From Polytrichum commune (Eukaryota > Streptophyta > Polytrichopsida > Polytrichales > Polytrichaceae): a DNA stretch of 64,000 nucleotides. Made by a program: the position numbers and the translations under genes. The DNA is taken from the NCBI GenBank assembly GCA_950295325.1, contig OX485807.1, positions 27,809,666-27,873,665 of the forward strand, given 5' to 3'. Under the pieces are notes generated by a model. The model saw only the letters and a list, made by a program, of their open reading frames with translations. It searched no databases and was not told where the DNA came from. Shown here piece after piece: positions 1 through 64,000 of this stretch (within the stretch, counting starts at the first letter, position 1; each line of letters begins with the position of its first letter).

Positions 1-450
1 TCAAGCTCATATTCCACATTCTGAACCCATTCGAAACTATTCATGAAGTAAAGTGGATCAAACCATGGGTTTAGTCCCAAACTGCACGTTCATGAGAATT
101 AACACAAAGTCAATCAAGTTTTCTTAATGCTTGGTTATCATCCACAAGGAGTGGTGTTGAACAATTGAAAACTAACTTCTAGCTTGTCCTACTAGGATGG
201 GTGGACCAAACTAGCCTTGCATAGGCCAATCCAAGATTGAGAAAAACAAGTTCCATGTGCATGCCATATTCTAGATCCTAAAATCCTCTTAAAATTTGAG
301 AGGGTGGAAGAGGGGGTCCCAAAATTTGCACCCAACTTTCAAAATAGGCTCCAAAACAAAATGAGCTAGAGAGCTCTTAAAAGAAAGTTTTCTCAAAGAA
401 GGATAAAACCCACAATTTCGTCCCTTTTTGAAGGACTTTACGGATAGCTC
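1..450 (-). repeat. Left arm of a diverged inverted repeat
   Basis: Read on the minus strand this segment matches 3390-3815 read on the plus strand. Shared blocks include GGATTTTAGGATCT (near 260-300), the run around CATCCTAGTAGGACAAG (about 185-205) and AAGAAAACTT with GACTTTGTGTTAATTCTCAT (about 90-130). Identity looks like roughly 75-80 percent with small indels. The arm may continue beyond the window start. The pair encloses the three-exon gene at 1488-2956. Either two copies of one dispersed repeat in opposite orientation, or terminal repeats of an element carrying that gene. Confidence 0.75.
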
Positions 451-1487
451 TAATACCTCCCCACTTTCCACCGTTTGTTTCTGAAGAATTTATTACTCAT
501 TACCGTCCAAGCCCTCAGTAATTTATAATAAAGATGACTGCTAGTCTAATCCGAGTGTTAGAACTCCCCAAAATATAATGGTTTGCTTTGCTGAACTATA
601 CAGGTGCCTGCGAGAGGAAAAAAAAAGGGGCATCTAGATGAGAAACGTAATTGGAATATGGAGTAGTAGCAACATCAGGAAAATCACTTGAGGAACTAAT
701 GGAACTGAACAAGGTTTGGTAAGAAATGATTGCTTATCAGGACATGATTCAGAAATACTTGCTCCTCAGAAATGGTTCAGGTTATGTATACTTCACACAA
801 AAATCTAGTGAATTTCTGTGTTCGAGCCAGGTTTACATGAATGATTAGGCAGCTGTCCTCCCTGAAGATTTCTTGCTACCTCTCTCCTGATTGTTCAAAG
901 TCATCCCACAAGCCAGGCAGTGGAAGATTCACACAAAGGAATAGAAAGTACTATCCACACAAGTTGTAGAAACAAATGAAACTCTCAAACCTGCTAGTTT
1001 CAGAGAGGTTCACAGTAGTAGAGAATCTGCACCTGTCCAACCAATGCCAAGACCTCACACTAATGCTGAACAAGTGCAGAGTTAGAATTCCAATGGTAAC
1101 CATCTCACTGGAACCAGCAAGAGTTGAAGGATGCAGCAGATCATCATCCCCATGACAGCAAGGTTGTGTCCTGCCTGTCAAAGATGGGTAACTTAACATT
1201 TCTTGTTGCTGATTCATGCTTGGTGTTGCTCTGAGTAAACATACACTTTGATACACTACACTGCTCAATCAAAGTTCACAATTACAACCTTACGTTTGAG
1301 CAAAGAAAGCCTGGTTGAGGCGCCACATGAGTAATCCCACGTAGCACCATGTGGATAGCTCTGACCTTACTGCAATCACCTTGAACAAATCGCATGCGTT
1401 GTTTGGTGATGAAGATGGGAGCAACTTAGCAACAGCAGAATCATCACCACTGCATATGCTATGAGCAAGCTGAAGGACAACATAAAA

Positions 1488-2956
1488 TTAGGTTTTGGAT
1501 GGTGAAGTAGTTGTTCGAACTTCAACTGTTGTCCTGCTCACAGCCTCACTGGGCGAGGAGGCAGTAGGCAGATCAGCTCCTAAGCCAAGCTTTTGCTGTG
1601 TCATGACAGTGGCCATCACAGCCTCAGACTTCTGGTTCCAGTCCTCTTCCAGCTGTGCTTGTGCTTGATCACCTATCTGGTTAACAAATTCCACAGCAGC
1701 CACCTCCTGTACGATTGGACCACAAAAAATTTACAATCAAATCATTAGTTTCTGTATCTCCAGCAAATTTGACTAATATTCCATCTTCTGAGCACAGATC
1801 TGCTATTCTGCCAAAAGAAGACAATAGGGAAGCCTTTGATGGATAGCATTCACTAAAGTTATTGCCGAACTGCATGACCACATTAGATTTATCCTTCAAC
1901 TCAATGGGACTTTTTGTCAGGAGTTGGTCCCCTATAATTTTCCATTGGTCATTGTGCATACAATATCAAAAAATTCTTTGCACTTGTGGTGCATGTTTGG
2001 AGGTAGTGTTTAAATTTGAATGAAGAGCACGCTATTTTGGTTCAGTAAGGGCCTGACACTTTTTAGCACCTCTTAGCAAGCCAAAATGAGTTTGACCCTC
2101 AATGAACTAATACGGAGTGTACTTTATTCAAATCTCCACACTAACTCCAAGCATGCACCGAAAAGCTTCCGAACACGGAAGGTGTTGTATGCAGAACAAC
2201 CAACTCCCGACCAAAAGTCATGTTGAGTTAGAGGACAACTCTATCAAGGGCACAATAATACTGCCGACATGATTCAAAAGGATTGACAGCCATGGGCTCT
2301 CTGTCACAAATACTTTATACTTTGAGGAAAGAGGGATACAAGCTGAGGAGGGTGATAATGTACCGCAGCAGTCAAGCTTTCCTTCAGTCTGGCCATCTCC
2401 TCTACGACATACTGAACCTCTTTGAGAGCTGCTTCCTCACGCTGCTTCTCATGTGCTAACCTCGCCTCCCGAAGCTGTAACCCCACCCAAACCAGATCCA
2501 TTATGAAACTATTAACGCCCATGCCAGGCATGAAGACAAAACTACTACATTCCTCATAGCATACAGTATAAATTGTTTCCTAGAAATAGTGAGGGCAACA
2601 ATAACATGTCTATACATCTACATGTACTTCCAAGGAAAATGAGGTGTATGAGCAATGGTCTACATCGGCCCTCCAAGACTGCCGCACGATACACTCAATG
2701 CCGGACGAGCATAACCAACCTTAACTTTACCAACTGACTGGAATTTCCTCAATTCACGAGAATTCGATGCAATTGATTGACATGCTCTCAAACCCTCGAG
2801 TAAGGAAAGTGGGGAACTTACCCGAACAATTTGTTCATTGATTGCAATCGTACGCTGTCGCACAACCTCGTCAGGAGAAAGGCCCCGCAGAACGCGTGTA
2901 ATCTCCCGCACTCGCGTCACAAACTTAAAAATCATCGCTCCGAATTTTCGCTGCAC
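1488..2956 (-). CDS. Three-exon gene for a 154-residue helical protein of unknown function
   Basis: Exons on the minus strand are 2822-2956, 2364-2474 and 1488-1706. All junctions are phase 0 with good sites: donor CGG|GTAAGT, acceptor TTACAG|CTT, donor GCG|GTACAT, acceptor TACAG|GAG. The joined frame gives 45+37+72 = 154 residues and a stop. A second ATG seven codons in (MIFKFVTRV) could be the real start. The middle part (LREARLAHEKQREEAALKEV and on) is charged and heptad-like, so a coiled coil or long helix is likely. The C-terminal third is Q-, S- and T-rich. There is no clear signal peptide or membrane span. I do not recognise the family; the perfect splicing frame and lack of lesions argue it is a live gene. 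It is framed by an inverted repeat, so transposon capture is possible. Confidence 0.7.
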
Positions 2957-3059
2957 GATCGACCCTCAGCCGTAAACCCTAACCCCTGCCCTATTCTTCT
3001 AAAGAATCACAAGAATGAAGCAATCGATTCGATGAAGGAATCGAATATGGCGTAGACTT

Positions 3060-3389
3060 GAGACCATTTGTTCTCCAAGTGTTCACATTCTTAACCTTTG
3101 ATATCGGCCCGATCGATCAAGCATTGCTGCTTCCAAATGGCACCACAAGCCTAAAGATTCATTGTCTTGGTGATAAAAGTGCACAAAGAAATACCTAATT
3201 AGCGGCCGCAGTTACAAATGTAGAATCCTTGACGCTTGTAATCGAATGCGAATTCGGAATTGCTGAGGGGTCTCCACTCTGTGATCATGCCGCAGATTAG
3301 GGTTTGCAGAGAGAGAGAGAGATTCGAGGTTTTTGGGATTATCAAAATACCTTTCCACGTGCTCCGGAAAACCAAAGAAAATAGCATTT
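3060..3389. other. Upstream flank of the 154-residue gene
   Basis: Non-coding region between the first exon and the right inverted-repeat arm; it should hold the promoter. A short GA run (AGAGAGAGAGAGAG near 3309) is present. No clear TATA box could be assigned. Confidence 0.4.
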
Positions 3390-3815
3390 TCCACAAAACC
3401 CTCAAAGAGAAAAACTTTGCCGTGGGTTTGATCCTTCTTTGAGAAAACTTTCTACTAATGAGCTTGGTAGTCCTCGTATCGTGAAGCCTATTTTTGAAAG
3501 TTGGGGTGAAATTTTAGGACCTTCTTTTTCCATTTCTCAAACTTTGAGAGAATTTTAGGATCTAAAAGAGAGTATGCGCATGGGACTCATTATTCTAAAT
3601 CTCAAATCAGCTTATACAAGGTTAGTTTGGCCCACCATCCTAGTAAGACAAGTTAGAAAGTCAATTTTTAATAGTCTGACACCAGTTGTCGTGCATGGTA
3701 CTTGATGCATTAAGAAAACTTGGGTGACTTTGTGTTAATTCTCATAAACTCGAGGTCATTTGGGATTGAACTCGTGGTTTTATTTGCTTTACTTTACAAA
3801 TTACTTTAATGTGTA
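3390..3815 (+). repeat. Right arm of the diverged inverted repeat
   Basis: Counterpart of 1-450 in opposite orientation. It begins near GATCCTTCTTTGAGAAAAC (the left arm has the same words on the minus strand near 385-405) and ends near the GCTTTACTTTAC block at about 3785. See the left arm for shared blocks. Confidence 0.75.
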
Positions 3816-3877
3816 TGGAGTAATAACACCTACATTTGTTGAGGACAAACTTGGTAAGGGGGTCTTAAAAGGACACT

Positions 3878-4545
3878 TTTAGCTCTGCACCCACTTCCCA
3901 TAGGATATGAAGCACACAATTTAGTGCAAGATGATTAGCAAATCCAAATCGTGCCCATAGCCATCTCCACTCGTAATTTTTGAAGCTCGTATGAATATTC
4001 ATTGTCAAAGTGGAGATTCCTTGAGTTATTAAATGATCACATACATCAAACTCCCCAAATTATGTCAACTACTACATCTAGGAGGAATAACAATTTGAGC
4101 ATGCAGTCCAATCTATTTTCAACAAATGTTGTTTTGGTGTTCGTTCTTGGAATCACACCCAACCATACACCACTCAAATATAGGTGTTCATATGAGATCA
4201 AACATTGAATTAGGCACATCTACCTTAGCTCTACACTTACATCTCACATGTTATGAAACAAAATAATTAGTGCAAGATGATTAGCAAATCCAAATTGTTC
4301 ATGTAGCCATTTGTCCCTATCAATTTATGGAGCTCATATGAATAACTTATTATCTGTCAAAACGAAGTCTTTCTTTCTTATTAAATGAACATATAGAACC
4401 CTGCAATTAAGTTGGGTATGGAACCTAGAATGATGGACAACCTTTGAGCTTGTAGTCCAATATTGTTTAAGGACTTGTATTTTTTATGTCCATTGCACAC
4501 GTCACTCAAGTATTGATGTTCATTTGAGATGAGTAACAAAATTAA
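3878..4545. repeat. Two-unit diverged tandem duplication (about 330 bp per unit)
   Basis: Unit 1 (about 3878-4215) and unit 2 (about 4225-4545) share the order: AGCTCT.CAC.CTTAC/CC, TTAGTGCAAGATGATTAGC followed by AAATCCAAA, AGCTC.TATGAATA, TTATTAAATGA.CA, GTAGTCCAAT.T and CACTCAA.TAT.G.TGTTCAT. No coding potential was found in either unit. Confidence 0.7.
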
Positions 4546-4596
4546 GTCCGCTTACCTTATGTAATAGAGTTTTGTAAGTTGTTGGTCCGCTATCTT

Positions 4597-4816
4597 TTAT
4601 GGTATTTAGTGTCACTCACTATTCGAAAATACACAATAAATAGGGATGAATTTGTTTCTAAAGTCCAAGGCAGCCGATAGATTAATGCAACTTTGCTACA
4701 ATAAGATAACAATCATTTATAGGTCTTAAAGGCTTTACTTGATAAACCTTTGTATCTTATATAACAAGTTATAGCATTGAGTAAACCGGAAAAGAAAGTG
4801 ACACTAAATACCACAA
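4597..4816. mobile_element. Short MITE-like element with 16-bp perfect inverted ends
   Basis: GGTATTTAGTGTCACT at 4601-4616 is the exact reverse complement of AGTGACACTAAATACC at 4797-4812, and the match continues imperfectly inward and outward (TTT.TGG). The roughly 210-bp interior is AT-rich and non-coding. The target duplication is not clear, so the superfamily is open. Confidence 0.55.
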
Positions 4817-4974
4817 ACAATGAAGCTTCTTGAGCATAAAATAAGCTTAACTCTATCATCTCCGAGGTGCATGCCCATGAACTTGGGAATTCCAGACCAA
4901 ACTTGTTGTAGTCGCACTTATTTGCACCATTCTTTGTTGACCATATTAATATTCAGTAAGTTCAGATTTACTAA

Positions 4975-5467
4975 GGGCCACTTCACACACGAGCCAAGAG
5001 CCGTGACCATGAATTGTGAGAGCCCAAAAGAAAGTTCCAAAGGCCATCCCAAGACACCTCCAAAATCATGTAGTGTGGTTACCGATCCTCAAGTGGAGTG
5101 TGAACTCATATGTAACCGGGCCCTCAACCAAATGCTATTTCAATGAATTTCTATTTATGCAGGTCACACACGATAAAATAAAATAAGCCAGCGGTTGTGA
5201 GTGTATGGAGTGCCATGGTCTCCCAATTTTGTGTTAGGTCTACCTCCAAGAGGTGGTATTTGAAAATAATTCAAGTGACCATGAAACATGATCCATTCAA
5301 TGTCACGTAGGAATCCATGTAGATTTTACATCCATCTTGCATTCACATACTCCATGGTCCCTCAAGCATAGTGTGGAGCGAAGTTGGACCGGCTCCACCT
5401 TTTCCACCAATGAGAGTGCTTGAAGTGTAATGGTTATTAGCTCTCAGTCTCGTGTGTGAAGTGGCCC
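4975..5467. mobile_element. Harbinger-like MITE, 493 bp, TAA target duplication
   Basis: Perfect 19-bp terminal inverted repeats: GGGCCACTTCACACACGAG at 4975-4993 and its reverse complement at 5449-5467. Flanked by TAA at 4972-4974 and 5468-5470, the 3-bp TWA-type duplication of the PIF/Harbinger superfamily. No transposase inside. Related ends occur at 20225-20330 and 21000-21178. Confidence 0.8.
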
Positions 5468-5470
5468 TAA

Positions 5471-7374
5471 ACACTCAATACTTTCAAGCTTGTCAACATT
5501 TTAATTAAAAGCATTCGAGAATATATTTAAAATTCAATGAAACCGACCTTAAAAACTAAATTCATTCATCCAAACCAATGGAAAAGTAACCACCAAAACG
5601 GGAAAGAAAAAGAAAAAGAAAACTCAATTTTCTAATTCTTCTTTACTATTATCATCAAATTCATATTCCAAATCACTCTTTGAGTCTTCTAGATCATATT
5701 TGAAACTGTGAAGCATGTTTACCATGTTCGAACAAATATCTATACAACTAAATTACACACTAGATTGTTAAAACACAATACAAATTTGTCTCGAAGTTTG
5801 AAAGAGAAATATAAAATTATTATACTTTAAATCATGGATATTTTGGTGATCATATATATATACAAACGCTCAAATTTTTACTTAAAATAAAATGTATACA
5901 CACTCAAACTTTCACTTAGAGTAAATTGTATGCACTCTCAACATTTTACTTTAAGTTATTTTAAATAATTTCTTTGAAAATTATAAATTTTTCTTTAAAA
6001 TAAAAAATGAACCGAAACATTCACTTAAAAGAATATGAACCTCAAATATGTACATTTACTAATACATTGGGGAGGATGTTTTCTTTGTGAATATCTTCTT
6101 TAGATTTATTTAAAATGTTGCGCAAAAAGTTTGATGGGCCATCGGCATTCATAAATCAATCAATCAATCAGGACATTAGTACAATTATAACCGGATCAAT
6201 TTTAATTAGAATTAATCATAACATTTTCATTTATAATTTTTTTTAGAAATATTTTCTTTTTCTTTTTCTTGAAGGAAAATGGCTAGTGCGGAATGTGATT
6301 GACACTCGAGACTACAATTCAAGTGATGAACTGCAAATCACACCGAGCTTGACATAGAAAGAACAAAGAATATCCATAGCTAGCCAATCGATCAATTTGA
6401 CATCACCAATCTTGTAGAAAGAATGTAGTATTTCATCAAATGCACATTATTGCAAAGAAAAGTCAACCATAGTTTCAAATTGGGTGAGCTAGTTTCAATT
6501 ATTATCGGTGACCCAAGTTTCAATGAAGAATGAATGGGGGGTATCACTTTGATTGAGCATTATAATAAACGACAGAAGATAATTGATTCAAGAAAATACT
6601 TTTTTTATTGATCTACCAAATCTCACACCAACAAATTACCAAAAACTTAAAAATATTTTTGAAAAATGTTTGGAAGATCCTTGGGTGCAAGCATAGTAAA
6701 GTGGACCAAAATAGTCCTTTAGCATACTAAAACCATAATTATTTTGGTCAAATGCCTAAAAGTAGTAGCAAAATGTTATTTAAATTGGATTTTTTTCATA
6801 ACGACCTTTATTATTGTGTTAAATACTCAAATGTAGAATATCAAGTTGAGATCTTCAATACTTATCATCAAAAGTATTGCTCAAAACCAAATGGTTGAGT
6901 CTGGTTTTGAACGTAGATATCATGACCTTAACTATTTTGAAGTTGGATTTTTTTGTTATATTGCTGGAATTCATTATGTACTTGAGGGTTTTATCACAAA
7001 ATTTTGTATCAAACCATTATTTTAATGTAATGTTATCGTATTTTAAACAAATTTTAGACAATCATTTGCTCAATATCACCTACTTGTACACAACTAATAC
7101 CATCTTCTAAAAAATGTAGACTTTTCTTAGAAATTTTTTGTCATCATAAATTGCTTGGTTTTGAAGATCAATATATTTAGAAAAATATCTATGATATTTT
7201 TCTTCACAAAATTTAAAGTCAATATATAAAATTGAATCACTTTCAATTAACACTATGCATGAATCTAGAGTTGTCCACTTTACCGTGCTTGCACCCCCTT
7301 CTCAAGTTGTTTGTAAAGTTGACATATTTGGTTTAGTATTTGAAGTATGGTCTCAAACTAAAAAGAATTTATGA
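5471..7374. other. AT-rich non-coding stretch
   Basis: About 1.9 kb of AT-rich DNA with only short random reading frames. Contains a small (CAAT)n run near 6152-6172 (AATCAATCAATCAATCA). I see no gene; decayed transposon sequence continuous with the SWIM fragment downstream is possible. Confidence 0.5.
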
Positions 7375-7692
7375 TACACCGTGTATATGAGATCCAAACA
7401 ATGTGATTGTGCCGATACTCAATCAAAGTGCAAACACATGTTGGCTTTTAAAAGAATTGTTGATAGAAATTACTATAATGTATGGGATGTTATAGAATAG
7501 CATACCTTTTGCATACACGATGCAATTTATGAAGAATTACCAATGAACAAAGAAGAAAGAAGGATTATGAGAACCCTCGAGACGGTCAATGATGATGCTA
7601 AGTTTTATAAAGAGGTTGAAGATCTTCAAGAATCATTGCAAAGCTTTAACATTGGAGCATTACATATTGATCAAAATGACTTTTTCCGTTAG
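7375..7692 (+). pseudogene. Broken SWIM zinc-finger protein fragment
   Basis: One frame from about 7375 to the TAG at 7690-7692 reads as protein with a single internal TAG (7498-7500). It starts YTVYMRSKQCDCADTQSKCK and continues HMLAFKRIVDRNYYN. The spacing CDC-x6-CKH fits the SWIM zinc finger (CxC...CxH), found in MULE transposases, FAR1-type proteins and other nuclear proteins. The part after the stop (EELPMNKEERRIMRTLE and a following acidic helix) stays open for about 65 codons. No catalytic transposase motif was found upstream, so this is a C-terminal remnant of uncertain parent. Confidence 0.6.
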
Positions 7693-7982
7693 CAAAGTTC
7701 AAAATTGAGAAAATGAATGGTTGCAGTAGAAAAGATGATAGCCCGGCCACCAACAAGCTCTATGTCATGTTCAAGTTCTTGAATTCAGGAAAATTACCGA
7801 TCATTCTAGAGGAATCTACGAAACATACCTCAATTAACGAAGAAAAATCGAAAGATCACAACATGTAACCAATTGGACTTGGAAGCACTAGGACTTTGAC
7901 CGATTGAGTCTAAAAACCTCTGGAGACACTGTGCCATAAATTCATCACATGGGGAAATGAAAAGTACATGAAACTTCCATTA

Positions 7983-8282
7983 CGGGCTGGTTCACAAGGG
8001 TCCCAAGTCCCAAGTCCCAAGTCCTCGGTATGACATGGATGCCTTACATGGCAACACTTCGTAGATGTGAGGCTTGGGACTTGTGTTGAGAGTTGGGTCG
8101 AGAAAAAAGCTGGACCCAACTCTCAACTTAAGTCCCGTGAATACTTTGCATATAATCAAGAACTGACTTCAATGATAATTAACCATATTTTAATGGTTTC
8201 TCGAGGCCCTAAAGTTGGGACTTTGACTCCATGTCGAGGCTTGTTAACATGAGTGGGGCTTAGGACTTGGTGTGAACCGGCC
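7983..8282. mobile_element. MITE family A, copy 1 (about 300 bp)
   Basis: Ends are inverted repeats: GGGCTGGTTCACA at the left and TGTGAACCGGCC at the right. TTA at 7980-7982 and 8283-8285 fits a Harbinger-type 3-bp duplication. The interior holds direct repeats of TCCCAAG and an inverted pair around GAGAGTTGGGTCGAG and CCCAACTCTCAACT. Another copy is at 24027-24323, and an inverted fragment lies at 14565-14690. Confidence 0.65.
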
Positions 8283-8299
8283 TTAAGTTTTATGTTCTA

Positions 8300-8536
8300 C
8301 ACTGTTTTGTCTAATTAGTGCGGATTGCCATTTGGAGAACTGCGCATTACTATACTTTTATTTATTTATTTATTTATTTACTGAGAGTATGGTTTTTCAC
8401 GAACGAGGCTATATCATATTCTTGGGTGTGCATACTAACTACTGACATTGTTTGGGTAAGAAGTGACACTCTCAGTAAAATGTTATAGGAATGCATAACT
8501 CCAAATAGTAAGCCGCACTAATTAGGCAAAACAGTG
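8300..8536. mobile_element. MITE family B, copy 1 (about 237 bp, long inverted ends)
   Basis: The left end CACTGTTTTGTCTAATTAGT continues GCGGATTGCCATTTGGAG; the right end is its near reverse complement, so about 55-65 bp at each end can pair. The middle holds a (TTTA)n microsatellite near 8355-8380. A partial copy sits at 24340-24570. A related element with TAGTGTGGGTTA ends is at 59689-59874. Confidence 0.65.
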
Positions 8537-8659
8537 CAGCCTGTAGAGCAGCAATACGGTAGAGTTGACTCCAGTGCACCTACATACATAACATAGTCAC
8601 TGCCCACTGATCCGAATTCTCCCAATGTCCATCTTGAAGATTGAAACGAAGATTCGGCA

Positions 8660-8685
8660 TTAGAATATATATATAAATTCGGAAT
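8660..8685 (+). promoter_or_regulatory. Putative TATA region of the EXORDIUM-like gene
   Basis: ATATATATATAAATTC lies about 215 bp upstream of the ATG and is kept exactly in the duplicated copy (24668-24690). The position fits a TATA box followed by a long 5' leader; it is inferred only from sequence and conservation. Confidence 0.4.
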
Positions 8686-8891
8686 GGCCTGAACTTATGG
8701 AGTTGCGTTACATCAGCGAGTCGTCACACCCTAATTTGTCCGACTAATTTAATTCATGCAAGCCTTCCCTTAAATTCAGACGCAGTTCGGCAGTCTATGC
8801 AGTTCTCGACGACGTTCGCACTCCTCCGGCCCAGAAGTGTAGCAATTCTCGGAAGAAATCCTTGAATGGTCTTGTAGATCGATTCAGCGTA

Positions 8892-11692
8892 ATGACGAGG
8901 AGCAGAGGGGTTGTGTTCCTAATCGTGCTGCTGGTGGGCACAATATTGGTGGCTGATCATGTCGCGGTAGCCTTTGATCATGCACCGACCGTGGCAAGGA
9001 GCAGCCCGCATCTAACTGCAACCAGTACGCTCGCAACGTCCACTTTGGCTGGTCATGACAAGTCGGGCAATGAAGTGAGGGCATTCTCAAAACAGTCCAC
9101 GGGGCCTAAATGGACCCCATGGAGGCCCCCAGTGGTGAATCTCAACTATTCTGTAGTCATAGGACCAGCCCAAGGAGCAATCATGTCGAAGCCCATTCGG
9201 GTTCATCTCATCTGGTATGTCGATCGATCACTCCTGCACCGACTTCATTGCAATCTACATGTCTCGGTTCTACATTAACTCTTGGCGCGACAATGCAAAG
9301 CTTACTGTGTGGACTGGAATCTGGATGAGAGATCGGTACACACTGAGGCAACGTCCTGGACAGTGGACAGATCAGACAATGAATTCGGATTCCTTGTGGA
9401 GATTGAGAATATGAGCTGATCATGCTGTTCGTGATGCTTGAATCAGCATGAATTTGCTCTGGAATTTGGATGACAGTACTCTCTGATAAGGTGTGGTGGG
9501 TTGCATGTATGGGTCGTGGGGGGTGAAACCCAAGGCCACGATTCGCAAAGCCATCAGGTCGCTGACTCCCCCCACGCCCACTGAAGACATGCCCAATCTG
9601 GCCAACTGGTGGAAGATTGTTACGGAGTATAGCCAAAGCGATGGCGCTCGCGTGACCATTGGGTCGGAGGTGACGGATTCCTACTCCAAGGGGAAGGCGC
9701 TCGGGGACGTGCAGAATTCCACCATTGCTGAGGACATCATCCGGGGCAACATCGGTCCCAACAAGCTCCCTTCGGACCCCGTGAACGGGATTTACCTGAT
9801 CATGACCACCTCCGACGTTACATTCGTGGGGGGAGGTTTTTGCGGGTTCCACTGGTACTCAAAATATGCATTTCACTCAACGGATTTCCATTGTGAACGA
9901 ATTAGAAATTACAAGAACCGTAGGGCGCTGTTGTGACTTGCCAAACCTCCATCATGGGATCAGTCACAGTAGGGAACGGACACATAATCCACATATTAAC
10001 AGGAACGGCCTTGAATTCAAGTTCCCAAAAGCTAAGCGGAGAAATTGCAGGCCGAGATTCTCTTACCTTGACCTACCCATTCCGTTTCCAAATGGTTTTC
10101 GATTAGTTGTCGGACCCCACCAGAAGCGCTCTGTAAACGAAGGGAGCTGAGAAAGGTGAACCAGGAGGAAAGTAACGGTCGCGACTGAGCTTCCAAGGAA
10201 TTAGTCGCACTACACACCTAATAAAAAGACTACCTGAATTTAGGAGAAAGCATTTCAGACAGTGTTTCGGAGACGTTCCATGCGGAGGTTCTTGTGGAAC
10301 ATTCCATGTTGTGTGCCAAGGGATACGGCTCATTAACGCAGTGTATGATATTGTTGTTGCTGTAACAGGTACATGTGCATCGACAGCAGCAAGTCCTGCA
10401 GCGATGCCAAGAACTTGCTGGTCTACGGGTTCATGCCGTTCCCGGGGCAGAAAAACCAGCTGGTCCAGGTATGCAATGTGTACGATCCCTACGGCCCGAT
10501 CCCTCTGCCGGCACCGAACGATGCAGCGTCACCAATTGGTGGGGCTTTGGATTCCTTCATCAGCGCCATGATGCACGAGCTCATGGAGGCCGCAACCGAC
10601 CCCTACGTCAGCGCGTGGCGCATGAACTCCCACGAGAACTCGGAAGCGGGAGATTTATGCGCGTATTCTTATGGGGGAGGGGACTTCTATTATATCGGAC
10701 TGCCGAGCATCTACGGCGCCCATGCCAACTGCTCCAAGTCCCGTTGTGAATTGTATCGAGGTGTCCATGCGATGCAGTGGGTTCCGACTGGAGAGATTTT
10801 CAACATCTTTGGAATAGGTGGTTCCAGGTTTCTTGTGCAAAAGATCTGGAGCTTGGCCAATAAAGGCTGCCAATTACAAGTGCAAGGTAAGTACATCTGT
10901 TGATCGGTCGATCGTTCAGTTTATTAATTACCCTTAAAAGCTCTCAGACCCTCATCCTCCAGCCCGGAATAGCTTGCATCATACGGAGGTGGTGAATGCT
11001 ACTGCTAATTTGAGGTCATGAATCATCGTTTAGCAAATATAACCCTCATTGATACCCTGCAGTTCGCAATGGGTCCAATACTTGTTCGGGTACTTTACAA
11101 ACTGTCACGTACGCCATGGGTAGCTTGAAACCTTCACAAGTCGTCAGCTTGTTTACAGTGGCACCGGGCACACAATTCATCCAGTTACATTATATGTCTC
11201 AATTCAGGCTCATGTCCCAGGACTATTCCATGGAATTTGCGTAGGTCATGTTTACTGCATCAACATGGGATTTCTCTGACACACTGTTGTTTCGGGGGTT
11301 TCTAATGTGCATCGCTCCAGACGCTTGCAAGGCATCAACCACATTGACTGCTCCGTCAGGGGTGATCGAGCGAGGAGTGCATGCATTCGGTTCCATCCCG
11401 TTGCAGACATACGGCCCTGGGGAGAAGTGCACGTGGGTGATCGACGTGCCCAAAGCCAAGACCTTGACTCTGACTTTCAACAGTGTGGCCACTGGTTACG
11501 ATCAGCTGGACCACATCGATGTGTTCCAGGGCGGGGTGCTCCGGAAGAAGATAAACGGGGCCTCCATCAGCTCGGTGGTGGTGAAGTTGAGCGGAAGCTA
11601 GCAAGGCGGCGGTGCGGTGGACGAGCTATGGTGGCCGCAGCCCCTTCCCTGATGCAACTGGCTTCTACATGACTTACTCCTCCACTCGATAA
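8892..11692 (+). pseudogene. EXORDIUM/PHI-1-like secreted protein with C-terminal CUB domain (damaged copy)
   Basis: Four exons: 8892-9214, 9507-9854, 10369-10886, 11321-11692 (about 520 codons). The first ATG in the duplicated frame is at 8892 and is followed by a signal peptide (VVFLIVLLVGTILVA). Residues about 70-225 are EXORDIUM-like (PF04674): PIRVHLIWYGSWG, NLANWWKIVTEY, NGIYLIMTTSDV, GFCGFHW. Exon 3 adds MMHELMEAATDP and GDLCAY, an HE..EA.TDP arrangement recalling metallopeptidase-like relatives rather than flowering-plant EXORDIUM. Exon 4 is a CUB domain (CTWVIDVP, LTLTFNSV, DHIDVFQG). Donors and the exon 3 and 4 acceptors are canonical. Two lesions: the exon 2 acceptor reads GCAT instead of the CAG kept in the other copy (30747-30749), and one extra base near 11598-11602 puts a TAG inside the CUB domain, after which the frame recovers to a TAA at 11690. 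A role in the cell wall or apoplast is likely from the family. It may be a pseudogene or an allele with altered splicing. Confidence 0.75.
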
Positions 11693-12954
11693 CAACCAGC
11701 AGCTAGCTGCCATTGCTCAATGATCAGCTCATAAGACAAATGAAGCGATTAGTATCATTCAATAGACAGACCTACGCGGGCTTTGGAATGGATCTAACCA
11801 GCATTGCACCTGCGAAGCGTGATGTATTTTGAAACTCAGTAGAAATAAGCAAGGTGACCTTGATAATGCCATGCCAAACCGCATCGTTTATTTGTTTCTT
11901 CGTCATACATGTCGATTTGACAATGTTGAGTGGGGTTGCATGGTTTCTTTTCGGTGTACTTACCTCTGATGAATCCCCAACACCATACTAAATTGAAACA
12001 CGAGACACCTGTACACTTCCCCTTGTACACGAAAGCGCAAAACTATCGTCTCAAATATCCCAATGCTCTTCGTCAAATGTCATAATGCAAATAAGTTTTC
12101 ACGTTGAAAAAGTTACTTATGTTCACGAACAATATCACATTGGCAATTGACGCTGTGACACTTTGAAATTTCTGGCGTCTAGTTTAGGCCCTTGGCAAAT
12201 AGTGCACGTGACGTTAAATATCACAAACGGTGTAGATTAAATTGGAGGTTATTGATTCTATTTCCGGAGTCCAATCGCCCAAAACACTTATTTTACAGGT
12301 TATTACAGAATCCACTGCGTTTTCACCATCGCAAAGGATGAGTTTATGTGCCCACCACAAATTCCTCTTTTATCTTATGGTAGCCACGGACGCTGGGTGC
12401 AATGTTTTGCAGATGTGGTTTCCTTCCTCCTTCGAAGTTCTTGATTTGCAAGCTAGACACTGCACTTGTTGTAACTTGGAGCCGGTTCGCGTGGGCTCCC
12501 CAGGTCGCTCATAGAGGCAAAGTCCCAACCAGTGTGTATGTTTGACAAATTTCATTTGACGTTCAACTTCAAATCCAAACTGTCACATGACGTTTCCAAA
12601 AATGAAAGTGAATGTCAATTCACATATACATTCTATTCTAAAATGTCACCTCAAAATTTGGGTTACATAATATTTCAAAAAAACCAATATTTTGAATAAT
12701 CAAAATACAATCTTGATTTGTAACAATTAAAAACTATCAATCGAGTGTAAGTATCCTTCGGTCTCGCACATTTCTCCACATGTTGAAGATGGTAGCCCAA
12801 TCCATTGCATTCATTTCAAGCTCACAATGGGCTGTATTCATGAATTCAATATCACTCAGTAAAAGTTCACCCCTAATTTTTTTTCAAATTTGGCAAAATA
12901 ATGCATGTTTCGGGAATTAATACCACACGCACTACATGGGACAATCGGTGTAGT
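11693..12954. other. Non-coding DNA downstream of the EXORDIUM-like gene
   Basis: The first few hundred bases should hold the 3' untranslated region. No gene, RNA or transposon end was recognised. Short frames at 12242-12555 have no family features. Confidence 0.45.
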
Positions 12955-13975
12955 TGGGCATTGACCAAACAAAGTATCTACCAGAGGTGTAGAGGGTAAA
13001 ACTGGTGAGGATGGAATATCTCCTAATATCTTAGATATTGGGCCAAATCAGGTGACAAACTTTAGGGCCTTGTGAACACTGATAAAAGTCCAGTATCACA
13101 CCCAAGTGCACAACTTCTGCTTTTTCCCCTTTGATAGAATCATACGGCTCCTCTTTCTTCATATTCTATGTGATCACTTGAACTTCAATTCAAGCATTAT
13201 ATTGAAGTATTATGATTTTCACATCGTACATTGACCTCAATGGAAAGGAATCTTGCACTATGCAAGTCTACCACCTCAAATCATCTTGTCAAGCTAAGAC
13301 AGCTAATCAACCTAAATGACTAGAGATTGGACTAGGTGGGAACTGACCAAAACATAGTATCTAGCAAGAGTGTAGATGGTACCACTGGTAATAATGGAAT
13401 ATCTACCATTATCCTAGATATTGGAACAAACTTCAAGGCACTGTGAACACTCATAGCATTCCACTGACAGACTCAACAACACTATTGATTCCAATCTAAC
13501 GTCAACTCAAGCATTGCATTGAATCAATGAGAATTCCACATTGTATATTAAACTCAAGTGAAGGGGATCTTTGCCCTATGCAAGACCTTAAAATTTAAAA
13601 CATTCTGAGCCGACATGGCTACTTTCCCCAATTTTCAATCAAACAAAGCACTCTAGATCTCCTCCCATTTTTAAAACTTCAAATCTAGTGACTTAGCAAT
13701 TGACCATACAAAAGTATTTATCACATATGTAGGCCGTGTTACTAGTGAGAGTGGATTATCTAACACTAGCCTAGAGTACATGACAAGCTTTAGGGACTTG
13801 TGAACGTTGTTGGCGTTCAAATTACAAACCCAAAAACAATATTGCTTCCAATCTAGCTTTAATTTAGGCATTGTGAATTATACATCGTACATTAAACACA
13901 ATTTAAAGGGGATATCTACACTATGCAAAGTCTACCTCAAATCATCCCAGTGTCAAGTTGAGACACCTCATAAAT
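12955..13975. repeat. Three-unit diverged tandem repeat (about 355-386 bp period)
   Basis: Units begin near 12961, 13347 and 13702. Each has, in order, TTGACCA.AC..AGTAT.TA, a GTGTAGA/GTAGG block, ATGGAATATCT or GTGGATTATCT, TAGATATTGG (lost in unit 3), CTTTAGGGCCTTGTGAAC-like text, CAAGCATT..ATTGAA, and a (C/T)ACTATGCAAG.CTACC-like end. No reading frame is shared, so this is non-coding satellite-like DNA. Confidence 0.7.
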
Positions 13976-16289
13976 AACCCAATATTTAACCAACCAAAGC
14001 ATCACTCTTTGAGATTTGTTGGGGCAAATTGTTCAGTAACATACATGCACAAAATAATCATGAAAATGAATCTACAAGGAAAAAGTGGTCTTGTCGTATT
14101 GTACTTAGCCTCCACCGCCTCTCTAATCACCATCATAGTTGTAGAGCCTTCCCGGTTACAAAGGAAATTACAAGAACAAGGTTGAATTTAAGTATGTAAG
14201 TGAGTGTAGGAAGTTCTCAAACTATTATGGAGTATGTTTTTTCAGATATTTGAGCTACAGTTTATAGTACTTAAGTTGCCTAGTAATACGTATCATTTCG
14301 ATTTCTAGCATGTCAATAGATACGGTTTTTTTTCTTCTTTTTTTTCTTTTTTTCTTCACATATCACAGTATGTATCAACTTTAAATTGTACGTATCAATT
14401 GACGTGCATTTTTTTGTGTGAGTTTTTGCGTGTCAAAAGTGAAAACTTGCAAAATCTTTGTCAAACATACACAATGGTCCCATCTTCTAAGCCTCCAAGA
14501 AACCATTAGAATATGGTCAACTATCATTAGATTCGGATCTCGATTATTGTATTAAAAAATAATCACGGGACTTATGTTAAGACTTTTTTCTCCAACCCAA
14601 TTCTCAACACAAGTCCCAAGCCTCGCCTCCAAAAAAGTGTTGCCATGTAGGCATCCATGTCATGCTTGGCACTTTTTAAATACTTGGCACTCTTTAAATG
14701 CATAAGCAACACCGCATGATGCACAATTCTAATAAAATTTTGACCAAACATTGTACACATAAAGAGAATCACGTTTGAGCAAGCCGGACCACTACTACCC
14801 GCACCTAACCTCACCATCTAACTAATCATTTTTAAGTTTACACATGAGATATATCGACCAAGCCATCAACACAAAACATCAAAAATGTATCCTCCCTAAT
14901 TGAAGCAATCTGTGCCCGAGGCTAAGAAGTCAACCCCTAGTAGTCATTACCATTGGAGCTATACACACAAGAAGCATCAACCTACTTGAAGAACTACACA
15001 TTCCCCACCAATCATCGTAATAACAATATTGAGAGCAATACATCAAATAACCATCAAATACCTCATTAACCTTGTTTTCAATAACTATATGAAAATATTA
15101 TAAACAAATGTCGGTGCTCTCTTCATCATAAAAGGGAAGATAATTTACACAAGACTTACCTTAACCATATATGATAATTTTTTGTCGTAAAGCTTTGTGC
15201 CATTGATCCATTAAAGCGCATCAAAGTATGAATTATAGAAATATATATCTATATCTATATACCATTTGATGGGTGACTAGGAGGAGAGGAATGGTGCATG
15301 GAAAGAAAAGAATGGTTATAAATTAAATGGAGCCCACCTACCACAAGGTAGGTAGTACACCCTATCATATACCGAGGAGACTCTTGATATAGTAGGACCA
15401 ACATGCTCAATTTCATGCCAATAGTAATTTGATGTTAATGGATATTCTTGAGACATTTCCACATGTTGACCCAATTGTTCAAGCATTAATTGTTGTGGAT
15501 ATAGTATGCCCTCTCTAAGTATTAATTTACAAATGTTATTTTGCAATAAGTGTTACATTTTCCATGTCCCCTTGGAAAATTACACTAGTAAGTGTTATTT
15601 GTTACTATGCTATGAAACATCTACTCTCCTCTTTGTTAATTTACACTATATAATCATTATTTGCACCAAAATCCACGAGTTTTAAATTTAAGTTCTATTG
15701 TTGAGTGTCCAATTCTTTTGGAAACTTAAGCATATGTTCATTGAGTCATTGGTATGTCTATCAATATCTATTTCTTATCTTGGTTTCTCTTCTTGTGACT
15801 CTCACTCTAGTGATTGCACATGTGTCAAGTGCTATTCACTTGGTTTGTTGTGTTATGCAATCGAACATTGCAAATGCAGGTTACCACTAGTATCTTTTGT
15901 AGGCCTTCATTTTGCTATAAGGTCAAATCTATAAGAGTAATTCATCATCATTTCTCATACTCAAGAGTCTCATCAAACAACAATAGACTTTTATTTTTGT
16001 CACTAAATAAGTGCAACTAGATTTTTACTATTAATATGTGTGATGGTATTTTATAATCATTGCTCATGACTCCATTGTTACCACATGACTATAACATTTG
16101 AAAGTGTTATTTTAAATATATTTAAAACCTCACCTTCTCTAATTGTTACTATGTTAGAATTCCATAAGTGTTACAAATTAGTAACATTTACATAGTGTAG
16201 GCTATATGCCAAACTAACGATTCTACATATATAGACTTGGAGATTATGGCATGTTAGATGATGCTCATTGTGAATTCACAATGGTTAAC
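13976..16289. other. AT-rich gene-poor stretch with a MITE A fragment
   Basis: No gene was recognised. A T-rich run lies at 14328-14356. At 14565-14690, read on the minus strand, there is a fragment of MITE family A (ATGACATGGATGCC, GGCTTGGGACTTGTGTTGAG). The rest shows only short frames. Confidence 0.5.
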
Positions 16290-16548
16290 TGGATTGCTAC
16301 ACTAAATATTGTGTTTAGTGTCACCAATTCTATTCGTCTTGCTCAATAAGCCAAACAACTCATGTAGTGTCACAAAGACTAATGTAAAACTAACATCATT
16401 TGTCATTCTTTCTAAAAATAAACGAGGTATTAAAGATGTGCAATGTTGTAATTACTATCACTTACTAAGTGTTTTTTCATCCACATGTCAATCATTCATC
16501 ACAACATTTCATTATAGAAATGTTGGGATGTAGAATATACCAAAAGTG
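16290..16548 (+). repeat. Dispersed repeat, copy 1
   Basis: Diverged match to 21695-21965: both run from a TTTGT.TTTAG/GTG start through ATT.TATT.GTCTTGCTCA, AACCTAACAT..TTTGTC, CAATGTTG.AA.TA.T and AAATGTT.GGATG.A.AATA. Non-coding. Confidence 0.55.
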
Positions 16549-18168
16549 GATGAAGTAAAAGTAAGTGGGTATGAAAGGAAGGTGGTGGAATTGAGGATTG
16601 AAGAGTCGCAACCTAAATTAAGAATGGAAGGGAAAGTTCCAGAGAGGCATATTGATTATAGCCTAAATGGATCAAAAACCAATAGTCCCAAGCAATGACA
16701 CATTGTCAAAATGGTAACCAAGTGAGAGTTAATGGCATGAGATAACTAACTCTAAGTATGATAGACACATGTCAAGAAGTGTGAAAGAGAAGCTGAAGGC
16801 TTGAGATAGTCCGAGAATATAATCTAAGGGATGGGCATATTAAGAAAATGCAAGTTGAAAGAGAGTTGAGGTCATAGAAATAACGATGAGTTGTAATAGT
16901 CAATCAGCGCATAAGGAGGTTAGAAGCCGACAACATGCAAGAGGTTGGTTGAAGAGTGAAACAAGAGATGGAATATAGCCAGGGAGCAACAAGAACAAGC
17001 CAGGAGGGGAAGAAGTTGGAGTGCGAGGAGTAGATGAAGGACGATGAGGAAGAGGTTACTAGAAATTTGTCGGGGCGTAAAACATATGGTCGAAGTGATA
17101 GGTTGTTTACAATAAAATAACGAGTGGCAAGCCAAGAGGTCGCAATCATGATGGTGTTCAGTTGGCAATAGTCTAATTCACAAAGAACATACTTTGACAT
17201 GATTATGGAAAAGACTTTGTGATGATTGGAATTAGGTTAGGCTAAGCAATGAAGCTAATTAGCTTATGACGACTTGGCTACAACCTATAAACTATATGGT
17301 TGCTATGGAGTTATTGCATAAATTGAGCAAGCCTTTGTGTGTTGTGTGATAATGAAGAATATGAGATAAGTGAAATCCTCAATTGAAACTAATGAAAGAT
17401 GAATAAACAAAAAAACAATTTGATGGGTGTTTGGATTGGATTAAATGTCATTCTAGCTAAGGAATTATTACTAACCCCAAATGGATGAGGATCTTTTGTT
17501 AGTCTACGGCCAATACAAAATACGATTGTCGATATAAAGACTATCGCCTAAGCTCTTGAACTTCACGAGTGACATAGTGGATGAAAATAGAGTGATAGGA
17601 GTCCACGCACGTAGGATGGAACCACACATGACTGTGAAAACACCAATGAACCCTAAGAGTGTGAATTGAGCCTGATGAAGAAAGAATGGAGTAAAAGACA
17701 TACATTGTTCTTAAAAACTTCAATCCAACATGACATAAATCCTTATAGACACCAGCTCAGTCTTCCTTGAGACCTAGTACCCTGGTTGGGTTGGTTTGGA
17801 GTAATAGCAAAAGTTTATTTACACCCCTCAACATAAATGTTCGCAGTCCTATACTTGTAGTTTTTGTACAACACAATGTATTAATGGATGACACTAGGTT
17901 GGGATGTTTCGTTGCCTACTTTTGCGAATAAGAACAATCATCTAACAACTCTAGAATGCCTAGAGTGGGGCATTCATTGTCCGAGGCGAAATTCATAGGG
18001 TATACACGTTTCTCCAACTAATATTTTCCAAGTGGACTGCGACTAATTTGTATGCGTAGGTCGGTGATAGCATTTCGCATGAATCCACAATTCGTCTCCA
18101 CCACAAGCCCCTCTTCGCCCTCCCATAGCTCTTAGTTTTTTTAATGGGATGGCAAATTCCTTGTACTT
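16549..18168. other. Gene-poor stretch, possible decayed transposon
   Basis: Immediately after the dispersed repeat, one frame stays open for about 50 codons (16541-16698) with a charged composition, but no family motif was recognised. The rest, up to the small foldback at 18169, has frequent stops in all frames. Purine-rich composition on the plus strand (16550-17460) is notable and may mark an old coding element. Confidence 0.35.
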
Positions 18169-18325
18169 CATAACAATATTCAAATCCATAACAATATTAT
18201 ATAGGACTGCCAATGTGCCATGGAATATTCCAAGATATTTCCCACAATCTATCTTAATATGGGGGATATTATGTAGAATATTTTCAATCCCACATAACAT
18301 TGTTATGAATCTCAATAATGTTATG
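18169..18325. mobile_element. Small foldback/MITE-like element (about 157 bp)
   Basis: CATAACAATATT at 18169 with CCATAACAATATTATATAGG is an imperfect inverted match (about 30 of 38 positions) to the sequence ending CAATAATGTTATG at 18325. The inner part is also self-complementary. No clear target duplication. Confidence 0.4.
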
Positions 18326-19412
18326 TTATACATGATTCATTTATGACTATTATATCCGACTTAGTATTCTCACAACACTCCTTGATAGTCTTCAAAACGT
18401 TGTACGAAGTTGGTTTTAAATATATTTTTCCTTTGTTTATGTCATTGGTGAGACGACAAAAATCATAATCCTACAAATTGTTCTTGACAATGGGCTACAA
18501 AATTTTGTTGTAAATTTGGGACTCCTTCACGTCAGAGAAGGCATGGGTGTTTCAAGGTTTGGAAAGAAAATTCCAAGGACCTCAAGTGTTGCCTTCAAAG
18601 TGTCGCACCTCAAGCGAGCAATTTATATTTGTCACTTAAGTCTCTTCCAAAATAATCTCTGCATAATTAAACAATATCGTCATGAAGACATGAAAGTAAC
18701 AATATTTAGCTTTAAGAAATGTAGAGGACATAAATCATTCCCAAGCCACTCATCTCTATCAACCACAACACCACTAGAAAATAACGGATTCAGTTATTTT
18801 TAATTTGGTTGAGGTGAATTTTTAATCTGAGCTTTGCAAACAAGGAACCAACTTTATTTGGTAAATGGCATATTTGGTAAGTGATTATATGGGGGATACA
18901 ATTTCCAAATGAATATGTATGCTTATCAAAGTAACCGATTTCATTCAATGCTATTTTAAAAAACAAAGTCAACAATTTGTTTTGGACATTGTACCTATAA
19001 CATTAAATATTTGAATATTCTATAACCTAATTTCCTTGAATAAATAAATATTTTCTTATGACATATATATTATCATGTTGAATCACATGAACAATGCATA
19101 GATTTTGTAGTGATGCATAATTTTGTGAAGTTGACTAAACTTTGGCAATGCATTGTTCTTTGAGATTTTGTCTAAGCATGCTATTCTTTTTTCAAAAGTG
19201 TGTCATATGAATATTTCTTTGTTCATATTAGCTCCAAAATTTTGAGGAAAGTGGATGCAATTTTGATTTAGATTTGCTAACCATCTTGTACTAATCACGT
19301 GTTCCATACCCATTATAATCCACTATAATCACATACACAAGAAACTCCAAACACTTCGACTTGTGGACAATTGAAATAGACGACCCTCTGTTACTTTTTA
19401 ACTAATATGTCC

Positions 19413-19451
<39 letters not shown>

Positions 19452-20224
19452 ATGACATTCATTGCCATGGTTTGCAAAATTTGCGTCGGGCCTAACTCTT
19501 GGTGGTGGACCTAACGCAAATTCCGGCAGGCCATGCACCCTTATCTACAACCTGCCATGTAGGACTGCATGTAGAGTTTTCATCCACAATTTTTTCTTTG
19601 GGACTTTAGACCTTCACCTCCTAGTGTGAAGTGAACTTGGATGGTCTCCGCACTAGGTACACAACTCCCATATTATACGCAAGGGGCATTGGCATTAAAA
19701 TGGCTTCGAGGACGGCTTTTGACAAAATTATATCAAATTCCACAAAAACAAGAGGAACAAAAAGTTGGATGAAGACCAAATTAATTAAAATGAGATGTAG
19801 AAAAAATTAGGTTGCACATTCATCATAAAAAAACTCCACAACATATATAAAAATTTGATAATCCTATTTTAAAACCTTGTAGAGCATTTAATTGTAAAAG
19901 ATCCATACGAATAGTTGCCTCCAATTAAAATTTAAAAGACATTGGCAATGTTTTATTTATAACAATAAAATTTTACAATTTTATCTTAAAAACCAAAAAG
20001 TTGGGTGGTTCGGCCTATGCTACATGTATTTAAAAAATTCATATAATTAGGTTTTTAGGGTACTGATATGCTTCAAGGAATATTTCTTTATTATAAGTAA
20101 TACATTTTTGGATTCGTATTTAGAAGGGTTGCAAGAGTTTCCTACATTAAAACAAATTATATCACTCGAGATTGGAATAAAATACATTATAAGTGATTAT
20201 AATCAGGGACATATAATATAGGAG
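18326..20224. other. AT-rich gene-poor stretch with an (AT)n microsatellite
   Basis: No gene recognised. A pure AT dinucleotide run of about 31 bp lies at 19418-19449. Confidence 0.55.
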
Positions 20225-20330
20225 TTGCATACCTAGGATCTCCACCTTTTTGACCAATGAGAGCTCTTACATTGCAATGGTCATGGGTCTTCAATCTTGT
20301 GTGTGAAGTGGCCCTCAGTATCCAACCCCT
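20225..20330. mobile_element. Right-end remnant of the 4975-5467 MITE family
   Basis: ACCTTTTTGACCAATGAGAG..CTTACATTGCAATGGT and TTGTGTGTGAAGTGGCCCT match the last 90 bp of the element at 4975-5467. A similar end (CTCATGTGTGAAGTAGCCCT) closes a copy at about 21000-21178. No left end was found for either. Confidence 0.5.
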
Positions 20331-21227
20331 ATTGCGATGCAATAACTAAGTATAGGTACACGGATTCAAGTTGTATCCATCTTACTATGGCAAGATGCTC
20401 TATTCTTGTATTGTATCGAGGTAGTACCTCATAGTGAAAGATCTCTCATTTGAGACTGGCCCGTCATGTGGAGGTTTACCATTGCAAACATGATAAAACG
20501 ATGAGCAAACACACTCTAAACTCCGTAATATCACCCTTGTGGTAACCAAATTGCATGTGATGTTGAGAGATTTGTATTATTAACTTGGATATGTAATCAA
20601 AAATAATTAATGTAACATAACATTATGGAATAATACAAAGTCGACATTACATTAATGACAATAATTACAATGATGACAATGTGAGGCGTGTGAGCGTGTG
20701 GTTTGAGTTCTCTCAAATGCCCACACACCACGATCATTCATCTTCATACTCTCAAAGAAAATGCTCAAAGTCAAGGCATTTTTCCATTCTCCATTAAGTG
20801 CCAATGCTTGCATATCAAACACATGTTGCATAATCATGTGCAAACACCAATATAAAGCCTATGCAACAAGTATTCTCCTTCTCTCAAGATGATCCATCAT
20901 GCTCTCATTTCCTTTGTTTACCAATGTAAAACTCAAGAAAATAATGAAAAAAATAAAGAATGAACATATCTAACTTGTGAGGTAGGGTTGCCCCTCTTTT
21001 CCCACTAATAAAATATGCAATGGTCCCTCAACATGATCCATTCTCACTTCACACTATGTTTGAGGGCCCGTCACTACACAAAATGGTTTTCCCAACACCC
21101 ATGGTACGGCATTTGGATGATGAGGGCCCTCACTATTTCATGGTCATGGCCCTTGGCTCATGTGTGAAGTAGCCCTAAACTTGCATATTTGTGTTGTTCT
21201 CCATAGGCCGCTCCGGTTTATGTTAAT
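20331..21227. other. Gene-poor stretch
   Basis: No gene recognised. It includes the second right-end remnant of the TAA-flanked MITE family at about 21000-21178. Confidence 0.45.
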
Positions 21228-21530
21228 TTGCTCTAAGGTATGTGGGTGCTATTTGGTTCCATTTTCATATTGTCTAACTCCTACCGATTACATTTACACA
21301 ACATAAACTCATGTTGCATTAGCATATTATCTACGAAGAAACATGTGCAAAATTTGGGCCTCCCTTGCTTTAGTTATAAAGGTTATTGGAAGTGCATGTT
21401 TTGTTGATTTCTTAACTGGATACATAGGTCCTCCCAATTGTGTTCACTATTAGGTGTGGAGCAATTACTAGTATTTGAAAACATACTCCAATTTATTTAA
21501 ATATGTATCTTTATGATGTTTGCTCTTTGA
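21228..21530 (+). repeat. Dispersed repeat family C, diverged copy
   Basis: Matches the direct repeats at 56822-57051 and 57847-58076: GGT.TG.GGGTG.TATT..GTTC, ACAT/CTACACAACA.AA, GTTGCATTAGC/GTTGCTTTTCA, GGAAG.GCATGTTT.GTTGATTTC and ACATAGGTCCTCCCAATTGT. Non-coding. Confidence 0.6.
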
Positions 21531-21694
21531 GCCTTACCGAACCACATACTGATCAAATCTAGGGGCTTGGTTAAGATACGTAACCGCAAAACACCCGCAT
21601 ACCTCAAAGTTCAAGGAATGGCCTTGCACCAAAGGGTAGGGTTAGACGCCACCTCTTTGAGCTGGACCCCATCGCTATTATCAACATAAAGGAG

Positions 21695-21965
21695 GTCGAC
21701 ACTAAATTTTGTATTTGTGGACATCAATTTTATTTGTCTTGCTCACTACTGAATGTAAACCACCCGTGAGGTCACCGCAGTTTCACCAACACTAAATGCA
21801 AACCTAACATTATTTGTCGCTCCTTGGAAATGTTTTTTGGCATTATAGATTCACAATGTTGCAAATATTGTCAGTTACCAAAGGACTATTCATCCAAATT
21901 TCCATCTTCCAAGACAATATTTTGTTTCAAAAATGTTAGGATGCATAATATACCAAACTTTGTTT
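21695..21965 (+). repeat. Dispersed repeat, copy 2
   Basis: Diverged partner of 16290-16548 (see there). Non-coding. Confidence 0.5.
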
Positions 21966-22372
21966 CCACGATTGGCATAAACTTCCTCCAAATTTCAATT
22001 ATCCATGACAATATTTGCAGTCTAATTCATAAGAGGTGTCCTTACAAAAGTTGCCATAATGACATAAAATATCATTTGACACTAAATGCAATCTTTGGTG
22101 TAGTAAATACACGATCCCCATAAGCTCTTGCTCAATCTATTTCAAGTGGATCCTATAAATCAGGTTTCGGACCTTTGATGCTAATTTCGGGATAAATTGT
22201 CGAAAGAGGGAAATCTCTATGTTATATTAGAATATACTGCGTTGGTAACGGGCCCAGCTCCAAGGGGCAGACATCTAGCCCTGGCATTCACCAAGTTGCG
22301 ATGTCTCACTCAAATTAGGTTAACTTGGATCACTTCTACTTTAAGTGGTGCACGGGGTTTCCAAGTGGCATA

Positions 22373-23539
22373 CAGTCCACCCTCTATAAATGTTAACCCT
22401 CGGGAGTGGATCAAAGTTAACATTTATAGAGGTGTTAACAATTAACAATTATAAAATTACTTTTTTGAGCAATATACAAATCTTAACATTTATAAATATA
22501 AGCAATTGTGAAGAGTCCTTGTGAGAGAATACCATTCATAAAATTGCAAACCCAATCAAAACTTTATACAATATCAAGTTTACAAATCACGGGTGAAGTA
22601 TGAATCAATGGTTCTTTGGTGAGATTCATCTGCATGCACAACTTGCAAATATTTCTCAATCTGCATCAACAAACCCACATACTTGGACACATCACATGAA
22701 CGTGATTCCATGTACCTTCTAATGGTACCAAAACTAGATTGCAAGTCACTATAAGACGGAATGGGTTCCACCTCACACTCCTCTCCCTCACAATCATCAT
22801 CTGAGACATTAGAAGTCCCACCAATACATTGTAACTAGATGTGTAGTTTTTATCATCCATATTATGGTTGTATTTCATTCATTAACATTTATAGAGTCAA
22901 ATTTACAAAGAAGGGAGTACCATTTTGTTAACAGTTAACACGTTTAACATTTATAGTGTGCAATATGTGGGGAGTAGAAGAAAGTTAACATCTAGAGAGG
23001 GTTAACACTTATAAGGGGCGGTTTACACTATGGACCATGAAGTCGTCCCACGTAAGAGGCCTATTTTGCGTGGGACGACTACATGGGACAACTTCCATGG
23101 TCCGAGTTACTAAAATATTAGTTTTCATGGTTCGTGGGCCCTTCACTAGGTGTAAACCGAATGTGGACCATGAAGAATGACCATGCACCAAAAAGTGGAG
23201 TCATTAACTAAGTTGGAAAAAAAATCATTAAAAAAATCCAAAAAAATCATTAAAACGGTATTTTTCTGACATGGGCCCTTGCTATTTTTCCTAGACCACC
23301 ACTTTTGCTTGTCCCAACGGAAAACCCGTTGGACCATGGCAGTGGATAGAGTAGGCTTAAAAAAACAAATTTGTGGACCTCAACCTCCGTGGTCACTCTG
23401 CCATTTTTTCCTTGGTGTAAACCCAAGTCGTCCCGGGACGACTTCAACGTCCAATCACATCGCTTAGACGGCCGTGGGACGACTTCATGGTCCATAGTGT
23501 AAACCGCCCCTAAGTGTAACATTTATAGAGGGTGGACTG
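22373..23539. mobile_element. pogo/Emigrant-like MITE (host of a nested MITE)
   Basis: Perfect inverted ends of 24 bp: CAGTCCACCCTCTATAAATG at 22373 and its reverse complement ending at 23539, flanked on both sides by TA (22371-22372 and 23540-23541), the target duplication of the Tc1/mariner/pogo group. The start CAGT...CCTCTATAAAT resembles the Emigrant/Lemi1 pogo-type ends known from Arabidopsis and Medicago (from memory). TTAACATTTATAGAG recurs as a subterminal motif. Without the 496-bp insert and its duplication it would be about 668 bp. No transposase. Confidence 0.8.
23015..23510. mobile_element. Harbinger-like MITE nested in the pogo-like MITE
   Basis: Ends are perfect inverted repeats of about 38 bp: GGGGCGGTTTACACTATGGA then CCATGAAGTCGTCCCACG at 23015, with the reverse complement ending at 23510. 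TAA at 23012-23014 and 23511-23513 is the target duplication. The interior repeats TGGGACGACT. It is 496 bp with no transposase. Confidence 0.85.
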
Positions 23540-23811
23540 TAGTTGATCCTGAAGTTGCACTTCAATTGAAATAAAGTATGTGCTTTGAATCATGAGAGCT
23601 CTTTGACTAAATAACCTTATTTAAAGTCAGATTGATTAAGCCCTGTACATTCCATGTCAACTTGTCATCTTTAAATAAACTTACGCGTTGCCTTGAACTA
23701 ACATTGGAATATTGGCATGTTCTATACATGTGAATGCCAGAACACCGAATGGGGAGAAGCGACAGCTGGTTACAAATGAACCGGTTGAGGTTGAGAAATA
23801 ACTGGTTGAAG

Positions 23812-24986
23812 TTCTGGACTTCAGGAAAATTGTCGATCATTTTAGAGGAATCTACGAAACATACCTCAAATTAATAAAGAAAAACCGAAAGATCACAACA
23901 TGTAACCGGTTGGACTTGGAAGCACTAGGACTTTGACCGATTGAGTCCAAAAACCTCCGGAGACACTATGCCGTAAATTCATCCCATGGGAAAATGAAAA
24001 AAAAAAAAACAAGAAAACTTCCATCATGGGCCGGTTCACAAGGGTCTCAAGTCCTAAGTCCCCGGTATGACATGGATGCCTTACATGGCAACACTTCGTA
24101 GATGTGAGGCTTGGGACTTGTGTTGAGAGTTGGGTCGAGGAAAGAAGTTGGACCCAACTCTCAACTCAAGTCCCGCAAATATTTTGCATGTAATAATCAA
24201 GAACATACTTCAATGATAATTAACCATATTTTAATGATTTCTCGAGGCTTAGAAGTTGGGACTTTGTCTCCATGCCGGGGCTTGCTAACATGAGTGGGAC
24301 TTGGGACTTGGTGTGAACCGGTCTTAAGGTTTTTGTTGTACATTGTTTTGTCTAATTAGTGCGGATTATCATTTGGAGAACTATGCATTACTATATATTA
24401 TATTTATTTGTTTATTTATATTTACTGAGTATGGTTTTTCACAAACGAGGTTATATCATGTTCTTGGGTGTGCATACTAACTACTACTGACATTATTTGG
24501 GTAAGAAGTGACACTCTCAGTAAAATGTTATAGCAGTGCATAGCTCAAAATAGTAAGCCGTACGGTAGAGTTGACTCCGGTGCCCCTACATACCTAATAT
24601 AGTCACTGCCCACTGATCCGAATTCTCCCAATGTCCATCTTGAAGATTGAAACGAAGATTCGGCATTAGAATATATATATAAATTCGGAATGGCCTGAAC
24701 TTACGGAGTTGCGTTACATCAGCGAGTCGTCACACCCTAATTTGTCCGACTAATTTAATGCATGCAAGCCTTCCTTAAATTTAGACGCAGTTCGGCAGTC
24801 TAAGCAGTTCTCGACGAGGTTCGCACTCCTCCGGCCCAGGAGGGTAGCAATTCTCGGAAGAAATCCTTGTATGGTCTTGTAGATCGATTCAGCGTAATGA
24901 CGAGGAGCAGAGGGGTTGTGTCCCTAATCGTGCTGCTGGTGGGCACAATATTGGTGGCTGATGATGTTGCGGTAGCCTTTGATCAT
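23812..24986 (+). repeat. Segmental duplication, copy 2, left part
   Basis: Matches 7775-8987, including MITE A (24027-24323), a shortened MITE B (24340-24570), the TATA region and the start of exon 1. Relative to copy 1 it lacks about 40 bp around the right end of MITE B. It continues at 30220 beyond the Copia insertion. Confidence 0.85.
24027..24323. mobile_element. MITE family A, copy 2
   Basis: Duplicated along with the locus; ends GGGCCGGTTCACA and TGTGAACCGGTC. The left TTA flank has changed to TCA. Confidence 0.6.
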
Positions 24987-25284
24987 TATTGTTACAATCT
25001 GCTTAAGTTAGGGTTTACTGCATTGTCCAGAACGATGAAGCTTCTAGACGTTTGTTCAGGAAGTATATTCTAGGAGCTTCGGAGGTTCTTAGTTTCTTCT
25101 AGGAACTTCGGGGGTAGGTTACTAGTTAGTTAATTAGTTGTTTACATTAGTATAAATAGGGATTCCTTTGGTGTAATTGATCACTGTAGCAAAAGACCAT
25201 TTGAGGGATGTAGGGTGCAGTAAAGAAGAGTTGAAGCACTGTGTGTGTAACTATGAATGTTTGTCTGGTTTCCTTGTCGCAATA
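24987..25284 (+). repeat. Copia 5' LTR
   Basis: 298 bp, with a TATA-type motif TATAAATAGG at about 25149 in the expected promoter position. Ends form the short inverted pair TATTG/CAATA. Confidence 0.95.
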
Positions 25285-25431
25285 GGTTATGGGCGCCACA
25301 CACCATCTACTGCGCGCAGATAGAGTAAAGTAAGTCCAGAAAACAGTTCTTTAGTTTCAAGTCAATTCTTGAATTATCAGAGGTCTTTTCAATTCTTTTC
25401 GTCAAGATCAAGAGGATAATCGTTACTTCCA

Positions 25432-26133
25432 ATGGACGCCAGTGCCATGTCAGACATCCGGGAGTCTAGCTTAGTCGATAAATACGATGGCAGCAACTTT
25501 CACTTATGGAAGATGCATTTGAGTTTCATTTTTCAATCTCGAGATCTTTTTCCTATCGTCAATGGTACTCTGAAGAAGGCTGCTCTTAGTACTGCTGCTG
25601 ATAAATTGCTCTGGGAGAAAAAAGACAAGCAAGCCATTGTAGCAATTCTGGCCACCCTTGATTCGCACCACAAGGCGGAGGTTATCAACTGCACCACTTC
25701 TCATGAAATGTGGATGCAGCTCCAAGCTTATCACGACCAGCACTCCGATGAGTGCATCATTGCGCTTCAAGAAAAGTATTACGGAAGCAAGCTTAGTGCT
25801 GATGAGTCTATTGCCGTTTTCATTACTTCCTTAAAGAAATTGGCGAAGCAATTGACCGATCTTGGTCAACCAATTTCTGATCAACAGCTAATAAGCAAAA
25901 TTAAGTGCGGTCTGCCCTCGGCGTATGATCCACTTCTTCTAGCTTGGGATAATCTTCCTGTTGCCGAGCAGACTCTTCTTTCTTTTCAAACACGGCTTGT
26001 CAAGTTTCAGCACAAACTCCGTGATCGTGCTTTGCTACCTGAGTCTTTGTTAGAACATGTGTTTTTCGCTCAAGGTTCTTTACCGGCAGTATCGAAGCCT
26101 AATTCCACTCAGACTGTCGAAAAAAAAACATGA
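25432..26133 (+). CDS. Copia gag (UBN2-type) reading frame
   Basis: The frame opens at ATG 25432 (MDASAMSDIRESSLVDKYDG) and runs 233 codons. The motif KYDGSNFHLWKMHLSFIFQ and later HDQHSDECIIALQEKYYGSK with SLKKLAKQLTDLGQ fit the retrotransposon gag (UBN2) family, which packages the RNA. The frame closes at TGA just after a run of nine A (about 26120-26128); the zinc knuckle CYKCGRRGHFGKEC (26174-26215) follows in a different frame. A one-base length change in the A run explains it: mutation, assembly error, or conceivably a programmed frameshift. Confidence 0.85.
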   Translation: MDASAMSDIRESSLVDKYDGSNFHLWKMHLSFIFQSRDLFPIVNGTLKKAALSTAADKLLWEKKDKQAIVAILATLDSHHKAEVINCTTSHEMWMQLQAYHDQHSDECIIALQEKYYGSKLSADESIAVFITSLKKLAKQLTDLGQPISDQQLISKIKCGLPSAYDPLLLAWDNLPVAEQTLLSFQTRLVKFQHKLRDRALLPESLLEHVFFAQGSLPAVSKPNSTQTVEKKT

Positions 26134-29100
26134 GCGCGCAGAACGGTTAGCCAGACAGAAGTGTAGATCTCGTTGTTATAAGTGTGGCAGGCGAGGCCAT
26201 TTTGGTAAAGAGTGTCCGCAGGACAGTGATTCCTCAACATCTGTTGAATCACCGAAGCGTCACAAGGCGCATAAGGGGGATTTTCGTTCTCTTCGCAAAA
26301 TCTCCTCTAAGGGGAAGCGTAGTCACGCTCACGTCACTGCAAGTGCCATATCTACACATTCAGACTCCTCTGAATACGTTTCCAGTGAAGCCTATTGTGC
26401 ACAGTCCAGTGAGCTTGATTCTTCACGAGAAATCGATTTTTCCTGGATTGCTGATTCCGGTGCTACTGAGCACATGTCCGACAAAAGGCAGTGGTTCACA
26501 AATTTTCATCCGGTTCAAGACAAATGTTGGAGTGTTTCTATTGCTGATGATCATCTTCTGTATGTACGAGGCGTTGGTGATATCACAGTGCATGCTACTA
26601 TCAATGGAGTAATCAGGCCATTCAAACTTCAAAATGTCTTGTATGTGCCTCATCTTCGGCGGAACCTGATTTCCATCAGCCGACTCACAGAGAAACACGT
26701 TGCCATCATTCATGTTCGAAATGAGTGCAAAATGATAACTCACGATGGTGCTGGCCGACTCCTCATGACTGGATCTCAAGCTGATGGTCTCTGGAAGCTT
26801 GATATCATTTCTGTCACTCCTTCCAGTGAAGCTAATCTTGCTTCTGTGGCTTCTCCGGGACATTCATCTCGATCTACCTTCAATCTTCACCGGTGGCACA
26901 CTCGCCTTGGTCATGCTAGTTTCCGGACGATCAGAGATATGAGTAGCCGGAAAACTGTTCTTGGTCTTCCTTCTTTCAGTAAGGCAAATCCTTTTGTTTG
27001 TACTGGTTGTGTTCATGGCAAAATACATCGCCGTCCCTTCCCTGTCAATCCCGAGCGGAAGCGTGTTCCTCTTCCAGGTCTTTTCTTCCACACTGATATG
27101 GTTGGTCCGCTTCAGGTTCCTTCCCTTGGCGGTCATTCCTACTTCATGACTTTTAAAGACGATCATAGTAGCTTTCGTTTTGTCTTTCTCCTGCCAGATC
27201 GAAAAGGTATTCTGTCTGTTTTCAAGAGTCTCTATAAACTCTCCAAGAAAGAAACTGGTCGATCTATGGTCAAACTTCGCACAGACAACGCGAAAGAATT
27301 TCTCTCCCGAGATTTTTAGGATTTCATCAAGCAAAAGGGCATTCGTCATGAACTCACAGCTCCTTACTCTCCAGAGCAAAATTCTGTGGTCGAAAGAGAT
27401 AATCGTACAGTAGTTGAGAGTGTCAGGAGCATGCTTTATCAAAAATCTCTTCCACTTGAATTCTGGGGTGAAGCTGTTAATACAGCAGTCTATGTCCTTA
27501 ACATAGTTGCTAGTCGGACTCTTAATGGTGAAACCCCCATTCACTAAGTGGTATGGCTACAAGCCAGATGTTAGTCATTTCAAAGAGTTCGGCAGTGTCT
27601 GTTATGCTCATGTCCCAAAGGAAGTTAGAGCAAAGCTTGATAGCAAGGCTCAGGAATGTTTATTCCTTGGTTACTGTCCGACTTCAAAGGCTTATCGATT
27701 ATGGTCAATGGCTAAACGGAGAATTATGCATTCTCGTGATGTGATTTTCGATGAGGACACATCTCCTAATTTTTCGTCTTCTATTATCAGGACCACTTCT
27801 CCTCCTGACTATTCTCTCATTCTTCCTGATGAATCTCATGACTCACTTACTCCTGTGTTCCCTGAATCATCTCAAAGTGTTCACAGTGAACCTGTCTCAG
27901 TGGGAGCCGGCGCTTCAAATGTTCCTGATGAGGTTGAGTCTAATTCGTTATCTGTCAGGGAATCAGTGGGAGTGTCTCCGTTGCTTTGTCGCTCTCTGTC
28001 ATTCTCAAGTAATGCTTCTCCGAGGTCTTCTAATAGTAGTCTCAATCCGTCGTCTCGTCCTGATTCTGATTTTTCTCCGGGAGCTTCTGAGTCTCCTCTT
28101 AGGTCATCATCAGTGGCTATGACTCCCTCTGAATCACCTGACCTTCTCAATCCTACTATTCGAACACGACCTCTTTCTGAGTTTTACTTGGATAATACAG
28201 CTGATTCTCATCCTGCTGTTGCTTCACAGTCATTTGTGGCTGCAGCTAAAGCAAAATCACCCCAACGTGTGTCTGTGCTACCATCTGAACCTCAAACGTT
28301 CAATCAAGCTTTGAAGTCAGAATATAAAGCAGAGTGGGAGAAAGCTATGTTGGAGGAAATTAATTCACTGCTTAAGAATGAAACATGGTCACTAGAGACT
28401 TTGCCACCAGGGCGTACTACTGTCAAGAACAAGTGGGTTTTTCGTATAAAAGTCAAATCAGACGGCACCATTGAGCGTTTCAAAGCTCGATTAGTGGCCA
28501 AAGGTTTTACTCAATCTCCTGGGATTGATTATACAGAGACTTTTGCTCCCACTGCCCGAGCTGAGAGCATCAGAATTCTTCTGTCAATTGCGGGTGCTGA
28601 CGGATTGATTCTTGTGCAGTTTGATATTAAAACTGCTTACCTCAATTCCACTATTCGTGAAATCATTTTCATGGATTTGCCTTTTGGCTTTGAAGAGTGG
28701 TTTCACAAACATTATCCTGAAAGTCGGGGCAAGGTGTGTCGAATTCTTAAAGGTCTTTATGGGTTGAAGCAGTCTGCTCGCAGCTGGAATTCTACTTTTT
28801 CTGCTTTTCTGAAAGCATATGATCTTCTTCAGAGTACTGCGGACCCTTGTGTCTTTGTCTCCACCACAACACCTCGTCTTGTCCTTGCTCTATGGGTGGA
28901 TGATGGCTTGGCAATGTGTAAAGATAAAGATCTTTTGACCAAGATGATTGCTCATCTTAAGACTGCATTCGAAGTCACTGTTGGTGATGCGGACGTTTAT
29001 GTGGGGATTCACATTACCAGGGATGTTGCTGCTCGGCGGATTTTCATTGATCAGCAACGATTTACAGAGACCATTCTTACCAAATATGGTTTTCAGGATG

Positions 29101-29888
29101 CGAACACAGTGACCACTCCCTGCGACCCTAATGTTTCCTTGAGTCATCCGTCTGCAGGGGACACTGATACCCCTATCCCTAATTTTCCATACCAAGAAAT
29201 TGTTGGATCCCTGCTTTATTTGGCTACTCATTCGCGTCCAGATATTGCTCATGCCGTCTTTGTAGTCGCGCAATATGCTAGCAATTTTCGAGAAATTCAT
29301 TGTACTGCCGTGAAGAGGATTCTAAAGTACTTACGGGGTACAACAGATTTTGCTCTCTGTTATTCATGGGATTCTCACGAACCTCATCTGCTTACAGCCT
29401 TCTCTGATGCTGACTATGCTGGTGATGTTAATGACCGCAAGAGTCGGAGTGGGAGTATTCTCTTTCTCAACAATGGCCCTGTACTTTGGCTCAGTCGGAA
29501 GCAACCATGTACAGCTTCCTCAACGACAGAATTAGAGTATGTTGCGGCTTCACTTACGAGCAAAGAAGTGGTGTGGGCAAGGTGTCTTCTTGCTGACATT
29601 GGTTTTTCCCAACCAAACCCTACTCCTCTCTATTTTGATAACCAATCTGCTATACGGCTTGTGCAAAATCCTGAGTTTCATAAGCGAACGAAACACATTG
29701 ATGTGTTATTTCATCTCATTCGAGAATTTCAAACTCGTGGCGAAATCTCTGTCTCCTACGTTCCTACCTGCCTTCAGTTGGCTGATATCCTCACCAAGGC
29801 TTTGACCTCAGAAAACTTTCACAAGCTGCGCTCCGCACTCAATCTTTCCACGAAAGTATTTCATCAAGTGGGAGAATTTGGCCATTAA
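26130..29888 (+). pseudogene. Copia pol polyprotein (protease, integrase, reverse transcriptase, RNase H), two internal breaks
   Basis: After the A-run shift the frame shows a zinc knuckle, protease (WIADSGATEHMSD, near 26441), the pre-integrase HTRLGHASF zinc motif, integrase (FHTDMVGPLQVPSLGGHSYF, LRTDNAKEF). A TAG at 27317-27319 interrupts integrase, the frame then continues (YSPEQNSVVERDNR, with the catalytic E), and a one-base change in a C run at about 27532-27538 moves it to the third frame, open to 29888. There lie WVFRIKVKSDG and RLVAKGFTQ, the reverse-transcriptase active site LWVDDGLAM (W in place of the usual Y), and RNase H (FSDADYAGD, SSTTELEYVAA). Two of the breaks are in homopolymers, so sequencing error should be excluded before calling the element dead. 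Confidence 0.9.
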
Positions 29889-29921
29889 TGCTTCAAAACG
29901 TTCTTGGACAATGAGTGGGAG

Positions 29922-30219
29922 TATTGTTACAATTTGCTTAAGTTAGGGTTTGCTGCATTGTCCAGAACGATGAAGCTTCTAGACGTTTGTTCAGGAAGTA
30001 TATTCTAGGAGCTTCGGAGGTTCTTAGTTTCTTCTAGGAACTTCGGGGGTAGGTTACTAGTTAGTTAATTAGTTGTTTACATTAGTATAAATAGGGATTC
30101 CTTTGGTGTAATTGATCACTGTAGCAAAAGACCATTTGAGGGATGTAGGGTGCAGTAAAGAAGAGTTGAAGCATTGTGTGTGTAACTATGAATGTTCGTC
30201 TGGTTTCCTTGTCGCAATA
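29922..30219 (+). repeat. Copia 3' LTR
   Basis: 298 bp, differing from the 5' LTR at four positions by my reading. Confidence 0.95.
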
Positions 30220-30838
30220 ATCATGCGCCGACCGTGGCAAGGAGCAGCCCGCAGCTAACTGCAACCAGTACGCTCGCAACGTCCACTTTGGCTGGTCATG
30301 ACAAGTCGGGCAATGAAGTGAGGGCGTTCTCAATACAGCCCACGGGGCCTAAATGGACCCCATGGAGGCCCCCAGTGGTGAATCTCAACTATTCTGTAGT
30401 CATTGGACCAGCCCAAGGAGCAGTCATGTCGAAGCCCATTCGGGTTCATCTCATCTGGTATGTCGATCGATCACTCTGCACCGACTTCATTGCAATCTAC
30501 ATGTCTCGGTTCTATATTAACTCTCGGCGCGACAATGCAAAGCTTACTGTGTGGACTGGAATCTGGATGAGAGATCGGTACACACTGGGTCGACGTCCTG
30601 GACAGTGGACAGATTAGACGATGAATTTGGATTCCTTGTGGAGATTGAGAATATGAGCTGATCATGCTGTTCGTGACGCTTGAATGAGCATGAATTTTCT
30701 CTGGAATGTGGATGACAGTACTCTCTGATAAGGTGTGGTGGGATTGCAGGTATGGGTCGTGGGGGGTGAAACCCAAGGCCACGATTCGCAAAGCCATCAC
30801 GTCACTGACTCCCCCCACGTCCACTGAAGACATGCCGG

Positions 30839-31417
30839 GAAACTGAAGTATGTGAGCATAGCTTAGAGAGCGGAGAGCGGAGAGCGGAGATTTTCAAATT
30901 TGTTGGGTAATTATAGGAGAAGTCATGCCTATTTCCGTGGATTTTAGTGATAGTTTGTCTTCAATTTGTCGGAAAGGCACCCCATTCCCGTGTAAATAAG
31001 AACCGAACTTTGTTCGGTGAACCAACCGAACCTATAGGCGTGGAAGATAGTGTTTGTTATCAAACATCTTATAGTCTAGGTTTCGAATACGTTTATATTA
31101 AATTAGGGCTTACGTCATCAATTGAAGCTTAACACAAACATTAAAGCGGTATGGAATGTGGCCAAGAGTTAAAGTTGAACACAAACATTCAAACCATTCA
31201 AAGTCACTCACAACCTTACCATCTCTCAAATACAACTAAAGAAGACAACCTTCAAAGTATACTCAACCTGTCCACCCGAACCTATCTAGAGAATGAAATC
31301 AAACACTAACGAACTTCAATGAGGGATTGAATAAGGTTTGCAAAAGCCACATAAAAATTCAAGAAATAAACTTATAAAGTAAAATCAATACAAACAAAAT
31401 GGAGGTCCGAGGCGTAG
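30839..31417. other. Non-coding spacer with a short GAGAGCG repeat
   Basis: A 7-bp unit (GAGAGCG) is repeated three times at about 30866-30890. ACCGAAC..TTTGTTCGGT near 31001-31019 is a small palindrome. No gene recognised. The 3' untranslated region of the minus-strand gene that ends at 31418 should lie here. Confidence 0.5.
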
Positions 31418-34400
31418 TCAAGAACTAGGACTACCATGTCTATCACTATCCTCGCCCTCCTCCGCCTCTACGTCTAAATACTCCTCTACTAGTTTGTTGA
31501 AAGGTCGGATGCGACTGGGAGGTGGAGACGGAGCTTCCGTCAAAAGATTGGCAAGCCCGGCCGCATAGCAAGGGAGCTCAAATGTCTTGGAAGGACTCGA
31601 ACTCATACATGCGTTCTCCCTTGGCGCTCTGAACCAAAAAACAATAAGATTAGAAACAAGATGACACACGAAGATGGGAAAATCACTAGAAGGCAAACAT
31701 GACAAAACATAGAAAGAAAACTTACGCACAAAGAAAACCGAATGCTCGTTTGGTCATCTTCTTAGGCGGATCAAACATAGAGGTGGACGGTGGGGCATTT
31801 GAGCGGGAGGGTTGCGAAGGTTGGTTTTCACGCATGGGGAGTAGGATCGCATTGAAAATCACTGGGTCACTCTCAAAGGCCACAATATGCCGCTCAATGG
31901 AGCGACACGCTGTAATTGAACCACCTACACCACAATGCCAGTCCATAACAACATCATTCTTATCTGTGAGAGTAGCAAAAATGATAGAGAAGAAAACTTG
32001 ATGCTTCTCGCGAGCACCTCTCCAGGGTATCCCATCACTGCGCATCGTCTGGCTCTTCTCATCGGTGAAAGCATTCAACCATCCATCTCGCTGGAGGTAG
32101 TAACCATACTCCTTGGCGGCCTCCGGTCGTACTTTCAGAACGGAGTTAACACGAACAAGAACCTTGATACTGAATTTACGAGTCTGAAAAAATGAAAACG
32201 ATTCCATAAGAATCGGAAGAAATGAAATGGAAAAAAGAAAAAAGAAACAGGAGAGGGATAATTGCTTACCACTCCAGAGGGGTCCACTGGAGATTGGAGG
32301 TCCAAATCAGCCATACCGAACCAATCTTCGGCGACGTAGAAGTCGTAAGTGTGAGCCCAATCGAAAATAAGCCTAGAAACACTTGCACTCGCACAATGGA
32401 CAATAACAAGGACGCCATGATCATAGAGGTTAGATTTTGCAAAAGCAAAAAGACAGTCATAGTAAGAGTCATGGAGCTTGTTCCAATCAGGAACATCCGT
32501 GGAGATGTTGGGCACCGGCAAATTTTTGGGAATGTCCGCGAAGAGTAAATTCAGTCCCTTGTGATGTGTAGAGGAGGTGTTCACACGGGAACAACCTTCC
32601 CCGGCCTGCAATGAAAAATCCATGAGAAAAAATGAAGAAGGAAAAAAAAACGCAAACCAAATGGAAAGGAGTTTGATGAATGCCAATAAAAAACATACAA
32701 ACATTGGCAATGAACTTTTGGATGCGCGTATATGCCAGGAGGGGACCTCCTGCAAGGTTGCAATCGAGCATGAGTTGTACCATGTCCACATTTTCGATGA
32801 GGGAAAGCGTGGTAGGTGAATCCGAAGAGGTGGCACTCGTATCCAAGAGGGCGGCCTTCCTCTTGCGAGGCAAGGAGAGAAGAGAAGTGCCACTGTGAGA
32901 AGGAGTAGCAACAGTTGGTGGCCAACATGCGGAGGGAGTGATAGAGGGGGCAGCTGATGGAGCAACGGAGGGAGTGCTAGGTGGACTCTGTAGTAAGGTG
33001 GATGGCTGAACGGGGGTCTTTGAGGCGGACCGAGTTAATTGAGTGCCGGTATTCTTACCTCTGCCCTTTGCCTTGGGTGCCTTGGGCGGTGGAGGAGGAA
33101 GCTCAACGATGTCGGGCTCCTCATCCGGGACAATGTTCACCTCGGAAGCACTACGCACAAGGCTAGTAAGAAAAGGCTTTTCTTCCGCAGGCACAAATCC
33201 TCCAGAACAATCCAAGTACCATCCCCCAGCTTGCAAGTGAGACTGCGGAAACTTGGCAACTTGATTGGGCGTAAAAACACAAAGATCGGAGTTGACATCG
33301 ACCCAATGTAAAAGGAAAGTTGGCAAGCACGAAGAAGGCAATGCATTCTTCACAACGAGCTCACGGTGAATGAACCTGAAAAATGAAAAACATGATAAAC
33401 AAAGACGGTGGAGAAAAGGAAATGAAACAAAAACAACATGTACTCAAAGAAAACTCAGAATATTACCGGTAAGCGACGCATTTGATTGATATGGGGCTGT
33501 CCCTAAAATCCATGAGATCAAGGCCTTTGACAAATTTTAGATCTCCCTTATCGTCAAAATAAACCAAAAATGCCTTGTCCCAAAGAATCAACCTCCAATG
33601 CTCAACATAATCTCCCGGTTGAAAAATATCTTCCGTGGAACTCCAATCGATTTCAACGGAACACACATTCTCAAATGAAGCAATCTCAGCCTCAACCCCC
33701 TTCTCCAACTATGACAGAAAAGGAAAATAGTAAGAAAAGAACAACTCAATAACCTACAAACATGAACTTAGACTCTAGACACATAAAAAAAAACCTTAGA
33801 CATGACAAAAAGACCGAGAGGGTGTCCCACTCATACCGAGAGGGTGTCCCAGTCAAACATTCTATATTTCCAAACAAGAAATAAACATATTAGCTGAATA
33901 ACCTGATATCAGATTCTAGTGACGAGCCAAATAAATCCACATATGAGCACCACATATTAGCATCACTTATGCACATTAGAAAACTGGACCGGGAAATCAG
34001 ACCATATTTTCAAGTTCTCACCCAAAATGACCACAGTGACAAATTCTCAAAATCTGAAATTCCCTTATTAGCTAAATAAGCACAAATCATATTCTAGTCT
34101 TGAGCCTCAAAACATACATTTCTCCACCCTCTCGGAACCGAGAGGGTGTCCCGGTCCTACTATAATGACCATTTTCTTAAATTTTGAAAATCAGAATTAC
34201 CTATATGGGCTAAATAAGCAAAAACAGATTGTAGTCATGAGCCATTAATTTCCACATCTCTCCACCCTCTCGGAACCGAGAGGGTGTCCCAGTCTAACTA
34301 CCTTACCATATTTTGAACTTTTCAAAATGAACACTACCTAAATGGGCCCATTATCTATATGACCATAACTTTTGAAAATCATAATTACCTATATGAACTC

Positions 34401-37400
34401 AATATCCACATATCAGATTCTAGTCTTGAGAACCCAAATTCCACATCTAGGCACCCACTAATACCAAAATGACCTTAGTATCAAAACTTGAAATTCCCTT
34501 ATTGGCTCAAGAAGCACAAATCAGATTCTAGTATTGAGCCTCAAATATATACATTTATCCACCTGGTCGGAACCGAGAGGGTGTCCCGTCCTAATAGACT
34601 GACCATATTTTAAAGTTTTGAAAACCAAAAATACCGATATTGGCTTCATAACCACATATCAGATTCCAGTCATGAGAACCCCAAATCCAAATTTCGGAAA
34701 ACACTAAAATAAAAAATGACCATATTTTCGAGTTCTGAAAATAAGAATTACCTATTGTGAGACCAAATCCACCACCCTTAAGCGTCCTAGTCCGGGTGAT
34801 GACTTTGAGAATCACATTTATCTATCACAACATGGAACCATATGCAAGGTGATTTTCATGTTTAAATGAACATGCATTGTCTCACTCATTGTACTTTATT
34901 AATGTTGGCCTCTTGGCTTGTGCTAGAGTTGGCTTTCTCAAGAGTCCAACCCGCGGCTTTAGCCGCACATGCCCTCAATGATTTTCCCCTTGCATACTTT
35001 GACCCAACCTCCTTTGTCTTCCCCTCGCGGAAGTCCTCCACCTTCTCCATTACTTGTGCACTTGATTTATTTAATAGAGAGGATACAAGCGTTAAAAAAC
35101 GCTATTTCCCATAATCAATCCTAAGTGCAATTACTTATGAAACCCACACGTGCCTCCACCTAACCTAATGTGGCCAACTACTTATCTATAAACTAATATA
35201 GTCTAATATAGTCTATAAACTAATGTAATAATATAAACTAATCAGTCACAACCACAGCTAACCAGCTGCCTCCAATGCAGTCGCAACCACAGCTAACCAG
35301 CTGCCTCCGATGCAGTCGCAGCCGCAGTTAACCAGTTGCCTCTTGATACAGTCTCCCCTAGCCGCTAATCGAGCATTTCCCTAAGTCTTTGTTTTCGATC
35401 CTTTACTAATGAATTAATCTAACCCACTAATTCCACTAAATAACTACCTAATCCCCACATGTTGTCTCAAGCTCTAAGAGCTCACTCCACTTGAGAGGAA
35501 TTGAGAGAGAGAACTTAACTAATTAAATTCACTAAAAACTAATGTCCTACACGCGTAGCTCAAGCTTTTAAGAGCTTGCTCCCTTGAGAGCGCTTGATGA
35601 AGAGAGAGAGAAATGAGAGAAAAAACACCTTAAGTAGCAAAGAGGGAGAGAGGGAGAGAGGGGGAAAGAGGTGAGGATAGGGTGAGAGGATTGGCACCTC
35701 CAATCACAATCCTTTAACCCTCTCCTCCAAAGTAGGGACTAATCCCCATCCACCAAGCTTCCTTCTTCCCAAACTACCAAGGTGGATCCAAAAGTGGGCA
35801 TTTAACTCGCGGAGCTCACCTTGCTTCACCTTACCCCCCACTCACCTAATCAAGGCATCCTCTTATTGAAGTTAAACCTTGAAATTACTACACAACACAT
35901 TCTAATGCCTAAACTTAAATCCATACCACACTTCACTCTTTTTATGTTTTGTGAATAATCATAGCACATCAAAGTCACACTAAAATTGGTTTCGAAGACT
36001 TAATCACCACATGTGGGCACCATTTTGGGCTCACACCTATATTGGCTCAATATGCACAAGTCAAATTCTACTCTCGAGCCTAAGATTTCCACATTTCTCA
36101 ACCTCTCGGAACCGAGAGGGTGTCCATGTCCTACTATTTTCACCATATTTTGAACTTTTGAAAATCAGAATTACATATATTGGCTAAATAATCACCAACC
36201 AGATTCTAGTCATGAGCCATTAATTTCCACACCTCTCCACCCTCTCGGAACCAAGAGGGTGCCCTTGTCTAACTATCCTAACCACAATTTCAACTTTGGA
36301 AAATCAAAACTACCTATATGGGCCCATTTTCCACAAATCATATTTTAGTCATGAGCACAAAATTTCCACATTTGTCCACCCTCTCGGAACCGAGAGGGTG
36401 TCCCTGTCCTACTATAATGACCATATTTTAAACATTTAAAAATCAAAACTACCTATATGGGCCAATTATCTACAAATCAGATTCTAGTGAATGGCCTCAA
36501 ATTTCCACATTTCTCCACCCTCTCGGAAACGAGAGGGTGTCCCAGTCTAACTATCCGAACCATATTTTCAACTTTTGAAAATCTAAACTACCTATATGGT
36601 CCCATTATCCACAAATCAGATTCTAGTCATGAGCCTAAAATTTCCACATTTGTCCACCCTCTCAGTTCCGAGAGGGTGTCCCTGTCCTACCATTTTCACC
36701 ATATTTTCATCTTTTAAAAACCATAATTACCTATATTGGCTAAATAAGCACAAACCATATTTTAGTCACGAGCCATTAATTTCCGAGAGGGTGTCCCAGT
36801 CTAACTAACCTAACCATATTTTGAACTTGTAAAAATCAGAACTACCTATATGGGCCCATTATCCAAAAATCAGATTCTAGACATGAGCCTAATATTTCCA
36901 TATTTCTCCACCCTCTCGGAACCGAGAGGGTGTCCCAGAATAACTAACCTAACCATATTTTGAACTTTTGAAAATCAAAACTACCTATATGGGCCCATTA
37001 TCCACAAGTCAGAATCTATTCTTGAGCCTGAGATTTCCACATTTCTCCACCCTCTCGGAACCGAGAGGGTGTCCTAGTCTTTCTACAATGACCATGTTTT
37101 CAACTTTTGAAAATCTAAAGTACCTATATTGGCTCAATATCCACATTTCATATTATAGTCTTGAGCCTAAGATATCCACATTTCTCCACCCTCTCGGAAC
37201 CAAGAGGGTGTCCTAGTCCTTGGTATGAAGATTTCAAATAATAGAAAGAGGAAAAAAACAAGTTTTGCACCTGCGCCCAGAAAGAAGCTTTGTTGAGCCA
37301 GTTTTCGAGGACTTTCTCCCTAAGAGGGAGAGACGACGGAAATCTATTCTTTTCCTTGACATCGGCAGGGGAGTTCCACCAACGAAGCCACTTGGCCTTG

Positions 37401-38953
37401 AATGGGCATCCACATGTGCGGTAGCCACCTTTTGAAGTTTTTCGATTGTCATATCAGGGACGAGGAAGGTGGAGAAATGACGGTCAATCTGCCACATAGA
37501 TATGAAGTAAGAATAGAGATAAGTAAGAAAGAGATATCAAGCACGACATGATGTAAATGAGAATGAAAGAATAAATGAAAACACAAGGATAAGAGAGACA
37601 CCTCATTGAAGAAATCATCCCCGTTGTCCTTGTGGGCAACGGAAATGAACTTCTCAAAGTTCCGAGAACGAATGCTTTTGATCAACCTATCCTGGGCTTT
37701 TGACATAATATCCCAAATTTCTGTCGAAGATCGGAGAGCCTCGGGAGTGGCCTCACGGTATAACCTCGCAGCCGTATCAGCCGCGTTGGATATCTCTCTC
37801 TGAAACAAACACAAAGAAGGATAAGGAACGCACATAAACATGGGAGAAGGAAAGTCAAGGAAAGTTTAAACAAACTTTACCTTGTATAAGAATTTGACGA
37901 AGACATCTAATGTCAGGGGATACCAAGTAGGAGTCTTCTCCATCTTGGACTCACACATCTTGTAGTCCGAAACGGAAAGGAGGTCTTTGAACTCCTCTAG
38001 CCTCATTTTTCCAAACGTGCGAATGCGAAGTAACTTGGCGGGGAGGTTATCCTTAACATGGTCATGCTCCGTGGACCTATAACAAACAAAATGTTAGAGG
38101 GAAAAATGAGAAAAAACAAAAAAGAATATCAACAACATTAAATGTTGAACTCACCAGTTGATGTCATTCATAGCATTAAGGAAGAGGGCGGTGCAATTTC
38201 TTGGATCCACCAAAATACAATCAGCCCATATATGCCAATCTTTGTCCAAAGGGTGATGCTTGTTGATGTGCCTCCACCAAGCTGTCAACCGATGGTTCCC
38301 CTCCCACACGTAGAACATTTTGCCAACAAAGTTAGCAAGGTCGGGGTCTCTTTCGAGAATGGCATCAAACTCTACATTGGCCTCTTGCCATAATGGACTC
38401 CAGGAGGACTTGACGTCATCGGAGACATGAAGGACCTCATCGAGGTTGTTATATAGAGAGACGTACAAAGCGCGGTCACCATCACGGTATCCCATGACGA
38501 ACTCATTCTCCAAACGAGAAACATCAACGTCGTTGATTGGCCGAACAAGAGGAAGACTCCGCAAGCGACACAATGGAATAGAGAAACGAGACTTCCCAAG
38601 AGGCTTGAATCGCACCCGCTGAATCACGGTGTTAGAGTCTTGCTTCTGCGATCTCCGAACCTTGAGCTCGGCTTCATCTGGATTCTCCCCATCAAGAGGT
38701 CGAATGCAGTCGGAAACAAGCGGAACATCAATCTACAAGAGAAGAGGAGGGAAGCATCAGAAAAAAAACTATAAGACGAAACAAACAAGAAGCAGAGGCA
38801 AACAAAAATACAACAGAATTTCAACGAATCAAACACCTCTCCCTGTGAGATGTCATCCAATGCCCTATGGCAATCTTCACGAGGCGACAATAGAATATGC
38901 CCATCCGCCATGTATTGGACACGCGCCACAGTAAGGGCCAAAGCCTGCGATGC
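31418..38953 (-). CDS. ParB-like plus beta-class DNA methyltransferase-like protein, ten exons
   Basis: Exons (minus): 38837-38953, 38155-38732, 37881-38076, 37602-37799, 37271-37488, 33467-33708, 32703-33375, 32270-32605, 31726-32183, 31418-31628; phases agree at every junction apart from one slip inside exon 5. Nearly all sites are standard GT-AG (exon 7 uses GTTTGT). About 1075 codons; ATG 38911 (MADGHILLSP) is the first good start, though more 5' exons may exist. Exon 2 has a ParB/sulfiredoxin-like core: IPLCRLRSLPLVRP, then FYVWEGNHRLTAWW and WADCILVD. Exon 7 is a P/S/T-rich linker with a basic patch (LPRKRKAAL). Exon 8 has NLLFADIPKNLP (motif IV position, normally DPPY) and exon 9 REKHQVFF then VMDWHCGVGGSITAC and AFESD (motif I/II). 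The order IV before I is the beta class of N6-adenine/N4-cytosine methyltransferases. Exon 10 ends acidic. ParB-methylase fusions are known in phages and bacteria. DNA binding is likely; catalysis is doubtful. One base appears missing in an A run of exon 5 (37430-37448). Confidence 0.75.
33800..34755. repeat. 138-bp hairpin satellite, block 1 (in intron 5)
   Basis: Repeat units marked by CACCCTCTCGG, AA, CCGAGAGGGTG (a perfect 11-bp-arm palindrome with a 2-base loop) followed by TGTCCCAGTC. Markers at about 33814, 33835, 34124, 34262 and 34560. Units also share TATGGGCCCATTATCCAC and CAGATTCTAGTCATGAGCC. Confidence 0.85.
34756..36035. mobile_element. Solo LTR, 1280 bp, inserted in the satellite
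   Basis: Starts TGTGAG and ends CTCACA, flanked by a 5-bp duplication CCTAT (34751-34755 and 36036-36040). Removing it and one duplication restores the satellite text ATTACCTAT|ATTGGCTC. No retroviral frames are inside, so it is a solo LTR left by recombination (or a very short LTR element). It holds a 3 x 35-bp tandem repeat at about 35246-35350 and paired AAGAGCTCACTCC/AAGAGCTTGCTCC blocks. Its family is not represented elsewhere in the window. Confidence 0.8.
36041..37215. repeat. 138-bp hairpin satellite, block 2 (in intron 5)
   Basis: Palindrome markers at about 36101, 36238, 36377, 36516, 36653, 36772 (left arm lost), 36908, 37047 and 37186, i.e. spacings of 137-139 bp except one short unit. 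Some units keep compensated or single-side changes in the arms (AACCAAG, AAACGAG, CAGTTCCGAG). Confidence 0.9.
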
Positions 38954-39099
38954 CTGTATGCACAAAATACATCGAGATGATGCCCCAGTCCTTTTAGAAA
39001 TGCACCCTTTAACCTTATACAACGCACTCCATACACATACAAATAATCCATACACTTCAAACCTAGCCTATTGAATCCGAAAATCTGAAATAAGAATAG

Positions 39100-39709
39100 A
39101 GTGAAGAGCCCATATAAACACCATTTCTCCACCATCTCGGAACCGATAGGGTGTCATGTCCTACTAAAGTAACCTTAAACCACATATATGATTCTTGTGA
39201 TGAGCCTAGAAATCCACAATTCTCCAGCCTCTCGGAACCGAGAGGGTGACCTAGTCTAACAAACCAGACCATATTTTCAACTTTCGGAAATCAGAAATAC
39301 CTTTAAAGGCTATATAACCACATATAAGATTCTAGTGTTGGGCCTCAAATTTCCACATTTCTCCCCCTCTAGGAACCGAGAGGACATACACGCAGTCTAA
39401 CTAATTCAAAACTAACTATATGGGCCCATTATCCACAAATCAGATTCTAGTCATGAGCCTAAAATTTCCACATTTCACCACTCTCTCGGAACCGAGAGGG
39501 TGTCCCCTTCCTACTATAATGACCATATTTTGACCATATGAAAATCAATACATCTTATATTGGCCCATTATCCAAAAATCAGATTCTATTCATGAGCCCA
39601 AAATTTCCACATTTCACCACCCTCTCGGAACCGAGAGGGTGTCCCAGTCTAACTACCCTTACCATATATTCAACTTTTGAAAATCAAAGCTACCTATATG
39701 GGCCCATTA
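39100..39709. repeat. 138-bp hairpin satellite, block 3 (upstream of the ParB-like gene)
   Basis: Markers at about 39127, 39224, 39364, 39479 and 39618. The last unit is cut at GGGCCCATTA by the CACTA element starting at 39710. Units here are more variable in length (97-140 bp). Confidence 0.85.
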
Positions 39710-40615
39710 CACTACAACAAACCTTGTCCATTCCAACCAGGGTATCAATGACTCAGTGTCCTAAACAACTCATTAAACGACTGTGATGCCTGATGAAGTC
39801 ACCTTGTGTGACGTGGCTAACATGTGAGTCATTGTTTAGTCATTTAAATGACTAAAGATGAACTCTGTTGACGACCGCACAACATACTCATTTTATGTCT
39901 AACAAATTTCATCCACTACATCCATTCGTGTATGACGTGGATAGAATATCTTGACGTGGCTGACTGTTAGTCATTATCTGGTCGTGATTTAACGACTACG
40001 TGTTTACTATTATTTAAAAATAACACAAATATGTGATGTGGCACTTACATCCCTCTAATGACGTGGAAATTAGGGATTAATTGAGTGAAAATTATTCTCG
40101 ATAATAGTGACCTGTCAAAAGAATGACTACGAATTTCGAGCTCAATGACTGACTCACACGCCCGCCAAGATTGGGATGACGTGTACAAGCGTTTAGTCAT
40201 TGTTCAGTTACTGAAATGACTCGTGGATGACATGTGCAACTTTTGGTGAAAGGTTAGTTATTCATCGTCCAACTCATCCATGCCGGTGTGACGTGCCAAA
40301 ACAACTCTCACATAGCAACTGTGCAGTCATTTCTGTGTTGCCCTTCACTAACCCATACTTAACCATGACTCTCCAACAGATTGCAAGTACATATATGGAA
40401 GATATACATTGCCAATGTGCACATATGATGCAGGTCTGAAATCATGTGTTCAATGGAGGGCATTGGGCAAGAACAATCTTTTTCATTTATCATGCCACGT
40501 ACTCGATGACGTGGACGTCTTAGTCATAGTGGAGTTGTAGTTCAGTCACAATATTGTTAAATACAACCACTAAGGACATTTGTGACCCCAGCTAGGCTTC
40601 TGTAAAAACAAACAC
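39710..40615. repeat. CACTA left terminal and subterminal repeat region
   Basis: About 0.9 kb of short direct and inverted copies of TGAGTCATTGTTTAGTCAT and TGACGTGG words, the type of array bound by TNPA in En/Spm. No coding sequence. Confidence 0.75.
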
Positions 40616-41365
40616 CTAAAATTTAGCTAGTGCTAATGAGTTATCGGAATCTGATAGTTCTATGGCTCCCACCAATGACGTTGTGGTGGGCGGGGGAGGC
40701 ACATGGTTTGCCAACTGCATGCCATCCGTTTCTTCGGTGGTGGTCATGAAGACATCTTGTGTGCTCTGTTCATGTCTTTGGGAGCGTGCCTCCTTTGCCA
40801 AGACTACTTTCCACCCCGGTTTCCGCACTTCGTCTGACCAAAATACTTGAGTCGCTTGGCTGGGAAATATGAACGGATCCAACATCTGAGGAACCCTGTG
40901 GCGGAAATTCACGACCATGAATCCAGCCTCATCTCTTACATACGTTGGGTTGCCCCGATTGTCAAATTGCTTCATCCACTAGCACCTAAGAAGTATGACA
41001 GGTGTACGAATTGGCCCATAGTTCAATTTTAGTATATCCTTTAGTACTCCCACATAATTCAATGTCACCTCCTCCGAACCCTCGCATGGCATGTGAAACA
41101 CAGAGGCAACTCCGCTATCGTAGGTTTTTAATGTCCTGGACTGTTGGTCCTCCACCCGAAAGTGGTTTCCATATGCCTTCATCCTCGTATATCGTGTGGC
41201 TAACTGTGACGGTCTGCTGCACATCAGAACCCTATCCATGTCATCCTCATCGTTCGGGTCAACAGGGTGATTGCGTACTACGTCTTTAATCCATTTTCCA
41301 AAAGCCGATATGTTGGGATTCGCCTCCTGTTCCACTTTCCATTGCCTGTACATCCAACCAGTCAT

Positions 41366-41520
41366 TCAATAGTCATACACCAGTCGCTCAATAGTCCCTC
41401 ATAAGTCATTCACTAGTCCTTCACCACTCGCTAACTAGTCGCTCATAAGTCATTCAATAGTCATTCACGAGTCGCTCACTAGTCGCTCATTAGTCATTCA
41501 CTAGTCATTCATTATTCATG
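41366..41520. repeat. TAGTCATTCACTAGTC tandem words in TNP2 intron 2
   Basis: About a dozen imperfect copies of a 10-11-bp unit (TAGTCATTCAC, TAGTCGCTCAC) in the intron at 41346-41637. Confidence 0.8.
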
Positions 41521-42511
41521 ACGGACTCATCCGCCCGCTCAGGCAGTAGGGGTTTACAGAGGCGTTCATATTTTTGCAAAATAACAGGGCACATTGACAC
41601 AATAATGTGCAATAAAAAAAAACACGGTCACACTCACCTATGCAAAGGTGCCATGAGGGATAAATTCGTCAAAGCATATTGGTGGGCTACATCTCTCAAT
41701 GCTGGTGTCATCAAGTACTTTGTCCTGCCCCTTCTAGCACCTCCTCTGCATCTCCGTACTCTTCATCCGCATCCCATACTCGACGGTCAACCACTTCAAA
41801 CTTGTGTAGATATTCCGTGATGAAACCTAGGCATTCATCCCTCGCGTAACCCTCCGCCATGCATGCCTCCGGTGTTGCCATGTTCCGAACATAATGCTTT
41901 AGGGTTTTCATGTATCTTTCAATAGGATACATCCACCTTGTGGAGACGGGACCACACATGTCCAATTCATCGACAAGGTGATACAATAAATGCGTCATAA
42001 TGTCAAAAAATGAGGGAGGGAAATGAATCTCCAGAAGTGCCATGCTCCGTGCGACGTCCGCCTGAAGAGCTTCAAACTCCAATGGGTTCCAAATACTCCC
42101 ACATATCCTTCGGAACACTTTCGAAATCCTCATCACCGCCATTCGTGGACCAGGTTGTAAAAGACCTCGTAGTGCTAGTGGCATGATTTGCTGCATAAGC
42201 ACATGGTAGTCATGCGACTTTAAACCCCCGAACGTCCTCTTCCGTACGTACTGAGCCATGTTGGAAACATGTCCTGATGGTGTCTTCAGGTTCTCGATAA
42301 CACTGCTAAATACTTCGAACTCTTCGCTTGTCAACACATACGGGGCCGCCGGTTTCAACATTTTCCCATTTTTCCTTGGGTGGGGAATGAGCCACAAATG
42401 CGGCCTGATGCCTCTGCGTTGTAGGTCGCGGCGGACCTTTACTGTGTCCTTGTGTCCTGTGACGGTCTTCAATATGTTCTTCGAAAAGTTTGCCTCACAA
42501 TGCATAACATC

Positions 42512-43486
42512 TGTCGCAACCCTTGCTAGCCCCCCCTTGACCATCTTGCCAATTTTCAATTCTAGCAAAGGTTACGAGTGGCTAACCCTTCGCATACCGC
42601 CATGCTAATGGTTAGCTCCTCTAACCCCGGACCAATAGTTCATAGGAGGGAACCAACCCTCCTACTTTGCTTTCGGGACTCACCCCTTAATCGGTAACCC
42701 ATTTCCCCAATGTGGACTTCCATCCATGGAAGTCCAATCCTATGTTGATCATCGCGTTGCCGGAGCAACACTACAACAACCCGAACCATACTAGGCAACT
42801 ATGGCCTCACATTGGGCCAATGCCCATGGAGGCCGTGCCGTTCGGCCTCGGGTGGGTGAGGCCACACCACCTCACCCATATAAGCCTCTAGGACTCTACG
42901 CGGGGCCCCTACCCCACCGTCAACCAACCTCTTGTCTCTCTACCAAGAGTTGGGGCCAAGTGGACATTTTCCCTTAGCCGCTGGGCCTAGAAGCCCCCAG
43001 CAGCTTCAGACCATCATAACTTCCTTGTATGATGTCTGATTCCAGCAACCAACCACTCCATCTTCATCTACGCTTCACGTAGATGCCGATGGACTCCTCA
43101 CTTGCCCCATTCGGGCAAGTGGTGAGGAAGTTATGCCTGTTTGAACCTTGGCAGTCCCGGGAATCACTCCCAGGCACTGCTGTACCAGGGCGCTGTCCCG
43201 GGACAGCGCCCCACTCAAATGGCCATAACTCCTAGCTCACACCTCCGATTGAGGTGTTCTTGGGCTTTCTAGAATCACCACGCCATGAGCTACGCATAGC
43301 TCATGGCCTTACCCTTGTGCCTCCTAGTCTTTGTGGGTGGGAGGCGTTCCCAACGCCCGGGGCCCTCACCCACACTAGGATCACTTGGGCCCTCTCACCA
43401 ACGGCGCCACAAGTCCCGGGTGTCACTCCGGGGTCCCCCTTGTGCCCATGGTGTTTCGGGCACTCCTCATGGAGAGGTGCGCGACA
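42512..43486 (-). repeat. Gypsy 3' LTR (left on the plus strand)
   Basis: 975 bp, TG...CA. GC-richer than its surroundings; holds palindromes such as CGCTGTCCCGGGACAGCG and CATGAGCTACGCATAGCTCATG-like text (43280-43305). Confidence 0.95.
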
Positions 43487-44715
43487 CTCACCCCCACCAA
43501 ACGGAGTCGATGCCCTCATCGACTATACTCGTAGTCGGCACACCAATTCTCAAGTTGCCATCCTCTATGGTGCGGCATTGTGTTTACCTTAGGGCGCGAC
43601 CCCCACAATGCATCTTCAAATTTGGCATGGTCCCAAAGGTGTCGTTACTAGGTGGTCCGTTAGCGACCTTGGAACTCCTCCAAGGACCTAACCTATACTA
43701 GCCCACCTACTTCGGGACTCACATGGGTTGCCCCTCCTTTGGGGCCTCCCCCGTTAGGCTCCACTAGCCTAACGTGACACATCTAGGCGAGACCTCAACG
43801 CTTCCACTAAGTTGTCTCGGTTGCAACTCCGAGATGACTTTCCATTGTTAAGCCACGCCTCGATCGCACGGGGGTGATGCCAAGTCCCGCCCGACTCGGT
43901 TCCCACTTTGCTCTTTCGAGACATGGGTTCATGACTCCCATGCGCCAACTCTCGTTAGCTCGCGGGTAGCACTTTTATGAGCACGCGCCATCACCTTGCC
44001 CCCGCCCGGACAAGCCCACAACTAAGAAGTTTCTTGGTTTTATCCAAGGCCCCTCCAAGCCATGGCCCCCAATTACTCGGCTTACCCAACCTAGTTTGGC
44101 ATATCTATTCCCCCTCTTCCATTAACCAAGCACAAGTACAAGACTAGGACCTCATCTCATACTTTTCTCTTTGCACCACTAAAGTTTGGACTTTATTTCC
44201 TCAAGCCAAAGAACAAGTTCATGTTGTGGAGCAATTAACCTCGAAGCTAAGTGTTCTACTAGCGTCTCTCCTCCACTAAAGGAGATTGATGTCCTCATCA
44301 ATGCCTACGCTTCATTTTATTGAAATGTCTAGCCTTAGTTTATTCAAAGTGCTTTACCAATTCCTTGGCGTTCACCATGTCCCTTGCTGCCACCTAAGCG
44401 ATTTCTTTCTACCATTTCACCAAGTATTCCTTTGTACCTTTTCTTTCCTTTTCACTTGGGCTTCCTACACTTGAGGGTGCCCTCCTACCTCATGTTCCAA
44501 ATGGCCTCCACAAGGTCGGGACGTGGCCTAATCACTTCCTTGTGATCGGGCCACAAGGTGTCGTCCTAAAATGACTTTCGTAATGAGACATGAAATGTCA
44601 GATGCACTTTGATCTCCGGCGGTAATTCCAACTTATACATGTCCTTGAACACTTGTTCCACAATGGAAAACAAAGCTCCAATTTTGGACATGAACTTTGG
44701 AGTGAGGCCTTTCGG

Positions 44716-45243
44716 CTAAGTGAAGTTGTTCACATTCAACAACACCTTTTGGCCCACCTCATTCTCCACTTCGCGTCTTCCGGCATTGACTTGCACTCCG
44801 TACCACCTTCGGGCTTTCTCCACCAACAACTTGGTCATCTCCAAGACTTGTTCACCATCCTTGGCCAAATCCTCACCATCTTGGTTGAACTCTAGTGTTG
44901 AATGTGCCCCCTCGAGAGCTAGGTTAATAGGTTGGAGGGCATCCACCCCATAAGCCACCACCAAAGACCACCCCTTGGTAGCCAAGTGCGTGGCTACATT
45001 GCAATTACACTCCGCTCGACCCACATAGTCCGCCCAATCTCCTTGGTCCGCCCCCACCAAGTTCCTCAAATATTGCTTCAAGACTCCATTCACATGCTCC
45101 GCTTTCCCATTCATTTGGGAATGCAAGGCCGTGCTAAACCTTAGTTTCATTCCGACCTCCTTAGAGAAATGCATTGAAAATGCACTTGTGAACTTTGGAT
45201 CTTGATCCCACACAATCACTCTTGGCAACCCGTGGTGTCTCAA
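44716..45243 (-). pseudogene. Gypsy integrase fragment
   Basis: Open for 175 codons on the minus strand. GLPRVIVWDQDPKFTSAF (second catalytic D), FSTALHSQMNGKAEHVNGVL (catalytic E, with N for D and K for Q around it) and LKQYLRNLVG are typical Ty3/Gypsy integrase. The N-terminal zinc domain and first D lie upstream in broken frames. The C-terminal part (VEKARRWYGVQVNAGRREVE) is followed by a stop. Confidence 0.85.
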
Positions 45244-46139
45244 CCATCCTTTGAGAAAAGGCTATGCGGTCTCCAACGCGGTCGCGGTTCCCACAATCGA
45301 CACCATGTGTGCCAACTTGGCAAACCGCTATACCATCACAAGATGGCATCATACCCATGTGACCCCGGCAAACTTGTGATCAAGTCCATGCACATACTAT
45401 GCCATGGCGCCGACGGGATAGGCAACGGTTGCAAGAAACCGCCTTGCTTTTGGTAAGAGGCTCGGTTCACTTGGCACTTTAATTCAAGCCTTCACAAAGT
45501 GGGCTATATGTTCCTTTTATGCACCGCCAATGGCAACTTCATGACACCATTCTATGGCGGTTTTTCTTTCTCCTCTATGGCCGGCAATATGACTATCACA
45601 TTCGTCCTTCAAAACCGATAGCCTCAACTTGCCTTGAGGCACATACACCCGACTTTACTTACACTTGAACAATCCGTCCACCAAGTTAACCTCTTTGAGC
45701 ACCTTGCTCTTGCGAAGCTCACCTAAAAGCTTTTGTGCCTCGGGGTAGTTAATTTACCCCTCCCGTATCTTGCATCACAAGTATCCTTCGCCGGCACACA
45801 TTAGCCACAAGGTTTGGATGGTTCTCATTGCTTGGAACTCTTCAGGTCTACTTAGCGCATCCGGCACCACATTTCCACGGTCCGGTTTGTGGATCAAATC
45901 CACCTTCATAAGCGCCACACTATCATGCCACCGCAATGAGTTGGCGCTCACTTGCGCTTGTATATGTTAAAATACTTTTAGGACACATTGTCCATGTAGA
46001 CCTTTGCTTTGTGCGACCCCAAATAGTGTCCCCACATCTTCAAGCAATGCACTACGGCAAAGAAATTCTTTGTCATGAGTTGGTTGTCTTCTTTGACAAC
46101 TATCGAGCTTCATGCTCCCATATGCAATGGCCATCCAAT

Positions 46140-47010
46140 TACACATAATCCACCATTGGCAAACTTATTCACCCCCGTATGCACCTCAAAAGGTTTGTCA
46201 AGCTCCGCGAACTTGAGCACGGGCGTCTAAGAACACTTGCTCTCAAGCTCCCCAAAGACTTGGTGGCAAGGCTCATCCCACTCTTGGGATAGCCATTTCT
46301 TCCACAAGTCGAATAAGGTCGGATAACCATCAAGCTTAACGCTCTCATATGCAATGGCCATCCATCTTACGTTAACCATCCGCCAATGGCAAAGTCACTC
46401 GTCCCCCCGTATGCACCTCAAAAGGTTTGTCAAGCTCCGCGAACTTGAACACGGGTGGCAAAGACAACTTTGTATTAAGCTCCCCAAAGAGTTTGGGGCA
46501 AGGCTCATCCCACTCTTGAGATAGCCATTTCTTTCACAAGTCGCACAAGGTTTGACAACCTTTAAGCTTAACGCTCCCATATGCAATGGGCATCCATCTT
46601 GGATCAACATCCGCCAATGGTAAAGTTACTCGCCCCCGTATGCACCTCAAAAGGTTTGTCAAATTTCGCAAACTTGAGCACGGGCGGCGAAGAGAACTTG
46701 GTCTTAAGCTCCTTAAAGACTTGGTGACAAGGCTCATCCCACTTTTGGGATAGCCATTTCTTGCATAAGTTGGACAAGATCGGACAACCATCGAGCTTCA
46801 TGCTCTTGTATGCAATGGCCATCTATTTTGCCTCAACATCCGCCAATGCTAAAATCACTCGCCCCCGTATGCACCTCAAAAGGTTTGTCAAAGTCCGCGA
46901 ACTTAAGCACGGGCGGCGAAGAGAACTTGTTTTTGAGCCCCCCCAAAGGCTTGGTGACAAGGCTCATCCCACTCTTGGGATAGCCATTTTCCTCAATAAG
47001 TTGAATAAGG
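46140..47010 (-). repeat. Fourfold tandem repeat of the Gypsy RT/RNase H junction (229-232 bp units)
   Basis: The word CGTATGCACCTCAAAAGGTT recurs at about 46176, 46408, 46637 and 46866. Each unit on the minus strand encodes the same piece: KKWLSQ.WDEPCHQVF, PVLKFA..DKPFEVHTGAS and AYESMKLDGCP. In normal elements this segment (connection domain to start of RNase H, with catalytic DAS) occurs once. Units differ by substitutions and a few indels, so the duplication is older than the insertion. G replaces the catalytic D in HTGAS. Confidence 0.85.
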
Positions 47011-47039
47011 TCCTAGCAACCTTAGAAAACTCTCGAATG

Positions 47040-47350
47040 AAGTTGTGGTACTAATTGGCTAGGCCAACAAATGACCTAAGCCCTTTTTGAATCAAGGGCC
47101 AATTCTCCTTTTGGATTGCCTTGACATTCTTCATGTTCGTCCACCAACTTCCTTTGTCATCACATACCTCAAGAACTTAATCTCTTGTTGAACAAAGTTA
47201 TTTTTCACTCCTTGGCGGTAATTTTTTTGGACAACACATTGGTGAATACATCCTTGTATCTCACCAACATCACACCAATGTTGTTTGGGGGAGGCCCATC
47301 TTTCCCAGCCTCCCCATACGTTCCTTGGAGTTGCTCCAATTGAACCACAA
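47040..47350 (-). pseudogene. Gypsy reverse-transcriptase remnant with palm deleted
   Basis: On the minus strand MLVRYKDVFTNVLSKK (the text just before the RT domain) is followed within about 30 bases by NNFVQQEIKFLRYVM and LRSFVGLAN, which belong after the RT palm. The roughly 150 residues holding the YVDD/FVDD active site are absent. A poly-T run at about 47366-47380 lies just beyond, within the retropepsin-to-RT linker. Confidence 0.75.
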
Positions 47351-47353
47351 CCA

Positions 47354-48526
47354 TTATGTTTTGTTTTTTTTTTTTTTTTTCATTCGGTTCATTAAGACCA
47401 AATTCAACTTAGGTCCTCCTAATATAGGAGTCCTTGTTAATTTGAACTTCAATTCTTTGCCATTATGACACATCATAATGCACCGCAAGCACACCGGCTT
47501 GCACCTCACATCTATCATGTGAGTTTCAAAGAAGGCGGCCTTCACAATGACATGCATTTCATCTATTTCACTTGGTGTGAAATTCTGACAAAAATCCAAT
47601 GTCCCACATTGAAAGGTTACATGCATCGCGGCCTCCTTTGTCTCATGCAGTTTGCCCTTTCCAAACCGCACCTTGGTGGGCTTGCCCGCTCTATCAATCG
47701 GCAAGCCCCAACTCCCTTGTGAGTTTTGGGCTCAAGAAGGAATGGCTTGCCTCTTTGTCAACCCATGAGACAATTCTCCCATTCATTTGAGCCTCAAGGT
47801 ACAAAAAACTTGGCCTTGGCTAAAGGCTACTAGCCTAGGCCACAATGCCATCGTCTTACATTCGGTCCTCGGCAACTTGGCTTGGCTTGGTCCGCAAAGC
47901 CAACTTCAAACATTTCGTCCGCGGGACAAATTGGTTTGGTGCCACAAAACCAATTTCTAATAGTTTGTCCGCAAAACAAACATGTTTTGCCTTGGTAGCA
48001 CAAAGCCACCTTCTCACACTCCGTCCACGGCACGAACATGAATTGCCTTGGTAGGACAAACCCAGCTCCCAACATTCCGTCCGCGGCACAAGTATGATTT
48101 GGTTTGGAAGCATAAAGCCACCTTTCAACATTCCGTCTGCGGCACCAATATGTTTTGCCTAAGTAAAATGGACCAAACAATTTGCACTCATTTCTTTGGG
48201 ACCTACTTTGGCTAAAGCCACTTGTGGTGATGCGCCGCCAACTTCTCTTTGGGACCATTGGCTTCAATGCTCTTGCAAACTTGATGGTCCCCACCATGTC
48301 CTCAAGAAGCCTTAGGGACTTAAACAAGGCATCCACCACCCGCTTTTAAAACCCCACCTAAAACGATGCATTTCTTAGAAAGCTCGTCCGTTTTAGGTGT
48401 ATCCTTCATTTGTGCGTTTGAATAGCGCACATAGGCCTTAAGAGGCCCCGGGTCCCTCATTAGCACCAAGTTCATTTCAACATCCGAACCTTCAAAGCAT
48501 CTCGAATTGAAATTCCAATCCAACAT
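47354..48526 (-). pseudogene. Gypsy gag-protease region, degenerate
   Basis: Several short minus-strand frames (48526-48320, 48339-47830, 47704-47354). The last carries FTPSEIDEMHVIVKAAFFET and CHNGKELKFKLTRT, as seen after the retropepsin of plant Gypsy elements. No intact DSGA-type protease site was found. Confidence 0.6.
47902..48168 (-). repeat. 5 x 56-bp tandem repeat in the Gypsy gag region
   Basis: Units share a CATTCCGTCCGCGGCAC-like core followed by TTTGCCTTGGTAGCACAAAG-like text. Because 56 is not a multiple of three, the reading frame rotates between units. On the minus strand pieces such as CLFCGQTIRNWFC recall a decayed zinc knuckle. Confidence 0.75.
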
Positions 48527-48809
48527 TAATACCCTCCAAGGTTTTGGGTGCTTTCGGTATTCTAGGCCCCAAATGTTTTTTGAGGTTTGCGGGAGCCCTT
48601 TTCAAAGCACTCCTCCATTTTCCTTACCGAATCCACCCTCATGCCCACCATTACCATTAAAATCAATGGTATGGTCAAACTCCATTTGCACATGATCCTT
48701 GTTCCAATTTGAGCCTCACAACCTTTTGGAAACCCCGGGCTCACCATCACAACCCGCATTTATGATAGCCATGTTTCCCTCAAAGTGCGAGCTAAAAACT
48801 TGGAACCCT

Positions 48810-48821
48810 GCTCTGATACCA
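48810..48821 (-). other. Gypsy primer-binding site
   Basis: GCTCTGATACCA, reverse complement of TGGTATCAGAGC (initiator tRNA-Met), two bases from the LTR edge at 48824. Sets the element orientation as minus. Confidence 0.95.
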
Positions 48822-48823
48822 AG

Positions 48824-49798
48824 TGTCGCAACCCTTGCTAGCCCCCCCTTGACCATCTTGCCAATTTTCAATTCTAGCAAAGGTTACGAGTGGCTAACCC
48901 TTCGCATACCGCCATGCTAATGGTTAGCTCCTCTAACCCCGGACCAATAGTTCATAGGAGGGAACCAACCCTCCTACTTTGCTTTCGGGACTCACCCCTT
49001 AATCGGTAACCCATTTCCCCAATGTGGACTTCCATCCATGGAAGTCCAATCCTATGTTGATCATCGCGTTGCCGGAGCAACACTACAACAACCCGAACCA
49101 TACTAGGCAACTATGGCCTCACATTGGGCCAATGCCCATGGAGGCCGTGCCGTTCGGCCTCGGGTGGGTGAGGCCACACCACCTCACCCATATAAGCCTC
49201 TAGGACTCTACGCGGGGCCCCTACCCCACCGTCAACCAACCTCTTGTCTCTCTACCAAGAGTTGGGGCCAAGTGGACATTTTCCCTTAGCCGCTGGGCCT
49301 AGAAGCCCCCAGCAGCTTCAGACCATCATAACTTCCTTGTATGATGTCTGATTCCAGCAACCAACCACTCCATCTTCATCTACGCTTCACGTAGATGCCG
49401 ATGGACTCCTCACTTGCCCCATTCGGGCAAGTGGTGAGGAAGTTATGCCTGTTTGAACCTTGGCAGTCCCGGGAATCACTCCCAGGCACTGCTGTACCAG
49501 GGCGCTGTCCCGGGACAGCGCCCCACTCAAATGGCCATAACTCCTAGCTCACACCTCCGATTGAGGTGTTCTTGGGCTTTCTAGAATCACCACGCCATGA
49601 GCTACGCATAGCTCATGGCCTTACCCTTGTGCCTCCTAGTCTTTGTGGGTGGGAGGCGTTCCCAACGCCCGGGGCCCTCACCCACACTAGGATCACTTGG
49701 GCCCTCTCACCAACGGCGCCACAAGTCCCGGGTGTCACTCCGGGGTCCCCCTTGTGCCCATGGTGTTTCGGGCACTCCTCATGGAGAGGTGCGCGACA
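48824..49798 (-). repeat. Gypsy 5' LTR (right on the plus strand)
   Basis: 975 bp, reads the same as 42512-43486. Confidence 0.95.
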
Positions 49799-49827
49799 AC
49801 ATCCAGGGTGTATCGTATGAGCAGATC

Positions 49828-50296
49828 CTGGCAATATAGTCATATACTAGTTAGTGAAAGGACCCTGCGGAAACTCGTCCGATAACGACTACGATTACGA
49901 CTGGCGTTTACGTCGTTGATGTCTACAACGACTACTAATTTTGTGTCATTGTGGACGTATTGTAACGCACCGACTGTACTAATGGATGGGTCGTGGGAGC
50001 ATATACTCTCGTCTGTGTTGCCACGTTTCCAGACGTGTAGTTTCTCGTAGTCATTTCCCTTGGTTGAATATATGTATTGTAAACGACTTTCAAACGACTA
50101 TGTTAATGGACATGTGCCCATGTGTATGGTAAACGACTATTCTGCTACTACTCAACAACTAAATGCTTCTGACACGTGCACTTGTCTATGCCATCTATGA
50201 GCACATTCAGTCGTTTTTTAGTATTTTTTAAGTTGGACATGTCGTTCCCTGTGAGGATGCATACAACAATTGAGTCAAAGCAGCTGGAACATATAC
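49828..50296 (-). other. TNP2 intron 1
   Basis: Non-coding between exon 1 (ends at 50297) and exon 2 (starts at 49827). Holds CACTA-type words (AACGACTA, CTACTACTCAACAAC). Confidence 0.7.
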
Positions 50297-52045
50297 CTTC
50301 CAATAAGGCAGGTTGTGTAAGATGCTCCTCCTTTTCACGCCGTGTGTTTTGGAGGGGTCTCCAGCGGCACCCTCTTTGTTGCCTGCATCCAACCAGGTTT
50401 GATACTCGGTGGCTCGCTGCATTTGCTCATTTGCATTAACCACATTGGGCTTACCGCGAACTTCTATACGTCCATTGAAGTGGTCTTTCATTTCCGGTGA
50501 TCTCCACGGATCGTCATGGGCAAGCCACCTCCTTGTGTCTGTATAGGTTTGCTTTCCAAGTTCGATAGAATGTTCACCTTTAAAATGAGGCCCACACACA
50601 GGACATGCCGCATAGCCCTGATGTGCAACACCTGCAACTGTCCCATAACCAGGAAAATCGTGTATGGTCCACAACAAAATTGCTCTAAGTTTAAAGGCCC
50701 TTGACCCCACCTCTTTGAGCACATCATAAGCATCCACACCCTTCCATAGTTGGATGAACTCCTCTACCAATGGTTCCAAGTACACATCGAAGAATTGAGA
50801 TGTCACAGACTGTTTTCCCGGGATTAGCAACGCCAACATTATGAAAAATTTCTTCGTAGTCAACCATGGGGGTATGTTGTAATTTAACAACATTACCGGC
50901 CATGTACTCCAACTCGTACGTTGCAACTTGAAAGGGTTTACTCCATCGGCCGCCATTCCTAAGTGAATGTTGCGGTCTTCCTGGCCAAAACTATAATCTA
51001 CATTTTCATGTACGTGATTCCATGCCTTTGAATCACAAGGATGTCTTACCAATCCATCACTGCTTGTGTTCTTTGCATGCCACACCATGAGTTTAGATAT
51101 TGTGGGTGTACGGAACATACGCCTTAGTCTTGGAATTAGGGGAAAGTGTCTAAGTACTTTCCAAGGCCTCCGTTTATTGGCCTCGTCTTTGTAACGTGGT
51201 TTCTTACACTTTGGACAATGAGTTGCACCTTCATATTGCCCTCTAAATAATACACAACTTGCTTGGCATGCATGAATTGTATTGTAATTCAATCCTAATT
51301 TCCGAATCAAGCCTTTTGCAGCATGGAGGTTTTTGGGTAGCATATTCTCACTGGGTAGTAGGTGTTCGCGGAAGAGGGTGAATAGCTGGTCCGCAAACCT
51401 GTTGCTCACACCATGGACTGTACACAATGTCATTATCAATATCGTGGCGGCCAACACCGAAGACTTGGCTCCATGGTACAACTCCTCAATTGCTGTTTCC
51501 AACTCGTGCGGATCACCATAATTGTCTTCCTCTGCAATGCCACCTCCAATTTCCCCCAAAACCTCGTCCTCTAGCTCATCGTCAGAAAATTCGTGGTCAT
51601 CATGGGCCAGCTCATCGACGACTGTGAAGGCACCTATTACTATGTCCTCCAACTGATCTTCCAATGTAGTGGGGGGGGGGGGGGCTGGTGCCTCATCAAT
51701 TTTTGTGAATGCGTCCTCAACCATCGCGTGCATATCCAACCCTTCATCAATGTGTCCGTCATGTGCTCCTGGGGGTCTACTAAGCTCATGTTCCCACTCC
51801 TCATCGGATCCGTCCCTCTCTCCAGGCCCCCTCCACACTCTGAAGTTGGGTTCCCTCCCATTTCGGATTAGATGGTCCTTCACTTTTGCAATAGAGCATT
51901 GAACCCGTCCCTTGCATTTGGAGCATGGGCAATGAATTCGTCTCAAGCCATACAATCTGGCCCTCTCTTGCTCCCTCCTCCACAGATGGTCGTCTCGAAG
52001 TTGTTGCCGTCTCCTATCACTAAGAGGGAGTCTTCGATGGTCCAT

Positions 52046-53389
52046 GTAACCTGCAGGCTTGCCACTATGCACATATTAGGTACTTTAATATTAGGCCCCT
52101 AAACATGGTTGTATCCACCCATTTCTTGGTTGACAACCTGTCATAAACTGGTCGTCGAGTACTCACACACTAGTCGTTCACATGTAACCAGACATATCTA
52201 AACATGTGGGCAATCATGCACTAGTCATCCCCGTGTCATTTACTAGTCATTCACTAGTCAGCAACCTTGACTAGTTGGTCAGAGGGTATATGCCCCCTTC
52301 TTGTGGTTTGCCAATCACAAATTACTGTGAGACGATTGCATCCCTTGAATTAAGTTGTAGGTTCTATGCTCATACTACATAAATCTCTTGAAATATATCT
52401 CAAACCATTAAAGAAAAAAGTGCAAGGACATCTACACGTAACCATGTGGGCTTGGAAACACCACGATCTCAAGTAGTTGTGTACTAGGATCTCTACTGAT
52501 TATGCACAAAATGGACATCAGGTGAGTCCACACTCCTCAATAGTGAGCATTCTTCACTAATTGTTGGGGGGGGGACCGACAGTTAGTTACATATGACCCG
52601 GTTGAGTTTGAGAAATCACAAGCTGAAGTTCTATACTGCATGATATTTGCCAATCATGCTAAGGAATATTATAGAGTAGACCCCATTTGAATAAAGGAAA
52701 CTTGGAGCATGGCAACATGTAGCTGATTGGACTATTAAGAATGCGCCGAGGGTTGGTCCCTCCATTCAACACGTGGTAGACGTTTGTGGGGATGAATATG
52801 TTGTTGGGTACATAGTTGGTATATTTTCAGCACATAGGACGATATATTGCGACCATGCTGATAAGTTCCACTCCTAGCTCTAACCTGGCGAAATTATCCT
52901 CCAAATAATAAAGATGGCTATGCACATGTCTTGGGCCAGAGGTTTGACGCAACAGAATGAACATATTTCACGGGCTTATAGGGTTGTGGCGTCTGATCAG
53001 GGGTTCGATTACCACTAGTCTTTCAGTTTTCATAAATTGGTCATAAGCTTGTCATTCAGTAGTCATTCCCTAGTCAATCAACATTGACTTCCCAGTCGCT
53101 CAAGAGTAACTCACTAGTCGTTACTTAATCGTTCTTCAAATTGGAACGCTCTGCGTATGGAAACCCTAGCTTAACCGGGGTAACCCATTCACACCCCAAT
53201 CTGTTACGTTACGTTCCGTTCCATTCCATTCAAAGTTTGCTCCTACACGAATGAAACCAAACCCAATCCGCCACAATAGCAACCTTTCTCCTTCATACCT
53301 AAATCTCCAACATCCAATTCACTATTTCCTACCTCCCGCATTCATCCAACCCTTAAATAGATCACCCTTTTTCACTATTTTTTGTCGGT
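52046..53389. other. Central spacer between the two divergent CACTA genes
   Basis: Contains TAGTCATTCACTAGTCA words at 52150-52270 and 53035-53130, and at about 52575-52740 a diverged copy of the repeat seen at 23757-23930 (GACAG.T.GTTACA.ATGA.CCGGTTGAG; CAACATGTA.C.G.TTGGAC). Probably includes promoters for both genes; none could be placed. Confidence 0.55.
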
Positions 53390-55195
53390 CCCTACATACA
53401 TCATAATCCATCCAACCCCACCCATCCACCGCACTTAGAGCATCCTCAGTCGATCTAGGTAAAGCTCACTGCAAACCAAGACCTATCTTGCTTAAAATTG
53501 CTCAAAATTTAGAGGGAGTGCACCAAATCTTGCTTAAAAATGGACAGATCCTCCCACACTCCCTCTAAATGTCAAAAATTTGGAGGGAGTGTGGGAGGAT
53601 CTTTCCATTTTAAAGCAAGATTTGGTACACTCCCTCTAAAATTTGAAAATGTGGTGTTTTCAATGAGGGATTTCACCTACGTCAAATTTTTACAATTCTT
53701 TTTTCTTGAGAAATATCTCACGTTTATTTAGGTGTGCTTCTAATGATGGTAATTTAAGTTTCTAATTTTAGGTCAGTCAAAAGATAGGTTTTGGTTTGCA
53801 GTGAGCTTTACCTAGATCGAGTGAGGATGCTCTTATACCTAAGTGTGTCCAAACCCGTTCTTCTTTCCTATACCTACTTTCATTCGGCCCCTGAGTAAAT
53901 GCAAATTACGACCCCTTTTTACCCTGTAAACTGACCCCTTTTTACCCTCAACCCTGAAATAGATCACACTATTTACCTAATTTTATTCCACCCCTAAATA
54001 CATCCAGATCAAATCCACCCCACCCGTTCACCTCACTTCTACCTAAGTGTCATTAACCCCATTCTTTTTTCGTATCCCTACTTTCAATTGGGCCCTAAAT
54101 AAATCCAAATTCCAACCCACTTTTTACCCTCAACCCTGAAATAGACATCACTTTTCACCCTGTTTGCCTATTTTTATCCATTCCCTAAATACATCATAAT
54201 CGATTCCACCCCACCCATCCACTGCACTTATACGTAATTGTGTCCAACCCCATTCTTGTTTTGTAAAAGTAATTTCAATCGGGCCCTAAGTAAATCCAAA
54301 TTCGGACCCCTTTCTACCCTAATCCTGAAATAGACCGAAATAGATAATGTTTTTCACACCCTTCACCTATTTTTATCCATGCCCTCAATAGACCCTAAGC
54401 GATTCCACCCCACCCATCCACTGCACTTATACATAAGTGTGTCCAAACACACTCTTGTTTCCTATACCCACTTTCAATCGGGCCCTAAGTAAATGCAAAT
54501 TACGACCCCTTTTTACCCTGTTTTCTGACCCTGAAATAGACAACATTTCTCACACGATTCCACCCCACCAATCCACCGCACTTATACGTAAGTGTGTCCA
54601 AACCCGTTCGTGTTTTGTAAAAGTAATTTCAATCAGGCCCTAAGTAAATCATAATTCCAACCCCTTTTTACCCTGTTCCTGAATTAGGCAACATTTTTCA
54701 CCCTGTTTGCCTAATTTTAGTGGACCCTTAAATAGATCATCATAATCGATTCCACCCCACCCATCCACCGCACTTATATGTAAGTGTGTCCAAACCCGTT
54801 CGTGTTTTGTAAAAGTAATTTCAATCAGGCCCTAAGTAAATTCCAAATCCAACCCCTTTTTACCCTGTTCCTGAAATAGATAACATTTTCACCTTGTTTG
54901 CCTACTTTTAGTGGACCCTTAAATAGATCATCATAATCGATTCCACCCCACCCATCCACCGCACTTATACGTAAGTGTGTCCAAACCTGTTCGTGTTTTG
55001 TAAAAGTAATTTCAATCAGGCCCTAAGTAAATTCCAATTCCAACCCATTTTTACCATGTTCCTGAAATAAACAACATTTTTCGCCCTGTTTGCCTAATTT
55101 TAGTGGACCCTTTAATATATCATAATCGATTCCACCCGATTCATATACCGCACTTATACGTAAGTGTGATGAAATCCATTCTTGTTTCGTATGCC
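53390..55195. repeat. 190-bp tandem repeat array, about 8 units
   Basis: Units marked by ACCCATCCACCGCACTTATA and CGTAAGTGTGTCCAAACC at about 53429 (split by a MITE), 54040, 54222, 54425, 54577, 54768, 54959 and 55149. The last four are spaced by about 191 bp and are most alike; the outer ones are diverged. Non-coding, lying in the CACTA central spacer upstream of the plus-strand gene. Confidence 0.8.
53438..53832. mobile_element. Foldback MITE, 395 bp, TTA target duplication
   Basis: Starts GAGCATCCTCAGTCGATCTA and ends with its near reverse complement (GATCGAGTGAGGATGCTC); pairing continues inward (GTAAAGCTCACTGCAAACCA) for well over 100 bp, so nearly the whole element folds back. TTA at 53435-53437 and 53833-53835. 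It sits in the first unit of the 190-bp array. Confidence 0.85.
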
Positions 55196-55379
55196 TATTT
55201 TCATTCACTAGTCATTAAGTAGTCATCCAAAAGTCATTCACTAGTCATTACGTAGTCATCCACTAGTCATTCACGAGTCATTCACTAGTCATTATTCAAA
55301 TTGGAACAGTCTACATAGTGAAGCCCTGGCGCGTCGGATTGTATCCGTTAGGTCCCCGCCCCTAAATACATTGCAGTCC

Positions 55380-58300
55380 ATGGCGTATTGCACGTCTGGG
55401 CTCAAGGCAAGAGACTCAAATTGTTGTCTTATCTGTAGAGAGTATAGAGGTAGTTTGTGCGAATCTTTGAAGTATAAGGCCGAGGATATGGACTCCGTGA
55501 CCGAACCTCTCAGACCTCCGAAGACCAAGGAGAAGCGTGGCCAACCTCTTGTCAGCGGTCCCATTGAAGATGACGATGGGGACCTCGACAGGTGCTCCTA
55601 TGAGATGGAACGCGACAAACGCGTCGCGAAGATCAAGGAGATTATGAAGCCCATGCAACAAGCTGCAGTGAGTCTGTAAGTGTTTCTTACCTGCTAAGTG
55701 TTGTAATGTTGTGTCCAAATCACTAATGGGGATGAATAGCCTCCAAATGTCCGATGTCAGCTACATTGGCGCCACCAAATCCGGCACTGCTCAACACAAG
55801 CCTGCATCAGATGCTCCGCGGCCCCACAGCTCCGAAAATTCGGGAGAAACACACGTTGGGGTTTTGGGCGTTGGATGCAGGTTGGGAGGGTTCTTTACGC
55901 GCCACGTAGCGACATCGGAGCCGTTCATGTGGAAGGTGTGGATGCAGTCCACTTCGCTGTGGGTCTGCAGGGGTCACAGACTGTTGACGAAGTCCCCCCT
56001 TCATTCTCTCCGTTTCGATCTGCGCTCCTCTCTCATTGTGCTCTCCGCTCCTGGTAAGGTACCCATCTCCCATGCTGAGGTTCAAGGTTTCTAGATTGTG
56101 TAGCTAAGGGTGTGGTTGTAAGGGTGTGGTTGTAAGGGTTTGTGATGCAAAGGGGTTGTAAATTACCAGTTGTAGGGTGTGATTGTGGGGTTTCTGATGA
56201 GCTCCTCAAATCACCTCCCTGTAGCTTAGTTTCTTGCCATTCGTGTCTCTTTGAGAAGTCGCTTAGATTCGTGTCTCTTTGAGAAGTTGCAAGATGGCTG
56301 GAATCTCAATTTGTAGGGTTTCCATGTTACGGGCCAGTCAATCGCTCCCTTCCTGCCACAAGGTGGGTTTTCCGGTTACTTCTATGGTATCCTGTTAGAC
56401 TCCATTCCTGTCTTTCTATGTCAACTGAGCTTCTCGATTAAATCAACTAGTGGAGTTAAACATGGATATGGTGTGCTTGAATGAAGCTCGTAAGTTGAAG
56501 TCTTTACCTAATTCTGGCTGCAGATTTGAATTGTTGAAGTTCGGCAAAAACAGGGACTTACACGATCGGCAATGGTATGTGGGATCGAGATTCAATACAT
56601 TTTGGCATTACCTGGATCTATACTAGCATGCCTTGGAGCCTTCTAGGAGATAGGGCAGCCGGTGTTGGGCTTCATCTTTCTCCTTAACTTTGTAGCCTTC
56701 AAGCTCGCTGCCGGCAGAGTTCGGCGCTGGCTGGCTCCAGTACTCATGATGCGGTGAGTGTTGACACTCCATCTTGTGATGATTGTTTCTGAGCGGTGTT
56801 GCTGCGCGAGATCAATGTATAAGGTGTGCGGGTGTTATTCAGTTCGTTTTTCATGTTCTTCAACTTTTACAGATTAGATCTACACAACAAAACTTGTGTT
56901 GCTTTTCAAAATCTAGGATGAAGTGTCAGCAAAAATTGTCTCGAAAGTCGGTTCTGCTAGGATGTACTCAGCTGTGTTTAATGGAAGCGCATGTTTGGTG
57001 ATTTCATAACTAAACAACTAGGTCCTCCCAATTGTGATGTTCCCTATCGAGCACCCAATATTGTTCCCTATTGTTCTAGCCTTCAAGTATTCAGATCGAG
57101 CACCCAATAAAAATCGATGACATCTGAACTGCTTGTTGTCTACTAAGAAGCACACATCTGTATGATCTTCCTCAAAAAAACTCATCATTATGCTTGCTGA
57201 TGGAGCATTCATCAAGAGCAATGGGTTTGGAGGCAATCAAAATGTTTAACAATTGCCAGAAGATTGTGCTTAGTTTATAGAATGTTTAACTGCATCCTTG
57301 GACAATGTTTGAGCAATTTGATTGCCATCAAACCCATATTGAATTGGGCAACTGAAAGACCTTGGGTCAAAGTTCAAGTATCTGATACAGATTTAACCAA
57401 GCGAAGTAAGATGAATCTAATACTTTAGCAGCTTTGCATTAACCCTTGAAGGACCAAGGGGTTGTGTTTATCCGAGTGACAATTTGTACAAACCCCAGTC
57501 CCCAACCAAGCATTGAGATGATATTTTATTTAGTCTAGCATATTGAATCCACATTTTAGTACAACCTGATAAAATGAGGAAGTGAAAATAAAAGCCATAT
57601 GTGACAATGGTGATTAGCTAAACACATGTGATATGTATTTGAGTCTAGGTCACTAATAAGAGTTCATATCTCTCTGTAATTTAATTTACATATATGCATG
57701 CTGCATTGTACTAATGCAAATGATGAATTAAATAATTTTAGATAGGGTCACTTTGGCACATTTAGCTAAATATATCAAGTAGGCTCTAAACCCCGTAAGA
57801 CACCTTGAGGCCCAGAATGGGCTTTTTGGATCTTCAAGGGATCTACAGGTGTGCGGGTGTTATTCAGTTCGTTTTTCATGTTCTTCAACTTCTACAGATT
57901 AGATCTACACAACAAAACTTGTGTTGCTTTTCAAAATCTAGGATGAAGTGTCAGCAAAAATTGTCTCGAAAGTCGGTTCTGCTAGGATGTACTCAGCTGT
58001 GTTTAATGGAAGCGCATGTTTGGTGATTTCGTAACTGAACAACTAGGTCCTCCCAATTGCGATGTTCCCTATCGAGTGTGGAGTAGATGATAGAATTTGA
58101 GGACGTAGTACTCCAATCTCTTTCAAACATCGTGTGGTCTTTATGGTGTTTGTTCTTTGATCATCACACAACATCTTTATGTTGTGTGTTGTTTAGAATC
58201 TTTCAAGGGATCTTCAAGGGATCTTCAAAACATCTACATATTTGAATGGAAAATACTCCACTTATAAGATATACAAATACTGAAACTCCACTTACACCTT

Positions 58301-61300
58301 GGTCATATTTGGGTTCTTAAGTAAGCCCTTAGAATTGCTTTACATTTTTCTGAATGTTACGGACTTGAATTGATTTGGCATTCAGAACTGTACATTTCAT
58401 GCTCTCAGAGTGGAGAAGGAAATTTAGGTTCCAACATTTTACCATCATACAGCCTTTGGATGAGTTTCAAGGGCCCTCACAGCCTTTGGCCATAGTGTAA
58501 AGTGGCCTTAAGTGGGCGGTAAGTTCACAATGAGTGGAACTAATCATAGGATATATTCTTCATTTGTTCTGAAAATTATTTATATTCAGGATGCTTCACC
58601 ACCAAAAGATCCATATATTCAAGTGAGAGTGCTGGATGATATTGGGGAGGTGCTCTTGGGTGATCAATCAACTTCCTTATTACGCAATTCCATTCATTTC
58701 GTGAAACGAACTGAAGCGGAGCCGCTTATCTCGCAGGTACCATTGTCTGTATTTCAGATTATCTAATGTAATTGAGTAACAGAATTGTATTGAGTGAATT
58801 GGTATGCAGATAGTAAAATTGAATACACTTGTTTCTGTAGGTATTTAGATTAATGTATAAATACATTAAGCATGCATTGAATTTCTTAAATAACCTCTTT
58901 GAAAATGAGCCTGTTCTAAAGAGGTCCCACTTGTTAGACACTTCTTGTGAGTGCTCTCTTCATTTTCGGAAGCAATTTGCATTAGAAAGTTGTCCTTTTG
59001 ATTGTCTACAAAGGTGGTGTGCTGTGCAGAAACTCAAATACAATTGCCCTTCAATAGTATCCGTAAATACATTATTTTTCCCTCTGTCCTTATTTGGTTG
59101 CACTGTGGGCTTCTGCTGGCATTATTGGCGTAAGTTTCAGATATCTACCAGTTCAAACTTACAGAATCTATTTAAGGAACCTGTTACTTTATGAATGTAT
59201 ACAGGTTCTAGGGGCAATGTCCTAGCTGGTCTTGGGCTGCCACCCTACTACAAACGGTGCTCCTTCTATACCTTGGCATCTCCTTATTTGATTATATCTG
59301 GATTATAGCATCTAAAGTATGTTTGTTGGTTTGATTTAGTGCAAGGAGTTGCATTATGGAATTTGATCTTGATACCTTTGGAGTGACTTGCAGCTGAATG
59401 CACAGCGAAAGAAGCTTTTCAGTACGCCGGACATGATATCATCTTTGCAAGTGGTAGCCCATTTCGAGATGTTGATCTTGGTGCGTGTCCTTTTCCTTTT
59501 CCTTTTCCTGTTCCTGCTTTTTAGACACACACTTCTACTCTTCATTAGCACAGCAAAAGCGGGCCAAAAAATCTTTTAATTATGTAAATCAACAATCAAG
59601 ACTCTGCAATTATGTTCTTGATCATACTCTTGGAATTTTGGAAGTGTGTCACTGTAGTTTAGATTTAAATATACACAAGTACACTGGTATCGCCTATTAG
59701 TGTGGGTTATCATCTAGATTTACACAATGTTATAACTTCATAACAAGTATATAAGTTTTTACACATATAACTTAAATAGTTAATCTGGACTCTGCACATC
59801 CAGGAACATGATATAACTTTTAAAAAGTTATAGCAATGAGTAACTCCAAATGGTAACCCACACTAGTAGGTGATGCAGGTGTAGTGTGAGTCAGCAAATG
59901 TTTTTTGTTAGTGTTCTACCAACAGAGTGATTTCCCATCATTTTACTACGATTCTGTACTTAACAGTCGTTGTGATTGTGACGATGCACAGGAAATGGGA
60001 AAATAGCTCATTCAAATCAAGGCAACAAAATGTATTTCTTCCCTGGGTACTCATATTTATCCACCGATGTGCAATCCAACTTACCTTTGTCTACCCTGTC
60101 TCCTGTATACAAGTTTTGTACTTCCTTTACATTACTTGGAGTATAACTTCTTGAAACTAAATTACCCTCAAATTATACTATGCAGAATTGGTTTGGGCAC
60201 ACAAAGAATGAGCCATGAACGTGGAAGTTGTATTACACCTTCTTCCTATTGGAGTGTAGATCAAGGGTCAACAAATGGTTTAGGCTGTAGATTCTAAATG
60301 CATTATTTTGGTCAAATTGTGACTTTTTGTTGGTGGTGTGCTGTGCAGAAACTCGGATACAATTGCCCTTCAATAGTATCCGTAAGTACATTATTTTTCC
60401 CTCTGTCGTTACAAGAATGGGACATCTTAGAGATTGTTGTTACTCCAATTAAAAAAACTGGATAAATGCAGAGAAATAGTCTAAGCCAGACTCATGCGAT
60501 ATTCTCATTATCATAGTAGCATGTAAATGCACGTATGGATCTGTTCTACAGCTCCCAAAGAACTTATGTTGGTACACTTTATAATATATTCATAATTAAA
60601 AACAATTGGTTGAGGATTGGTAGACTGCTCGATCACCTAGCTTAGTTGGGCACAACCATTATTAGCCTCACTACTTTCTTATTCATTGCAGCTGGGAAGC
60701 AAGAGCTGTCAAGTCATTTAGCATGGCTGAGTTGGAGGCTCGAAAATTGAAATATCCCTCGACTGGAACAGAGTCACTTCTTATGGGCATTTAGACTGAA
60801 GGCAAGCTCTTTGTGCTTTTTGAATACTCCAGATTTGCAATTCTGTATTCTCTGGGATTACTATGTAGTGCTTTACAGTTCTTGTAGATGGACATTTCCT
60901 GAGTGTACAAAGTGTTTGCTGGTCTTTTTCTGTTTAGGTTCGTATTGAAACGAAGTGGTTAATTCATTTGTTGATTAACCTATAAGCACCTTAGATTGTA
61001 TGTTATATGGAATATCTAGCATGATTGGTGTGTATTTATGCTTAGGGAGCAAGCCATTTAAATTTGCAGTCCTCTAAATTTGTTGTCCTAAAGCCCCATA
61101 AATTTGCAGTCCTCTAAATTTCTTTTCTGACCCATGTGGCAACTGGCATGCTTTGACAGGGAAAAGTGGATATTCTACAAAAATATCCCACATTCAACTT
61201 AGTCTTGAATTTTTTCTTAGTGAAGACACAATTATTTGCTCATAAGCAAGCGATGCTTAGCTGATTTAGGGGGTGATTTTGATATGCTGAGAATGCGGTG

Positions 61301-63636
61301 TGATGAAGGTTTGTATCGGTCATGATGTACATGTCATTTTGTATTGTTCATTTTGTATCGTTCAATTATTGAGAGATTGTTGCATGCTATCCATTGTGCT
61401 CAATGCAGGCGTGACAGCTTCGGCGTAGTGAAGTCAGCTTCGATCGCTAGGCAGGCGGCACCGGGGGTACGAGTGCGCCGCAGCCACAGAGTACTGCGGA
61501 AAACTGCAACCTTGGAGGCTCGGGAAGATCTTCAAGACATGGTGCATCTTTCGGAGGAATCACTAGACACAAAGACTGAGGACGAGTACAGTCCAGGTGA
61601 GCGTCCTCAACCATGACGATGGTTGATATGAAATGTGAACATGGGTAAGTGAGTGGAGAAGGGGTCTACAATTTTTGGAATGGAGATACAGCTTTGTAAG
61701 TCCACAATATTGCAACATTGATACAATTTTTGGCATGGATTTATAGCTTTTCAATGTTGTTACACTAGCACTATCATAGTGTGTATTTTTCATATTAAGT
61801 TTTGGATTGAGACTATGCATGTGGTTTTAGGGTCTTTAACTAGTCATTGCCTGCATATCCAACTAGTCATTTGCTAGTCATTTGCTAGTCATTTGCTAGT
61901 CATTCACTAGTCATTCAGCATTAGTCAGCAGTCATTCACCACTCAGTGAGCAGTCATTCAACAGTCATTCACCACTCAGTGAGCAGTCATTCAACAGTCA
62001 TCCACTAGTTGCAAACTAGTCATTAAGTAGTATTTCATAGTCATTCAAAACCCAGACATTCCCTAAATCCTAGGACCAACCGCACCTATATGATCCCTAC
62101 ATCATATATTGCGTAGGGACTGTTGACCAACTGACATTTTCCATGAGCTCCAGCATTCATGGAGCCGGGACATTGCAACATTCACAAAGGTGGAACAATA
62201 TACAAGGGTTTGTAGCCTTCAACTAACATCTTTTATTGGCTGAGCACTAGAGCTGATCCCTTTGAAGCGACCCCTCTAAACCACGTTGCAATTTCTGATT
62301 GAACAGGCACGGCAGATTCTAGTGGCTCCAATTTCGGTACATTTCTGGACGGTGACTTTTCTCTACCCTGCATGATCGTCATTGCCACCGCAACTGTGCG
62401 TACGCACCTGATTGTGTGGTTGGTGAGCCACTTGCAGATGAGGAAGAAGATGAAGATGTTCACTCACTACGAAGAGGCACCTCGGATCTGCCAGGGTCAA
62501 GTGCAACAAGGAGGCGCACAAGGCAAATATTGAAGAGCCCAGCCAAAAAGGTAATTTCCATGCTTTATTGCCGGTTAGTCTCTGAGTCATTAAGCAGTCA
62601 TTAAGTAGTCATTAAGTAGCTCATGAGAATGTTGGTTCAATGTAGAAGGCGCACGTCTCCCAACCAAAAACAACAGCTCCTCCTCAAACTGAAGCCGCAC
62701 CCCCGGCCAATTCCTCCTGGATGCAACAACCATGGATGGCGCCGCCATCCACACAACAACAACAGTGGATGATGGGGCAACAGGCCCCGTGGATGATGGG
62801 TCAGCCCAACCCATGGATGATGTCTCAACAATTTCCTGGACCTTGGATGCAGCCACAACAAGCTCCCGCGGCCCTTAATAACGAGGGTCCCACATTGAAG
62901 CCAGAGAGCGAGGCAAGGGCAGCGAGGAGAGCGCATAAGAAGGAAATAGAGGAGTCAGTGGATGCAAGGAAAGCTGTGGGACAGAAACCGCAGAAGGTGA
63001 GTGTCAAGGCGGGTGGAGGCATAGATGGAGGTTGCGAAGGTAAGAATGAATTTGACGAAGCACTTAGGAGCCTCATCCCTAGGATATTGGACGTGAGTTG
63101 TGTGGAGTGGAAGGACCAATCCCCTTGCAGCATTGAGAAACTAAGGAATGCTCTGGACAATGAGTTTGAATATGTGGGGAACAAACTATCAGAGAGGGGA
63201 TTCAAGAATGCAGTAAAGAGGCAGATGAAGACTGAGAGGTCTAAAATGAAGGCATGGTTTTTGAGTGGAAAAAAACAATGCCCGGTTTACATTGAGCCCG
63301 ATCAGTGGGCACGTCTTTGTGAATACTGGTCCAAACCAGAAACGGAGCAAAAGGCAATGAGAATGGCAAATGCAAGGAAGTCAGTGAAGAACCAGTCCAA
63401 TGTTGGGCGGGGTGGGAAAGAAGCGCAGTTGGTAAGTGTTGTGTATGCAATGATTAGTAATGACTTTCTAGTGTCCCTTCGCCATTATGTTGGACTGGGC
63501 TTGGTGCCTTTGAAATGTGGGCCACTAATTGAGCGTGTGTTCATGATCACAGAGGAAGAAGAGACAGAGGAGTCCCGGGATTACGGAAATAGCGGAGGAA
63601 CTGCAGGAATCAGAGCAGACTGGGGCATGCACCTCT
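55380..63636 (+). CDS. CACTA TNPA-like/Transposase_24 gene (partial; more exons beyond window)
   Basis: Exons: 55380-55675, 55740 to about 56052, 61409-61596, 62438-62550, 62646-63431, 63553-63636, then a donor, so the gene probably continues past 64000. Phases agree (CT|C, G|AT, AAG|AAG, TTG|AGG), but linkage of the first two exons to the rest, across a 5.3-kb interval holding captured host fragments, is uncertain. Exon 5 starts with a W/M/Q/P-rich run with repeated PWMMGQ and PWMQ words, then an acidic-basic region, and the Transposase_24 core: NALDNEFEYVGNKLSERGFK, RSKMKAWFLSG, EPDQWARLCEYWSKPE. In En/Spm such proteins bind subterminal repeats and assist TNP2. Exons 3 and 4 are charged (DEEEDEDVHSLRRG). 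It diverges from TNP2 across the 52-55-kb spacer. No lesion seen in exons 3-6. Confidence 0.75.
56294..56362 (+). pseudogene. Possible captured transit-peptide exon
   Basis: ATG at 56294 opens MAGISICRVSMLRASQSLPS and then CHK to a donor AAG|GTGGGT. The S/R-rich, acid-free start resembles a plastid transit peptide. The CT-rich text at 56000-56050 followed by CTG|GTAAGG looks like a plant 5' leader. It could be the 5' end of the gene whose ClpT-like exon lies at 60692; not proven. Confidence 0.35.
56822..57051 (+). repeat. Dispersed repeat family C, copy 1 (230 bp)
   Basis: Nearly identical to 57847-58076 (about 4 differences). See also 21228-21530. Confidence 0.85.
57075..57236 (-). pseudogene. 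Captured BTB/POZ domain fragment
   Basis: The minus frame reads MNAPSASIMMSFFEEDHTDV then CFLVDNKQFRCHRFLLGARS and EYLKAR. The pattern DVCFLV...F.CHRFLL.ARSEYLKA is the start of a BTB/POZ domain, a protein-interaction fold of ubiquitin-ligase adaptors and transcription factors. Only the first helix-strand unit is present; downstream the frame runs into repeat family C text, where CGAGCACCCAAT is duplicated (57049-57060 and 57096-57107) at the junction. Confidence 0.7.
57847..58076 (+). repeat. Dispersed repeat family C, copy 2 (230 bp)
   Basis: Near-identical to 56822-57051, suggesting a recent local duplication inside the CACTA element. Confidence 0.85.
58590..58736 (+). pseudogene. Captured exon of GINS subunit PSF1
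   Basis: A 49-codon exon between ATTCAG and CAG|GTACC. It reads DASPPKDPYIQVRVLDDIGE then VLLGDQSTSLLRNSIHFVKR and TEAEPLISQ. The PPKDPYI.VR.LDDIGE...L.D......HF.KR.EAE pattern is the C-terminal domain of PSF1, a GINS subunit needed for replication initiation. The exon is intact with splice sites, but no other PSF1 exon was found nearby. Confidence 0.75.
59011..59094 (+). repeat. 84-bp direct duplication, copy 1 (includes a small exon-like unit)
   Basis: GGTGGTGTGCTGTGCAGAAA then CAATTGCCCTTCAATAGTAT followed by CC and GTAA recurs at 60330-60413 with about 4 differences. The copy at 60347 has an intact donor (CC|GTAAGT); this one reads GTAAAT. The 30-bp exon-like piece encodes KL.YNCPSIVS, not recognised. 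Confidence 0.7.
59394..60205 (+). pseudogene. Captured exons of NAD(P)-dependent malic enzyme
   Basis: Three pieces with matching phases: 59394-59480 (AECTAKEAFQYAGHDIIFAS then GSPFRDVDLG), 59992-60046 (GNGKIAHSNQGNKMYFFPG) and 60186 on (IGLGT). Sites are TTGCAG|CT, G|GTGCGT, CACAG|GA, GG|GTACTC and TGCAG|A. The motifs ECTA.EAF, IFASGSPF and NQGN.MY.FPGIGLGT are the NADP-binding C-terminal region of malic enzyme, which decarboxylates malate to pyruvate. After IGLGT the frame leaves the family. A MITE (59689-59874) sits in the first intron. Confidence 0.8.
59689..59874. mobile_element. MITE related to family B (186 bp)
   Basis: Inverted ends ATCGCCTATTAGTGTGGGTT and the near reverse complement CCCACACTAGTAGGTGAT. 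The inner text (CAAATGGTAAC, GTTATAACTT) matches the family at 8300-8536. Confidence 0.7.
60330..60413 (+). repeat. 84-bp direct duplication, copy 2
   Basis: Partner of 59011-59094. Confidence 0.7.
60692..60801 (+). pseudogene. Captured Clp N-domain exon (ClpT-like) with in-frame stop
   Basis: After a TTGCAG acceptor the frame reads WEARAVKSFSMAELEARKLK then YPSTGTESLLMGI, TAG (60792-60794), TEGK. The AVKSF.M.ELEARKLKYP.TGTE.LLMGI pattern is the Clp N-terminal repeat as in plastid ClpT accessory subunits of the Clp protease. Exon end may be a GC-type donor (AAG|GCAAGC at 60801). The stop and lack of neighbours make it a dead fragment. Confidence 0.75.
61835..62050. repeat. TAGTCATT word array in the TNPA-like intron
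   Basis: Around 18 copies of AGTCATT(T/C)(G/A)C and CAGTCATTCA words, including a duplicated block CACCACTCAGTGAGCAGTCA. Similar words occur at 41366-41520, 52150-52270, 53035-53130, 55200-55300, 62580-62620 and 63770-63980, so they mark the CACTA element throughout. Confidence 0.8.
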
Positions 63637-63689
63637 GTAAGATCCAAAAAATGTTTGCATGTGCATTTTACTTGTTGTTGTTCAGTTGT

Positions 63690-64000
63690 ATGTATGGAGT
63701 GATACTTGTTTCATTCTGTAGTTGTATCCTACACAATATGTGTCATTGTGTAGTCGTTTCCAGTAGCCAATACTAGTCATTGTGCAGTCGTAATTCAATG
63801 TCTTATGTGTCATTGTTTAGTCGTATCATGTATTTTATGTGTCATTATGTAATGGTAGATCCTGCTGTATGTGTTGTTGTTGCAATGTATTGACAGTTGT
63901 ATTTAAGTCATTGGGTAGTTGCACCTAGTGCTTAATGAGTCATTGTGTAGCTGCAGTCAGTAGTCCACGTGTCATTGTGTAGTGGTGAAATTGTATTGAA
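63690..64000. repeat. CACTA right subterminal region (start)
   Basis: Tandem words of the type TGTGTCATTGTGTAGTCG recur about every 40-50 bp up to the window edge. Counterpart of the left subterminal array at 39720-40560. The CACTA end itself is not in the window. Confidence 0.6.

Follow-up and report, generated by a model that had tools for sequence, protein, structure and literature searches.

The window, by which we mean the whole 64,000-nucleotide stretch analysed here, carries on its minus strand (38,911-31,418) a ten-exon gene that joins a ParB-like region to a DNA methylase-like one (Table 1). All nine introns conform to the GT-AG rule once a few boundaries are shifted by one to three bases, and eight of them are 78-113 nt long, in agreement with the ten exons traced in the preliminary description. 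That description also envisaged one uninterrupted reading frame of about 1,075 residues, which this copy does not contain: the model comprises 1,060 residues, with one X marking a frameshift in exon 5. Comparison with six sister copies (c2, c3, c4a, c4b, c6 and f1) shows that exon 5 is open in one frame in all of these except c3, which shares a disrupted exon 5 with the window. The window copy is thus, as judged from its sequence, a decayed one, from which the whole protein would not be made. The stretch from the ParB-like to the methylase-like region is collinear throughout in the sister copies and each exon is recovered in most of them, which supports, without proving at the transcript level, the earlier proposal that the two halves constitute one gene. 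Phi_1, Copia and CACTA genes are also seen in this DNA, which suggests a plant source.

Table 1. Features located in and around the ParB-methylase gene of the window
Feature	Position	Strand	Remarks
Presumed left 9-bp target duplication	30828..30836		AGACATGCC; inferred from the f1 and c4b duplications
Left end (terminal inverted repeat region)	30837..30910		GGGAAACTGAAGTATGTGAGC, then GAGAGCG tandem units
Exon 10 and stop codon	31418..31628	-	also traced in sister copies
Exon 9	31726..32183	-	methylase-like; MDWHCGVGGS (motif I); FESD present
Exon 8	32270..32605	-	methylase-like; FADIPKNL at the place of motif IV
Exon 7	32703..33375	-	linker rich in proline/serine; also traced in sister copies
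Exon 6	33467..33708	-	also traced in sister copies
139-bp tandem array, intron 5	34041..37220		parS-like palindrome CACCCTCTCGGAACCGAGAGGGTG
Core sites of intron 5 array	34131, 34269, 36105, 36383, 36915, 37054		
Solo LTR (TG...CA)	34756..36035		boundaries and 5-bp duplication CCTAT
Exon 5	37271..37488	-	frameshift breaks the window copy
Exon 4	37602..37799	-	also traced in sister copies
Exon 3	37881..38076	-	also traced in sister copies
Exon 2	38155..38732	-	ParB/sulfiredoxin-fold domain with GNHR
Exon 1	38837..38911	-	proposed ATG; 25/25 residues kept in c2, c4a, c4b and c6
Upstream copy of 139-bp array	39173..39791		core sites 39231, 39485, 39624

Exon 2 contains the segment FYVWEGNHRLTAWW with the GNHR motif from which a ParB-like domain had been proposed, and a fold search matches it to the ParB/sulfiredoxin fold with the topology of the ParB N-domain; we regard the presence of this fold as nearly certain. 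Protein relatives of exon 2 were recovered for 171 of 250 candidates at E<=1 (best 1.2e-106 among the 120 listed), and those of exons 8-9 for 62 of 304, so that the pattern formed by the two regions lies far beyond chance. The G-x-x-R signature appears as GNHR in 89 of the 120 proteins, the site being visible in 98, and in an alignment of 67 rows G145, N146 and H147 are invariant while R148 is conserved at >=90%. A sulfiredoxin function was set aside, as ParB structures match the exon better. At E<=1, none of the 67 members matches PF02195 in Pfam, and two weakly match DUF6551; no helix-turn-helix such as that of ParB was detected in exons 1-4 (Pfam, E<=10), and the ParB profile has no sequence relative in the PDB (best E 0.91). 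Viral contigs yielded no confirmed relative of exon 2 alone or of the ParB profile, and none of the 46 stretches of prokaryote genome contigs that fitted the pattern was confirmed. A tblastn search of phages with exons 1-4 gave just three matches (E 0.8-3), and comparison of the members with PHROGs touched 24 families, for the most part through isolated weak matches, among them one to a ParB-like family (E 0.35). The viral fold matches are headed by a mycobacteriophage DNA methylase and are mostly to phage, with Cafeteria roenbergensis virus, Orpheovirus and Bodo saltans virus at ranks 7, 21 and 45; as such a ranking cannot decide origin, derivation from a giant virus was not retained.

In the other half, DIPK of exon 8 precedes DWHCGVGGS of exon 9, and the permuted, beta-class-like order of motifs claimed for these exons is upheld by profile comparison. 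In hhalign the methylase part matched ten phage beta methylases with a probability of 93 (E 3e-7 for one comparison; probability in the ParB control, 1.3), the alignment being collinear over columns 17-234 of 266 and hence in the beta-class order IV..VIII, TRD, X, I. Further support comes from a match to the DpnA methylase (E 0.0024 across 52 columns), from two PHROG families annotated as methyltransferase and DNA methyltransferase, matched at E<=1 by 8 and 6 members out of 20, respectively (best E 3e-4), and from a tblastn search of phages with the C-terminal part, in which the best of 31 records at E<=10 is a phage DNA methylase (E 0.004). PF01555 is matched by 3 of 20 members at E<=1, at 15.3 bits, below its gathering score of 26.7, and single-sequence searches of Pfam, NCBIfam and the PDB returned sub-threshold methylase matches together with unrelated weak ones. 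This, taken together, makes it very likely that exons 8-9 encode a methylase-derived domain. The structural match proposed earlier as a check was obtained for exon 2, and the fold of the methylase part is drawn from profiles: its AlphaFold model, built from a homologue whose reading runs on across an intron, is poor (pLDDT 56); a fold search with it gave no useful match (DNA methylase 5hfj at rank 20, E 9.5), and this result was left unused because of the low confidence of the model. A search with the full-length protein gave nothing at E<=0.01 among the 7,984 best word-sharing candidates scored, probably because the entries searched are single exons.

The gene lies within a repeated element whose start, at 30,837, falls outside the range covered by the preliminary description. 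The left terminus is common to the window, c6, c4b and c2, with differing flanks, and the inverted right end was located in c4b and f1; the terminal inverted repeats are imperfect, being clear over about 70 bp in f1 and weaker in c4b. Both copies with two located ends are bounded by 9-bp target duplications (CCACCCGAG and AATTCCCCC), a length that is a mark of MULEs. In the window, the presumed left duplication lies at the end of an interrupted EXORDIUM-like gene, which the left end of the element abuts. No exact second copy of this 9-mer occurs further right in the window. About 25 kb past the window lies a transposase-like copy (C5:27,898,219) with 97% identity, one stop and the same orientation, which possibly belongs to the window element; neither the right end nor the second duplication was found in locus L047, where they were sought near this copy. 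There are at least 150 copies of the ParB exon, and a divergent, upstream transposase-like gene is found within 30 kb in 75 of 150 (against a mean of 0.8 and at most 3 over 200 random trials), these two divergent genes being the main ones of the element. Five further full-length exon copies, spread over four contigs, are 97-99% identical. The transposase-like protein has no Pfam match even at E<=10; read by eye it displays DGT..ADS..CFFHW..NLAES and CxC..CxH, candidate motifs of a MULE/MuDR transposase domain. These observations indicate a large, recently mobile, MULE-like plant DNA transposon with terminal inverted repeats, to which the ParB-methylase gene almost certainly belongs. The solo LTR in the intron 5 array has no match in c2, c3, c4a, c4b or c6 and, from its sequence context, is a later arrival than the element itself.

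The noncoding parts of the element harbor tandem arrays of a parS-like palindrome, for which GAGGCCTCGGATCCGAGGCCTC is a candidate sequence in addition to the one in Table 1. An array lies between the two divergent genes in c2, c3 and c4b, and that of intron 5 is a feature of the subfamily of the window, besides the intergenic one. The core CTCGGNNCCGAG occurs 9, 32, 18, 32 and 28 times within five elements and is absent from 126 kb alongside; in the window and f1 its sites fall outside the mapped exons. Three core sites each in c4a and c6 lie beyond the mapped copy, those of c6 within further array sequence and those of c4a near matches of just 60 and 25 bp, while locus L019 has a variant core.

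Divergence is unevenly distributed along the element. Between subfamilies, the synonymous sites of exons 2-6 are at or near saturation, as opposed to exons 7-9 (dS 0.35-0.59) and the transposase (dS 0.25-0.28). The corresponding dN/dS is 0.15 over 659 codons when pooled with the saturated exons included, and 0.19 and 0.20 for the unsaturated exons 8 and 9. Between recent copies it is 0.2-0.8 for pooled exons and exceeds 1 in several single exons, and therefore many copies appear to decay.

We accordingly favor, as the most probable overall explanation, that this is an accessory gene of a MULE-like transposon whose product would coat, and perhaps shield, the element through its palindromes. The ParB-like domain would recognize these as a parS-like loading site, and the protein, perhaps by means of a nucleotide switch, would then coat the element that encodes it; binding to the candidate sites of its own element is probable. 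The methylase-like domain, whose catalytic tetrapeptide is altered in almost all of the family, may bind DNA and S-adenosylmethionine yet not carry out standard amino-methylation. Such a coat would hold host silencing off the promoters of the element, akin to the protection of VANDAL elements by VANC, or assemble the ends for transposition; that anti-silencing is the main role is a tentative proposal, to which we give somewhat less than even weight. A bolder and rather doubtful version posits a eukaryotic ParB-parS system owned by the transposon, which loads onto its own arrays and spreads as a nucleotide-gated clamp, with the dead methylase serving as a DNA/SAM sensor and the ParB half and array being swapped as a matched cassette. 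Such swapping would account for saturation in exons 2-6 and not in exons 7-9 or the transposase.

Two alternatives, both improbable though deserving serious weight, concern what the palindromes are for. The protein might belong to the transposition machinery, binding the arrays as internal enhancers and bridging the ends but taking no part in silencing, as would suit its continued linkage to the transposase-like gene and the placement of arrays between the two genes; however, the core sites of the window and f1 are internal, more than 3 kb away from any end that was located. Alternatively, the palindromes might be a by-product of satellite growth or sites for a host factor, unconnected to the ParB domain. 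Palindromic tandem repeats of the GTTTGGGTCGGTCGACCCAAAC type do occur outside elements near c3, c6 and f1, and 2 of 14 loci lack the array (L049 and L051, 1.8 kb each), but the core remains constant between subfamilies although units, flanks and periods (139, 107, about 85 and 127/96 bp) vary. Somewhat less plausible still is active self-methylation, in which ParB would direct the methylase to the arrays so that N4-methylcytosine or N6-methyladenine marks or protects the element. This has been proposed for the algal relatives (PMC12477816), and most readable members retain motif I (DWQCGVGG) as well as the acidic segment ALESD; against it, the catalytic [DNS]PP[YFW] is found at its place in none of 47 readable proteins, being replaced by D[IV]PE in 36, D[IV]PK in 3 and other changes in 8 (the string occurs anywhere, irrespective of place, in 1 of 62). 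The preliminary view of an old bacterial or phage transfer, domesticated as a nuclear plant gene that would serve the host as reader or writer of a DNA mark, is highly improbable and at this locus largely refuted, for while ten spliced exons with mostly short introns, prokaryote-type domains and purifying selection between subfamilies would suit it, it is contradicted by the number of copies, by the defined ends and the target duplications, by the linked transposase-like gene, by the frameshift in the window copy and by the interrupted gene against which the left end lies.

Shielding by a transposon-encoded protein would be of broader interest, given that accounts of transposon proteins able to overcome silencing are rare, VANC of the VANDAL elements being the plant example in the literature seen. 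If a transposon does carry a ParB of its own along with parS-like sites, the spreading of a clamp would have been adopted outside prokaryotes as a tool acting on chromatin. The palindrome offers an immediate target for a binding test, and the mosaic divergence of the gene a natural series of matched and mismatched protein-site pairs. The case also cautions that a plant gene with many exons and bacterial domains may be cargo of a transposon rather than a domesticated gene.

Among known systems, bacterial ParB-parS, described in the consulted part of PMC12704722 as a CTP-dependent clamp, shares with the present one the ParB/Srx fold, palindromic sites in noncoding DNA close to the gene and, as the fold match suggests, an arginine after GNH at the place of the P-motif; the plant protein differs in its long fold insertion, many-site arrays, undetected helix-turn-helix and lack of a PF02195 match. 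Phage fusions of ParB with N6/N4 methylases, known from the same excerpt, likewise combine both kinds of domain in one protein, but are genes of prokaryotic viruses, and our searches found no viral relative at the sequence level. By the description in the excerpt of PMC8885841, the N4C methylases of bdelloids and Marchantia resemble it as bacterial-type amino-methylases recruited by eukaryotes, whereas they are active host enzymes, that of Marchantia without extra domains. DNA transposons of fungi (KDZ and others) carry TET/JBP cargo, a DNA-modification enzyme thought to counter silencing, although both enzyme and host kingdom are different (PMC12730594, in part). VANC of Arabidopsis VANDALs is also an accessory gene of a MULE-type element; it acts on tandem repeats specific to each family, located in introns and upstream regions, and the protein diverges in step with its target. 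It has, however, DUF1985 and DUF287 (PMC5735166, as far as seen), neither of which is found in the present protein (Pfam, E<=10), and VANDALs are non-TIR elements according to the part of PMC13317346 consulted, unlike the element described here with its terminal inverted repeats. The closest parallel is Sola1-1_Ec32 of Ectocarpus, a giant DNA transposon whose accessory gene, located on the other strand from the transposase, encodes a ParB-like and an N4/N6 methylase domain in one protein of some 1,100 aa (PMC12477816, where the portion seen also cites like genes in green algae, Iyer 2011, and red algae, Petroll 2025). The architecture is therefore already known from algal transposons, which qualifies the earlier statement that no function had been described, itself uncontradicted by the literature seen. 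That element is of the Sola1 type and from a brown alga, and the portion of the paper seen mentions no palindrome arrays in such transposons, whereas the present family resides in a MULE-like plant element with 9-bp duplications and combines a changed catalytic motif with parS-like palindrome arrays.

The ParB-methylase gene of the window, taken in the preliminary description for a domesticated plant gene, is instead a transposon gene. The window occupies C5:27,809,666-27,873,665 in a genome of 408 Mb. Exon 2, which encodes the ParB/sulfiredoxin-fold domain of the gene, has at least 150 scored matches in this genome, spread over eight contigs, seven of them large and one small; some of the matches contain stops; this is a lower bound, 150 of 1,284 first-look candidates having been scored. 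Five further full-length copies of this exon, on contigs C2, C3, C4 (two) and C6, are 97-99% identical, and one end of the element was located by comparing 40-kb loci of the window and these sister copies (c2, c3, c4a, c4b and c6). Homology begins at a common terminus (GGGAAACTGAAG...) in three of the five (c2, c6 and c4b), with unrelated flanks beyond it save two matching bases in c4b; it begins 29 bp inside the terminus in c4a, and c3 is truncated. A second, more distant subfamily (f1 and f2) shares the architecture, its ParB exon being 64% identical. Both ends could be located in f1 (16.7 kb) and c4b (17.4 kb, counting an insertion in its transposase gene), which carry GGGA...TCCC inverted repeats and perfect 9-bp duplications, CCACCCGAG and AATTCCCCC respectively.

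In the window the terminus adjoins an interrupted gene, the stretch beside it being 96% identical to one in another copy of that gene. Neither stretch itself matches Pfam; the EXORDIUM-like name comes from the other copy, which matches Phi_1 further along. A Copia element, bounded by 298-bp direct repeats that are 99% alike, is inserted in the same gene copy, which has thus been hit twice. CACTA-type insertions may separate the half element of the window from a transposase copy on the same contig. Elsewhere, the last 18 Mb of C4, possibly a non-recombining or heterochromatic region, contains 43 of the 150 scored copies of the ParB exon, many with stop codons, and a separate ParB-exon-like fragment (L037; DNA identity 77%) sits 11 kb away from the c4b element.

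Locations of the ParB-methylase gene, its element and neighbouring features
Feature	Location	Remarks
ParB-methylase gene	window 38,911-31,418	minus strand, ten exons
Exon 9, with motif I (CGVG/GGSI)	window 31726-32183	
Solo LTR	window 34,756-36,035	duplication CCTAT; inside the intron 5 139-bp array
Element terminus	window 30,837	
Related stretches of the two gene copies	window 8,977-9,593; 30,220-30,836	
Phi_1 match	window 10,349-10,900	
Copia element	window 24987-30219	RVT_2, integrase
CACTA-type transposase genes	window 41714-52075	DUF4218, Transposase_21
Two 300-bp repeats	window 42504; 48816	99% alike
Transposase copy	C5:27,898,219	
Copy-rich end of C4	C4:41000000-59099198	
Fragment L037	C4:57467265-57467887	
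GTTTGGGTCGGTCGACCCAAAC-type repeats, L024	C3 near 36438500	
GTTTGGGTCGGTCGACCCAAAC-type repeats, L028	C6 near 42170500	
GTTTGGGTCGGTCGACCCAAAC-type repeats, L043	C3 near 8709000	

The strand opposite the ParB-methylase gene carries a transposase-like gene, read as two open frames, 766 and 555 aa long, in f1 and as a stop-free frame of 702 aa in c3. Its product matches no Pfam family even at E<=10; read by eye, the signatures DGT, ADS, CFFHW, NLAES and CxC..CxH suggest a MULE-type DDE and SWIM protein. For the catalytic part there are at least 130 scored copies among 1,791 candidates. Among the best 150 ParB and best 130 transposase copies, a divergent transposase lies within 30 kb upstream of at least 75 ParB copies (random mean 0.8, maximum 3 in 200 trials), and five pairs show another orientation; the remaining 75 ParB copies may have a partner too. 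Close to the right end, f1 and c4b share a small third frame on the minus strand.

The ten exons of the gene are present as described earlier, with GT-AG introns, but its continuous reading is broken in the window copy by a frameshift in exon 5. This exon is a single open frame in five of seven copies tested (c2, c4a, c4b, c6 and f1, not c3 or the window). Eight of the nine introns measure 78-113 nt and intron 5 measures 3.56 kb; GC content is 49% in exons and 38% in introns, intron 5 included. A solo LTR in the 139-bp tandem array of intron 5 is a later arrival, without a match in the five sister copies compared. In f1 and relative proteins such as P0135, P0138 and P0171, motif I is split by an additional intron between CGVG and GGSI; the window copy and P0123-P0125 lack it, an apparent intron loss within an active element lineage.

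The full-length protein retrieved no relative at E<=0.01 among the 7,984 candidates scored. Exon 2 alone retrieved 171 proteins at E<=1 (250 candidates scored), the best 120 being 50-99% identical over the aligned part, and exons 8-9 retrieved 62 (304 candidates scored); no relative was confirmed in the prokaryote genomes and viral contigs searched. Single-sequence searches with exons 8-9 gave only sub-threshold matches, of which the methylase ones coincide in place: N6_N4_Mtase (15.3 bits, cut-off 26.7), CcrM (E 0.014) and DpnA (E 0.05). With a family profile the DpnA match, covering 52 columns about motif I, improved to E 0.0024, and the PHROG families methyltransferase and DNA methyltransferase matched 8/20 and 6/20 members at E<=1. 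Profile-profile alignment to ten phage beta methylases was collinear over columns 17-234 of 266 (probability 93, E 3e-7 for a single comparison), pairing FADIPKNL with the DPPY loop, the MDWHCGVGG segment with DxxxGSG and ESD with the motif II region; the ParB profile, as a control against the same ten, gave a probability of 1.3. On these results the domain looks methylase-derived, in line with the beta-class-like assignment made earlier. The proposal that DIPK represents motif IV is borne out in position, but the catalytic tetrapeptide is altered: that defining amino-methylases was not found among the 47 proteins readable there, which have D[IV]PE (36), D[IV]PK (3) or other letters (8). A single structure model of the methylase part was of poor quality and was set aside.

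Comparison of the window copy with f1 gives a dN/dS of 0.15 when 659 codons from exons 2, 3, 4, 6, 8 and 9 are pooled (dS 1.29, partly saturated), with single-exon values of 0.33, 0.19 and 0.20 for exons 7, 8 and 9. For the transposase (c2 versus f1) it is 0.09 in the core and 0.43 in the N-terminal part. Recent copies give pooled values of 0.21-0.78, with several single exons above 1, as would be expected if copies decay once inserted. Between subfamilies dS is saturated in exons 2-4, 2.4 in exon 6, 0.35-0.59 in exons 7-9 and 0.25-0.28 in the transposase. We read this mosaic divergence as a sign that elements have probably exchanged their ParB halves; the alternative is that it reflects differences in rate.

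The 139-bp unit holds a palindrome, CACCCTCTCGGAACCGAGAGGGTG, and the f1 array, of other units between the same two genes, holds GAGGCCTCGGATCCGAGGCCTC. Their common core, CTCGGNNCCGAG, was counted 9 times in the window element, 32 in c2, 18 in c4b, 32 in f1 and 28 in f2, and not once in about 126 kb beside these five elements. The nine sites of the window element all fall either within intron 5 or upstream of the gene, and those of f1, 32 in all, within the array between the two genes; c4a and c6 have three more sites each outside the mapped copy. Palindrome arrays are present in 12 of 14 loci examined, with the exact core in 11 and a variant in L019; L049 and L051 have none within the 1.8 kb inspected. 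The constancy of the core, while units and periods (139, 107, about 85 and 127/96 bp) differ between copies, suggests selection on the palindrome site. Near c3, c6 and f1 lies a different family of repeats whose tandem units are palindromic (GTTTGGGTCGGTCGACCCAAAC type); it may be a further element using such arrays.

Beyond the mobile element, gene linkage, selection and arrays established here, and the ParB fold as seen in a model, we propose that the ParB domain would bind the palindromes of the element, that the ParB-like protein may be gated by a nucleotide and spread, and that the element might thereby be protected from silencing. The nearest functional model is VANC, which takes methylation off VANDAL elements and whose targets, in introns and upstream regions, are often tandem repeats (PMC5735166). 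Fungal transposons with TET/JBP genes offer a second parallel (PMC12730594). Transposon-borne ParB-methylase proteins are already known: according to the account of Ectocarpus Sola1-1_Ec32, this element encodes a 1,104-aa protein with ParB-like and N4/N6 methylase parts, opposite its transposase as in the present element; its authors, who refer to further cases from green and red algae, propose that the element is bound and modified (PMC12477816). Relative to that account, the present element differs in belonging to a plant, in being MULE-like with 9-bp duplications, and in showing altered catalytic residues, arrays of a parS-like kind and a mosaic pattern of divergence.
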